Positions 1-64,000 of a DNA stretch of 64,000 bases are shown here, piece by piece. Each line of letters opens with the position of its first letter. Positions within the stretch are counted from its first letter, which is position 1. The notes beneath the pieces are model-generated. The model had not been told where the DNA came from. It ran no database searches and was given only the letters and a program-made list of their open reading frames with translations. The stretch comes from Clytia hemisphaerica. Taxonomy: Eukaryota; Cnidaria; Hydrozoa; Leptothecata; Clytiidae. The position numbers and the translations under genes are program-made. The stretch is from positions 1,957,152 to 2,021,151 of the forward strand of contig CACVBU010000385.1 of the NCBI GenBank assembly GCA_902728285.1, given 5' to 3'.

Positions 1-938
1 TTAAATCTAGTCTGAATTTGGATCCTAACCTAAGAACGCTGTAAGAATATTTTAGGATGATTTTACCATAAAAGTTAAAAATATTCATGATGAAATGGAT
101 TTACACCATTCTTATAAGAAAAAATAACTGTAAAAAGTGAGGTTTTTACAGTATCAGTTCATTTTTGTCCCTTGTTGATTCTTTCTATTTACTAAATGTG
201 AACTAACTTTGGATGAAAAACTGTTAGTTCGTTATTAGAAGACTTGAGAAACCATATTATTTTGAAAGTATTTCAGGGTATTTTGATTTGTTTCTTTATT
301 GTACAATAATCAAAAAATATTTACTAATAATTACTACAAAATACAAAATGTATACGACAAAAAAAGTTAAATAATTTGCTTATTTCTAAACAAACCTCGA
401 TATCAATGCTACACCATTAAACGAATATGCAAAAGGGAGGCTGCAACGGCCCAATTAGCGTTGTATAGCATATAGCGATGCTCGAGAATGCGTCTGATAA
501 GAATTCTGATAGAGGCCTAACCTTTGCAGCACGAAAAAAGCTAAAAACTACCATACTTGACAAGAAGAAAATTCCTATCTAGGGATAGTTGGTCTGAATA
601 CCAGACCTCTACAAAACCGTAGGTAGTAATACTACTATAGGTGCGCGAATCCGTTGATGTGTTTGGAGTCAGAAAGCTTTTCAAAAGTAGAAGATCATTT
701 GATTTTAAACTAAGTGAGGTGGTAAGGAGTTATGTATGACCAGAAAATGTCTCAAATAGTAAAAGAGTTTTCTCGGTTAGAAGGCCTAAAATTTCTGGGG
801 AGTAAAAAAAAGAAGAAAAGACAAATAAAAAGAACGCTCTTTCAAAACTTCCGCATCGCATCGCCGACACTCAACCGTTATTCGGTCGGTTACAGTTTGA
901 TAAAAAAGTCAGATAGTTCACGCATGTCTGATAAGGCA
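1..938. other. 3' flank of the SLC16-like gene, no gene seen
   Basis: AT-rich sequence beyond the stop codon at 939, with the dispersed repeat at 592-655. Possible 3'-UTR; nothing else recognised. Confidence 0.5.
592..655. repeat. Dispersed repeat copy A (64 bp, also at 19828)
   Basis: GTCTGAATACCAGACCTCTACAAAACC... GCGAATCCGTT recurs with moderate divergence at 19828-19889 as GTCTGAATCGCAGACCTCTA... CACGAATCCGTT. Type unknown. Confidence 0.5.
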
Positions 939-3900
939 TCAAGCATCAACTTTGACCTCATTCAAATCGACATTTCTCCTACTAGCACGACTACGTATAC
1001 TTTCTTTACTCTTAGATTTGTGTTGTTTGAAATCAATGCTATGCCAGCTACGTGTGAGTAGGGAGACTTGTGATTGTCGTATCTTTTTCATCTTGTCAGC
1101 CGACAGATGGTCCTTTGGTGTAGATGGAGCTTCTTCTTCTGGTAAGCCTGGATTAGGGAAGTAAATTCAAAATATATTTTAAAAGTTGAGTCAATCCTCA
1201 AACTGCTTAAACTGCACAATGAAAGCACCAGTGCCTGATGTATAACATCTTTGAACTTTTTTCATGTTAAGGTAGTTTTTTCCTAAAAGCTTTTAGTCTG
1301 GATATTCAGGCTAGAAGAGGAGTAGGGAAACCCATCTTTTCAGACGGAAACCCGTCCTTATTTTTTTCTAATTTGATGAATAAACAAAAATCTCATTCCC
1401 GGTCAGGTTTAGACGGAAATCCACCTGACACAGACACAATTTTAAACAATGATGAGTGTATTGTCTTGATACCCAGGCTAATTTAGTAGAGTAAGAAGAG
1501 AATCCCAAACACTAAATCAAAAAACAAATGAACAAATGTATCATACCCATTTTCTTTCGTTCTTCTCTTATTTTTTTAGCTTCTGCTCGTTCTTTTCTTC
1601 GTTTAGCTCGATATTTGAATTGTTCTTCGTCCCGTATACACGTCACTGGAAAGAGGAGGACAGCCGAGCCGAACGCCATAGCTCCACACATGAAGAAAGC
1701 GATTGAGTAATCACCAGTCGCCGTGTAAACAGCGCCTTCAAATAACCAAGAAGTAAAAACATTAGTTAAGTAATGACATACAAATAATCAGCGTGTGGGT
1801 CTAAACCAGTTGAAGACAATCCTGTCGTCTAAACAAATTAGGAAACGGGGCGGTGAAATTACAAGGTTTTTCTCACCTAAGACAATATTTTTAGCAAAGT
1901 TTTCTAATGAAGGTCCTACCGGCTCTGTCATTAGTCTACACAATAGACAACTCCAGGCTTTTAAACCTTAGAGTAGGAGTTTTACGCTCGAAACGAAGGA
2001 AGCTATGACGTAGCCTACTTTGTGATAGGAGGGTGTCCAATTGCTATAAAATGACGGGAGGGAAACTGTTGATCGATCAAATGACATTTCCCCTGGAACA
2101 AAGAGATTAACGTTCAAAGGGAGGAAGAAAGCCTGTTGACTTACTGTCGTCTTTTGAGATTAAAGATTAAAGGATATCAAGAAAAAGGAAACGAACCTGC
2201 AATTGGTGGACCAACCACGAAAGCAGAAGCGGAGCATACCAAAAAGGTGCTGTAAGCTTTCGGTAGTAATTCTTTACCAGCTAAATCTCCTATAATAATC
2301 ATATTCGTCGCCTGGCCGCAACCGTCAGAAAATCCAAAAGCTATTGCGTAGACTAACAAGCCTGGGTATGACTTTGATAAGACTGGGACGAAAGTTGTTG
2401 CGATGCATAAAGCGACCAAGCTGAGTTGATATGCTCGTATACGGTTGACGCTAGGGTAGGAGAATACTTTGCCGATGAACACTTTACCAACTGACTGAGC
2501 TAGAGAAAGTAAGCCTGGTAACAAGTCTGCTTGTGATTTCGATACACCCTCGTCCAGTGATAACTTTACCTGGAAATCAAAATATAACTCATTAAACATT
2601 TTATAATAATTTTAGTCCTCCAGAACACAGCAACAGCACAAAATTTCCTGTGACCATCAGAAGTGTTTAGAGAAGAAGCATAGAAAGGTTCCAGACCAGA
2701 CGGAGAAGATTATCTGGCTAGCCATACTTACCACACTTGCCACGCCATTCCTTACTAAAAATCAAAGTAGTTTTCTATAATACCTTGTTGCAATGATCCA
2801 AGTTTATACCAAATAGAAGGATCTCTTTACTGATGGTAATAATAAATGCACCAGTCACAAGGGGATTATAAACCAACTATACTCACCAAGTGGACATAAG
2901 GTACGTAGTATCCAAAATTTAAGCAGTATGTGGAGAGAAGAAATATGAGAAGCGGTTTATTCTTCCATATTGTGTCATGATAGAAGACTTCTTCTTCTAA
3001 TAATTTTTCTTCATCTTCTTCATTTAGACTTTCTAGATCTTCTTCATCGTCCTCTTCATTTTCTTCTTCAGCGGGATCCTTCTCTGGAGGTGTCTCGTAG
3101 ACTAAACCACATGTAAACAAAACACCAAACGACACTGCAGCCATGATCTGAAGAAGGGAGTAGAAAATTATAAGATATTTATTTTCATGACCATCTTTAG
3201 AACTCAAGATTTGAACTTTAAACAAATAATTAATTTTTGTCGTCGAACCAAGAAAGGTCAAAAATGATTTAAACCATTAGGACTATTTCTTCCTCGAGCT
3301 TTCTTTCTAGTTTGTACGAGACTCGCATTGGTTAACTCGTTTCATATAACACATACATACCCTGAAGCCTTTCTTGATGCCTACAGAATCCAAAAGCATA
3401 CCATTAGCCGGTGAAAGTCCCATGCCTCCTAAACCGTTCCCGGCTAGTGCGATGCCATGAGCCAACGCCCAGTATGTTGTATGATAACGAGGCAGAATCA
3501 AGAGAGAGCAACTGTAACACAGACTGGAACCGAATCCGAACAACAATCCGAACGTGACGTAGAGAATGTAAACACTATCAGCGAATGAGGAGACAAGCAA
3601 ACCAAGACCTGGAAATAACAACAGTAGTATGAGTTGCATTAAATATCAAATATTGGAACTTTAAATATTGATAAAGAAATAATCTGTTTCTCATTAATGT
3701 AACACGCTCTACTTAAAAAGTATCGAGCAGTCTCATCTATCGTGCAGAGAATCACACAAAGAAAATATTTGACGTATCTTCTATTACAAGTAGCATTATA
3801 TCTTTTATGAGAAATTAAGCGTGTTGGATGCTAACACGAACACATTCCTTGCTCAATGTAGTAGGCCTGCTAAGACCTGTACAGTAAGTTTTGTTGTTGT

Positions 3901-5075
3901 TCATGCTAATTTCATACTAGTTCGTATGGATTAAAAATTTTGCTTATTAAGTTAGTCCGAACTGGATTTTTCAAATCAGTCATTAGACTACACACTACTA
4001 CTTTGGATTAAATTTTGGGTTTAACATCCTACAAAACTCAATGAAACCGTGAGCTTCGATATTCACGAGATAGATAATTCAAAATCGTTGAAATATAGGA
4101 ATTTCTTCGATTAAAAAAATTAAACAATTCGTAAGATGTTTGACACATGTTAAGCGCTTGAAGTGAAAAAAGTGATAAATCTAATCAAATTTGAGAAGGC
4201 AGTTTTAAAGGATAATTACTGAATGAATACCTGATAACGTAGCACCGATCAACATAGCGGGTCGAAACTTGATTCGTCGGATGATTTCAAAGGATAAAGG
4301 TGTGCTCAGGTAGGATGTACTGATGGAAAGTGAAGCTACCCATGCTATAAAAAAGGAAAAATTTCAATGAATTCAATACATTGGAGTCTCCATAACCCGA
4401 ACTCACACGGAGAACACCAATTTGTTCGAGTTAGTGAAATTTCGAGTTATGGAGTAAGGTTTATAAGGCTTTGTTAACTAAAGGGACGAGAAAACGTGTT
4501 CGAGTTAAGAGGACATTCAAGTTAAAGAGACTCTACTTTAATCTAGGATTGTGCACATGGAGAAAAGGGAATTTTGCTGGCCTAAATCTTTTATTTCTAA
4601 CGTCAACTGTAAAGCTCCTTATAAATCGCATTCCTATTGGTTAAAAGCTTCTCGAGACAAGGATACTGGGAGATTATGGTGGCAAGCAAAGTAAATACTT
4701 ACAAGTAGCGACGGGGCTACCTCCATACCCCTCTGGTTCTTCTTGTAACAATTTCACATAGACCGGACCAAAAGCTTTATAAAAGCCCAGCACGAAAAAC
4801 TGGACCACAAAGCTTGTAGCGCAAACAATCCATGGAAAATATTTTGTTTTGAAAGAAACCGGTTGTCTGTTTGACGTATTGGATTTATCTTTTTTGGATT
4901 TCTTTTTATCTTTTTCATTGATTAGATTGTTGTTTTCGTTGTTATCATCTAAGGTGGAGTCCTCTGTATCCTTGCTTAGGTTTTCTTTGGATTTCTTTTT
5001 GCTCTCCTTCGTTGATGACGTGGATTGTTCTTCGGCTTGATCGTGCATAGCATCTATGCTGCCGTGATGATTCAT
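939..5075 (-). CDS. SLC16/monocarboxylate-transporter-like MFS carrier, 7 coding exons
   Basis: Coding exons on the minus strand, 5' to 3': 4703-5075, 4231-4344, 3361-3608, 2887-3147, 2197-2569, 1547-1735, 939-1147. All have GT-AG ends and phases sum to 1767 nt (588 aa plus TGA at 939-941). The ATG at 5073-5075 is chosen because it follows a probable 5'-UTR splice acceptor ending at 5107. Residues 1-70 are a Lys/Ser/Asp-rich cytosolic tail. Membrane helices begin near residue 80 (FPWIVCATSFVVQFF). A central cytosolic loop after helix 6 (about 262-309) is extremely acidic, followed by helices 7-12 and a basic tail (KRRKERAEAKK). Helix spacing, the SxSxxTSYLSTPLS motif and the LANG-like ALAHGIALAGNG stretch fit the MCT-type major facilitator family, which moves monocarboxylates or aromatic amino acids with protons. 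Substrate cannot be read from sequence. If the last intron is retained, an alternative stop lies just after exon 6. Confidence 0.85.
4384..4535. repeat. Short repeat rich in TTCGAGTTA motifs in an SLC16-like intron
   Basis: TCCATAACCCGAACTC and TTCGAGTTATGGA are inverted around about 40 bp, followed by further GTTCGAGTTAAGAGGA and TTCAAGTTAAAGAGACTC motifs. Probably a small mobile-element remnant. Confidence 0.35.
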
Positions 5076-5107
5076 TTTCAATTTGTTCTTCTTTTTCTCT
5101 GATTCCC

Positions 5108-8100
5108 TGTGAAGAAACGTGAAAGGAAATTCAATATGTTATATAATGCTATCAGAAAACAGTCTAAAAAGAAATCAGCTCTGTTACAATCAGTTTGTTG
5201 TCAAGCAGCCAGTATCTGGTTCACAGAATTTCAAAACGATCATCATTAACCGTTCTTTGAGCATATCTCATTTTTAGATTAATCAAATCATATTTTCGCA
5301 ATGCCAGTGGTTATCTACTTTTAATTTGATCAGAGAATCTTACAAAGTGCTGGCCCGTTGAAGATAAAAATAAAAAGGTTCTTGCTATCAACTATCAATC
5401 TTAATTTTTCAACAACAACAACAAAAAACAACATTTGTAACGAATTGAAACCTGAATTGAAGAACTCGATCATACACTTGATATCGTCTGCTTACTCATC
5501 AATCTTAATTTATAAGCTTTTTCACATTGAATTGACACGGGTGTGGAGCAAGATTGGTCAGAAAGAGGGAAATTATTATTCATCACCAAATATGAAGCGG
5601 GAACATTTTATGTAAAACTAAACCCTTTGAAGCGATGAGATAAACATTGATTAGACCTCCAAGAAAGAAACCTCTTGAGAGAATCTGATTCACGTTTTTT
5701 TGTATAAGAACAAAGTATATAAGAACATAAAGCTTCAATGGTTAAATTGTTAAGAACAAGTTTAGAACATTTTAAGGCTTCATGGACTCAAAAACATCTG
5801 ATTTCTTAGGAAGATGGGCAAAAATACTCACAAAATAGTGAAAATAAGAATATGTTAAGAACATCCGAAGGCTTCAAAAGTTTGGGATGTTCTTATTAAA
5901 AAACGTGTAAGAAACCTAAGGTTTAAGCAATATAAATGTTATTTTTAAATGATTCTAAGTACTAAATATATTTTGTTTAACAATCAATTTAAACAATTAA
6001 AAGGGCTCCAAGCTCTCAAGCTCATTTTCTAATATTTGGAAGACTTTTAAGTTCACCAAGACTATTTCACCCAGAAAATTTGAAAAGCCTACTGACCTCT
6101 TTAAAAAAGAAAGGAATCTCAATCTGTTCCGAGGACAAAAATATTCCTCAATAATTAGAGTACAAAAACCACAGGAGCATTAATCACTTTAATCATGGTA
6201 AGGATATAATTAGATGGTACAATTACATGAGAATTGACATACTTTTTGTTGTTCCACTTATAAGCGTTATATGTTCGATAATTAAATACACATTTTGTCT
6301 AAGATGGTAGAAAGTGCCCCGGCGCCCCTTTAATAATGATTTTTAATCAAATAACATTAAGAGTTCAAGGGGAAAGTGAACGAAACATTTTCGAGGCCTT
6401 CAAACTGAAGGAATACTTTTAGAAGCAAAATAATGGAAAAAAGATTTCTTTAAAGTCTTCTTCAAGGTCAAAGCAAAACACTCACTCTACAAGACAGATG
6501 GGATGGAGTTTTTATAAGATACTTTAATTATTGGTCATTTGAAGTAATAAAAATGACGCGTTCTTTAGAAAAAGTAACAAAATTGTTTTATTACTGGTTA
6601 ACGACCAACCAAATCAAATAAGAGCTTGTAAAAACTCCATCTCGTCCCCTACAAGAGGGCTATCTTAACAACAGCAGAACATAACTTATCAAATATTTTA
6701 GTTTAGATCAAGGCGTGCATGGAATACTAAGGATTTAGTGAAAGCAGGCTACATACTTTGACGTGATTTTGAAGGGGTTTTAAGTTTAGTTGTAGCATTC
6801 ATGTCAAATTAACAAGATAAAATGTTCCAAAAAATAAGTTGAAGTTTGAAGACTTTCTACCAACACACAAAGGTGGTCTTTAGAATGGTTTTGTAACTGG
6901 TTTTCAATCTACCAATCATTTATAGATATGGTATCTGAAAAACTGTCTAAAAGTATGGTGATAAAATTGGTATAGCAGTTTCTGAAACAAAAACAGCTAC
7001 TCTACACCAAATAAACCATTAAAGTTTGACAATGATCCTTAATATACCCCGGGGTGTTAACTTAATTGGAGAACAGCCTATGTTAAGAATCGTTAGACTC
7101 ATTGTGCTAAGCGATCGCCCAGATTTAAATTTAGTTTCGCCGGCCTGTAGCAACAAAATACATCCTGGAAGCAATACACCCATGTGTTCAAACCAACAAG
7201 CAAATAAAAGCTAATCTTGTAATTTAAATAGACGCTATTTAGCTCTCAAAAATCTTCGGATCAAAATAACATGTAGTTCGAAGACTTTGTATCAGAGCAA
7301 ACATGAAAAATAATAATACAGTCTTACTATTAGTGGTGGTTGGCCTTTGTCTTGCATAGTGTAATTGACTTACTGATGCTCCCAATTACAGTAACAAGCA
7401 CTCCTACAGGGTGATCAAAATAAGGCGATGTTTGCAATACTTGATGACAATATTTGCAGGAAGGAGGAGCGTCAATTATCATTGGGGGTTTGAGTTAATA
7501 GAAGCTTGGGTCCATTATAGAAAATTGTTAAGGGTATGTTTACATTATGTTTTTATTCTATTATATTAAACTATTAACAATAATGGAACAGAGAAGAGTA
7601 GTTGATGCTTCCCATTCCCATGCACGCACGCCAAGATGAGATGATATGATACTTGTTGTTGACAGCGGTTGGGTTTATTATTGCTTTTTGTATCTCATAC
7701 AATAGCCTAGAGGTCCCTATAGTAAGAACACTCCCGTTGGACCGCTGATGCCAGGCTTTATGTACAGGTATATACAGTCAACACTCGTCGTTAAATTCGT
7801 AGTGTCTGCATTTGTTGGCATTAGCTTAATACGTTACAGAGTAATCATAAGAAAAATCTATAATATAACGAGTACATACATTCATATTGTGTAGATGGGG
7901 CCTTAAGCCATAATCAAGAGTCTCATTTATTGCATTTTAATCATTGAAAATGTTAATAATCGGTCATTTGTCTGTTCATACATTGTATGAGTCCAACCGA
8001 GCGGGTGATTCCTATATTATATAAAAAGAAAATAAATACAAGAATGGTATTATTAAAAAACAGGGTCATCCATTACAATCGATGAGATTATAATACTATG

Positions 8101-11100
8101 CTATGATACCGATGAGAGTAGAGATTATAAGGAACACGCGTTATATTCTACACAAGCTTGAGCCGTCAAATATTCATACTAATGGGTACCAAAATGGCAA
8201 AGATATTGCATTTAAAATGTACGTAGGGTAGACCTTGTGAGTTTTGATATAAATAGCAATCCGAGATTTGAGATTCTTGTTCTGTGAAACGACGTATAGA
8301 TCGAACTATAAATGTGCATGGAAAATATTCTTATAAAAATCAATAAATTCTTATAAAAATCAATATAATTTTGTTTTGATGCCGATGATATGATGAATAT
8401 AGCATTCTTCTATCTTTTCTCAATACATATAATCAAATTGGCTTGAGATTTCCCTGTAAATATTGTTGTTGTGTTAGGCTTTGAAATTCCCATTATGGCT
8501 AAACCATCACTCCATGGGCGTACTAGAGAGCTTGACTATCTTTATAATAGCGTAAGAAATAGAGGAAACCATGTAGACTTATTGTGCGAAAGCATGAGAA
8601 TTGCACACTCTGAACAGTCGTAATTTGGGAGTATAACTATTATATTTACTCCTTATTTTCACCGCCGCTTTATTAGAAGCTCGCAAGTTAGACTATGTTA
8701 TAGTCTAAGACGAATCACTATCTAAGAAAAAAGCCCAAAGCCGAAGAAAATTCGCAAACGGGTTTTTTTGCCGAAAAGAGTTAACAGTCGGTAGAGTTGC
8801 CGATTTTTTTCCGTATACCGCCAAAACGCCATACCGCCATTTTTTCCCGCCTCTGCTATCACTGTAACGGACGATAACATCGTCTACTCGCAAGTCAGCA
8901 CAGGCCACCGAATATGGGGGCCCCAATATGAAATATTTCTTATCAAATTAAGCTCCAAAACTCCAAAAAACAAGTGTAAAGAAATAATAATATGCCCCTA
9001 ACACAAGAACATTAATTTTTAAGAAAGCAAGATATTACTCAAGAAAATTTGGTAGCTCCTGTAACTCATGTAACTCATGTCATTATATTCATCATTTCAA
9101 GAATGGTAAATAATGAACACAAAAAGAAACACAGTAGAATTTGTTGATGTGAGGAGATTAACAGTGAGACTGTGATGGTTGAATACTGAAGTGAAGTATC
9201 ATCACAGAACAGCTCAGTTGTTATCCGGTGACCACTCCTGCATAAAGTTATCATCCTTAAAAATATTGTTTAGGGGTAAAAGGAAGCGACAGAAAGGAAA
9301 ATGCCTCCATAACGAGTCAACTACTTATTTACACAACATGCCCTCAAAGCATAAGAGATCGAAAGTTGTTTCGAGATGTGACCTCAGATTATACTGCTTA
9401 TTTTTGATAAGCAACCATTAGCCATTTTTTCACTACATTATTTCGTAAAGTAAAAGCTTTTTCGGTAATCCAACAATGGCAAACGATAGCCCTTGACCCA
9501 ATACGCATAAATATGGTATAATATCAGGGTTATCAATGCAAAATGAGCTAGAATGCTAAGCAACCCACATTTGTAAAAAAATGTGTGTTAAAAATAAGGC
9601 TATTATGGGAAAATGAGGATCAAATAATCATAGGCCTGAAACTTAACTTTTACGAGACCTTTTTAAACTATTCCTCAATGGCAAATGCAGAGATTTTGAT
9701 ATCACAGGCTTCGTACTTCGTAAACGTCGTGTATCTGCGTGTATGAATTATGTAAAACACCGACACAATACTCCCGATTATTCAAACCCTGAGGATGGGG
9801 TTATTGCAGGAAAAAGGGGTTGAGCGGTATTCAAGTATATGTATATTTTCTAAAAAGTGAACATAAAAGAATGGTTTTCATACCTAAATGCCTTCTAAAA
9901 GCTCCGGTCATTTTGTTTTCCAATTCATTGTTGAATTCACTGATTGTCAGGTTTTATTCATATGATTTCATTCTCGCTGTCCAGTAACAGGTGCATCAAC
10001 GTTTAGTTTATAGATTGTAGGCAACACCATCACTAACTCCAAGCATTTCCTATCACATATTTATACCAATCTTGTTTTAATTTTAAAATTTGTTCACTGA
10101 AAAACAAATATAAAATTTACAAAACGAATATATGAACTATGATCGATGATGAACTTTAAACGGGAAAGAAGCGTAGTAGGTATTAAATACGAAAACTTAA
10201 TCAAACCGTCTACGTGCGTGTTTTTGACGAAAGTCTAGCAGGACCTGGCATGAAGCTACACACAAAAAGATTGCAGCTACATAAAGATTGCCTGCATGTT
10301 GCTTGGTCAAAATTTTATATATCATATCATAAGATGTTAAACAAAGAATATTATGATAGTTCACTTTTATTTTTCTTTGCAAAAAATAAATACCTAAGAA
10401 AGATACTACCTTTGTAAGTAATGAACACTATTTTCAACGTAACATTCAAACAAAAAGAGGATTTTCTGAAGAAAATTCTTAAAGGTGCTACAATCGGGCG
10501 AAAACCAATACTATTCGATCACCACTAATTTCATTCAGAATATCCTCATCAACATAAAAAGCAAGAGATATGCAGGAAAAAATAAAAGGAACATAAAAAC
10601 TAGATATTTGGTTAAAATATAATGTGTGTATGTACAAAAATTATATGCGAAGTCAAATATAATATATAATATAATATTTCAATTTTAAAAGACACTATGA
10701 TATGATACAATTATATACAATTAAAACAATGATAAAAATTTACAAATCTAATTTTACGAATACCAAAAAGAATTTCCGTAGGAAAAATATTCAAACATCC
10801 AAGAAAAATATTCTCAACTCATTTTTAACCGTTCAACAAATTTTTCAACCATCAACATTTTTTTCTCAACCATAAATCTTTAAACATTATCATCAACAAT
10901 AAACGATTTTAACGGTGTATAATCTCCGTAGGAATAACAGTGAAAGTCAAATGACGTAAGAGATTTCAAATATCACTCGTCCATGGAAATTACCACTTTC
11001 AAATTACACTGATACCAGACCACTATCCACACTGAGTTGGTGATATTTTGATAATGAAGCCTCTCACTTTCTAAGTTACTTTGATCAAGTTGAAGAAAGT

Positions 11101-11184
11101 GATCATGATATTTGAATCTCCACTACTACCACACATTACCCATACGATAATTGCAACGATAGGAACAGTAGGATTTAAACTAAA
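5108..11184. other. 6-kb intergenic region, no gene seen
   Basis: Only short random ORFs. Contains the palindromic MITE at 6497-6646, a small tandem repeat ATTCTTATAAAAATCAATA near 8329-8364, GTAACTCAT repeats near 9061, and a very AT-rich block at about 10570-10900. The first part probably holds the 5'-UTR intron and promoter of the SLC16-like gene; the last part is the 3' flank of the REC8-like gene. Confidence 0.5.
6497..6646. mobile_element. 150-bp palindromic MITE
   Basis: GATGGGATGGAGTTTTTATA at 6497-6516 is inverted at 6627-6646 with few mismatches. Loop is AT-rich. Target duplication not clear. Confidence 0.5.
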
Positions 11185-14100
11185 TCACGTGGCTTTCTTC
11201 CAGAGTAGAATATCACCAAAATTTTCTCTCTGTTCGACATCAATCAAACCATTTTTGGTTAAATCTGAAAATAGAAAAAAATATTAAATATAAATGAAAA
11301 TTCTAAGAACTAAACCGAGATTATTATGACCTCGCAGGTTATGCATATCTGTACAAGTATTCTTTATATATTTTATCTCAGATTGTATAGTTTTGGGGAT
11401 AATATTTGTTTTTTTGGATCTCTTTTGTTAATGCTTGTGCTTGGTCGAAAATCTTGCACTTGATTAAAATTCTGCTATTTAGGAGCGCTGTGTATAAAAA
11501 TCTTGTCAGTTTTAAAAATTTTTTTGAAGAATAACTATAAAGGCCGTTGAATTTCAAGATACATTAAACAAACAAATACTTACTTAAGCAAGTGTAGAAA
11601 GCCAACGTTGCATCGCGTCTTCGCGTCGATTTGTGAGGAAACAATTCAAAGAAGCTAACTGCATTCAAAGCTGAAGACGTGGTCATGGTGGCTGATGCTA
11701 TGCGTCTGGAGAAAGGAGACAAATATTACCATTACAGAAATTGTTTGAAGGTAAGGAACACCCTTCCCACAGACCCACTGGGACACCTTCCCACTAGGAA
11801 AATTGGCCAAAATATCGTCCCCGACGGAAAATTATACTTCAATTTTTGTCCCCACTGAAAATAATAAATAAACCAATCCTCGCTGCAAAATACCGGGTCT
11901 GTGGGAAGGGGTGTTAAGGATGGTAATCGATTCATTTTATGTGAAGAATATTATAATCAGAAGGAAATCAAACAAAGTCTGATAAAATATAAGCCGGGAT
12001 AAGAGAGTAGAATAGGAATTTATTACAAGTCCAAGCTTTTACCTTTACTTTTAACCGTTGAATTGAACTGACATCTTTGGTAAAAATTTCGACATAATTG
12101 ATGACGTTAACATTCTTAGAAAATGCCGCAAATAGGACACATCTACTTTTTTCTAAAAAGAGGACCGGTCTGTAAAATACCAACCACGCACGTGCAACCG
12201 ACCAACCTGGTGACCAAAAAGGACCATATTTAATAAAACTTACTGTTGATATTTAGATAGATGTTTAGGCAAGTGGTCATCATCATCTCCAATGGTGAAG
12301 AAAGACTGTTCCATGGTGGGGTCAAGGTCATCCATATCTTCCATCATGGGCGGTAGTGAGGGCGGTGGTTGGTTATCCGATATATCCGTATCATATGGTG
12401 GTTGAATTGGATCATTGACCAACGTTTGATCTAAAGATGTTAAGTGTTATGAATGTATTGGGAGCTTGCTGAACTACAGTAATTCCTATTTCATATAAAA
12501 GGATAATGCAAACACGAGAGCTTTCTGTGAGTGCTTCTGTTCTATTTCCTCGATTAAGTGTTGCAGTGCTTTTTAAATGTGCATGATTTTGGGTGAAACG
12601 CCCTTTTCAAAGATGCCTCAGTTCGAAGAAGTAGGGCGGGCTAACACATAAAAACATGACAAAACTTCAAATTGTGAGAATTTAGCAAACACTCTTCATT
12701 GAGTTAATAATCGCTTTTTTAAAGGAAGGACTTGTTAAGTTGTCATGGCAAACGGTAAAATGTCGCCTCTCAAGAGCAGGTGCTTGTTAAAAGACGGTGA
12801 TTTTAGTTTTTGATTTTGTTCGTTAGATAACGACGCAAAATTAAATAGAAGGAAACAAGGCACTTTTGATACACTTAGGGGAATCTTTCAACATTTTCTG
12901 AGGAGCTAACACTTAGTCTTCTGCTAAATAATTAAAATTATTTCAGTTTCATAAAAACTTTAATTTTAAAACATACCAATTTCCTGTATAGGATCAAGTT
13001 CAGGAATATCATCCAAATCAGCCTCTACAATGTCTGGAAGAGCTCCAATTCCTGAGACACGTGGACTAAAAAAAAAAAAATAAGATGGTTTCTGATAAAA
13101 AGCAATAGTTCTTCTGTGACCCTCTTACTAGGAAAGAGTTTATTACTTTCACACTTTCTAATTGTAAAGAACTCAAGCATAAACATATACAAAAAGATCA
13201 AAGACTTCATCCTTATAAAAATGAACCTGAAAAACTTTCTTTTGTTAATCTTTTATAAAAATTATATATAAAAATATTTTCTACATACTTTGTAGTTTAT
13301 TATTTACCTTGACCTTGCAGGAAGATCAGCCAAGTCTTCGTCAATTCCAGCTTGAATATCAAGACTTTTAGATGATGAAGCTAAACGAGAGTGGAGCAGG
13401 AAATTTTATTTGAGGATAATTTTTAATAGAAATTGGACTATCCAAAATAATGCTGGTTCAAGTTATCTTTAAAAATTGATCAAATTAAATGCGCTTGTGT
13501 ATGAAACGGATTTCGGCTGATTTAGAAATTTAAAACAAAAAATGAAATTTTGACCAAATAGTTCTTTTAGACTCCTGAGCGAGTCTACCAGATGTTTCAA
13601 TAGGCTATCATTAAATTTTAAAAATACTTAGCACGTATCTATGCTGAAAATCTACACCTACAAACTTTAGGCAAAGATTTCATATTACAAACGATTAAAA
13701 ACATCTCAATTTTGAAAAATATACTTAAGAAGATTTAGCCTTGATTACGACCATGGAAGAGACGATTTTTATTTGGTTTTTAAAAGCATAGTTAGAATGG
13801 GAATGAGAAAAAATTACCATCATCAATTGGTGTTTGGTTGATCAACATTGTGCTTCCGCTGGATTTTTCTAAAGATCTCAAACTTGCATGACTTTCAGCT
13901 CTTTGAATATCAATTGAACTTGGTGTATCATCAGGATTTCTTTGAATCTGAAAAGTAAAAAAATAGTTTTATTTTTAAAAACACAGCTAGGAGGTTCGGA
14001 CAATTTTGGTTTTAAAATACCTAGTGTACAGTATACTTCAGGAGCTTTCCCCTAATCACAAATTTTTTTTCTGAGAAGCATGTTTCATTTTGTAATTGTG

Positions 14101-17100
14101 ATTTTTCAATTAAATTTCATGATGCTGTAAATCTGCACTTTTGAAATAATAAATTTTCAAACAATGGCCTTCTCATAAAATTTGGAATGAAAAGTGAAAA
14201 GAAATTAGCAGTTTAGCTGTTACTTACTGACTATTTACTAAGAGTATGTAAAAATCGTACTTCTACTATAAACCACTGGTACAAAAATATAATACACAAA
14301 CTACAAGAAAAATACAAATAAAAAATAATTGTTTATTCAAAGAGGGTTGATTGATAAACATAAAGTCAAATTTTAACTTGTTAAATATTTTTCTCAAATG
14401 AAACACTCAGTTCAAATTATGTAATATAACTAGAAAGGTTGCTAATATCTAGATGTCCAAAAAATTAAATCCTAAATAAACTGGGAAGAGTTTCTCCGTA
14501 TCCAATTCAAAAACATTATGATAACACTGTAAGACTCAACATATCCGAGGCTATTCTTCCAGCTCGTATAATATTTGCATAATTTTCATTTTTGCAAGTT
14601 TACTTTTCTTTGGTGAAAGACTACGCAATGGTTCAACTAAGCTTTCACAAAAAAGTTGGTGTGTGTCTTTTATATTTGGGTCTGCTTCAGTCATATTACC
14701 ATTGTGGAGTTTATGTTTCTTTTCCGGTGGTTCATGTGTAGAATTCATACCATTAGGTAATTTACCACTTGGAAAGTACCTCACATTCAACAGCTGAGTA
14801 TTGTCATTTTGGGTTGCAGCCTGTCCAGATTGAATATCAAAAGAACTTGTGGAGTGTAATGAACTATCACTAGTTATCATTTTAGTTGTTTCCAGCTCTC
14901 CAACTCCAACTTGATCAATTTTGGTTGGAGTAAGTGACTGTGGATTGTTTGCAGTTACATTGTTTTCTGATGCATTTGTAGACATTAGTGCAATATCTGT
15001 TTGCGATATATCATTTGGATTCAGCTCTTGGATAGAAAACTTTTTCATTGATAAAGAAGTTAAAGACTTTTTTGTATGTGTCTTAGTTCTTGCTTGCCTT
15101 TGTGATGGTTGGGGTATTTGAATAGATTCAGTTCTAACTTCTAAATCACTTGCAGGTGGAAAGTGACCTTTAAGAAATGATAGTTCTTCAAAGAAATTAC
15201 AAGTTGCCAACTGTTTGTTTTGATTTTTTGACTTTTCAGCTTTTGAGCGACGTTTCAAGCATTTACGGTAATTATCTTTCAATTTCTTGAATTCTTTTTC
15301 TAGGGTTACTAAAATAAAAGAGATTGAGAAAATAAAATTGGAGATCTTAGTTAAAAATTAAAAAAAGGGACTAAATCGTGAGCATAGACATTTTGCTAGT
15401 CAGGATGTCCAGCATTGAAACAATGACACATTAGTGTATGATTATTACAGCGTACACTTATTTATTATCATTGTTTTGATGTTGGAATTTTTAATTATTC
15501 AACATGACATCCTTACTAACGTCGTTTTGCATTAGATTCCCATCCCGCACTTGTCACATTTTTCTAAAAATAATTTAATAAAGTTTGCAATTTTCTTTAT
15601 AAATGAGCGCCTTTTCACGTTTCAAAGCGCTGTCTAAGCTAGGATTTTCCTAAAATTTGGCCCCCTCGAAAAAGCTCCGCTGGGAAGCCTTGGCACCCCT
15701 GACCCCTCCTGTCACCGTGCATCTGTCCAAAACAATAGCGTTAGTTTATTTTCTAGCTTTCTTTATAGCTTGATTTCCTTGTAGGCTTATATACTTTTAT
15801 CCCCACAAAGTGGGGAAAATTTTGCATTTGAAAGGTTCTTAGTAATGAACTGAAATCTTTTCCAGGTTTCTGAATTTCAAGGGTTTCAAGGCTCTAAATT
15901 TCATACTGTAAGTTGGTCTAATGTCGACATCCCTCTTCTAATTTCGACACTTTCTTTGGAGATAGAAACGGTCCCCCATAGAAATTGATAATAGGAAGGT
16001 CGAAATCGCTGATTGAAACCAATTTTTTTGCTTAGCAATCAGAGAGGGATAAATCTTTTTTCTATCAGTGATTCTGACCTTTCTATTATTCCTATCTCTA
16101 AAGAAGGGTGTCGGAATTAGAAGAGGGATGTCAACATTAGACTAACTTATGGTAGCTCAAGGGTCTACTGAAAATCATCATATTTTCAAGGTTTTCAAGG
16201 AAATTTTCAAGGGTAGAAATAAAATCAAGGACGTTTCAAGGATTTTAAGGATCTCAAGGGTTGCTGGCCACCATGGGTCTTTTCTCGGTAGAAAAGTGGC
16301 AGAGGAATCTTAGTGCAGAAATGGAAATCTCATGCAAAACAAAATGACCTTTTTAAGTTTGCACATAGTCTGTACTGTACGGTCGTGGCTTCTTCGTAAA
16401 GACGAAAGACAGATCTGGACTTATTTCGTACTTTCCAGTCTCTTGTTCGTAGTTTTCCTGACTTTCTGGTTATGTGAGTTATTTTCTATGTTTTCTAACT
16501 TACTGAATGACTTACCGACAGATCGCCACCGGTGGGATTCGAACCCACTAAATGCAAAGTTCCGATGATTTGAAACCCAATGCCTTATCCACTGCGCCAC
16601 GGATTCATGCCGAGATAGTGTTTCTGACGGCTATTTATATTGTATATACAAACTGCAGACCAGACTATATTTAGAGAAAATCACAAAAGAGTGCTTGTTT
16701 TGAGCTCCAACCCTAACCCTAACTGATAATAACCAAATTCTTAGCCAATCTGATACGTAACCACACCCAAACCACACCCATACCCAACCCTACCAGGTCG
16801 CCTGCAGGTCCTGACACTATTCCCGCATGCCGGATCCAAAAATAGATACATGTCTTTCGCTTTTACGAAGAAGCCTTCACCGTACTGTACACTTCCTTAA
16901 AAATAAAATAAAATTGTAAAAATAAAATGTAATTGAGTGTCATACAGTAAATAAAATCAAGGATAATTTTATATTATATCATCATTAAAACTCACTGTGC
17001 TCAACTTGAAGCTCTTTCCCAATTCTCTCCCAAACTTCTTTTTTGTTTTCAGGGTAGCGCCACCCAAAGGTTGAATGGTCGTACAAACATGGGTTTTCTT

Positions 17101-20100
17101 TGATCTTCTCAATAAGCTTTGAAATGAACGCATTTTTATCTTCATAAAGTGTACTTGATTCAAAACAATATTCTTCATCTGGGTCAAGCTCTTGTGGGCT
17201 TGGAGTAGACATTTGTAATAGTTTCTTCATTGCCTTTGGATTGTTCAGATTTATTGCTTGTGATGGAACTTCATCTGGCTCACTTTCGTTTGTTGTTCCT
17301 TCTTCTTCTTTGAAAGTTTCATTATCATTTGAATCTACATCAGAACTGTTCTCCATTCTTTCCTCTTGAAGTGCTTTACTTTATTACTTTACTGTAAAGG
17401 TTGGCAGGATAATTTGTGAGAAGGACAGTTTTGACAAGCAAAATCTCTAAAAACACACATGTTAAAAAAAATCCCGCTGCAAAAGGCTACCATTTTGGTT
17501 TCCTTTGTTTTTGTTCCAAGCGGAACAAATTTGTGTCGAGCCACGGGTTTCCGAGGAAAATTTTCCAGAAAGGTCAAAGCGAGCGGAAAACTCGTAAACG
17601 CGGAAACTTTGACCCATAAAGGCAATCACTCTGTACAGGCACAATAATTTCAAATTTTTCTAATATTTTTTTATTTCTACACAGTATGCTGACAATTAAC
17701 TTTTTCAACAATTTCTCAGCACCCATTTTTACGAAAGCATCCATCGAAAACCTTTTTTTAAACATGTTTCCCAGCCTTCCTGGAAAATTTGATCTGTTGG
17801 CCAAAAGTTTCAAAAAACTTATTCCTAGAAATGAAGATCTGTTTCTCCTCAAAACCTAAATTTTTAATCTCAAAAGTAACTTCCCTAGAAAATTTGGTCT
17901 GTTTCCACAATTTTCAGAATTAAAATTTTGATCTGTTCTCCCAAGCTTATAAGGAATTGGACATCTGTTTCCCTCTCCTGGAAATTTTCATCTGTTTCGT
18001 TTGCTTTTTGTGATTGATATCTGTTTTCCCCCAGAAAATTCCATCTGTTTCCCAATTTATTATGTCATCTCCTAGAAATTTTGATCTGTTTCTCTCTGAT
18101 GACGTCATCAGCTGGAGCAGGGAAACAGATAGTTTTAAGGAAAAGGTCTTTCCTTTCCTAGAAAATCGGATCTCTTTCCCCATTTTTCAAAAAAAGCTCT
18201 CTCCTGGAAAAGAGAAGCAGATATTTCGGGGAAATGGTCTCGTTGGCTGCTTCTGCATTTATAATAATAGACAGTTAAACATGGAGAATTGAAAATTGAA
18301 GAAAAGAGATAGAGACACACTATAAAATATTTAAACAGCGCTGATTTCAAATCCACTGCTTAGATATTACAGCCCTGTAAGGTAGGGCTAAAACGGTCGA
18401 AAATGACCAAAAATAGCTAAAGTAAGAAAACACAACCCTCCTAGGCAAGATAAAGGTACGGGTATGTGCCGCCCTTATGGGTGCATTCTTGGAACCTGGA
18501 AGTCTCTGTAAGGATTGGAAGAATCAGAAAATTAAGTGTAGATTCCATTAACGGTCGAATAGTAGAAAATCTTTTTTTGCCAATTGAAAGATTTCCAAAA
18601 GAGGGTATGACATTCTTCTCCTTTTTAGTCCCGCTAAGGGTTTCCGATGGTCGAAAGTCGGGCGACACATACCCGTCATATCGCAACCCCTACTTCTTCT
18701 TTAGATAGCCTAGTAAACTGGATACAGATACTCGCACACATCTTATATAAATAAAAGGTGATGGACAAATACCCTCCAAGGTGCCCTTAAACGACATCAC
18801 ATTTTTTGCAATCCTGCGCTGAAAATACACAGCATAATATTCTCTGGACTCCATTAGTAACATAAACAAAGCCTGAAGTACACGGGGGTGAGGTCGAGAA
18901 AAAGTAATAAGACTATAAATTTATCATATAGACTTGTAGCCTCATCATATACTAATGGTTGAAAAGAAGGAGGGTGAACAATAATATCATTACGGCGGAC
19001 AAGCCCGGGGGGGGGGCACTCCAGGTAAGTGACCAACCGGACGTGCGGCCCTTAAGGGTAGGTTTTTTGGACAAAAAATTTCAAAAAATTGCACTATAAG
19101 GGTCCATTTTCAGCCACATTTTTCCTGCACTGTAAAGGTCCGATTTTAGAGACCTGAGTTTTGGCCGAACATACGGTCGTTTTCAAAATCGAGTGCCCCC
19201 CCCCCCCGGGCGGGCAAGGCTTGAACATGAGAAATCGGTAAAAATCAGTCAGTTGTCATTCCAGTCTCTATAATAATTCCATTGAAACACGTATAATTGA
19301 AACGAATCAGTCATTGCCTTGCGTCGTAAAAATTCAAAATTGTATTTCAAAGGTTTACCGGTCACGAATACTTCGCGACTAAAAAACAGTCTTCGTCTTA
19401 TGGGGATTTGCTTGAACCAGACTACCACGGCTTTTTCCTCGACACCGTGATTAAAAAATCGCGTGTAGGGATAGAGATAGAGTTAGGCTAATGGGGGTGC
19501 AATAATGAAAAAAGGAATTAAACCGGCATCAAACGTACATCTCGGTGAAACTTGTTATAATGTAGCATTTGATAATAGAGACTTATTTATTAGCCTTAAA
19601 TAAGCCACTCCATAATTAAATGCATGTTGTGTTTTTGTGGATTATCAAAAAACTTTTTACCCACAGAAATTTCTATTTTGTTTCTTGGTGAGTTTCACTT
19701 TTGACGATTTTTGAAGAAAAAAAGCCATCCAAAGTGTCCTGACGCAAATTCGATTTTTCCCTACTACAAGGGCTCCGAAAGTTTAAGTGACATAAAAAAT
19801 CGAATGTTTGGAGCCCGGAAACATGTAGTCTGAATCGCAGACCTCTACAAAACCCCAGGTAGTATCTATAAGGAGCACGAATCCGTTAGTGGATGTCAGC
19901 AGCCTAGGAAACATGGGCTCCAACTATTTGAAAAAGTGGATAATACTGCGTAGAAAAAAAAGTAATAACGTCTAGTATAGGCTAGTGGACAAACCTCAGG
20001 ACTTTTGGGAAGATCAAGAAGGAGATTGATGTCATCTTCTTCGGAGGACGTCGGGCGATCCAATCGCAACCTTTTCCTTTTAGTTTTGGATGATGACGAC

Positions 20101-23100
20101 GATGAGCCTTCGTCTAAACATGCATTGTTGTCCCACCATTTCTGTAAACTTGGATGGCGTCTCATGTCTAGAAAATATTATCATTGACACTTTCTTTTTA
20201 AAATGCCTGTTGCATAAGGCGCCACACGGGTATTAGGGTGGGAGGATACTGGGTGTGTGCGGGTTCGAACTTCCAAACCCTGACCTCAAAGTACACCAAG
20301 GGCGGAAAATGAGAATGTATATTTCTATACACTATTCGAAATGTATTGAATTATTGCGGGCCTCGTTTTTTATTTTGAAGTATCGTTCACAAGATGTTAC
20401 TGAAAGATTGGGCTTTTGTATCAGAATTGATGATGGTGAAAATGTATGAATGTGATTTGAAGAAACTTCTGTATTGGAAAACGAGGCTTGTATTGATTTT
20501 GATAGAGAAGAGGCCACTTTTCGATGACGATCGCATCTCACCCACGAAAGTCCAAGACTTGGTTCTAAGAGTGAGAATAATAAAAGCCTTTGTGTAGTCA
20601 TCAGAATGTGTCTTAGTCACTGAGGAAGATCATAAATCGCTTACCTCCTAACAAGGGTTTATTGAACAATTCTTTTGCGCCAGGTAACATAGTGCCAGCA
20701 CTTATCTAAAAATCAGGTTGGGCAAAAGGTTTAAGAAATATCACTTCATTTAAGAGTTCCTTGAAAAAAGTAACGCAATTTGAAAGAATAATAGAAAAAA
20801 AAATTAAATTCAAAGCCTTGCAAAAACCATATTCCCTATCAAATCGGAATAAACTATGCACTTAATTGTAACGAAACATAGATATCGATAAAAAATTCAA
20901 CATACTGGCACAGTAACTAAACTATCTGGATTTGCCAAATTATTTCGGATATCTTCTCCCGAAAGCGTTGTATTCTTATCGATTTGCAATTTGCGTTTCT
21001 TTTTAGGATGAGCTTTCGTTGGTTTCAATATGATAGCATCGGCTGGTGTGAAAAGTTGGTTTTCCCAGTCAACTGGCTCCTGAATTGATCCAAAACAAAA
21101 CAAAAGAGATAAAGATCCGCATCTGTAGTCTCACAAGTAATACAATCAATAACTACTTGATTAGAAGTCTTATTAGAAGTCTTAAGGGTGCTTATTGGAA
21201 GGTTAAGTATATTAAGATATAACTCCCGCGATGCATATTACGAAGTGTAATCGTCAGCCGTGCAAAATTACTCGAATCTGATTGGTTTAGAGGAGTGCGA
21301 TTAATCGTTAATTGCACTATTACCACTTTTTGCACTCTTCGGCGGGGGGACACTTTTGTCCCCTTATTCTTTTCTCTCCCAAGTCCTGTGTCAGAGATTT
21401 TTTTTTACTATATAATAAAAAACAAAGACATTTTTTTTCTTCAATATAAAAAAGAACAAAGAAATGTTACGTTACAATAGCTTCTTTTAATTGAAAACAA
21501 AGAAAAATTACACTGCAATGTTTTCTTTTTAAACAAAAGAAAAAAAGGAGGTTTTCGAATGTTTACAAAAAAAACTATGATTTACTAATGATTATTTACT
21601 GACGATTACCTCGGAATCGTATGTTTTGTCGTGCAATTAATGATAAATCACTCGTGACAAAGGAGAAAATACCGTAATTTGCACTCGTCCTTCGGACTCG
21701 TGCAAATTACTCTTTTCTCCTTTGTTACTCGTGATTAATCGTTAATTGCACTCCAAACCATACGATTACTAGTACTAATCCAGGTGATTTAGAGTATTTA
21801 AAAAGAACTTCTGACATTGGAACGATTTTAGGATTCTAAAATAAAGTCACAACGCTCGCTTTATCATCTGAACTTTGTATTTTAAAAGATGTTTGAAATC
21901 GGATTGAAATTAGACTTCAGAAAACTCACCCCAATAACTGTTTTTTGTTCGCCTCCTTCTCTTATGGCAGTGAAAGTAGTTTGTTCTTCTTCCAACACAC
22001 CAGCATCGAGACCTGTATCCATACCAAGTGCACCTATCTCCTCTACCAAATCCCCGTCTTCGACAGCAGGAAAAGAAATTTCTTCTATTGGTGTAAGTTT
22101 ACTTGGCTCTGATAATCCCATTCGCAGTTCATCTTCAGAGCTTTTGTTACCGAGTGTGGGAAAGTTGATGTTCTTGGCGTCTTGTAAGAGTTGATCGAGA
22201 TCGACTGGTTCGATTGCTTCTCGCGCTTGATCTCCTAGTTCGTCAATCATTATATCTACATGAGGTAAAATAGTAGTTATAAATTAATTTAAAACACATT
22301 TGTGGGAAAAGAACTATTTTTTTGTCAGTAAAAAAAAATTTGTGAACCATTTGATATCATGAAACATTTATCAAGCGTTATTAGTGTATTATGGCCAAAA
22401 TAATGTTAAAAATTGTGTGAAAGTTCAAGTTAATAGATTGATTTAAAAAATTAGTTTTCAGATAAAGCCTTCCAAAAGTAATGCTTACAGCATATAATTA
22501 TAAATCTCCTAAGCTTACCATCGATCAGCCTTCGCCTCTTCTTGGCCACTTCATCTTGATTGTATCTCGGTTTTTCAATGTCATTCAGTTCTTCCTCTTC
22601 AAACACTGGTGGTAACAGCTCATCCCTGATCAAAACACCAATAGAAACTGATAGATAACTTCCTTTTAAAATGTTCAGAATACAGACACTGGTCCTATTT
22701 AAATGATCGGTATGAATCTTAAAAGTTTTAAAAACTTAAGAAAAGGTAAAACTAAAAGTTTTATATAATTTAAAAATACGACCGAAAAATCAATATGACT
22801 GAGAGATTTTAATCGTTCTGCAAATTTGTAAGGGAGATGATGAAATAGCAAGGAAGGTAAAGTTGTTTTTCATACGGTAATCCTTCTAGATTTAGATCTT
22901 CAAGAAATCCGTCAGGAGCAGGCCCGAAAGTGTTGGTGCCAAAATCGTCTTCGCCAGGAACCTAAGTAGAAATCCAAGGTGAGAATTTTTATTACTTCAA
23001 AGAATAATCTGATACTAACACTTACGTTTAATAGCGAGTATATGTATTTGAAATTTTGAGGGCGGCGAGGTAACTGAAGGGAATTCGAATATAACCCGCC

Positions 23101-26100
23101 GTTTTGACCCGCAAAATTGAGGACGGTATTATAAGTACTTGTTTTACAATGCTGGACAAAAGGTTGTAGACAAATGAAATTTCAGTGAAAAATGGTGAGA
23201 AATAGAGCAAAATGACTCTTCAATGTGTCTGAAAGGGGATGGAAATTGAGAAAAATACTTTTGAAGTCGCTGCATTGCTTTTGAATTGCTTTTGAGGGAA
23301 CCACAAGCAAAGAATCAGCGCTTTGATACTGGTGTAAGCCAGTTAATCAAGCCCTTGTGGTTTACCCTTGCGGTTAGACTGCAGTGGGTGACTTTGAAAG
23401 ACTTTGGATGGGTTTGGAAAGCACCCAGAACTTGTTTTTGATCTATATTGAATTATTTTGCAAATATTGCAGAAGTCTACATACCTATTGTCCAGCATTG
23501 TAACAAGCGAGATTCTGACAAGTTAAATAGTTATGTCAAATACCTGAATTGGTCTGCTTGGAGACAATAAATCTTCAGTGATACTAATTTGTCGGTTACT
23601 AACGACCAGAGGACTTTGACTGGCTTTCTTGGGTGTGGTTGGTTCTTTCTTATTATTGATTTTGATAGGCGAGGCGAAGGGTGAATTATTACTACCATTG
23701 ACCAAAAACATGTCATCTTCATTCTACACATCAAAAGAAAGGAAAGATATATGTTTATAGTTACTTAGAAACACTTCAAAAGAAAAACTTTTATCCCATC
23801 TTCAAAGTTTGTTGGTCCAATGTAAAAGTTTGTTCTGTCCTGAAACTTTAATCTTCTTGAATCTTAACCATTCTTTCTTTCTATAATGACAATTATTTTT
23901 CATTCAAGTTTCAAGCCTTGATATTTGAGGGTACAAAAATGTATTTCAGAAGAAAAAGTGGGAGATCTTCTCCACTTTTTATACAGCGGTTATAAAAGTT
24001 AAGAAAGCCATTATTTAAGTGCATGGCGAATCACACGGATAACAATGCCAGTTGGAGATTGGCGAAAGTGAAAAAAAAGACGGACAGAATTCCTATTTAC
24101 AGAAAGAGTTAGATTGTGAGGACTGTTTCAAACAGATGACTGTTAAAATTCTTTACCGTTTGGAAAGGGAAAATATTATACTTCGAGCAGCAGCTATTTT
24201 TAAAGATATACTTTATAAGTACTTCACACAGTCATTCAACTAATAAAAACCATCATTTAAAGAAAAGAAGTCTGTTTATTTGGATTTTAAATTTGAATTT
24301 AGACACCATAGAACAGCAGTTAGAAAGATCAATAGAAACAGTCATCGGACGACTGTGTGTTTTGTATAGAAAAACCTTTCCGAAATGATGAGAAGCTAAT
24401 TTTCTAGAACTTGTAATTAAAAGGAAAAACGAAGAAACGATTCAAACAATGCTATCATCATGATATCAGTAATCAGCCTCTTTTAGAAAATGAGAAAATT
24501 AATGCACCTCTGCGAAAGAAAATTAGACCGCGTAAAAAAAACAAACGAAGAACCTAGTACTTTTTCATTTCAATCCAAACCCTTGAATTAAGCTAGTCGT
24601 CAAAGTGTAAAACGAGGATGAGGTCGACGGTTCTTTTTGTTCTTTTCATCGGACTAAATGGTAAGTTACCTTTTAAAACCCGTCCCGTTCTTTACGAAAA
24701 AAACCACATTATAATATGCAAAGATAATGAGAATTACAACTGGTCAGTCGGTCATGCGCACAGAGAGTGGTTCTTGACCCGTTATTTTTTCCTTTTTATA
24801 CTGAGCAGTTATTTAGAAACCTTTACTAAAGCATAAAGAAACCGGTTAGATAAATAAAGATTGTTTGTTCTAAAGTTGGTATTAGTTGGTAATTCGCGAT
24901 AAACGAGCTTTGAGCCTATAACAAATTACCCGGAGCTTTTACTGCAAAAAGTTTCCTTAGCGAGTGCTTTAAAAACCTTTCATTTTTCAACTTTTTAGGA
25001 GAAATCATTCACCTATCACCGAATGGAAAGGATAAACAGAATTGCGGAAGCTCATCAGAAAAATGTAAAACTATAGATCATGCTCTCGATCAAAGAGAGC
25101 ATGACAATATTACCTTGGTTTTCGAAACATCGCTGACTGAAAGCTTCAAGTATAGTTTGACAGGACCGTTTCAATTTAGAAATACAAGCGCCGTATCTTT
25201 GAAATTTATCAAAGATGGGAAACAGGGAAGAAATCCAATATTGCGCGGAAATGGCAGAGTTTTCATAGCAGAAGGTAAAGTAAGCACGAAAGAGGTTGAA
25301 ATTCAAATCGATTCTATTAATTTAGACCAAGTCTATCTTATCAATGTAACAGACAGTAAGGCAAAAATAACAATCGTTATCCAAAATGCGTCTATTCTTG
25401 TAAATCAAACAAGATTTATTTTTTTGTTGAATCATAAAGGGGGAGTTTTTATCTCCCTCTGGAAAAAGTCTTCTCAAATCACAACACCACTTGGAAGAGA
25501 GGCCAAGATATTACAATAAGAAATATTGGAACTATCTACATATCAACGACTTCTCTTTGTTGAGCATTGACTGCGCTGAAAACACAATGTTGCAAAGCCG
25601 TGTTGGTATCTTTGAAACGAAGATTGAAGGTGGACGAATTAGGATAAAGAATGTGCAGACTTTTCGTATGGAGCAATGCACCATCGGGAAAAACTTTCCA
25701 CAATTTTCGAAAGACTTTTACTTTGAAGTGAATCAACAGTTTTCTCCTAATAGCTTGTTCAGGACTCCAATCTTTGAGCCAATCAACCTCAATGTATTTG
25801 CCAAACATTCCCAAGGAAAATGTCTTAGATCAGAATTTGATATTGTAGTTGTACCACATCAATCATCAGTTATATATCTTGAAAATGTGAACGATAACAG
25901 TATCACCAACTGTACTATAACACAAGCTATATTGAGTCAATTTATGACGATTTACAAATCGACTGGTCGGGTTGCAAACATCGATTTAACATCTAGCTTC
26001 CTTAGCAGAATACTTTTCATTCGACTGAGTAACCTACGTATTACCAATATGAAAATTGACAACATTATTACCAAATATTCAACGAAATCATGGACTATGG

Positions 26101-29100
26101 ATGAACACTTCAAATTGACACTATCGGAGGTATTTATCGACAACTTACAAATCACAAATTCAAACATGTCACGAAGCAGGTTCTTTCATTTATCGCGTCT
26201 ATCAAAACTTGTGTTAAATAATTTCTCTATCAATGATACTGAATTCAAAGGAACAATGTTTAAAACGTGGGCTCATGCCGTACTGACTTTATCTGACATT
26301 CAAATGCACAACATCAAATTTCTAGGTCGTTTCTTTTATACATTTACGACCACTATTAGCGTGAAAAATATGAAGATCGTAAATTCCAGTTTTGGATTAA
26401 CAGAAAGACCCCCATCATCTATTTTCTGGCTCATTCAGACAAGAGCAACATTCAATAAAGTTCGATTTGAAAAAACAAACACCGACGCAACGGCTCTTTT
26501 CAGTTCGAAACTCTATTGTCATGTAGTAATGAGAAATATTGATATCATCCATACTCATGTCCCAGAAACCAACATATTCGTAGATTTTCGAGGAAAATTA
26601 CAAGTAGTGAGTTTACGATTGGAAAACAGTACCTTGCAGTGTGCTTTCAATATGACGAATAATAACGCAGAGATTGCTGATGTTTCCGTACTCAATACAA
26701 CACTAAGAGAACAATTTCTAATGTCTGGGGAAAAAGCTATTGTCGGAAACTTAACCATAAAAGATTCTGTGCTTTCTGGATTGGTGACAGTTGTAGGCAA
26801 CGAAAAAACTTTAGCAGAGCTAACAGGTACCAATTTTCGAATAGAAAATAGCTTCCTTATAAATCATGGTTTCTTGATAAAAGATGGCGCAACAAACATA
26901 CAAAATTTGAGCATGACGAATGCTAAAATTGGAAATCTCTTCGATGCGACCAAAAGTGTCATAAAGCTCGAAAAAGCATTCCTCAATGGAACAGATATTG
27001 TGAATGTGATGTTTTTGAGTAAGGCTCAACAAAATGTTTTCATTTTTACAGGAGTATGTCAGGTTGCCATCAAGAAATTTGAAATGGTGAGAAGTAGAGC
27101 AGACGGGAACATATTTTTTGTTGACAATTCCGTTCTGATTCTTGAAGATACGCAGTTTAAAAATAATTCATATGCTACCGGATTTAAAGTGTTGTATTCT
27201 AAGATCAATTTGTCAGATTTTCAATCCGTCGGTAACAGAGTCTTTGGACAAATAAAATTTATAAATGCAAAGGCAACCTCGACCTTGCATCTCAAGAACA
27301 TATTAGTGAAGTTATATGAACTATTGGAGTTTGAGAAAGCGATGGACATTATTGATACAGAATTGTATATGGATAATTTCCATACCAAAGTGGAAACGTC
27401 GCTTTCTTTAAAATTCGACATAATGAATTGGGAATTCCAAAATCAAATGTCAAGTAACTTGACAAATTTGACCATTCAGTGTCCAAAAAATTTCAATGTC
27501 ATGCTGAATAAGCAGACGAGAATTAAAAAATCGTTGTCCCTTTCTTGCGAAAGATGTGAAGAAAAAACTTATCCAGTCATTTCAGCTGAAAGAGAATTCA
27601 TAACATCAAAGATTGACGAATCGAAAGATTTTATTCTGGAAAACTTACAAAATACTATCTTAAAATGTCAAAATTGCCCCACAGGAAGATCGTGTAAGAA
27701 TGGTGCAATAAAAGCTCGTGACAACTTCTATGGTTTTATGAATACGAAGAACGAATATGAATTTATACTCTGCCCTGGTGACTATTGCTGCAATAAAGAT
27801 AGCTCCACTTGTATATCACCAACAACTTGCAATTTCAAAAGAACCGGACCTTTATGCGGACAATGTGAGAAGGGTTATTTTGTAAACTTCAACAAAAGAT
27901 GTGTTCATGACTCAAAATGCTCTCCGCACAAGAAATACATATTTTGGACTTTCTTTCTATCTGTTCCAATCACCCTGGCATTTATATTGACATTCGCAAA
28001 CGACATTAAATATTTTTTCATAAGACTGATGATTCGCATCAATTGCAGAATATGTCATCGGCAGAAAAGGAAAATCAAAAGAAGAGTAGCTGGGAAACTA
28101 AAATGTTCTGATGACAAAAAGATATCCGTACCAGCCACTTTCAATATCATCATGACATTTTATCAGCTGAAAGCCCTTATTAAAGTCAAAAACTTTGGTA
28201 ATAGTGAAAACCTTTTTGTTGACCAAATTTTCAACATAGAATGGATAGCAAAAGGTAGAACAGAGTTTGAAAATGTATGCCCTGTCAATGGAGCAACCAT
28301 TATAATGCAAGAGTTTTTGATGGGACTCATGAATCCTCTAGTGATGGCTCTGACAGTGCTGGGTTCTCTTGCAGTTTGCAAAAGCCTATACTCACTGAAA
28401 TTTTCAAACAAAGACAAAAATTTATTTACTGGAAGGTTTTACGTAGGTTATTACATCATTTTGGCTTTCTCTTACAAAAACATTTGTCATACGGCATTTA
28501 CTTTTATTAACTGCAAGACAATGAATAACAAGCAATTTCTATACATCGAAGGAAGTATTGAATGTTATCAACCTTGGCAGATCGCAAATATTGTATTTTT
28601 GATACTATGGGTTTTCCCGTTCCCTCTATCTGTAGGCCTTGGTTATGGAAAGCTCAAAAATGGAGAGATTTCACGTTTGAAATTCTTGATTTACTTGACA
28701 TTCCCATTTATAGGTATTCTGATGATTATTTGTAAAAAAATCTCCAAAACAGAGACTCAAAAGGCATACCAAAAAGCTGATGGCCGATTAGTTGAAATAT
28801 TCGAATTGCCATACAAGGAGAAATATTTTTGGTGGGAAGCTTGGCGCTTAATGGAACGTTTTATTGTCGCAGGCCTGTCTGTCTTCTTGACGAACCCAAT
28901 ATATCGCATATTATATATCACCTCAGCATTTGCATTATTTTCGTATCTTCACCGGAGAGTGAACCCTTACAAGCGAACAATGTTTCTACTGAAACGATTG
29001 GATGCGGTCAGTTGGATTTGTTTGTTGTTGATCTCTTTGTTAAACGAAATGAGAGCGGTGGCATATATCTATAACGTTCCCAATGTGGACAGCATAAACC

Positions 29101-32100
29101 ATGCTTTTAAAGCTGCTAATATTTTAGAGAAAGTTTTTTCTCCATTGTGGTACTTCATAATTTCATTTATTGTTAAAAAATGTTTAGATTAATTTTTTGA
29201 CTTTGAAGCCTGTTACCGTATTACTTCGAATAAACGCCCCCTACTTTTAAACGCCCCCTTAGAATGAGCGCCCCATCTAGGGGAGGGGCGTTTATTAGAA
29301 ACTTGTGACTTTAATACTTAAGTACCACTATTGATTGGGTTTGAATAGGAAGATTTTAGTCATTTCTTGTAACCAGAGCCGTTTTCGATGCAATTCTAGT
29401 CGTTGAGCCAAAGAAATTTTGCACTAAAATCATGACAAAGAACTAATCCAAAGGGTATATTTGCTCTAAATATTCTACTTGAGACTAAAACAATTTAATG
29501 TAATCCCCGCTACTAGCTCGAGCGAGGGAAGGATTATTTCGGATTTTCCGGGGTTTTTTCAGCCTCATTAAGAAAGTTCTTACATAGAATTGGACAATAG
29601 GTAGATATATTTTGAAAAATCTAGTTTTCATTTCGTCATAATAATTTCTATATAAAAAAATAAAAGTGAAACAATGCGTCATTATGTTGTACTGAGTGTT
29701 ACATTCTGCAAAATTTCCACGTTGTATTTTGAAAGAGCTAAGCGTAAAGACATCTCTAACGGATACTTTGCAATTTTGACGAATGCAGTGCGCAATAAGG
29801 GATATGAAGCTAATAAATTTATGCCATTAGTTTTCACATGGAGGCGTGAAACGCAAGTTTTTTAAATGCAGAATTTATAGAAGAGTAGTTTTATTTTTCT
29901 TTTAAAATTATAATTGGGGACGATTTTTGATTTATTCTTCGAGTGGTTAACAACAGGGTGTGTATTTTTGTGATAAATTTATTTCAATAGAAAAGATTAG
30001 TACGTACGTACACTGCCATTGTTATACTTTTATTTCTTGAATAACCTAATTTTAAATTGTTTTTCTTTAAAAAATCAACAGGGGTGAAATTTTCAATTAC
30101 GATTTTCACACCCAAATCCCCTTACAGATGTTCTTCTGTTTTCCCAATTAATAAAAACCAATTATAAAAAAATCTTCCAACTGCGCTTTTCGAAAATATA
30201 TCCAACAGAGAAAAAAGTTATTATTTTCATAACATTTTCCCAAAAACGATATTGTGATAAAAGTGGGATGAGAAATAATTGAATATCGAATTGTTGGTCA
30301 ATATAATGAAAAACAAATAAACTTTGGAATAAAATATATTAAAATAGATCGATCGTTTTCACCTGAATTTTTTAACCGATTCAGTCGAAACTGGAAAAGA
30401 TGACTTGGAACAGTACAGGGCTTTTGTTTATCTTTGCTTTTTTCATTGAAATAAATGGTAAGTTTCGTTCCTTTTTATTCTTTGATTGCCTCGTTGGAAT
30501 TTTCTAATTTAAATTTCTTTTTTTGTCCAATATGTTTATTCGTTCCAGAAACAAAGTTATGGCAAAAAGAATTACCACGACAGATCATACTTGTAGAATA
30601 GTAAAGGAGTATTAATCATCCATAGTATTAACTTCCTTGTATAATGGCTTGCGTTTTTACTTTTTAAGGAGAAATCATTCACCTGTCACCGACTGGAAAG
30701 GATCAACAGAATTGCGGAAGCTCATCAGAAAAATGTAAAACTATTGATCATGTTCTCAATCAAAGAGAGCATGACAATATTACCTTGGTTTTCGAAACAT
30801 CGCTGACTGAAAGCTTCAAGTACAGTTTGACAGGACCGTTTCAATTTAGAAATACAAGCGCTGTTGTATCTTTGAAATTTATTAAAGATGATCATCATGG
30901 CAGGAATCCAATAGTGTTTGGAAATGGTAAAGCATTTATTGGAGTGGATGAAGGAAGCACAAAAGCGATTGAGATTCAAATCGATTCTGTTAATCTAGAC
31001 AACATCTACCTCGTCTCGGTGACTGCCGGCAGTATAAATATGAGAATTATTATTCAAAATGCTTCGATTTACACCTATCGGACGAAATTTATTCTTTTGA
31101 AAACCCAGGGTGACGTTTTCATCGATATCAGAAAGAGTCTTCTCAAATCACAACACTACTTGGAAGAAAAGCCAAAGTATCACAATAAGAAATATTGGAA
31201 CTATCTACATATCAACGACTTCTCTTTGTTGAGCATTGACGGTACTGAAAACACAATGTCGCAAGGCCGTGTTGGTATCTTTGAATCGAAGATTGAAGGT
31301 GGACGAATTTGGATAAAAAATATATCGATTGTTCGTATAGAGAGTTGCTTGATCGAAAAAAACTTTCCGAAAATTTCCAAGGACTATTATTTTAAAGTGG
31401 ACAAAGTATTCTATTCCTCAGAACGCAATTCAAGAAAGACAATTTTGGAACCGATTAACCTCAATAAGCTTGCCAACATTTACGCTGGAGACAGTCTTAG
31501 CTCAGCTTATGATATTATCATCATTCCTTCTGAAAGCTCTTTGATATATCTTGATCGTGTCCGAGACTACAGCATCAATAACTGCAAAATAACACACGCT
31601 TTATTTAAAATGCTTCTGTTCGCTTACAAGTCCACCGGCAAGATTGTTGACATTCAATTGACATCGAGTTTTCTTGTTAGAGTAATGTTGATCCAAGATA
31701 GTCAACTAAACATCACAAATATCAAAATCGATGACGTCATTATCCAGAAAGCCATAATAAGTGACGACTACTTCAAATTCATACAGTCTGAGGTGCGTAT
31801 TGATAACTTACAAATCACAAATTCGAAGATGTCCACAAAACATAATGCCCTGTTCAAGATAAGCTCGCCTTCAAAAAAACTTGTAATCAATAAACTGAGC
31901 ATCAACGATACTGAATTTCGAGAAATGTTTGTGGCACATAAATCAACCACTTTGACTTTATCTGACATCCAGATGCACAGGGTTAGCTGCTTTGATATTT
32001 TTGTTTATTCATTTACCAACACTGTAAGTGTGAAACATCTAAAAATCGTCAACTCAACCTGGGTATCATCAAGTTCAGACAAAACATCTATCTTTTGGTT

Positions 32101-35100
32101 CGCTGAAGCAAGAGTGATATTTGAGGAAGTACAATTTATTAATGTCAATACCAATGCTGAAGCTGTCATCGAATCGAGAGCAGGTTTACTATTGGAAATT
32201 AAAAACATTTCAATCATCGATACCCATGCGCCAGAAACTATCATACTTTTAAATTCTAAAGGAAAGGTGGTAATCAATGGTGTGCGAATTAAAGATAGTA
32301 TCTTAGATTACGCCTTTCATACGTCTGGTTCTGTAGATATTTTTGATGTCTACACTTTCAATATGACATTGAGGCAAACATTTCTAGTTTCGAATGACGA
32401 CCAAACAATTATCAGCAGATTATTGATTCAAAACTCACTAATTGGTAACTTTGTACAGCTCGAAGGGAACGAAAAGAGGGTGGCAAAGCTAGTTGTTACA
32501 AATTTACGAGTAGAAAATACATCTATAATTAATCATTGCTTCGAGATCAAATTTGGTAATGCTATTATTCAAAATTTGAGTATGGCAAATGATAAAATTG
32601 GGAATCTCGTCGATGCAAGTAAAAGTGTACTAAAACTTGAAAAAACAACTCTTGATGAAACCAAGGTTATGAATGTGATGTTTCTCGGTCAAGCTAGTCC
32701 TAATGTTTTCACTTTCACAGGGACATGCCAGGTTACCATCACAAAATTTCAAATGGTGAGAAGTACGGCAGACGGTAACATATTTCTTGTTGACAATTCC
32801 GTTCTGACTCTTGAAGATACGCAGTTGGAAAATAATTCATATGCTACCGGATTTAAAGTGTTGTATTCTAAGATCAATTTGTCAGGTTTTCAATCAGTCG
32901 GTAACAGAGTCTTTGGACAAATAAAATTTATAAATGCAAAGGCAACCTCGATCTTGCATCTCAAGAACATATCAGTGAAGTTATATGAACTATTGGAGTT
33001 TGAAAGAGCGATGGACATAATCGATACAGAATTGTATATGGATAATTTTCATACCGAAGTTGAAACGTCGCTTTCTTTAAAATTCGACATAATGAATTGG
33101 GAATTCCAAAATCAAATGTCAAGTAACTTGACAAATTTGACCATCCAGTGTCCAAAAAACTTCAATGTTATGCTGAATAAGCAGACGAGAACTAAAAAAT
33201 CGTTGTCACTTTCTTGCAAAAGATGTGAAGAAAAAACTTATCCAGTTATTTCAGCCGGAAGAGAATTCAACATAACAACAAAGATTGATAAATCAAAAAA
33301 TGTTATACTGGAAAACCTACAAAATACTATATTGCAATGTCAAAATTGCCCGACAGGAGCATCCTGTGAACATGGTGCAATCAAAGCTCGTGACAACTTC
33401 TATGGTTTTATGAATAAGAAGAACGAATATGAATTTATACTCTGCCCTGGCGACTATTGCTGCAATAAAGATAGCTCCACTTGTATTTCACCAACAACTT
33501 GCAATTTCAAAAGAACTGGACCTTTATGCGGACAATGTGAGAAGGGTTATTTTGTAAACTTCAACAAAAGATGTGTTCGTGACTCAAAATGCTCTCCGCA
33601 CAAGAAATACATATTTTGGACTTTCTTTCTCTCTGTCCCAATCAGCCTTGCATTGATATTGACCTTCGCAAACGATGTCAAATATCTCTTGATCAAGCTG
33701 GTTGTTTGCATCAAATGTAAATTATGCTGCCGTCGGAAAGACGAGGCTGAAAGAGAAGTAGCGAAGAAGAAAGATTCTACGTACGACAAGGAGATATCTG
33801 CGTCAGCCACTTTCAATATCATCATGACATTTTATCAGCTGAAAGCTCTTATCATCGTCAAAAATTTTGGCAATAATGAAAACATTTTTGTTGACCAAAT
33901 TTTCAACATAGAATGGATAGCAAAAGGCAGAACAGAGTTTGAAAATGTATGCCCTGTCAATGGAGTGACCATTATAATGCAAGAGTTTTTAATGGGACTC
34001 ATGAATCCTCTAGTGATGGCTCTGACAGTGCTGGGTTCTCTTGCAGTTTGCAAAAGCCTATACTCACTGAAATTTTCAAACAAAGACAAAAATCTATTTA
34101 CTGGAAGGTTTTACGTAGGTTATTACATCATTTTGGCTTTCTCTTACAAAAACATTTGCCACACTGCATTTACTTTTATTAACTGCAAGACAATGAATAA
34201 CAAGCAATTTCTATACATCGAAGGGAGTATTGAATGTTATCAACCTTGGCAGATTACAAATATTATATTTTTGATATTATGGGTTTTCCCGTTCCCTCTA
34301 TCTGTAGGCCTTGGTTATGGAAAGCTCAAAAATGGAGAGATTTCACGTTTGAAATTCTTGATTTACTTGACGTTCCCATTTATAGGTATTCTGATGATTA
34401 TTTGTAAAAAAATCTCCAAAACAGAGACTCAAAAAGCATACCAAAAAGCTGATGGTCGATTAGTTGAAATATTCGAATTGCCGTACAAGGAGAAATATTT
34501 TTGGTGGGAAGCTTGGCGTTTAATGGAACGTTTTATTGTCGCAGGCCTGTCTGTCTTCTTGACGAACCCAATATATCGCATATTATATATCACTTCAGCA
34601 TTTGCATTATTTTCGTATCTTCACCGGAGAGTGAACCCTTACAAGCGAACAATGTTTCTGCTGAAACGACTGGATGCTGTCAGTTGGATTTGCTTGTTAT
34701 TAATCTCTTTGTTGAACGAAATGAGAGCGGTGGCATATATCTATAACATTCCCAATGTGGACAGCATAAACCATGCTTTGAAAGCTGCTAATATTCTAGA
34801 GAAAGTTTTTTCTCCAATGTGGTACTTCATTATTTTTTTCATATTAAGGAAGTTTTCCCGATGAATTTGAGTTAATATCCTGGGTGGTGGTTTATACCAA
34901 AGGACCTAAGGACAAGGTTTGGACACCACAATCAATTAATTAGGTTTAGAATTAACTCTCTTTAATTCGAGGTTGAACGGGAAGTCTCATTCGTTTAAAT
35001 TATAGAAAAATTCGAAAAATAGAAGTTTGAATTAGTGCGAGTCTACTTACTATGAAGTTATATAGGTTTTTTGCCGACTTTTCTTACCAATATTATTGTA

Positions 35101-38100
35101 TGGGCCAGAGGCTGCTTTCACCTTGGAGACATGTGAATTATTTTCAAAATTTTAAAGGTTTTAAAAATCGAGGAGCTATAAAACATTCCAATGTAATAAA
35201 GTATGATTAGTTTTTTATAATGAACTTTATTTAAATGGCATTTTTTGTTTTTTTGCTCATTTAAATGAATTTTAATTGTTTTTTAATCATGTTCAATACT
35301 ATGGAAGCAATAGATGTGTTCATGGCCCTGAGAGTGTTACTTAGTTTAATTACAAATAATAATGTTAACTGTAAAGCCTCGAACTTTGGACAAAAAAATG
35401 TTTGGAAGACAAAGTCTGTCGCAATATTTCTTTTTCGTTTTCTATCTTCATTTCCTTTTTTTTTTTTCTATTTGATAATATTCCTCTCTGGAATATCTTT
35501 TCAACAGGCACAATAATTCGAATTCTATCAAAAGATTACAGCCTCTTTTGTCTCTGCTAGAATCAGAAATCAAAGACACAAGAGAAAGTTTTTCATACCA
35601 TGTGCATGATCATTTGGGGGTCATAATAAACTGGTTCCAAGGAGTAGTCGATGATACTGATGCAACCGTCCACCATAGTGATAGCTTCTGATCTGCATAA
35701 GGTGAAAGAAATGATTATTGCTCCACTTACTGTGGGCGTACAATCTTTTGTGAGACCAAAAATTCGAAAAATTTACAAAGTTTCACAAATTCAAGGGGAA
35801 AGCGAATCAAATAAAAATGAATTTTTTTAGTATTTATGCCTTAATTAACCTAGTCACTGACGAGTCACTATCAATCGTTTTCTCTTGGGTAATAGTCCAA
35901 CCTTATTTGAAGAATCATTTCCAAAACGCTACTCTTAAAATTGGATAAAAGATTTCATATTGTTATTATTAAAAGGAATTTCTTCACTTTTCTAGACAAA
36001 TAATGATTGTCAATTGTGAGCAAAGGATTCAAAAAAGTCGAACGTGCGCAACGCACTGGGCTTTTTCATCCCCATTGGGATTTTGATAAAAGATTTTACC
36101 CCCGCTTTGGGAAGAAAATTCACTCGAGCTGTAAAAGACAGGGGTGTCTTCAATGGCTTCCAATTCTTTAATGCCCAGTGGTAGCAAAACAAACAAAAAA
36201 CTAGTGCCCAGGCCCTTAAATTCAAAATTTTTGAAAAATGAAAAAACAGCCCAAGATATTCACCAGAGGAACCAATGTGTTAAATTTCAGCCAAATCTGA
36301 CCAGGGGGGGGGTCGGTAGTAAAATCTCAGACATATATGAGTAGTAAAAGGATTTTTACGAATTTTTACATACCACCACCCAGACTCTTGGAAGAGGTAT
36401 TTTACTACCCTGGTAGTAAAAGCTTTTGGGACAATTTGTCATGGAGACCACCTATTTTTTGGTTGCTTTTCGAGCTGATTTTGCAAAAAAAGCTAAAAAA
36501 TGATTATTTCTGTGACACATTTTTCACGTAGTGCAAAAATTAATGGGTTTCCCTTAGAATTAAAGTCTTTTTATATTATATTGACAAAAAATTTCGAGAA
36601 CTTTTTGTTTGCAGCAAACAACTTTCCAACAGAAAATTTTTTCAAATTATAAAAATGTTCAGATTTTTTCAGAAAAGTCATCCAGAAAATTAAAAGAATT
36701 ACAAAAAATAGCTAAAATTTGCTAATTTTACCAGTTTTAACTACCCAGGTAGTAAAATTTTTTCAACATTTAACACATAGATACCACCCATTTTAGTATT
36801 TAACTACCCTGGGTAGTAAAATTTTTTTTCGATTTTTCGTCACACCACCACCGTAGTAAACGTCATTATGTCTGAGATTTTACTACCGACCCCCCCCTGA
36901 TCTGACTTTTTTTAATCCTCTAAGCTGCACTAAAGTTTTTGCGACAGACAGACAGACAGACACACGTTGCCAGATTCTAGCTCAACTGAAGTTGATAATA
37001 AAATGTTCAAACCTTGCCAACCCAATAACATTTGGTTCAGAATTTCTCAGAGTAGCCTCCTTCAACATTGAGCTTAGTTTCAACATCATCGACTCTGCCA
37101 ATTCTACAAAAATCATTAAAAAATGGAAGTTAAATTTATATTTGTTATTCAATTTTGGTTCCTTGACTGAGCTTTGTCTAGGTATAGTAAAAAGATCTCT
37201 TGTATAGCCGCCAAAGGAGCTTCAATTTGACGAGTTTGACTAAAGAATTGACATTTAGAAACATTAAATGTAGAACGTTCTTTTGTGTTTTGAACTTTTT
37301 TCCTTCTGATTGATACTTACGTAGAATCATTCGAGTTTTGGTGCGATAGACTCTGACAGTTCCAAGTAGAAGTTGAGCAGACAGACGCAATGCATGTGGA
37401 TACTTTGGATTGGTGATCGCAGAACTATGTAAACGACAAATAAAAATATTTCAAAAGAGGCAATGAAACAGAAATTTTGGTTGATATTTTATACCTGAAA
37501 ACTAGGTGACAATCTTTTTTGAAAATATTACATCTTTTATTACTCGTTTCTTTTCATATGATATAATATCACAACAAATTTCCAACATATTATTTGGAAA
37601 TACAATAAGGTGGGACTGCTTCGAGACTCTACTATGGCTAAATCCTTAAACCCCTTTTCTCTTAAAAATTGGATTATATTTTCTTAACTTAACAAAAAAA
37701 ACTAAAAAAACCCTGGAAAACCCTGTTCATACCAAATTTGTACAATATTGGCCCCCTCACAATCACGAGATGATATGATTTTTTTGTACTTTTCTGGATC
37801 ATAGTTAGATGCAAGCCTATAAAGAAATGGTAAAATTTTATAGGATTAGAACAATATTAGAATCAACTTAATTTTGCAGAAAATTGAGAGTTTCATCACA
37901 TGTTTCTTCTCTTAAAACCTTCACGTCTATGTGCAGTCGTTTTCATACTCTGACAAAAATTACCTTTATGATTACACGTGTCATCAACAAGTTCTTAAAA
38001 TTTCTAACCCTTTCTAATCTTTTCATTTTCTGATAAACATACCATTCAGGCCTTTCCACGAATGAAATGAAACGTGATCGATGAATTGATCATGTAAATG

Positions 38101-38529
38101 ATTTGAGAAATTTTTTACCAAATCGCTCACGTCAATCAAATTTTGGGCGCGCAATTTCTAAAATACGCTCCCGGAAATATTTTTGATGTAATCATATATA
38201 TAGATTCTTCCCTTATCTATATCTTTATCATAAAGTCTATCATTCCCATTTTCAATTGAGCTTATCAGCTGCAAGATCACCCTTAAACAAAGATTACTTT
38301 ATTATGATGGAAACCTAATTAACGCAAGCTACTTTTCACCCACCATACGAGATTGACGAGCGCTCTACTGAGCGCAAGAGCGATCGCTCGCATCTTATTG
38401 AAATGACTGTCATTCAAAAAGTCTGTGAAACTTAAATTTTATTAAAAGACTGTTAAAAAAACTAAAACTTTACCATATCAAGCTGAGTTTTTCTTTGCGA
38501 GAGAGTTGTATTCCTTGTGGATAGAACAT
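11185..38529 (-). CDS. REC8: REC8-like meiotic cohesin kleisin, 18 coding exons, hosts three nested genes
   Basis: Exons: 38474-38529, 37733-37816, 37321-37424, 37013-37103, 35599-35692, 23544-23723, 22876-22961, 22519-22625, 21930-22255, 20906-21079, 20645-20705, 19995-20167, 13818-13947, 13308-13380, 12977-13065, 12244-12430, 11584-11705, 11185-11264. All junctions are GT-AG, phases agree throughout, and the total is 2217 nt (738 aa). The N-terminus MFYPQGIQLSRKEKLSLIWLA followed by ALRLSAQLLLGTVRVY (about 70-85) is the Rad21/Rec8 N-terminal domain that binds SMC3; the LSAQL form and MFYP start look more like REC8 than RAD21. A KKKRKLQIDKNTTLSGEDIR stretch near 402-421, then a GAKELF motif, matches the REC8 middle region. 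Residues about 672-738 (VSFFELFPHK, LAFYTCL, then a short last exon) are the C-terminal winged helix that binds SMC1. Expected role: the closing subunit of meiotic cohesin, cut by separase. RAD21-like identity remains possible. Confidence 0.8.
11757..11915. mobile_element. Small MITE beside the penultimate REC8-like exon
   Basis: Ends AACACCCTTCCCACAGACCC (11757-11776) and its near-perfect inverse (11895-11915). AAGG flanks both sides, consistent with a 4-bp target duplication. It lies in intron 16, only about 50 bp from exon 17. Confidence 0.6.
14551..17356 (-). CDS. MADF-BESS domain protein, 2 exons, nested in intron 12 of the REC8-like gene
   Basis: Exon 1 is 16996-17356 (ATG at 17354-17356) and exon 2 is 14551-15308 (TAG at 14551-14553); donor GTGAGT, acceptor TTTTAG, 1119 nt, 372 aa. 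A Glu/Asp/Asn-rich leader precedes a MADF domain at about 77-166: LIEKIKENPCLYD, the aromatic W/Y positions (FGWRYPENKKEVWERIG), KKLKDNYRK and FFEELSFL. The domain is split by the intron. The last 36 residues (HQLFCESLVEPL through KMKIMQILYELEE) are a BESS motif ending at the stop. MADF is a Myb/SANT-like DNA-binding fold and BESS mediates protein interaction; together they mark sequence-specific transcriptional regulators of the Adf-1 type, nuclear. Some MADF proteins derive from the accessory protein of PIF/Harbinger transposons. The intron holds a terminal-repeat element with a tRNA-like core and a palindromic MITE. AATAAA (reverse of 14332-14337) follows the stop by about 215 nt. Confidence 0.85.
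15906..16152. mobile_element. Palindromic MITE, TA target site, copy 1
   Basis: About 247 bp with near-perfect inverted ends (CTGTAAGTTGGTCTAATGTC and reverse), flanked by TA on both sides. The same family occurs at 41365-41591. TA duplication fits a Tc1/mariner-mobilised MITE. It is embedded in a stretch rich in TCAAGG motifs (15885-16260) within the MADF-BESS intron. Confidence 0.75.
16372..16890. mobile_element. 519-bp element with 39-bp terminal inverted repeats enclosing a tRNA-like core
   Basis: The 39-bp end 16372-16410 is the reverse complement of 16852-16890 with 33 of 39 positions matching (core GGCTTCTTCGTAAA). The interior carries the tRNA-like sequence, a short CCCTAACCCTAAC stretch and C-rich repeats. 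It lies in the intron of the MADF-BESS gene. Confidence 0.6.
16524..16607 (-). tRNA. tRNA-like sequence with consensus A and B boxes (pseudo-tRNA or SINE head)
   Basis: On the minus strand TGGCGCAGTGG (16589-16599) matches the pol III A box and GGTTCGAATCC (16535-16545) matches the B box. The T-arm (GTGGG TTCGAAT CCCAC) is perfect and the D-arm is good. The anticodon loop would be TTTCAAA, but its stem does not pair well, and the acceptor strands pair only at the three bases next to the D-arm. It is therefore a degenerate tRNA or a tRNA-derived element rather than a working tRNA. It lies in the middle of an inverted-repeat element at 16372-16890. Confidence 0.6.
17770..18240. repeat. Degenerate minisatellite, unit near CTAGAAAATTTGATCTGTTT
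   Basis: At least eight diverged copies of an approx. 35-45-bp unit containing GAAAATTTGATCTGTTTCCC (near 17786, 17835, 17887, 17925, 17955, 17985, 18020, 18040, 18075), followed by inverted copies (GGGAAACAGAT near 18119). It lies in intron 12, just upstream of the MADF-BESS start. A perfect 16-bp palindrome CTGATGACGTCATCAG at 18096-18111 contains a CRE-type TGACGTCA. Confidence 0.6.
19004..19210. mobile_element. Small element with CCCGGGGGGGGG ends
   Basis: Poly-G/poly-C inverted ends (CCCGGGGGGGGGGGCACT and inverse) enclose about 170 bp with CCTTAAGGG motifs. No clear target duplication. It lies in intron 12 of the REC8-like gene. Confidence 0.5.
19828..19889. repeat. Dispersed repeat copy B
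   Basis: Partner of 592-655, in intron 12 of the REC8-like gene. Same orientation. Confidence 0.5.
21631..21751. repeat. 121-bp near-perfect palindrome
   Basis: Arms GTGCAATTAATGATAAATCA... and inverse, then AAAGGAGAAAA and GTAATTTGCAC, close on the apical GTCC-TTC-GGAC loop. About 58 bp per arm with few mismatches. A related GATTAATCGTTAATTGCAC occurs at 21299, so this may be one end of a 450-bp element (21290-21751). Lies in intron 9 of the REC8-like gene. Confidence 0.65.
24618..29192 (+). CDS. Beta-helix ectodomain / multi-pass membrane receptor-like protein, upstream copy, with apparent 1-nt frameshift
   Basis: Exon 1 is 24618-24660, a signal peptide (MRSTVLFVLFIGLNG), with donor GTAAGT. 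Exon 2 starts at 24999 after TTTTTAG and runs to TAA at 29190-29192. The ectodomain (about 850 aa) consists of short Asn/Ile/Leu-rich strands resembling a right-handed beta-helix (pectin-lyase fold), with many NxS/T sites. A Cys-rich module follows (CPTG, CPGDYCC, then RTGPLCGQCEKGYF), then about eight to ten hydrophobic helices containing the WWEAWRLMERFIVAG signature. Relative to the downstream copy, one extra base between about 25431 and 25516 shifts the frame: the upstream frame stops at 25517-25519 while the remaining frame is open from 25431 to the end. The region has G5, T5 and A5 runs, so an assembly error is as likely as a real lesion. No named family is recognised; the fold assignment is by eye. 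It sits in intron 5 of the REC8-like gene, opposite strand. AATAAA lies at 29229. Confidence 0.75.
29229..29296. repeat. Inverted repeat AATAAACGCCCC just after the first receptor-like gene
   Basis: AATAAACGCCCC at 29229-29240 is exactly inverted at 29285-29296, with AAACGCCCCC between. It also supplies the AATAAA nearest the stop codon at 29190-29192, so it may serve as the polyadenylation signal. Confidence 0.5.
30400..34864 (+). CDS. Beta-helix ectodomain / multi-pass membrane receptor-like protein, intact downstream copy
   Basis: Exon 1 is 30400-30457 (signal peptide, MTWNSTGLLFIFAFFIEIN, donor GTAAGT). Exon 2 is 30669-34864 after TTTTTAAG, ending in TGA; 4254 nt, 1417 aa. Residues about 20-860 are repetitive strand-turn sequence typical of a right-handed beta-helix, with several VDNS, ITNS and NVSV-type turns and many N-glycosylation sites. 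From about 866 a Cys-rich segment (CKRCEEKTY, CPTGASC, CPGDYCCNKDSSTC, RTGPLCGQCEKGYF) ends at a first membrane helix near 1000. A basic CxxC-bearing loop follows, then a long multi-helix region with PWQITNIIFLILWVFPFPLSVG and WWEAWRLMERFIVAGLSVF. The C-terminus is short and basic. Topology suggests a surface receptor or channel-like sensor with a large ligand-binding ectodomain; ligand and signalling are unknown. Tandem with the preceding gene, same exon plan. AATAAA at 35195-35200. Confidence 0.82.
36302..36899. mobile_element. 598-bp non-autonomous hAT-like element
   Basis: Starts CAGGGGGGGGTCGGTAGTAA and ends with the inverse; the inverted ends extend about 33 bp through TCTCAGACATA. ATCTGAC is directly repeated at 36295-36301 and 36900-36906. 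CAGGG ends with a 7-8-bp duplication are typical of hAT elements. The interior repeats the motif GGTAGTAAAA. No ORF of note. It lies in intron 4 of the REC8-like gene. Confidence 0.72.
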
Positions 38530-39093
38530 GTCGAGGCTGACCTCGTCAAACAAGGACGTCTTCTTTGCTAAAAATATAAAATAATTTGGTCAATTTCAAA
38601 AATGATACCTTCAATTTGAAATAATTACTATTAGTATTATCTTAATTCTTATCATCTAACTGAGTTCTCCTTTTAACCATCAACTTTGTAAAATGCTAAT
38701 CTCAAAAAGGTAAAACTTACCCATCATTTCATTGCCAACTTACAGTAAAAAGATGTTTGACGAAGCTTGAAATTTTTTTGTATCGAGAGATTGTCCTGTC
38801 TATGAGAGGAGTTTCAGGGGTACCCAATATAACAACAACTCCAAAATTCTAACCAATTTTTACTGAATTATGTTTTTCTGAGCTAAAACAGCCAAATTAT
38901 AACCTGATAACAGCGGGTCATAAATTTTTACAGGCACTGTAAACCTTTGAAAGCTCTTGAAAATTAACCATCTGAGTCCTCTCGTAGAAAATTCTACAAC
39001 AAAAATCTTCTTGTGCGCTGGAATTTTCCTGATACGGTGCCCTATTTTTAAACACAATCATGTAACTTTGTTGTCATTCCCAGTCCTATTAGA

Positions 39094-41001
39094 GGGCCAA
39101 ATTGAAAAGTCGTCAACCAAAACACAAAATCAAAAATCTTACAAACAAAATAAGTAACTGTGATTTTTTATTTACATAACCCTTAAATTTTCCAATTTCA
39201 ACTTTTAAATCAACCGAGTCGCACTTTTAGACTTTGTAAGCAGGTGATTTTATCGAGACACAACTAGTGAGGTTTGTCACGGAAGGACAAGTGTTAAAAT
39301 ATAATGGACCTTCTTTTGAATAATAAAATGATTAATCAAAAATGAAATGTTGTTTTAAAACAAGTACATACCCTAGTTAGTTTAATAGGTTTATTCATTT
39401 TGAAATAAGTCGAACAACAAAAAAGTACTGCAAGCAGAAACTTTTTTTCAAATATCGAATTCCTTCCGTGACAATTTCAAGACAAAAAGTTTTTTCACCA
39501 GTTTTGTGCAAGTCCACTATTCTTGATATTATTGCAAGTTCTAACTATTGGTACCCCCTAACAAAAAATGAAATTACATTCCAAAGCAACCTCCTTCATA
39601 TTCACTTACAAGGTCTGAAATTATTGTCCTTCCGTGACACTTTCACCTTGTCCTTCCGTGACGGATTAAAAATATCTTGTTATTTTTAGAAATCTTGGAC
39701 TTCAATGGGTCTAATTTATTGCAGGAGAGTGTCCTACAAGGTTCAGAACCATTGGGAACCAGCTCAACCCTGTATGGAGCTCAGAATAAGCTTAACTAAG
39801 GCTCCAGTACAGCGCTGTAAGCTTATAGTGTAGGCCCAGGCGGCTCTGGAGGCCTAAAAATCTGTTTTCTGGCAAAACTACTGTTCCCAGCGGGTTCTAA
39901 ACGCTCAAAATCGCTTCAGCACCATGGAAATATGCTAATTAGAGCCTTTGGAAGTTAGCTCACTTGCTTTCAAGGTTGCGTTTTTACGTTTTTTGCTTAA
40001 AAAAGCCTTAAAAACGCTTAAATAGAGCTTTTTAAGCGTTTTTAAGCTATTTTAGTGAAAATTTGTCGGTTCTGCCCCCTTCGCTGGACTTCAATGGGTC
40101 TAGTCCATTGCAGGGGAGTGTCCTTCAAGGTTTATGACCATTGGGAACCAGCTCAGCCCTGTATGGAGCTCAGAATAAGCTTAAAACTAAGGCTCCAGTA
40201 CAGCGCTGTAAGCTTACAGCGTAAAGCCCAGGCGGCTCTTGAGGCCTAAAAACCGGTTTTCTGGCAAAACTACTGTTCCTAGCTGGTTCTAAATCCTCTA
40301 AATCGCTTCAGCACCATGGAAATATGCTAATTAGAGCCTTTGGAAGTAGCTCACTGGCTTGCAAGGTCGCGTTTTTACGTTTTTTTGCTTAAAAAATATA
40401 ATCTTTCCTGTAAAATTTCCTAATTATTATCACCATTATAATTGAACAATAAGAATACAGTTCCAAGGTTTTGAAATGAGCTGAATAGTAAAAATGGCTA
40501 TGATTCATGATATGATGTGTCACTTCACTAGTTTCAGTCAACATTTCTTACGCTATTGCTGATTTTGAAAAATAGGAATTTTTTCCTTCCGTGACAGTGT
40601 CCTTCCGTGACACTGACCTTTCTCAGTTGCAAAGGCCTGTAGCCATTGAAATTAATTTTTTTTACTCAGTTCTTTTTTCAATGACAAGCAGATAGACATA
40701 AGTTTCTTCTGGTGGTATTTTGGTTTTAAAATTCTCTTTAAATTCACAGGAATCTGAATCAGCATACTTTTGTCTTTTTTAATGTCTTCGCTGCGTTCCT
40801 TCCGTGACAGAACCTTCAAAGTTCAATTATTCAACGAGGAAAAACTTTTATGAAATTTATTTTGCTTTGGAAGTAGTAGTACTATGAAGGCTTTAATTCA
40901 GGACTAATACTATTTTCATTCATTTTACCATTTTTCAAAAAAAGACCAAAAAAGGCTCTGATTTCCTTCCGTGACAGGAACGGGACTTTTCAATTTGGCC
41001 C
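39094..41001. mobile_element. 1.9-kb DNA transposon with 18-bp TIRs and multiple CCTTCCGTGAC subterminal repeats
   Basis: GGGCCAAATTGAAAAGTC at 39094-39111 is exactly inverted at 40984-41001, and TAGA flanks both ends (4-bp target duplication). CCTTCCGTGAC occurs about eight times inside (near 39277 inverted, 39463, 39630, 39649, 40591, 40608, 40798, 40968), as expected of transposase-binding sites. The centre holds a 389-bp tandem duplication. No transposase ORF is visible, so the element is non-autonomous. Confidence 0.72.
39696..40392. repeat. 389-bp tandem duplication with a hairpin spacer
   Basis: Two diverged copies start TGGACTTCAATGGGTCTA at 39696 and 40085 and run to TTTTTACGTTTTTTGCTT. 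Both contain CTCCAGTACAGCGCTGTAAG and GCACCATGGAAATATGCTAA. The spacer has a 13-bp-arm hairpin (TAAAAACGCTTAA and inverse, about 40010-40044). Confidence 0.8.
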
Positions 41002-41284
41002 TAGACGACCCTCTGTCCTTCCAAATTTGAGAGCTTTAGAGCTTCAGCGTGGTGGGCAGGACACACATGATCTAATCTCAGGTTACGAATTCGAAATCTC
41101 CTGGAGTCAATGTCATTTTTTTGTTGTGCAAAAGTTCTATGCTCTAAGATACTGATGCCATTACTCTGGATGATCTATAGTTTGTCTTGCCTTGTCATAC
41201 CAAAGATCTTCTATTCTATTCCTTTTGGAAATATTGTCCCCCGTTATCACTTTTTCCCTTTCATTTATGAAGCATTTTTTCTTT

Positions 41285-41921
41285 CCGACAGCCCTGCCTA
41301 ATTCCGACACCCCAGATATCTTTATGTTTACAAACATTCCTTCTCCAAGTTGAACGATAAACTACCGTAAGTTGGTCTAATTTTGACATCCGTCTTCTAA
41401 TTTCGACATCCTTCTTTATAGATAGGAATAATAAGAAGGTCGAAATCACTGATAGACTAAAGATTTTTCCTCTAATCGCGCTAATCAAAGTCAATCAGCG
41501 ATTCAGAACTTCCCCAGTTTCTATTGTTCCTATCTTCTAAAGAAGGGTGTCGAAATTAGAAGACGGATGTCGACATTAGACCAACTTACGGTATGCAAGT
41601 ACTCTTGAAACAAAACATCTAACAAGATGGCTATAATGTCAAGATGTCATTTAATGTGATCAAAAAAGTGTGAGTTGTAAAAATAATTACCTCTATTATT
41701 CTGAATCTGTTGCTCGTGTTTAAAACGTTAACAATTTATGTAATAAAAAATTATGTTTTGCATAAGAAGCACAATTATTGTAATTTGGTTCAAATCAATG
41801 TGTATCAAATCTCTCAGTTTAGTTGACACTTTGTTATCTTCATTGCGTCACAGCAAAAGGTTTTTTTTTATTTTAGTTTGTATCTTTGAAAGACCCCATT
41901 GGATTTAGGCAGGGCTGTCGG
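41285..41921. repeat. Outer inverted repeat enclosing the palindromic MITE
   Basis: CCGACAGCCCTGCCT at 41285-41299 is exactly inverted at 41907-41921. The MITE at 41365-41591 lies inside, suggesting one element inserted into another. Confidence 0.45.
41365..41591. mobile_element. Palindromic MITE, TA target site, copy 2
   Basis: 227 bp, ends CCGTAAGTTGGTCTAAT in inverted orientation, TA at 41363-41364 and 41592-41593. Same family as 15906-16152, including internal motifs CTTCTAATTTCGACA and its reverse. Confidence 0.78.
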
Positions 41922-43201
41922 ATTTAGGACCACTCACGGTATATGATTGTAAGAAAAAACTGCTATCTACTACTAACTGTGCATAGACATGTACAAACCC
42001 TGCTGACACACCTGTCCTGTGTTTTTTTCAGGTTATGAAAAGTATTATTGAATCACACCATTCAAAACTGTCCCGTGTTACATTGTGAAAATTCACCAGA
42101 CAAACACTGTTGACTTTTTCTTTAGCGTTTTTTAAGCACGAATCGGACTGATACGTGTATCCGGTCTGATGGTAAAAAGTTTTGTTATTCAACACTGGAT
42201 ATTCTGTGTTTTATGAGATGTTTGGACTGGTTTGGACCAAAATAGCAAAACATCATTTTGGCCCAAACAAACATTGATGTTCGGTTCAAGTTTGGGCTGT
42301 ATACAAAAGAATTTTTGCCTTTGAAAGCCTGGCCTAAAAAGTTTGGGCTATACCATGGATCATGTTAAAAAATCTTTCTTGTCAACCTGTTTTTTTTTCT
42401 TGTACAGTTTTCTACCATCAGTCAGTCCTGTCAAAAACTTTGCTACTTACCCCAGATAAAAGGCATGTTGACAAAGCTTTCAAGTATAAGTTTTAATCGA
42501 TAAAATAGCAAGGCAAGCAACAAGTAAATAAAAATTTGCTTCCTTCAAATCTGAATATTACATGAATCTGTGTCTTTTTAAAACTAGCATAGGTTTTTCT
42601 TTGGTTTTCAGGGTAAATATTGACATCTAGACACTTCCATATCAAATGATTACATATAACAGCATTTAAATCTTGTCAAGCAGTAGTAATGAAAAAGCGA
42701 ATGCAAAAAATCATCTAACATCAAATCAAAAAGCTTTCTCTCGGCAGTCAAGAAAAATTATCAGCTGATTTTCAAAATAACCGTCTGTTTACAATCCCGC
42801 TGTAAGCATCTACCATTTTTATAAAAAACATGCATTACTTTCTGAGAAAATGTCGTGTTATTTATAAGAACAAAAACTGACTTTCCTAATTTCATCGTTC
42901 TAGTTTTTTTTATCGCACCCCTTCCTCACTCATTACTTTTTGTCACAAGTAGTTAGTTTCACGAACATTTTTTATAAGAAGTTACATTTTCCCTTGTTTT
43001 AAGCAAGCACGAAGTCATTTTCTCTAATATTAATAAGAAACAGAAGAAGAAAGATTATTATTGCTGAAGAAAAAGCAATAAAAGCTAATAAATGTATCAT
43101 GTGCATCAGCTCAGGTAGCTGAGAAGTAAAGAAATAACGAGTAATGACTTTTCCCCCGTTATGATAGTTCTCTATCTCCATGTTAAGAACAAATTCTTAC
43201 C

Positions 43202-43294
43202 TTGTCAAAATTCCTCCTCTGAGGGTTAATAAGTTTTCGGTTTCTCTTCCTTGGTCTTCCTTTTCTTGTCTCTTGTCGATTTGATGCCCGGTCT
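43202..43294 (-). CDS. Possible single exon with an AT-hook, parent gene not found
   Basis: Between an acceptor (CATTTTTAG) and a donor (AAG|GTAAGA at 43200-43201) one frame is open and reads DRASNRQETRKGRPRKRNRK followed by about 11 residues. GRPRK flanked by basic residues is the AT-hook core that binds the minor groove. No start codon or partner exon was identified. It could equally be a 5'-UTR exon of the REC8-like gene 4.7 kb downstream, whose first coding exon is itself preceded by a splice acceptor (TATTTTTAG). Confidence 0.25.
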
Positions 43295-43412
43295 AAAAAT
43301 GGGATCGTTTTCAAAACATTCGATTTTTTTTTCCCGCGCTTTGATTCAAAACATTCGAAAAGTCAAATCGCGCGTTTTCATTGGTTGACTTAGAACACCA
43401 TATGAGGGGGTT

Positions 43413-45348
43413 TGGAGAAGTGGGACGTGGGACGGTGGGACGCTCAGGTGGGACGCTAAGGTGGGACGGTAGTGGGACGCTAAGGTGGGACGGTAGTGGG
43501 ACGCTAAGGTGGGACGCTAAGGTGGGACGGTAGTGGGACGCTAAGGTGGGACGGTAGTGGGACGCTCAGGTGGGACTGTAGTGGGACGCTCTCTCGTAAG
43601 GCTTTTGTATTTTTGCTTCTCTGATAATTATGTACGACTAAAAAAGAACTCAATATGAGTAAATGAATACTTTCACAAAACACATATACATGATCTGTTC
43701 TTCAGTTTTCAACCTACACAGGATTTCGGCCAAAATATATATATTGATTTTTTTTTATCATATAGTGGATGATAAACGAATAATAATAATATTCAAATTG
43801 GATGTTTGAAAAGCTACCAAGCAATATGCGTGCGATTCAGAAATAAACACTGGAAAATGTGTAATCAATTTCTGGCTCCTTATCTTCAGGCTCATATTGT
43901 CTAATTTATACAACAATTTTATTATTTTCCAACACTTTCAATCCATTGCAACTTTGTCTAGGCTAAATCTGGGAAAACCTAATGGCCAGTAAAACTTTTT
44001 TACCCCCTTTAATCATATATAACAGGTTTCAATAGGTTTTAGATTCTTCACACTAAGGTTTTTACAAAAGTGGTCCAGCAGCAGCCTGACTATATTTCGA
44101 AGAGTTTATATTTATTGAGAATAACAAAGTAATCATTCGAATCAGAGGGATTTCCCCAGAAACACGATTTTGAATTCGAATGAAAAGAAAACATTCTAAT
44201 TGTAATAAAGGGCTTTCCCCTCAGCATGAGTGGGACGGTAGTGGGACGTTCAAGTGGGACGCTCTTTTATTAGAATATTGTCTTTTTGTCTTTATAACTA
44301 TTTAATGAAAAATGTGAAATCAATTTCTGGCTCCTTTTCTTTTGGTTTGGCTAGTAATTTATAGAACACTACTGTAAGTCTGCGATAACGTATTTCGAAA
44401 AAAAATGATGCACAAACAAATGAAAATAAAACCAAAAAACTCAATAAAAATCTAAAAACAACTTTCAACGATGGACACGCGACTTTAAAAATCTTTAGCC
44501 TAGTCAACTTCATAAAATTTGATGAAAGAAGTTTTTGGGCGCCACGTGTATGTTTCACCTCACGGGTTTTCCCTTTCACGTGAACAATGTGGATACTTTT
44601 ATTATTCATGCTGATGGTGTAACCCTTTGTTGTCGATTCGAATGTTTTCCTTTCATTCGAATTTTGAATTCGAAAAGTAAACATCTTGTCTCTGGGGAAA
44701 TCCCTGTGATTGGAATGTTCATTTTTTATATGATACTCTTTAAAATCAGTTCTCGCAGATTTAGACATTTAGCCTCTCTAGGCTAAAAAGAGCGTTAGAA
44801 TTGTTGAAATTGCTCTGTAAATTACACAATTGAATTACACAAAAAGAGCCAAGAGGAGGAGCCAGAAATTGATTTATCTGACTGACTAGCTTTTTGTGTC
44901 TTTGTAGCTTCGATCAAATTGATTATGTTATTATTTTATAATCCATTCACTATGAAAAAAGTCAAAAACATTTCGATCGATCTGTGTATTGTTTATAAGT
45001 ACTTGACCTGTCCCTCTTCACTGTATTATAAAAAGAAAAAGACAAAATACATATAAAAGAGCGTCCCACTACCGTCCCACCTTAGCGTCCCACTACCGTC
45101 CCACCATAGCGTCCCACTTTAGCGTCCCACTACCATCCCACTTTAGCGTCCCACTACCGTCCCACCTTAGCGTCCCACCTTAGCGTCCCACTACCGTCCC
45201 ACTTTAGCGTCTCACTACCGTCCCACTTTAGCGTCCCACTACCGTCCCACCTTAGCGTCCCACTACCGTCCCACTTGAGCGTCCCACCTGAGCGTCCCAC
45301 TCGAGCGTCCCACCTGAGCGTCCCACCGTCCCACGTCCCACTTCTCCA
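43413..45348. mobile_element. Foldback-type element with inverted GTGGGAC minisatellite ends
   Basis: The left end (43413 onward) has about 15 units of GTGGGACGCTAAG/GTGGGACGGTA. The right end (45061-45348) has about two dozen units of the exact reverse complement. The outer borders TGGAGAAGTGGGACGTGGGA are perfectly inverted, and a short GTGGGAC array also sits at 44227-44265. Inner sequence is itself partly inverted: AATCAATTTCTGGCTCC near 43863 and 44318 recurs inverted near 44863, and TTCGAATGAAAAGAAAAC near 44175 mirrors 44636-44653. Long repetitive inverted ends around a small centre are the hallmark of foldback transposons. A 156-codon minus ORF (44298-44768) has no recognisable domain. 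Confidence 0.7.
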
Positions 45349-48300
45349 GTATGCCGTTTATCTAAAGAATTTCAAGAGTATACAATTGTTCATTCAGCCT
45401 GTAAATACAATGCAAACGGCGAGACATCCCTTAGACTAGAGTCCAATAGATGGCCCTAGATCGCAATGTTCCCGAGTTGCAAGGGAAGAAGGTGAACTGT
45501 CAAGGACTGTGTAAATGAAAGTGACCCCGCTAATTGCAAAACCCGCTCAAACATATATTAGCATGTTCGCTTGCTAATCAATTAGGAGCCATCAAGCCAA
45601 TATTAGCGGAATCAGTCAACACGTAGTAATTCTGTGAAGAGTTGAATTAACCTTAGCAAAATTAGATGAGCTATATTTTTGAAAATATAAGAATCACTCA
45701 TCAAATCACAAATGCTAGGCTGAGAGGAATGCTATTCATTTCAATCATCCTCTAAATTTTTCTTTTCCAATTTATCCCTGGACACTAATCAGGGTGAACT
45801 GATTTAGAAATTTTTCACGAAAATGGTTGAATCTAAGCATGGACATATCTAAGTAAGAAAAAGTCAGACTAGGCGGAAGAAAGAAAAGATGTAATTGTTC
45901 AGGATTATTTGAAATAGACCAATAGACGGCTAATAAAAATCAGTGAGCCACGTCAGAAAATCTGCCTCCGTGGATAACGCCTAATTTTAAACCCTGGTAT
46001 GATAACGAGTAAACCCGATCGTATCAAGAATAGGTCAACCCGGTCAAAATATAAGATCGAGTATTAGGAAAACCAGACTCACTAAGGATTCTCAATCCCT
46101 GGTTTGAGTTAAGTTAAGTTGGGTTAGAATTTAGATTTCTAATTTCACCGGGTCATCGAGACGGGGTTGTAGAAATTAATTTAGATAACCTTAGGGTGGT
46201 AGCTCCGCTAACGTGAAGCTGTTACTAACTGTAATTTTGTAGAGATGGACGTTGCTAATTAAATGATAAATCGTAATGGACGTGATATTTCGATGGGGCA
46301 AGGACCCTGTGCTGAGGTTAATCAATATAATTTTTAGTAAAGGATGATCGTTTGAAACAATTTAAAAGCGATAATGAATGATGTGACTATTACGAAATGC
46401 TCATTAATTATACTTCCTGATGTTAATGACATTCACGAAACAAAAGAGGAATGAGATTCTTTATTCAATATTTATTTTTTGCTTGATGAAAAACTGTTGT
46501 TGGTTGGTTGTTAGTGGTAATTTCAATGTAATTTTTTTATTGAAAAACAAGATTTGATTTCATGATAAGATTTTTTGGATAGATACTTTACTTGAAAAAT
46601 TTTGTTTGTGTTTGATTCCTTGCTGTGCTTGCTTTACTTGAGATTTGAAAAGTACAGGCATTACCTGTACTGTTCAAGAGCAATCAGTACTACGTTGGTT
46701 CTTCATTGTTGATAGTAAAATCGTGAGCGAGCTGAGGGGCTTATCTTATATGTGGTGCGATTTTGATATTATAAAATGTTAAACTGATACTCTATTATAA
46801 AATGAGCGAAACGGGCTAAAATGAAATCACCAAAGATCTTCGTTATCACCAAACAAGTAATTGGTCGAGATTGGTCAAAAAGGTGCAGTCGTCTGCGCTA
46901 ATTCCTTAAAGCTGGTCTAATGATCGCTATATTTTATGTTTCCCCCAAATGTGACATTTTTTCAAATTACGAGATTTTTTAACGATTTCAAAGATTCGAA
47001 AGAGCAAAAGGTCAACGACGTGGTTGAAGGTTAAAAGGTGTGTTGAAAAGAAACCAGCAAATTTCAGTAAAATATTTTTGTTCAGCCTACTGTCTATAAT
47101 TTCATTTATCAGTTTTCAATCTCTACACCAACTTGTTTACCCCTGTTTTGATGGGAAGGATACGAGGTGAAGCAATAAGCCTTTTTTGTCAGTTTTGCGG
47201 TGTTTAAAGAAAAACATGACAGCGTTTCGGGGTCAAATTGCCATACGGTGTTAAAATAAACCCCGTACGCCCCCTTTTCATGACCCCTCTTGTTTTTGAA
47301 TATTTTACCTCAAGGTAAAATAATACAAAGGGGGTCTTAAGCATCTAGAAGAAACAAAAGCAGACAACAGGTTCGGTGGGAAATCAGGATACTGATAATG
47401 ATCCACAGACTCTGAATCAATAACCAACAAAAGAAAAAACATCCAAAAGGGAAACCCTGAGAATGACTTTCTTTAATTAAGCAAAGTAATCTTAAGTAGA
47501 AAGCCTTTCTTTGTGTCTTCTTGCTAAAAAATGAAGTTTGACGCATCGAAGAAAAGAAATTTCCGTATGATGTATTAAAAATAAAATAGATATATAGACT
47601 TTCCTTTGTTTACGGAAGGATGTCAAGGAATCACGTAGGTGGTTTTTGATCAAAAATTGTACTCAGGATTTTTTCATTTACTGCTTGGGATTGCTACTTG
47701 TATAAGTTCTTCAATATTTCTCTATTGTCAAGGCTCTCTTTGATACTTAAATATTTTTGTTTTTCACAACCCTGTCTCAGTAACCTTCTAGTAAATATCC
47801 CCGTTTGGGAGTTTTTTCAATTAGTGAAATTTTAGGGGATTGATATGAGTCCCAATGGGGATAACACGGTAGGGATTACTAAAGCATAAAAAACTTCAAG
47901 AAAAATAATTTTTAAACCATCTTTCATAACAGATAATAGAGCAATTTTTAATTTTTTTGGATCTCGAGCAAAAGAGAACATAAGTCTCTACCAAAGGTTA
48001 GCCATACGTCCCTTTTTGTTCTTTGTCTTGATTATCTCGCAAGCAACTCAATATTTTACAAATTTTTGTTTTTCCTTTTAAACTCAACCAAATGAAACGA
48101 GCTTCTATGTTTGAATGTTTTTTTGTATCGGTTACTAATAGAAACATATCCGAAATGGTTCCAGTCTGGTCGAAAGTTACAACCCTTTCGCATTTACATT
48201 AAGTACTTTTTAATGTCAATTATAGGTTACTTTTTATCGACTTTGAAGCTGTGGTTTAAGTGAATGACCGTTTTGATTGATATTGTAAATGCTACTAATG

Positions 48301-49009
48301 TCCGCATGTCTATTACTTAATATATTACTTTTACAAACTCTTGTCTGAACAACATATGCATATGCATTCATTTCCAAGAGTTTATCATTATCACAAGAAT
48401 GCAAAAAGATTCTCAAATTTTGTTGATGATTTGGTTGTTGATATTGCTATTTCCTTGAATAACTAACATTGTTCAACTTTTAGGAATTGCCAAGTCCAGG
48501 TTCGAGGTTCTCAGGAGCTTCTCAGGAAATTTTATATTAATCTACCCTTCATTCTCCCCACTGTTTCACCACCAAACCTGTTCTATAGGGGGCTTTAAAA
48601 ATAGTGTTCAGGTGGCATTAGAAACTCGATTAGAAAGGTTTGCGACATGCGAGACTAGGCTTGTATATGGTTTGTTTAACCAGGAGACAACAGTCATTGT
48701 GTATAATTACGTGTATCGTTGTATGATTTGAGTGTGGTTTCTTGTCCCATTTAAAACCCTCCTCACTAATCATAAAAGGAATTGGATATTTTGTGAATTT
48801 AGTAGTAGGTAAGATCATCAACTAATGACCTTTTTAAAAAACTGTTATAACCGATGATAGTTTTATTTTTGTTTCGAATTTGTTTCCTCATATTGATTTG
48901 TTCTGACGCGATCCGATGGATTCAGGAGGTAATCGTACTGAAGTATCAATTCTTGAAAATATACTTTGGTTCATCCACCCAAATGCTCCCGAGTGCGTTT
49001 GACTTATAG
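45349..49009. other. Intergenic region, no gene seen
   Basis: Between the foldback element and the MITE at 49010 only short ORFs without recognisable sequence occur. The 500-700 bp before 50062 should hold the promoter of the GABA-B-type gene, but no specific site could be supported. Confidence 0.45.
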
Positions 49010-49372
49010 GTACTATGGGTACTAGGGTTGGCAGATGAGGGTATATGTGCGGACGGGACCTCCGAAAACCGACCCTTAGAGTGACTGATTTTTGCTGAAA
49101 AGGTAACACTTAAGACTTTTGAGACTTTAAAAAAAAATTTTCTTCCATTTTTGAAAAAAGTCCTACCCTTAGAGAGAAAGTGTTACCTTTTCTTAAGTGT
49201 TACTTTTTTTACAAATATGTCTCTCGAAATCGGAATTTTTTTTAAAAATCGTGGAATTTTCGACCTTTAGAGAGACTACTTTTTAGAGAGTCTTTTGAAA
49301 GGGTGAAATAACCGACCCTTACCGTCCGCACATACTCAGCACCAATTTTTGCCTAAGTACTCCCTGGGTTTT
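49010..49372. mobile_element. MITE with TATGTGCGGACGG inverted ends, family member 1
   Basis: TATGTGCGGACGG near 49043 is inverted near 49322. Outer GGTACTAGGGTTGGC and TTGCCTAAGTACTCCCTGG are shared in form with 62671-62925. The interior repeats CGACCCTTAGAG. Confidence 0.5.
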
Positions 49373-50061
49373 GTTTCAAAAGAAGGACATAGTGATATTC
49401 TAGAATAGAAGTTATTGTTATATAGCCCGTTTTAAAGGTAAAAAATCTGTACTTTAGGATGTGATTGCGTTCGTTACAATAGAATTTGTACTGATTCAAA
49501 TGAATATGAGTAAAGTTTGCAAATACGTGATGTTTCTGGCGAACATACCCATATCATAAATTCACGGCTACAAAACTTTTAGTAAATTGTCAAACTCCAA
49601 CTCGATTCCAGTTTTGACTTCAGTACCAACCACGTAACAAGTTTAAGGATGAAATTTTCGTAGGTTTATCGTATCGATCGTATATCTGTCTTGTATTTCT
49701 TTTTTTAATGCGTACTCAGTAAGATAATATTTTAAGTTACTGACTTCAGATCAGTTCTATGTTTGTGATCGTTCTTCCATGGAGCTTTTCATCTTGTTCG
49801 ATAGCTCCAGTTAGATTTGCTTTCTTGATCATTCAAAAATATCTGAATAAATATCAATATACCTACAGCATTTATATTAGCGATAAACTCCATTGTCGTC
49901 TATTTTTTTAAGGTGTTCAATATATTTTTTTTTAGCATAGATTCTTGTCGTCCCAGTTATGAAAAACTTGACCGGATCAAAACGACTGCTGAGTATAATG
50001 ATCTTCAAAATATAATTTTTTTATAATTGTTTCTTTCTAAAGTGAAAAACTTTACAAGAAA

Positions 50062-53000
50062 ATGTCTCTCAATATGGTACCATGCTTCACAACACTGGCT
50101 ACCATTTTGGCATACGCTATCGCCACGGAAACTTCTTCATCACCCATAACAGCCACTGCCACTACAACGGCGCCCTCGTTTACAGTCCCACCAGCGCCTT
50201 TCCCGCCCTACGATAGTAAGAATAAAACAAAACTCCATATCGGAGCACTTGTGCCATTCCTCTTGACACGTGACAAATTAATGTTTCATGCAGCTATGCA
50301 TACCGCCGTACGGCTGATCAATAATGACACCAATATGCTGAAAAATTACGAACTCGTCCTTGATTATCGAGATTCAACGGTATGTATTGGATTTATGTTA
50401 GATACTTTTAGCGAAGAATCCTTCTTTGACAGTTCAAAATAGAATATACACGAATCTCCTTCAGAAATGTCTAGTTTTGTGGATTTCAGACTTTATCAGA
50501 GATTTTCTTACAAAAATGATTTTAACCTTTACTTTCTGTTTCATTTTTAGACTTTGATTGGATTTTCATACCTCATGTTTTACGATTTGGTGGAGAAAGG
50601 ACCTATAAAGCAAATGCTGATTGGACCAGCTTTCGCTAGAGCAACTCGTGCCGTTGCAGAGCTTACTACGCGATTTAAATTACCTCAGGTAATCCGCTTT
50701 TTTGTGAATAGATTGTTTGTATTGAAACCCACGGAGATGTTTTAAGTTCATTAAAATTTGGTTAGTAGTTGAAATTGCGAAATTGATTTTACGCACTTTT
50801 CCGTTAGTCATTTTTCTGTACAAAGTAATTTTCCTCTCACATCCACTAATGACAATCTAACAAAGAACATTTTCTTTTTCGTTCTCTCAAACAGGTGACC
50901 TATGCAACTTTACAGAAATTTGGAGCTCGAGAGGTTCCGGATCCAGAAATCCAACAAATTGGAGTTCCACGAGTTGAACGTCACTTCCCTTTCCTCGTTA
51001 AAGCAACGCCTTCACTCTCATCCTTCAATGAAGCTATCGTCAAAATCTTCCAAAACTTCAAATGGAAACGTGTTGCAATCTTGTATGAATATTCCGCTCA
51101 ACAATTTTTCTCAGTGCGTACTTTTATTATTCCTTTTCGTTACAAACTTTATAAGAATGATGTTTTTCCATTATTCATTAATATTCTTTTAAGAAGTTAA
51201 AACTGGAGAAAATCATCCTTAATCTTAAAGCATTCTTACAGTATTCTACTCTTAGGTCAAGATCAATATTTAACCTAAATTTAACATGTAGGATACACAT
51301 GAAACGTAAAATGGTATTTAGGCTTACTGGGGATAATTTAAGCGTGTTGCTCAATCTATGCTGTGCTATGCCCATGCGACATCGCATCTTTTAACAAGTT
51401 GTAGAGGTCAAGATCTTGTTCGTAAAAGTTCTTGTGTTTTTCGAAATTATGCATATTTTGGAGCTATTCATTTTTCATCTGCATTTTTTCTGTACCTATT
51501 CTTTTTAGACTGCGTACGATCTTTCATTACGACTCAAGAGCGCAGGTATCGAGGCTGCCGTTATTCAAGGGTTTTCAGGGACAATTTTAACAGTCGATGC
51601 ACAATTGGATGCAATCTTGGAGAAAGATGTTCGAATTATATTCGGTATTTTCAGTTCGAAAGGAGCACGTCGGATTTTTTGTCAGGTAATGAAGAATTTA
51701 TAATCACGGCTACCGCCGGAGTAAGATTATTATTCCATTATGATTTGCACTTTAAATAATTCAAAATGTGATTCTCCCAACCAATGAGTGTAACACGTAA
51801 AGTTTCCTTTTAACCCCGCATTCATTTAAAAGTAAGTCGGCGCTAAGCTTATGTAGTAAATACCTATTTTCATTGCGCTTTTGACCCAATGAGCTTTTAT
51901 TTTACCATTTCCGTCGACATCATTCACATTCACTCTACTCTATCAGAAAAGAAGCTAGTCTAGCTGATATAATGTACAAAAACATCAAATTTAACTCTGC
52001 TCTAATAACATTGTACAGGCTTACAAGCGTGGTATATACGGTTTAAAATACCAGTGGTTGACTGTTTCCACACTCAAATCCACATGGTGGAAACCTGTTA
52101 CTTACAACGAACCACAGAATTGCACTGTAAAACAATATCTCACTGCATCTGATGGTTATATGTCAATCGCTAACACCAATGTGAGAAGAGATGGTGTTCG
52201 TAGCATTGGAGGACAGGTACAAATTTCATCATCTTCATCGCCCGAGACTCCATATCTATGATCATCTTTTTAATATCTTGGCATGGAGAAATATTATCTT
52301 TTCTAAAATTCTTTTTTCGTCCATGTATGGATTCTATTAAATTTAAGAACGCTTTGCATTGGCTGTTTTGTTAATATCTGTATATTGGAAGTTGAAATTG
52401 AGACAGGGGTGTTTGAGTCACATCAGTCTATCCTTACATTACGGCTATCATTATTGTCAAAAAACGAAAGAAAAAGTTGGGTTCCAAAATGTGACTTGAT
52501 CAATCCATCAATGGTTTGTGACTTTTCAGACTTAGTTCCTACCTACTACACTAACTAACTTTGACACGTTCTTGTTGTTAGACTGCTGAAGAAATATGGG
52601 ATCTGATGAAACGTCAGAAAGCACACGATTACTTCCGCTACATGAAAGAAGCAGGCTTATCCAATGAACCACCTCCCATTGATAATGAGATTAAAGAAGA
52701 ATCTGCTTTCGCTTTTGATGCTGTCTATCTAGCCGCTATAACACTGGATAAAATCATTAAAACAAAAGGTTAGTAAGGTTGACTTTGGCTGGCGGAACCT
52801 CTAGGACTCAAATCTATCAATTATTTAAACACACTTACTTTCCAAAAGCCCTTAAAAATGGCACTCTACTACTCGAACTCTCCGACCAGCAAGGCTATAA
52901 GTAGCATATATCAGAAAAATAAAGATCAAAATGACGTTTAGTTCTATAAAATCTTTAATGAATCAAAACTTTAATGAACAATACATAATTATCTGGTATT

Positions 53001-56000
53001 TATCAAAACAGCTCCTTTTATCGTTAGGATGAAAGTTGCAAAACAAACATTGTGTGCTAGCTAGGAACTTAATGATTATTTTCAACCATAGGAAAAGGTG
53101 CATTGATGACGGAATATTTCAATGAAAGTCAAGCACTGTATATGACGGACGTCATGCTCAACTCCTCTTTTGAAGGACTTACGGTAGGTGAATTTAGATT
53201 CATTGTAAATAAAAAGTCGCAAAATTTGCTTATATATGCATGGCCTTTGCAAGTAAGTTTTAAAACAATGTATTCTGTTGTGTACAATCAAAGTCATAAT
53301 ATTTGGGAAAAAAGGGAAATTTCCACGAAATCTTACAACCACAAACGATTTGGAATTTGGTTGGAAGGGTAGACTTAAAACTTACGGCCTTAGGATCTGA
53401 GGATCCAAAAGTCCAAGAATGGTCCAATAGGGCTCAGAATATAGCCTGGAAGTCTTTAAACCCCACCCGAATTGAAATATTCGAATAAATTTATCAATTA
53501 GCCCAAAAGCGACTTTCTCGCCCGAACTTTAAATTGCTAAAAACGAGGAATTAACGAAAATTCTCAATATATTTTGACCGAGGTTGCAGAGTATCTTATC
53601 TGATACGGTGTTACCGTCATTTCATTCTAGCTTCTTACTATTCATACAAAATAAATGCTCATTCTTTAGGGTCGCCTTCACTACGGTGGCAAATCTGGAG
53701 AAGAAAGACAGGGCATTGTGCGCATTCAACAATTTCGTTCAAACTATACACAAGTCACTCACAATATTTCCATCAGCCGTAAGTCTATTTTCTGATTTAG
53801 TTCCTTTTTTGTCTAGAAAGGTATAAAGTTCATAAATTCCTATTTCTATAAATCCAGCCCCTGTTTTAACTCGTCAACTGTATTTCTAACATGACGATGA
53901 ACTTACTTAATGTTTCAATATTTTGCGGATTTCAGGTGCTGAACTTCACGATATTGGACACTTTGATATTGAGAGCAAAGTGATTGACATTTACGACAAA
54001 ACTGGAATGACACTTTTTAAAGGTAATGCAAATGAAATATACTCCCCAATATACTCAATGCGTACACATCGTAAACATGCAGAGAAATTACCTCTTTGAT
54101 CTGTCATATAAAGTCAATAAAGAGGCGAGAAAAGTGATCCACCCGCGATTTAAGAAAAGCGTATCCTCAGTTATATTTCTGTTACATCAATGCAATAGTC
54201 ATGCAGAAGCTAAAAATTCACAACCAATAACATTTTAAAAGAAATCTCAACTCAACTGTTTTAGCCGCGGTGACTAAAGTCCACATAGTCAGTGGCAAAG
54301 CATTGAAATATGCATATGCGAATCATGCAAGTTTGATTTTTGCTTTCCTCTTTCCTACAATTAATTGAACTATCGAAAATGAGATGTTCGGGTTATCTCT
54401 CTGGAAGAATATTAACAGTTGATCGCACGCTTTGATCATCCCTTATAATTTGATTTAGGTGGACGAGTGATCAAAGACCGTAAGACGATCAACCGGATAC
54501 CAGAGACATACTCTTTGACCACCATTGGCATCTTGTGGGGTTTAGCAGCCGCTGGATTGGTTCTTTGCATCTGCGTCTTGTTCATTAATGTCAAGTATAG
54601 AAACATAAGGTAAGCAAGCTACAGTGACCACTTTGCTCGATAAAAAACCACCAGCTTTTACCTTTTTACCTTCTCCTTTTGACAAGTACTAAACTGGGAC
54701 TCGAACCTAATTTTTGCATTACTGGAGTTATTTCATAACTGGCTTTCCTCACTTATCCAACTTTAATTACCAAAATTTTTAATTTGATTTTTCAGGATGA
54801 TCAAGATGAGTTCTCCCAACATAAACAATGGCATTATAGCGGGAAGTATTATTTGTTATGCGTCTGTGGTTGTTTATGGGCTCGATTCACGCTTCTTAAC
54901 ACCCAGAGGAATTGGTATAGCTTGTAACGTAAGTAAAGTTTAATTCCTTGAATTTCATTTTCTATTGTCATCTTCATTTTTCTTTACCCATTAAAACTAG
55001 AAACAATCACAATGGGGTTAAACCGAAAGATTTTCTTTTCCTAAAAATTAAAGTTTTTTGTTTAGCTAACTTTTAATTTGGCTGATAAGTCTGCAGAAGT
55101 CTGTAACATTTTATAAATAACCCTTGATCCTACCAATAATCTGATGCTAATGCGGGTCGTTTGCTGTATCTTTAACGCGATTCTCAATGATCGTATACTA
55201 ACTCTCTATATACTAACTCAAAATTACCTTTTTCTATCGTTGAATTTCTTTTGACATCTGGTTGTTTTATGTATATTTTCAGGCAGTGACCATTGCTCTC
55301 TCCATCGGCTTCACCTTATCTTTCGGTTGTCTCTTCACAAAGACATGGAGGATCTACAAAATATTCACAGCTGCAAAAACCATGGAAAAAGTGGTAAGTG
55401 TTTCTATCTTTTACAAATGCGTGACTGTATTCGTGACAATCTTTTCCCCAACAATTTCCATAACTCTAGAATATTCGATAAAAATTTGGGCCAAATTAAC
55501 TGTAAATAGAACCGCTTAGGTGACCCTTAGTGACTAAATTTTGACGAGGTGACTAAAATTAGGGCCGACTAATAATTAAGGCCGACTAAAATTAAGGCCG
55601 ACTAAGTTCTGGCCGATAAGGTATCTATTAAATCATAACGCTTAATTTAGTAGTTTTTTATGCAGGGCGTTGCTTTCAAGGATTCGCAACACTGGTGTTA
55701 ATACCAAATTTATAAATACTTATATTTTTCGGTTTTCTTTCCTACAGTCGATCAAAGATACACATTTGTACTTCATCATCACGCTGTTGGTTAGCATTGA
55801 TATTTTTGTTTTCTTGCTGTGGGTTTTCTTATCTCCATTCAACGTAGAAGAAAGCGAACTGGAGCAAATCGTAAGTACCATTAGCGTTACGACTCTAAAA
55901 CCCTACTTTAAGTCTTACTGACAAGTCTTGGTGACAAAGTGAGAGTTTTAAATTTATTACAGTCCAAAAAATAAAGATCCCCTAAAGTTTTATAGTGTCT

Positions 56001-57259
56001 TTTCGAGTGGGAAGGAGGGTAAAATGTAATTTTAAAGACGATGAAATTTCTACCCCACCGGGTACCTGTGGCCTAAGTATTTTAGAATGAGATGTTAAAA
56101 TCTGAATATCTCTTGATTTTTCTAAATTGTAAGTATTTTATATTCCCAAATTTTTGTCCTTTTCAACGTTTCATTTACACAACACCCGCTCTATCTTCAG
56201 GTTTATCAAAATGCTGACGTCATCGATTCGTTCTTCTACCACAAATGCACGTGTGAATATCAACTTCATTTCACGGTCACAATGTATTGCTATAAAGGCT
56301 TCTTACTCATATTCGGATTGTTCTTGGCATGGGAAACAAGGAATGTCAAAGTCGCTGTTCTCAATGATTCAAAATATATAGGTTTGTAGCACTTTGTTCA
56401 CCGTAGCAGTGTACATGCATGAATTCTGCACTAACATGCTCTCAAGAAAACTAAGAAATACGAGTAGCTTAAGAAAACTGAGCTAGTAATTGCTTAAAAC
56501 GAAAAACTAATCAATTGTCTAAAGTCGATTTGTTTACATAGTTGACTGAATAGTTTACTTAGAACTCTTTGAAATTTGACAATAAGATGACAAAAAACAT
56601 CTTTCTTTATTATCACTAGGCATGGCAGTATACAATGTGTGTGTAGTATCGGCAGTAGGGGTCATCTGTGCTTCAGCCCTCTACAACACACAACATTATA
56701 CAACGGGATATTTGGTGGTCACCATCAGTATCTTCCTCTGCACCACTGGAACCCTCCTTCTTATCTTTGTCCCTAAGGTAAGTCTACCAGCGAGTAAACA
56801 TACCAATCTAACCTATAAGCCTTCAAAGAACTGTTTATTGATCCTCATCCTTAAGGGATTGATTTAGCTGGTGATAAATTTTAGTTTTAACTAATTCAAT
56901 CAAATGTCTAGGCAGATTTAAAAAATGAAACATTCTAAGTAATTGTTAAAACTTTTAAATTTTAGATTTATCTGCTCTTCGGAAAATCATTTGATGTAAC
57001 ATATGGCAACGTCTCAGTGCGAGCATTTTCATCCAGTTTCGCCGGTAAGAACATGCGGAAAGGAACTGTAAGCCACCAACCCTCCACCAGTATTGCTGAG
57101 AACCCTTTGGAGTTGAGTATGTATGAAAAACAACGAGAAAGTGATTTATACGCACACAATCGATTCGTTAAAGCTAATAACGCTAAATTACAACATAATA
57201 ACTCGAACACTTCAAACATGGTTGGCGTCTGGGCACAACCTCGAATGAACTCTTGTTGA
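50062..57259 (+). CDS. Metabotropic GABA-B-type receptor (class C GPCR), 16 exons
   Basis: Exons: 50062-50379, 50551-50688, 50895-51113, 51509-51685, 52019-52216, 52582-52768, 53092-53183, 53670-53778, 53936-54022, 54459-54609, 54796-54928, 55283-55393, 55748-55870, 56201-56381, 56620-56777, 56966-57259. All junctions are GT-AG and phases agree; 2676 nt, 891 aa. A signal peptide (about 1-22) and Thr/Pro-rich linker precede a Venus-flytrap ligand-binding domain (about 58-480; [19 protein letters not shown]). TM1 begins near 527. Family signatures: KMSSPNINN (562-570), [10 protein letters not shown] in TM3, YKG (712-714), WETRNV (725-730), NDSKYIGM (736-743), FVPK after TM7. WETRN and NDSKYIGM are nearer the GABBR2 than the GABBR1 form, but orthology is not settled by eye. 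The cytosolic tail is only about 98 residues and lacks an obvious heterodimerising coiled coil or RxR retention motif, so obligate GB1/GB2 pairing need not apply. Known role: Gi/o-coupled response to GABA or a related ligand at the plasma membrane. Confidence 0.93.
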
Positions 57260-58631
57260 GCAGGTGTCCTCGCATATGTATTGAACTGTATATATGGATG
57301 TAGAAGATTGAGATATTTATTTGATTGATGAATGATGGATGTTTTCAATCTGGTGAAACGCGCAATTGTTCTGTCTCACATATATATTGGAAATGGTTGG
57401 TTGGTCATCTGAAAACGTTCAACATTGGGAATGACAAATAATTATGCTTTTCCCTTAGAAAAAGAGTTTACCTACTTCTTTTTCCTATCATATAGACATA
57501 TGAGAATCTAATTTCCATAAGAGGTAAACCAGCCAAGTTTGATGAAACACCTGGATCTTAAATTTAGCAATGATGCAAAACATATATGGTATTCTTCTGA
57601 AGTCCTGCCAGATAGATGTCGCAAATTTCTGAAAAGACAATTGGATGATATAACCTCTTAAATGACGATGACGTATTTATTAAAAGCATCAGCGTATCAG
57701 CTTTGCCAACATTATTGTCTCGTTTGATTTTATACTTATAATTACTCTACAATTGGCGCGTAGAGCTCTGTGGTATGCTATCACTTACCATCAAATGGAA
57801 TGACAAAATTTTGTATCGTTATTTCGTATACATTGCTGCACTGTTACTTAAAATATTTCACCCTCCTTTTAACCCACCATTACCTTTATTTTACTCCCTT
57901 AAACATGAGACCAAAAATATTTTGTTCGTACCTTAACTAAGCCTCCTGTTCCAGTACTCTGGGGTACCGATAGGAGGAACACCCGTGTCTCAGTGGCATT
58001 CATCTTTCTTGTCTTTCTACTGAAAACTTTTTAAATATATCCATAGTGCTTCTACCCCATTAAAAACTAAACTAGCCATAATTTTCATTAAAGTGCCACC
58101 GCAGAAGAACGATCAAATAAGTTGTTGAATTTGGAAAGAAATGTTACTGATAGCCGTTACTTTTGTTAGAATGGCATCTCATCTGAAGCAAAATTTAGTC
58201 TACAAATATTAGCAAGTTGTGTCCATCTCATAGATATCTTCTTATAGAGATAAGATAAAGTTATTTATCTGTTTTTTTTTGTCATCTCTTTTATTACCAA
58301 AATAATAGAATATAATGGCTTGTTTATATCATACTAAACGCTACTGTACTAAAAACTGCCTTTTTAATGCAATAGTCACACGACAAGTTTTTGAAAGGAT
58401 ACAAATTTCTAATTTGCCTTGCTCAGAGCGGTTAATAACTACTTGTGGTTTAAATAGGGAATTTCCCAACAAAAAAGGAATTTCCCTTAATTCAACTCCC
58501 TGAGGTAATAAAAAAAGACATATAGAGCTTTGAAAATGGGTAATCAGATCAAAACAAATCCGGAAAAGTGTTTTTAATGATGACAAAACAATAGAAATAC
58601 AGTCAAGCTAAGAATGTTACCGGTACACCAT
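57260..58631. other. 3' flank of the GABA-B-type gene, no gene seen
   Basis: AT-rich sequence with no clear AATAAA close to the stop codon. Likely 3'-UTR and intergenic. Confidence 0.4.
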
Positions 58632-59270
58632 TTAACCGGAACTAAAATACTGAAAAACGCGCGCAAAATTATGAGATGTTTGCCCAACTTCCTTATGCGT
58701 GAAGCTATGAATGCCATCCTCGGAAGCTTTAGGCTTCCTGCGGTGGCAAAAATGCGAAAGAAGACTGACAATGCTACCCGTTTCTCTTTGTTCCTTCTCA
58801 CTACCACAACTATTACAAGTACCCTGAATTACAAAACTTGTTTCAAAAACATGTCTCTCTTCTTCTGATAATTCTTTGAAAATATTACTTCCAAAAATCT
58901 CTTGAAACTCTGCGTCGCTATTTCTTCTCACAAAGGTACCACAATTTTCAATAATCTTAGACCATACCGGTTCCCTAATTTCATCCAGCAGTCGAAAAGC
59001 ATTACTTTTCATATCGTAATCTTCAAGTGAAATTTCCATTGATCCACTTAATTGAAGCAGCTTAAAAAAATCACTTGATTTTTCATATGATACTTTAGCT
59101 TTCATTTCTGGAAGAAGCAAGCGGTAACATATTTCAAGAAAGCAATCAACAGCGCAAGAATAGGTACGACTGCCAGTTGTCCTGCTTGAATTTCGGAAAT
59201 GTGCAACATTCAATGCAGTGTCTAGATTAATCGCAAAGTCTTCCTCTGCCATACTGTGAAAAATCTTCAA
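58632..59270 (-). CDS. ORF of unknown function with Cys-box and CxxC, 3' end inside a dispersed repeat
   Basis: An open frame of 212 codons ends at 58632-58634. The true start is unclear: ATG at 59268-59270 is available, but a good splice acceptor (TTTTTCACAG) lies just before a second Met (MAEEDF), so this may be an internal or last exon. The segment SCAVDCFLEICYRLL and the later VIQGTCNSCGSEKEQRE vaguely recall the catalytic Cys box and finger CxxC of ubiquitin-specific proteases. That is inference from pattern only; no His/Asp box is seen. The last ~40 residues (CHRRKPKASEDGIHSFT and on) are read from a repeat that recurs at 60401-60518, so the true C-terminus may differ or the whole ORF may belong to a mobile element. 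Confidence 0.35.
   Translation of the reverse strand: MKIFHSMAEEDFAINLDTALNVAHFRNSSRTTGSRTYSCAVDCFLEICYRLLLPEMKAKVSYEKSSDFFKLLQLSGSMEISLEDYDMKSNAFRLLDEIREPVWSKIIENCGTFVRRNSDAEFQEIFGSNIFKELSEEERHVFETSFVIQGTCNSCGSEKEQRETGSIVSLLSHFCHRRKPKASEDGIHSFTHKEVGQTSHNFARVFQYFSSG
58637..58752. repeat. 116-bp dispersed repeat with hairpin, copy 1
   Basis: CGGAACTAAAATACTGAAA through GGAAGCTTTAGGCTTCC to GGTGGCAAAAA recurs at 60401-60518 in the same orientation, about 85-90% alike by eye. GGAAGC/GCTTCC forms a 6-bp hairpin at 58722-58738. It is read through by the 58632-59270 ORF. Confidence 0.7.
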
Positions 59271-61150
59271 ATTATTTTAGGAGCAAAAAGCAAAAAATGT
59301 AATTACAGTTGACACTGTCTAATTTGACGTTCTACTATTTGATAAGCCCGTTTTGGATAAAAATTTGAAGTCACTTTAAAGGTTTTGAAAAACCACTCTC
59401 TTATTTGATTTCTAGTAACAAAAAAAATGCCAGATATTTTGAAATTCAAATGTTCGATTTTGTTGCGTTCAAATTAGAAACTCAAAATTTGACTCCTCAA
59501 ATATTGCAAATATCAAAGATTTCTTCCAAAAAACTTATATAAATTTTCAGCAAGATCTTCGGTTATTGTACTGATTCGACGTTCAAAAACCAATCGCAAT
59601 AATCAACCTTCGCTTCGCCTTCTTCTTCCCGTGTTACTCTATAATTCAATATTTACTTTAGGGATTTGGGAGACTTTCTCAATATTCAATATGCTGTGGT
59701 ATTCGATGAGAATCCCTTGAAATTTGAATTAGAGAGTGTCAACTACTGTATATATAGATTTTTGCAAAATGCAAACTTTCCTTTATGGAATTTCCCTTTT
59801 ATAGGGCGCCTTGTTTTATACTTTAGTTCAGTTTCAAAAATTCTTTTAATTGTCAGCTGTGTGCTGTTCTGTATCAATAGTGTTAGAACGATGATGGAAA
59901 AAACTATATAAATAACTGTCAGACTGTTGTTCTGTCAGTCTGTGTTCTGTTTCGCTGGAAAATATAAATCAATCTCAATGTCTAAAAAGGATTCAAATTG
60001 TTTAGTTTTCCTTTCAGCAAACTCACACTGGATTGTTGGGTTTATAGAAAAGTAGTGCGATTGGACTACTGGACTGTGCTAATAACTGGAATAAAACAGA
60101 CTTAAAGAAACAGGGAGAAATTCAAGATGTCTGCCACCATCACATCAGGTCCACCAACTTTCCTTTTTTATCGCTGACATTACCTTATACCTAAAGCCAG
60201 AGCCATCGGCTGATCGTTTGAAACATAGTCAATAGAAGAAATACCAGATAATTCAATTGACATTGTTTGAAAGCTCCGACACGATAGGAAGAAACAAACG
60301 TCCGCCGCGCAAGCTAAAAAAGAGCTATCCTGTAAAACACGGCTTATCGCTCTTCATTCCGGGAAATCAAATAACCGTTAATTGATAATGTTCCGCTAAG
60401 CGGAACTAAAATACTGAAACGCGCGCGCAAAATTATGAGATGTTTTCCCAACTTTCCCTCACGAGTGAAGCTATGAATGCCATCCTCGGAAGCTTTAGGC
60501 TTCCTGCGGTGGCAAAAAAAAAGCATCTGGAAAAAGTTTTGAAGACCCAAAGAGTACGGGTAAATCTTCTGACCCCGGAAATGAGTAAAAAAGCTTCGAA
60601 GAGTTTCAAATATTGATTTCAACAAAAATTGATATCAACGAATATTATTTATCAGGTCCACCCATTGTTTTCTTGACTTTGACTCAACTGTTTTGAATTT
60701 AATCAGTACACCTAAGGGTTGGACAACAAGAATCTCACTCCAGTGAAATTCAAAGATATTATGGTCAAACAGCTTTGGTTTTATAAAGTATCGTTGTGAA
60801 ATAAAAAACCTATTCTAGACTCATCGGAGTAAAAATATATATCCACCACCCACCACATATGGGGATCTAAACCCTAAACAAAGGTTGTGAACAAGTGCTC
60901 GATTGGTTTTCTTCAGGGTCGAATTTCTATCTATTTTCTGTCGATTTTATGGCATTATCATTGGACGTATTAGATCCAAATATACACACAAGCTTGAAAA
61001 TTGTAAAGAAAGGTATGGTTTTAAATTTTCCTAAAGTTGTTTTTCTACACACAAATACTTTGTACAATTTATTTATTACTTTTTTAAATTATATGAAAAA
61101 TAAAATTTAAGTTTTTTAGGTAAAATTGTAATCAACTTTTCAAATACTCA
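59271..61150. other. Intergenic region with one repeat copy, no gene seen
   Basis: Contains the repeat at 60401-60518 and short ORFs only. It could hide upstream exons of the 58632-59270 ORF, which begins after a plausible splice acceptor, but none could be supported. Confidence 0.35.
60401..60518. repeat. 118-bp dispersed repeat with hairpin, copy 2
   Basis: Second copy of the 58637-58752 repeat. Together they could be direct terminal repeats of a 1.9-kb unit, or two independent insertions; no target duplication was made out. Confidence 0.65.
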
Positions 61151-61305
61151 TACACGCTTTTTTTATAATAACAACTTCTATAAGAATATCAGGGTGACAT
61201 TTCGAGGTTATAACAGTAAGTCTATTGTTTAGAACAATAGAAAAATGATTATAATGCTCACCCTCAGCCAAAGTACACTATTCTTATAAATAGAAAAAGC
61301 GTGTA
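61151..61305. mobile_element. 155-bp MITE-like inverted repeat
   Basis: TACACGCTTTTT at 61151-61162 is exactly inverted at 61294-61305. An inner pair (AGGGTGACATT, AATGCTCACCCT) adds further self-complementarity. Confidence 0.45.
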
Positions 61306-61569
61306 ATGGCAAACAACTCATCAAACTTTCTAAGAATAAAGAAGCCCTAGCTTTTTCAGCTCTAGGAAACTCACTGTCTTCTTCTACTTATAACTCAATA
61401 AAAGGCTAGGAAAAAATCTTCTTGTCTGAAAGAAATGTAATCAACAGTATAGCTTCAATTTAGAGAGTTTTTATTTTTACCTCCCATTCTCTCTCTTTTA
61501 TCAGAGTGTTTGAAAGACCCCTCGTTTTCCTTCCAGTGAAGGTGGAACCGTTTATTCATCAGGAAATTA

Positions 61570-62352
61570 CTAGCAGTAATAACCAAAATATATTCGAATT
61601 GTACGTTTTTTGCCAAGCAGTGGATACTCTCCTTTCCAACAACATAAACGTCTTCCGTAATCAAAAGTCCGTTGAATTCCACAACTCGGTATTCGGACAC
61701 GCCCAATAACGGGCATACCCGGCCACGTGACATTTCCATACGGTTTACACATGGAATTCATTTTATGATAGTTTTGTAAAACTCTATAGCCTTTCCTCCA
61801 ACATTTTGACGGACACAGTCTATTTGCTGACTTGCAGCCTCTATGCCAGTGATTGATAACGATGTCTTCCATTTGGTGAAGTTGAACAGAGTTATCGTGC
61901 ACGCCTCGACGTAATTCACAAAGACATCTTGTTTGCTGGTTGTAAAGGAACGGTTGGCATCCCCTGGGATTAAAAATATATATTAACTAAGTAGCAATAC
62001 TTCTGATTCGACAAGGCTGGTGGATCTTTTTTTAGATCTTATACATACTATAATTACAAAACTTAAAAAGAGATTTTCTGGAACCACCTTGCATAGAAAT
62101 GGTTTGACCGATGATAGGTTTTTACCTGTAAAAATTTGGAATTAATTTCCAAAAGTCTTCCTGTCACGAGACAGGGATGTAGACTCGTTCTCTAACAAGG
62201 AACTGGACATATCATTTAGGGAGTATAGAGGTCTGGAAATACATGGTAGTATGATATAACGTGTAACGAGAATCTTACCTGAAAAGTAGTATTTGACATA
62301 AACAAACATGCCAAATATAAAATTGAATACTCAAATTCATTATTCTCTTCAT
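61570..62352 (-). CDS. Small secreted cysteine-rich protein, 2 exons, family not recognised
   Basis: Exon 1 is 62279-62352 (ATG at 62350-62352) with donor GTAAGA. Exon 2 is 61570-61963 after acceptor TTAATCCCAG, stop TAG at 61570-61572. 468 nt, 155 aa, phase 2 junction reading through in frame. Residues 1-24 (MKRIMNLSIQFYIWHVCLCQ onward) form a plausible but unusual signal peptide, with two Cys in its core. The mature part has eleven Cys at 27, 38, 40, 68, 75, 79, 97, 119, 132, 133 and 155, with a CxC, a C(3)C and a CC pair and a terminal Cys, and is rich in Arg/Lys/Tyr. The odd number leaves one Cys unpaired or available for a dimer. No family match is claimed and no function is assigned. 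AATAAA (reverse of 61551-61556) lies within 20 nt of the stop. A second frame of exon 2 is open for about 67 codons but is less Cys-regular. Confidence 0.5.
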
Positions 62353-62670
62353 ATTTTCTATGAAAATAAAATACAAATTACTTTAGCTCTAACTCAACCT
62401 GCTACTACTAAGTTTATATTTTACTTTTTGGTTTTTTCATTGATAACGAAATGTTTTAATATGATCATAAATGCAGGCGTCATAACATTACTTAATCCCA
62501 CAAAAGAGCCGAGTCACTTAAAAGTCTAATCCAAGACCACACGTAAATTGGTTTTATGATAAGGGTTTCTAACACGTAATTTAGTTTCACGTGTTCCAAA
62601 TAACACCCGAATAAAAGAGACTTTCCACGAGTAAATACAACAGACGTCAAGGCTGATCTGGAGATTAGGG

Positions 62671-62925
62671 AGTGGTACTAGGGTTGCAGGCTGACGGAGG
62701 GGGGGGGGTTGCTGCCCGAATTTCGACCCTTGGACCCTTGGACTAAAAAGGAGAAAACAAAGGAAATATTTTTGAATTTTACGACCCTTATTGGGACAAA
62801 TTTGACCAACTTTGACCAAATTTCGATCTTTCCGTGGATAAAAAAGTTGAAATTTTCCTATTTCTCCGACCCTTAGCCGGAGCCAAAACCCTCTATTTGC
62901 CTAAGAACCCCCCTCCCAAATAGTA
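62671..62925. mobile_element. MITE, family member 2
   Basis: Begins GTGGTACTAGGGTTGCAGGC, has internal CGACCCTTGG and CGACCCTTAGCC motifs, and ends TTGCCTAAGAACCCCCC. The plan matches 49010-49372, with a G9 run near the left end. Confidence 0.45.
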
Positions 62926-64000
62926 TCACGAAAAGGTTTTTGTCATCCTACCTTAAAACCCTCGAATGGAATCATTGGAAACCACCTGAAACCCACCATT
63001 CCTAGTATACACTTTCTAGCCAATCCCTCGTTGTCTATTGTCAATCCAAACCACGATTCCTAATACTTTGAAAGTCGAAATTGAAAAAGAAAATGTGGGA
63101 AAAATATTCAAATTTCCACAACCATAAACTCAATAAATGCTAAAGAAGGTGTTAAGTATATTGCCCCTTCTCTAACCATCTCTAACCAGAAGCAAAGACA
63201 GCTAAAAAATCAACTTCAATTCGGTTCAAATTGAGATCGAGCTTTGTTATTAAATTTTTCTCTTTTCCAGGCCATGTTCCACGTATGTATATGGTCTGAA
63301 ACTATTTTTTTTTATCTATCATTGCTATTTCCTATATTATACTAACCGTCAACCAATCCATATTAAAATTCAAAACGTCTACCCCAAAAAGACATCTTTA
63401 TATAAGATTTTTATTTCCATACATTATGTATCATTATAAATTGTGGTTTTTAGAAACCCTGACCACTGACTTCTCTCAAGAAACTTGTGTTTTCTTTAAG
63501 TGGTACATCAGTTTTGAAGCAAAAGATTCATTGACGTCACTCATTTTTTATTTTTTGACGGTTTTAGATTTTATATAACCTGTTGGTTTAAAAGAGGTGT
63601 GGTTCCTGGCTTTTTGTTGCACAGTTTAATCTCTCACTTTAATGCTTTATTGAATTGAAATCTAGGTTCGACTCTAAGGTTACGAATAGTAGGAATGATA
63701 AAAAAAAGAGGGGGTCTCAAGGTCTCAAGTTCTTAGGAAATTGCACAAAAACCCATTCGCCTTGACCTAACTGATCATGAAAATCCGTATGTTCAAAGTG
63801 CAGTCTTCAGAGATAAACATGAATTACAATTCATCACAATCAAATTTCCAAAAAGGGGGAAGCAGTTTACTCCAGATTCCAAGAATGAAAATCAACGTCA
63901 TTACATTTTGTCGTCAAATAGTCGTCATATAATTGATGTAAAACAACAACTTTTGGTGTTAATGATAGCATCTGTTTGTACGTGACTAGCTAGCTGAATT
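62926..64000. other. Window end, no gene seen
   Basis: AT-rich sequence without open frames, terminal repeats or splice-consistent exons that I could support. Confidence 0.4.

Follow-up and report, generated by a model that had tools for sequence, protein, structure and literature searches.

Two tandem genes of Clytia hemisphaerica combining a predicted beta-helix ectodomain with a polytopic membrane domain, and the mosaic divergence between them

Gene models and features of the locus

Two adjacent plus-strand genes were borne out at 24618–34864 of the window (the whole stretch analysed, 64,000 nt), each with the plan given in a preliminary description, a small exon for the signal peptide followed by a single 4.2-kb exon; the intron between them is of the GT-AG type. 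Gene 2 (30400–34864, +) is intact, its 58-base signal exon and 4.2-kb exon together encoding 1417 residues. Gene 1 (24618–29192, +) has the same plan, but not in intact form: its frame breaks where two ORFs (24914–25519 and 25431–29192) overlap, and splicing leaves a length not divisible by three. This frameshift, overlooked in the preliminary description, marks either a pseudogene or an assembly error. These were the only copies found by tblastn in the window, and Rfam and tRNA scans of the whole window gave no matches. The features are as follows:

24618..24660, +: gene 1 exon 1, signal peptide MRSTVLFVLFIGLN, then a phase-1 intron (ATG and GTAAGT donor at 24661, by direct reading)
24999..29192, +: gene 1 exon 2, frame break within 25431–25519 (overlapping ORFs; net frame change relative to gene 2)
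25698..27059, +: gene 1 divergent central beta-helix tract, corresponding to gene 2 residues 253–706 (coordinates checked by flanking peptides)
27480..27920, +: gene 1 Cys-rich stalk, RTGPLCGQC at 27840–27866
27939..29189, +: gene 1 polytopic membrane domain
29229..29234, +: AATAAA signal 3' of gene 1
30400..30457, +: gene 2 exon 1, signal peptide MTWNSTGLLFIFAFFIEIN (donor at 30458)
30669..34864, +: gene 2 exon 2, intact; with exon 1, a 1417-aa protein
31367..32728, +: gene 2 residues 253–706, beta-helix tract diverged between the copies (silent codons identical 117/211; aa identity 0.48)
32729..33607, +: gene 2 residues 707–999, last helix coils and Cys-rich stalk, copies similar (silent codons identical 233/258)
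33149..33592, +: gene 2 Cys-rich stalk, Cys 847–994, RTGPLCGQC at 33512–33538 (weak DUF7630 match)
33608..33796, +: gene 2 residues 1000–1062, TM1 and basic Cys-rich first loop, copies more divergent (silent codons identical 24/36; aa identity 0.59; block defined post hoc)
33797..34861, +: gene 2 residues 1063–1417, remaining membrane segments, copies similar (silent codons identical 288/320; aa identity 0.95)
35195..35200, +: AATAAA or ATTAAA signal 3' of gene 2

Ectodomain, stalk and membrane domain

The ectodomain had been described as beta-helix-like, and we found that its middle part is likely, although not proven, to be a parallel beta-solenoid. A repeated coil of about 22–25 residues with a hydrophobic core, as in parallel beta-helices, was detected both for gene 2 by itself and for the two copies averaged, each with a hydrophobic period of 24 residues whose score was reached by 0 of 1000 shuffles. 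In gene 1 alone this period was weak (0.063 at 24, with period 26 scoring highest); over aligned sites it reached 0.117 at period 24 and was highest there. An AF2 model of the head, built on a 3-row alignment, had a mean pLDDT of only 50 and was confident in the mid-ectodomain only, where 23 of 27 ten-residue blocks (gene 2 residues 390–659) were at pLDDT 73–89 with regular strands. Foldseek gave no significant match at E ≤ 0.001 among 59 from PDB (best 0.12) or 71 from viral models (best 0.0025). By name, the PDB rows were mostly beta-helix proteins (autotransporter passengers, the TMEM2 ectodomain and tailspikes), none of them significant. Across residues 340–706, sites hydrophobic in either copy were identical or still hydrophobic at 111 of 140 strand positions and 17 of 41 loop positions. 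Of the 18 N-glycosylation sequons of gene 2, 17 fall within residues 56–887 and the other lies in the signal peptide; none follows residue 887. Its residues 20–716 had no Pfam match at E up to 10, and hence none to a lyase, Beta_helix or G8 model.

The Cys-rich RTGPLCGQC module is present in both genes, as previously noted. In gene 2 this stretch resembles Pfam DUF7630 (PF24633) weakly (E = 0.0056, 17.2 bits), but the match falls short of the 27 bits set as curated threshold and concerns a 45-residue domain only; gene 1 had no match to DUF7630 at E up to 1. The C-terminus is polytopic. Of the eight to ten helices proposed for it, simple scales support eight or nine in gene 2: an insertion scale gives nine segments, and hydropathy gives ten raw peaks that reduce to eight because two pairs overlap. 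At most about 5 residues follow the last segment. Structure prediction for the membrane domain (2-row alignment) gave a mean pLDDT of 33.5. Its core, residues 1095–1400, is 98–99% identical between the copies, with dN/dS of 0.03–0.07 in three blocks.

Nothing significant was found when the membrane part was searched against Pfam (E up to 10), NCBIfam and PDB sequences: there was no transporter or channel match in Pfam or NCBIfam and none of weight in PDB, where sequence searches gave matches at E 0.35 or worse, or none, although HMMER may miss very remote homology. In Pfam, no 7tm or Frizzled family matched at E up to 10, and there was no match to GPS or GAIN, the adhesion GPCR feature expected before TM1, or to cadherin repeats. 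As a control, class C receptor exons in the same window matched 7tm_3 and ANF_receptor. The proposal of a design outside the standard GPCR classes stands insofar as no named GPCR or transporter family in Pfam, NCBIfam or PDB gave a match of weight, with the membrane fold itself modelled at low confidence. Neither a non-solenoid fold nor a known transporter or channel match, the outcomes named beforehand as contrary to the proposal, appeared, the membrane side having been judged by sequence search only. PHROGs matches at E 0.047–0.068 were taken for chance.

Relatives were sought in viral and prokaryotic sequences only, so that their absence means little. Six octapeptide patterns found 1 stretch in viral contigs, which is not a relative, and motif searches of the viral contigs gave 1, 14 and 5 loci, all 20 of which were screened without a profile match at E up to 10. 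The best tblastn match among these 20 loci (E 0.40) was the seed motif itself of locus L001, which was taken for chance because the strand opposite to it carries an ORF of similar length. Two heptapeptide patterns scanned against one prokaryote genome gave 73 stretches and no relative. Sponges, cnidarians, lancelets and molluscs presumably have predicted proteins, as yet unnamed, that join an RTG-LCG-C stalk to a polytopic domain, in which case the family would be widespread, though uncharacterised. None of the papers among the entries listed by literature searches describes this protein, which does not show it to be unpublished; the words pectin, beta-helix and lyase are absent from PMC12716839, and pectin from PMC4302439.

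Mosaic divergence between the two copies

The two copies form a sharp mosaic, a new observation that had been overlooked in the preliminary description. Where both copies encode the same residue, the central beta-helix (residues 253–706) has silent differences at 94 of 211 codons, compared with 66 of 707 across the stalk, the membrane core and two blocks near the N-terminus; identical silent codons number 641/707 in all similar tracts and 140/256 in divergent tracts. Likewise, dS is 0.94–2.37 in five blocks of residues 240–700 and 0.12–0.28 in six blocks of residues 700–1000 and 1095–1400. A window-variance test supported the mosaic (0 of 5000 permutations), and the longest run of identical silent codons was borderline (472 of 10000). 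Breakpoints are few and sharp (residues 91, 176, 253 and 707). Since dN is less than dS in all 16 blocks, no positive selection is demonstrated.

Alignment outside exon 2 is confined to short stretches, with the intron, upstream region and 3' flanks hardly aligning, and the duplication therefore looks old. As judged from sequence comparison, the mosaic implies that such old duplicates have undergone gene conversion or recombination with each other in certain regions. Raised GC3 was used as a sign of biased conversion in a study of fugu protocadherins (PMC1852091). Here, GC3 rises slightly in gene 1 (310/808 in similar tracts and 172/530 elsewhere, p 0.03) and does not rise in gene 2 (305/808 and 197/530, p 0.86). 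The little or no rise, together with the few, sharp breakpoints, would also fit exchange with an unseen third paralogue, in one or a few recombination events, rather than repeated conversion of the pair, a cause compatible with any function of the proteins. We regard this as somewhat unlikely; the hardly aligning flanks and intron count against it, as they argue against a recent full-length duplication that included the flanks.

Possible function and comparison with known systems

It is the mosaic divergence that hints most strongly at a role in recognition. Our best explanation, held tentatively and at a little short of an even chance, is a recognition receptor with a variable beta-helix head on a constant stalk and membrane base, each copy having its own specificity. 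Each gene, gene 1 in unbroken form, would encode a receptor some 1400 residues long at the cell surface. Once the signal peptide is removed, a long, probably N-glycosylated right-handed beta-helix, as the fold evidence suggests, would project outward from a Cys-rich stalk and an eight- or nine-segment membrane domain with a very short tail. Its exposed surface and loops may bind a ligand, e.g. a glycan, a matrix protein or a receptor of another cell, and the stalk may relay binding to the membrane domain, which would pass on the signal. Regional conversion or recombination between the tandem copies may keep stalk and membrane domain alike and the central helix different, so that divergent helices on one base could provide different specificities. 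Against this explanation count the broken gene 1, the presence of only two copies, dN below dS throughout, the slight or absent rise in GC3, the borderline run of identical silent codons, the lack of a significant Foldseek match, the weak period in gene 1 alone and the low mean pLDDT of the head. A larger claim, that the locus belongs to a multigene recognition system with the logic of clustered protocadherins or allorecognition genes, in which conversion keeps an undescribed polytopic module as base while beta-helix heads diversify, seems to us quite improbable.

Having eight or nine predicted segments, not seven, and strong constraint on its core, the membrane domain might instead conduct or carry a solute, with the ectodomain as a beta-helix cap sensing force, matrix or ligand. 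We consider such a channel or transporter unlikely, given the family searches above, limited though their reach may be for very remote homology. An adhesion or matrix-binding surface protein, its membrane part mainly an anchor, would account for the large head, the sequons and the very short tail; but eight or nine segments at the identity seen in the core exceed the needs of an anchor, even if conversion may explain that identity, and we judge this rather unlikely. The TMEM2 ectodomain (8c6i) was the third Foldseek PDB row (E = 0.95) and several other rows were lyases or hydrolases, which would fit a membrane-tethered, TMEM2-like beta-helix enzyme acting on extracellular polysaccharide. Such an enzyme is highly unlikely, since the Pfam search of gene 2 residues 20–716 was empty and TMEM2, like fibrocystin, has a single membrane segment.

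If the recognition receptor is correct, a fold familiar chiefly from phage tailspikes, bacterial adhesins and polysaccharide lyases serves, in an animal lineage, to vary a multi-pass receptor of the cell surface, and gene conversion has spread a common membrane base among the copies. The genes would then be testable candidates for recognition of self, symbionts or microbes, with a membrane domain matching no family in the Pfam copy searched.

Among animal proteins, TMEM2 (CEMIP2) and fibrocystin (PKHD1) also have parallel beta-helix parts, TMEM2 being a weak Foldseek match, but unlike them the Clytia protein has no G8 or related Pfam match. Large-ectodomain GPCRs (adhesion, class C, Frizzled and amoebal) share the arrangement of extracellular head, Cys-rich stalk and polytopic membrane part, whereas no 7tm, GPS, GAIN or Frizzled match was found here and simple scales give eight or nine segments rather than seven. 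PbH1 and Ephrin_rec_like are among the domain labels in an amoebal GPCR survey (PMC10445921), and choanoflagellate glutamate-type receptors with Ephrin receptor-like domains are reported in another study (PMC12716839). From the clustered protocadherins of vertebrates the present genes differ in having i) a beta-helix, not cadherin repeats, ii) eight or nine membrane segments rather than one, iii) no identified 3' constant exons, iv) two copies, and v) little or no GC3 rise. They resemble them in being tandem genes with a large exon for ectodomain and membrane segments and, as far as one gene pair with presumed specificity allows, in a regionally homogenised membrane-proximal part beside a divergent putative specificity part, such homogenisation being described for protocadherins in PMC1852091 and PMC4978886.

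Gene models and protein anatomy

GT-AG introns and genes in pieces across the window give this DNA a eukaryotic character. Each member of the tandem receptor-like pair, gene 1 and gene 2, consists of a short exon and a very long one:

Exons of the tandem pair
24618–24660, +, gene 1 exon 1
24999–29192, +, gene 1 exon 2
30400–30457, +, gene 2 exon 1
30669–34864, +, gene 2 exon 2

The reading frame of gene 2 is unbroken end to end and encodes 1417 residues, by which positions are numbered below. The gene 1 frame is broken: its joined exons leave a remainder of one, and it is covered by two ORFs overlapping at 25431–25519, a stretch in which homopolymers are abundant. A sequencing error may account for the break; alternatively, gene 1 may be a pseudogene of recent origin. 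Downstream of the break no stop interrupts the frame over 1253 codons, but a dead copy could owe such an intact appearance to conversion from gene 2. A tblastn search with gene 2 (E up to 10) found no third copy in the whole window.

The gene 2 protein opens with a signal peptide, after which comes an N-terminal motif with CGSSSEKCKTIDH. A long ectodomain (the head), in which I, S, L and N are abundant, leads to a Cys-rich stalk (Cys 847 to Cys 994); this is followed by hydrophobic segments starting, on an approximate insertion scale, at about residues 1003, 1062, 1130, 1165, 1213, 1250, 1321, 1354 and 1398. A hydropathy plot after residue 960 gave ten peaks, two pairs of them overlapping, and missed the segment at 1165. 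There are 18 N-glycosylation sequons, 1 in the signal peptide and 17 in residues 56–887, with none later. This layout of sequons and segments is consistent with an extracellular head on a base in the membrane.

Fold, family searches and neighbouring features

The hydrophobic pattern of gene 2 residues 20–850 has a period of 24 residues (autocorrelation 0.219 versus 0.163 for the best of 1000 shuffles). With both copies averaged over aligned sites 176–850, the value was 0.17, reached in 0 of 1000 permutations; the period is weaker in gene 1 alone (0.063 in one analysis and 0.117 in another over aligned sites). An AlphaFold2 model of the head, based on a 3-row alignment, had a mean pLDDT of 50 and a pTM of 0.54. 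Regular strands were predicted in model residues 371–640 (gene 2 residues 390–659), where 23 of 27 ten-residue blocks had a pLDDT of 73–89, and the first 320 and last 185 residues were mostly below 50. With E up to 10 allowed, Foldseek returned 59 matches in the PDB; a viral structure library gave 71. No match in either set reached E ≤ 0.001. Judged by name, the best 50 of the 59 included 4 leucine-rich-repeat proteins, 2 other solenoids and 44 that were beta-helix or unclear; the top match was the haemoglobin protease passenger (E 0.12) and the third the TMEM2 ectodomain (E 0.95). The best viral match was a phage protein with a right-handed beta-helix (E 0.0025). A beta-helix, as the preliminary description proposed for the ectodomain, is the likely but not proven fold class of the modelled head: the period and the strands over most of residues 390–659 speak for it, whereas the structure matches fall short of the threshold.

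The membrane part had no match in Pfam (E up to 10) or NCBIfam, and only chance-level matches in PHROG and, searched alone, among PDB sequences (E 1.3 and 1.4; none with a two-row profile). Structure prediction of this part gave no usable model (mean pLDDT 33.5). The same kind of search did match class C receptor exons elsewhere in the window to 7tm_3 and ANF_receptor, showing that ordinary receptors are detectable. The gene 2 stalk had a DUF7630 match below threshold (E 0.0056; 17.2 bits, cut-off 27), and the gene 1 stalk had none at E up to 1.

Other features of the window were as follows:

2177–2611, −, MFS transporter exon (MFS_1, E 1.5e-12); the same gene may extend into adjoining ORFs as far as 5138, of which 4677–5138 has no MFS match
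14554–17380, −, matches in two ORFs to the BESS motif (E 8e-7) and to parts of the MADF DNA-binding domain (E 0.0015 and 2e-6)
15899–16155 and 41362–41598, related elements of ~250 bases, each partly self-complementary and possibly MITE-like; 21615–21767 is likewise self-complementary
19899–23723, −, acidic exons, which we take to be reminiscent of cohesin RAD21; six ORFs gave no convincing Pfam match, and one ORF searched against PDB gave none
39696–40004 and 40085–40396, direct repeat of ~310 bases, 91% identical
43413–43614 and 45036–45348, short tandem repeats in opposite orientation, ~84–94% alike, readable as SVPLPSHL repeats
50041–56864, +, class C (GABA-B-like) receptor exons, with ANF_receptor in 50853–51197 (E 8e-8), four ORFs matching 7tm_3 (E 5e-10 to 7e-4) and a weak PDB match of the first exon to GABA-B subunit 1 (E 0.47)
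55244–55519 and 55646–55921, +, two ORFs matching overlapping parts of 7tm_3 (profile 74–128 and 93–149); one may be a spurious or duplicated exon
58633–58752 and 60397–60518, repeat of ~120 bases, 93% alike, the former copy within an ORF having a weak UCH_1 match (E 0.015)

Mosaic divergence between the copies

Genes 1 and 2 share 74% of residues over 1401 aligned codon pairs, and their silent divergence is uneven along the length:

dS per block (NG86), by gene 2 residues
1–100: 0.22
100–172: 1.17
172–240: 0.17
240–700: 0.94–2.37
700–1000: 0.14–0.28
1000–1060: 0.89
1060–1095: 0.46
1095–1400: 0.12–0.16

Segmentation of silent codons placed breakpoints at residues 91, 176, 253 and 707 (each in at most 2 of 200 permutations), with 65/72, 23/45, 55/57, 117/211 and 545/614 identical in the successive segments. 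None of 5000 permutations equalled the observed window-variance statistic, and 472 of 10000 equalled the longest identical run, a borderline result. Similar and divergent tracts, picked after segmentation and excluding residues 1000–1062, had 641/707 and 140/256 identical silent codons (Fisher p = 1e-32). Residues 1000–1062 (TM1 and the first loop) look divergent as well from their silent sites (24/36 identical versus 521/578 in the remainder of 707–1417, p = 0.0002), in a post hoc contrast on a stretch that segmentation alone did not pick.

Outside exon 2, the copies align over 32 bases at the end of exon 1 (84%, E 1e-5), a 30-base upstream stretch (E 0.007) and ~20 bases ahead of the exon 2 acceptor, the other pieces being at chance level. 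This near absence of alignment, together with the mosaic of dS, appears best explained by old duplicates in which tracts were later homogenised. A rise in GC3, taken as a mark of biased conversion, is small in gene 1 (310/808 in similar versus 172/530 in divergent tracts, p = 0.03), and gene 2 shows none (305/808 versus 197/530, p = 0.86).

The divergent tract and a possible role in recognition

The tract left divergent is the region through which a receptor would recognise its ligand. Among strand sites of residues 340–706 with a hydrophobic residue in at least one copy, 111 of 140 have kept the residue or its hydrophobicity (68 identical), versus 17 of 41 such loop sites, and polar sites are identical at 58/95 strand and 43/87 loop positions; thus the core chemistry is preserved and the loops are altered more. 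Since dN is below dS in 16 of 16 blocks, this comparison gives no evidence of diversifying selection.

No description of this protein was found among the open-licence papers listed. Large-headed surface receptors under regional conversion are a kind already known, and the combination of a beta-helix head with this membrane domain is a variant nameless in the libraries searched. We infer that the predicted receptor signals. Clustered protocadherins have large tandem exons in which conversion homogenises the membrane-proximal domains and spares the specificity domains (PMC1852091, PMC4978886). The layout of genes 1 and 2 appears alike, with the membrane-proximal part homogenised and the putative specificity region divergent, and on this analogy, with the divergent tract as putative recognition surface, we favour a recognition receptor.
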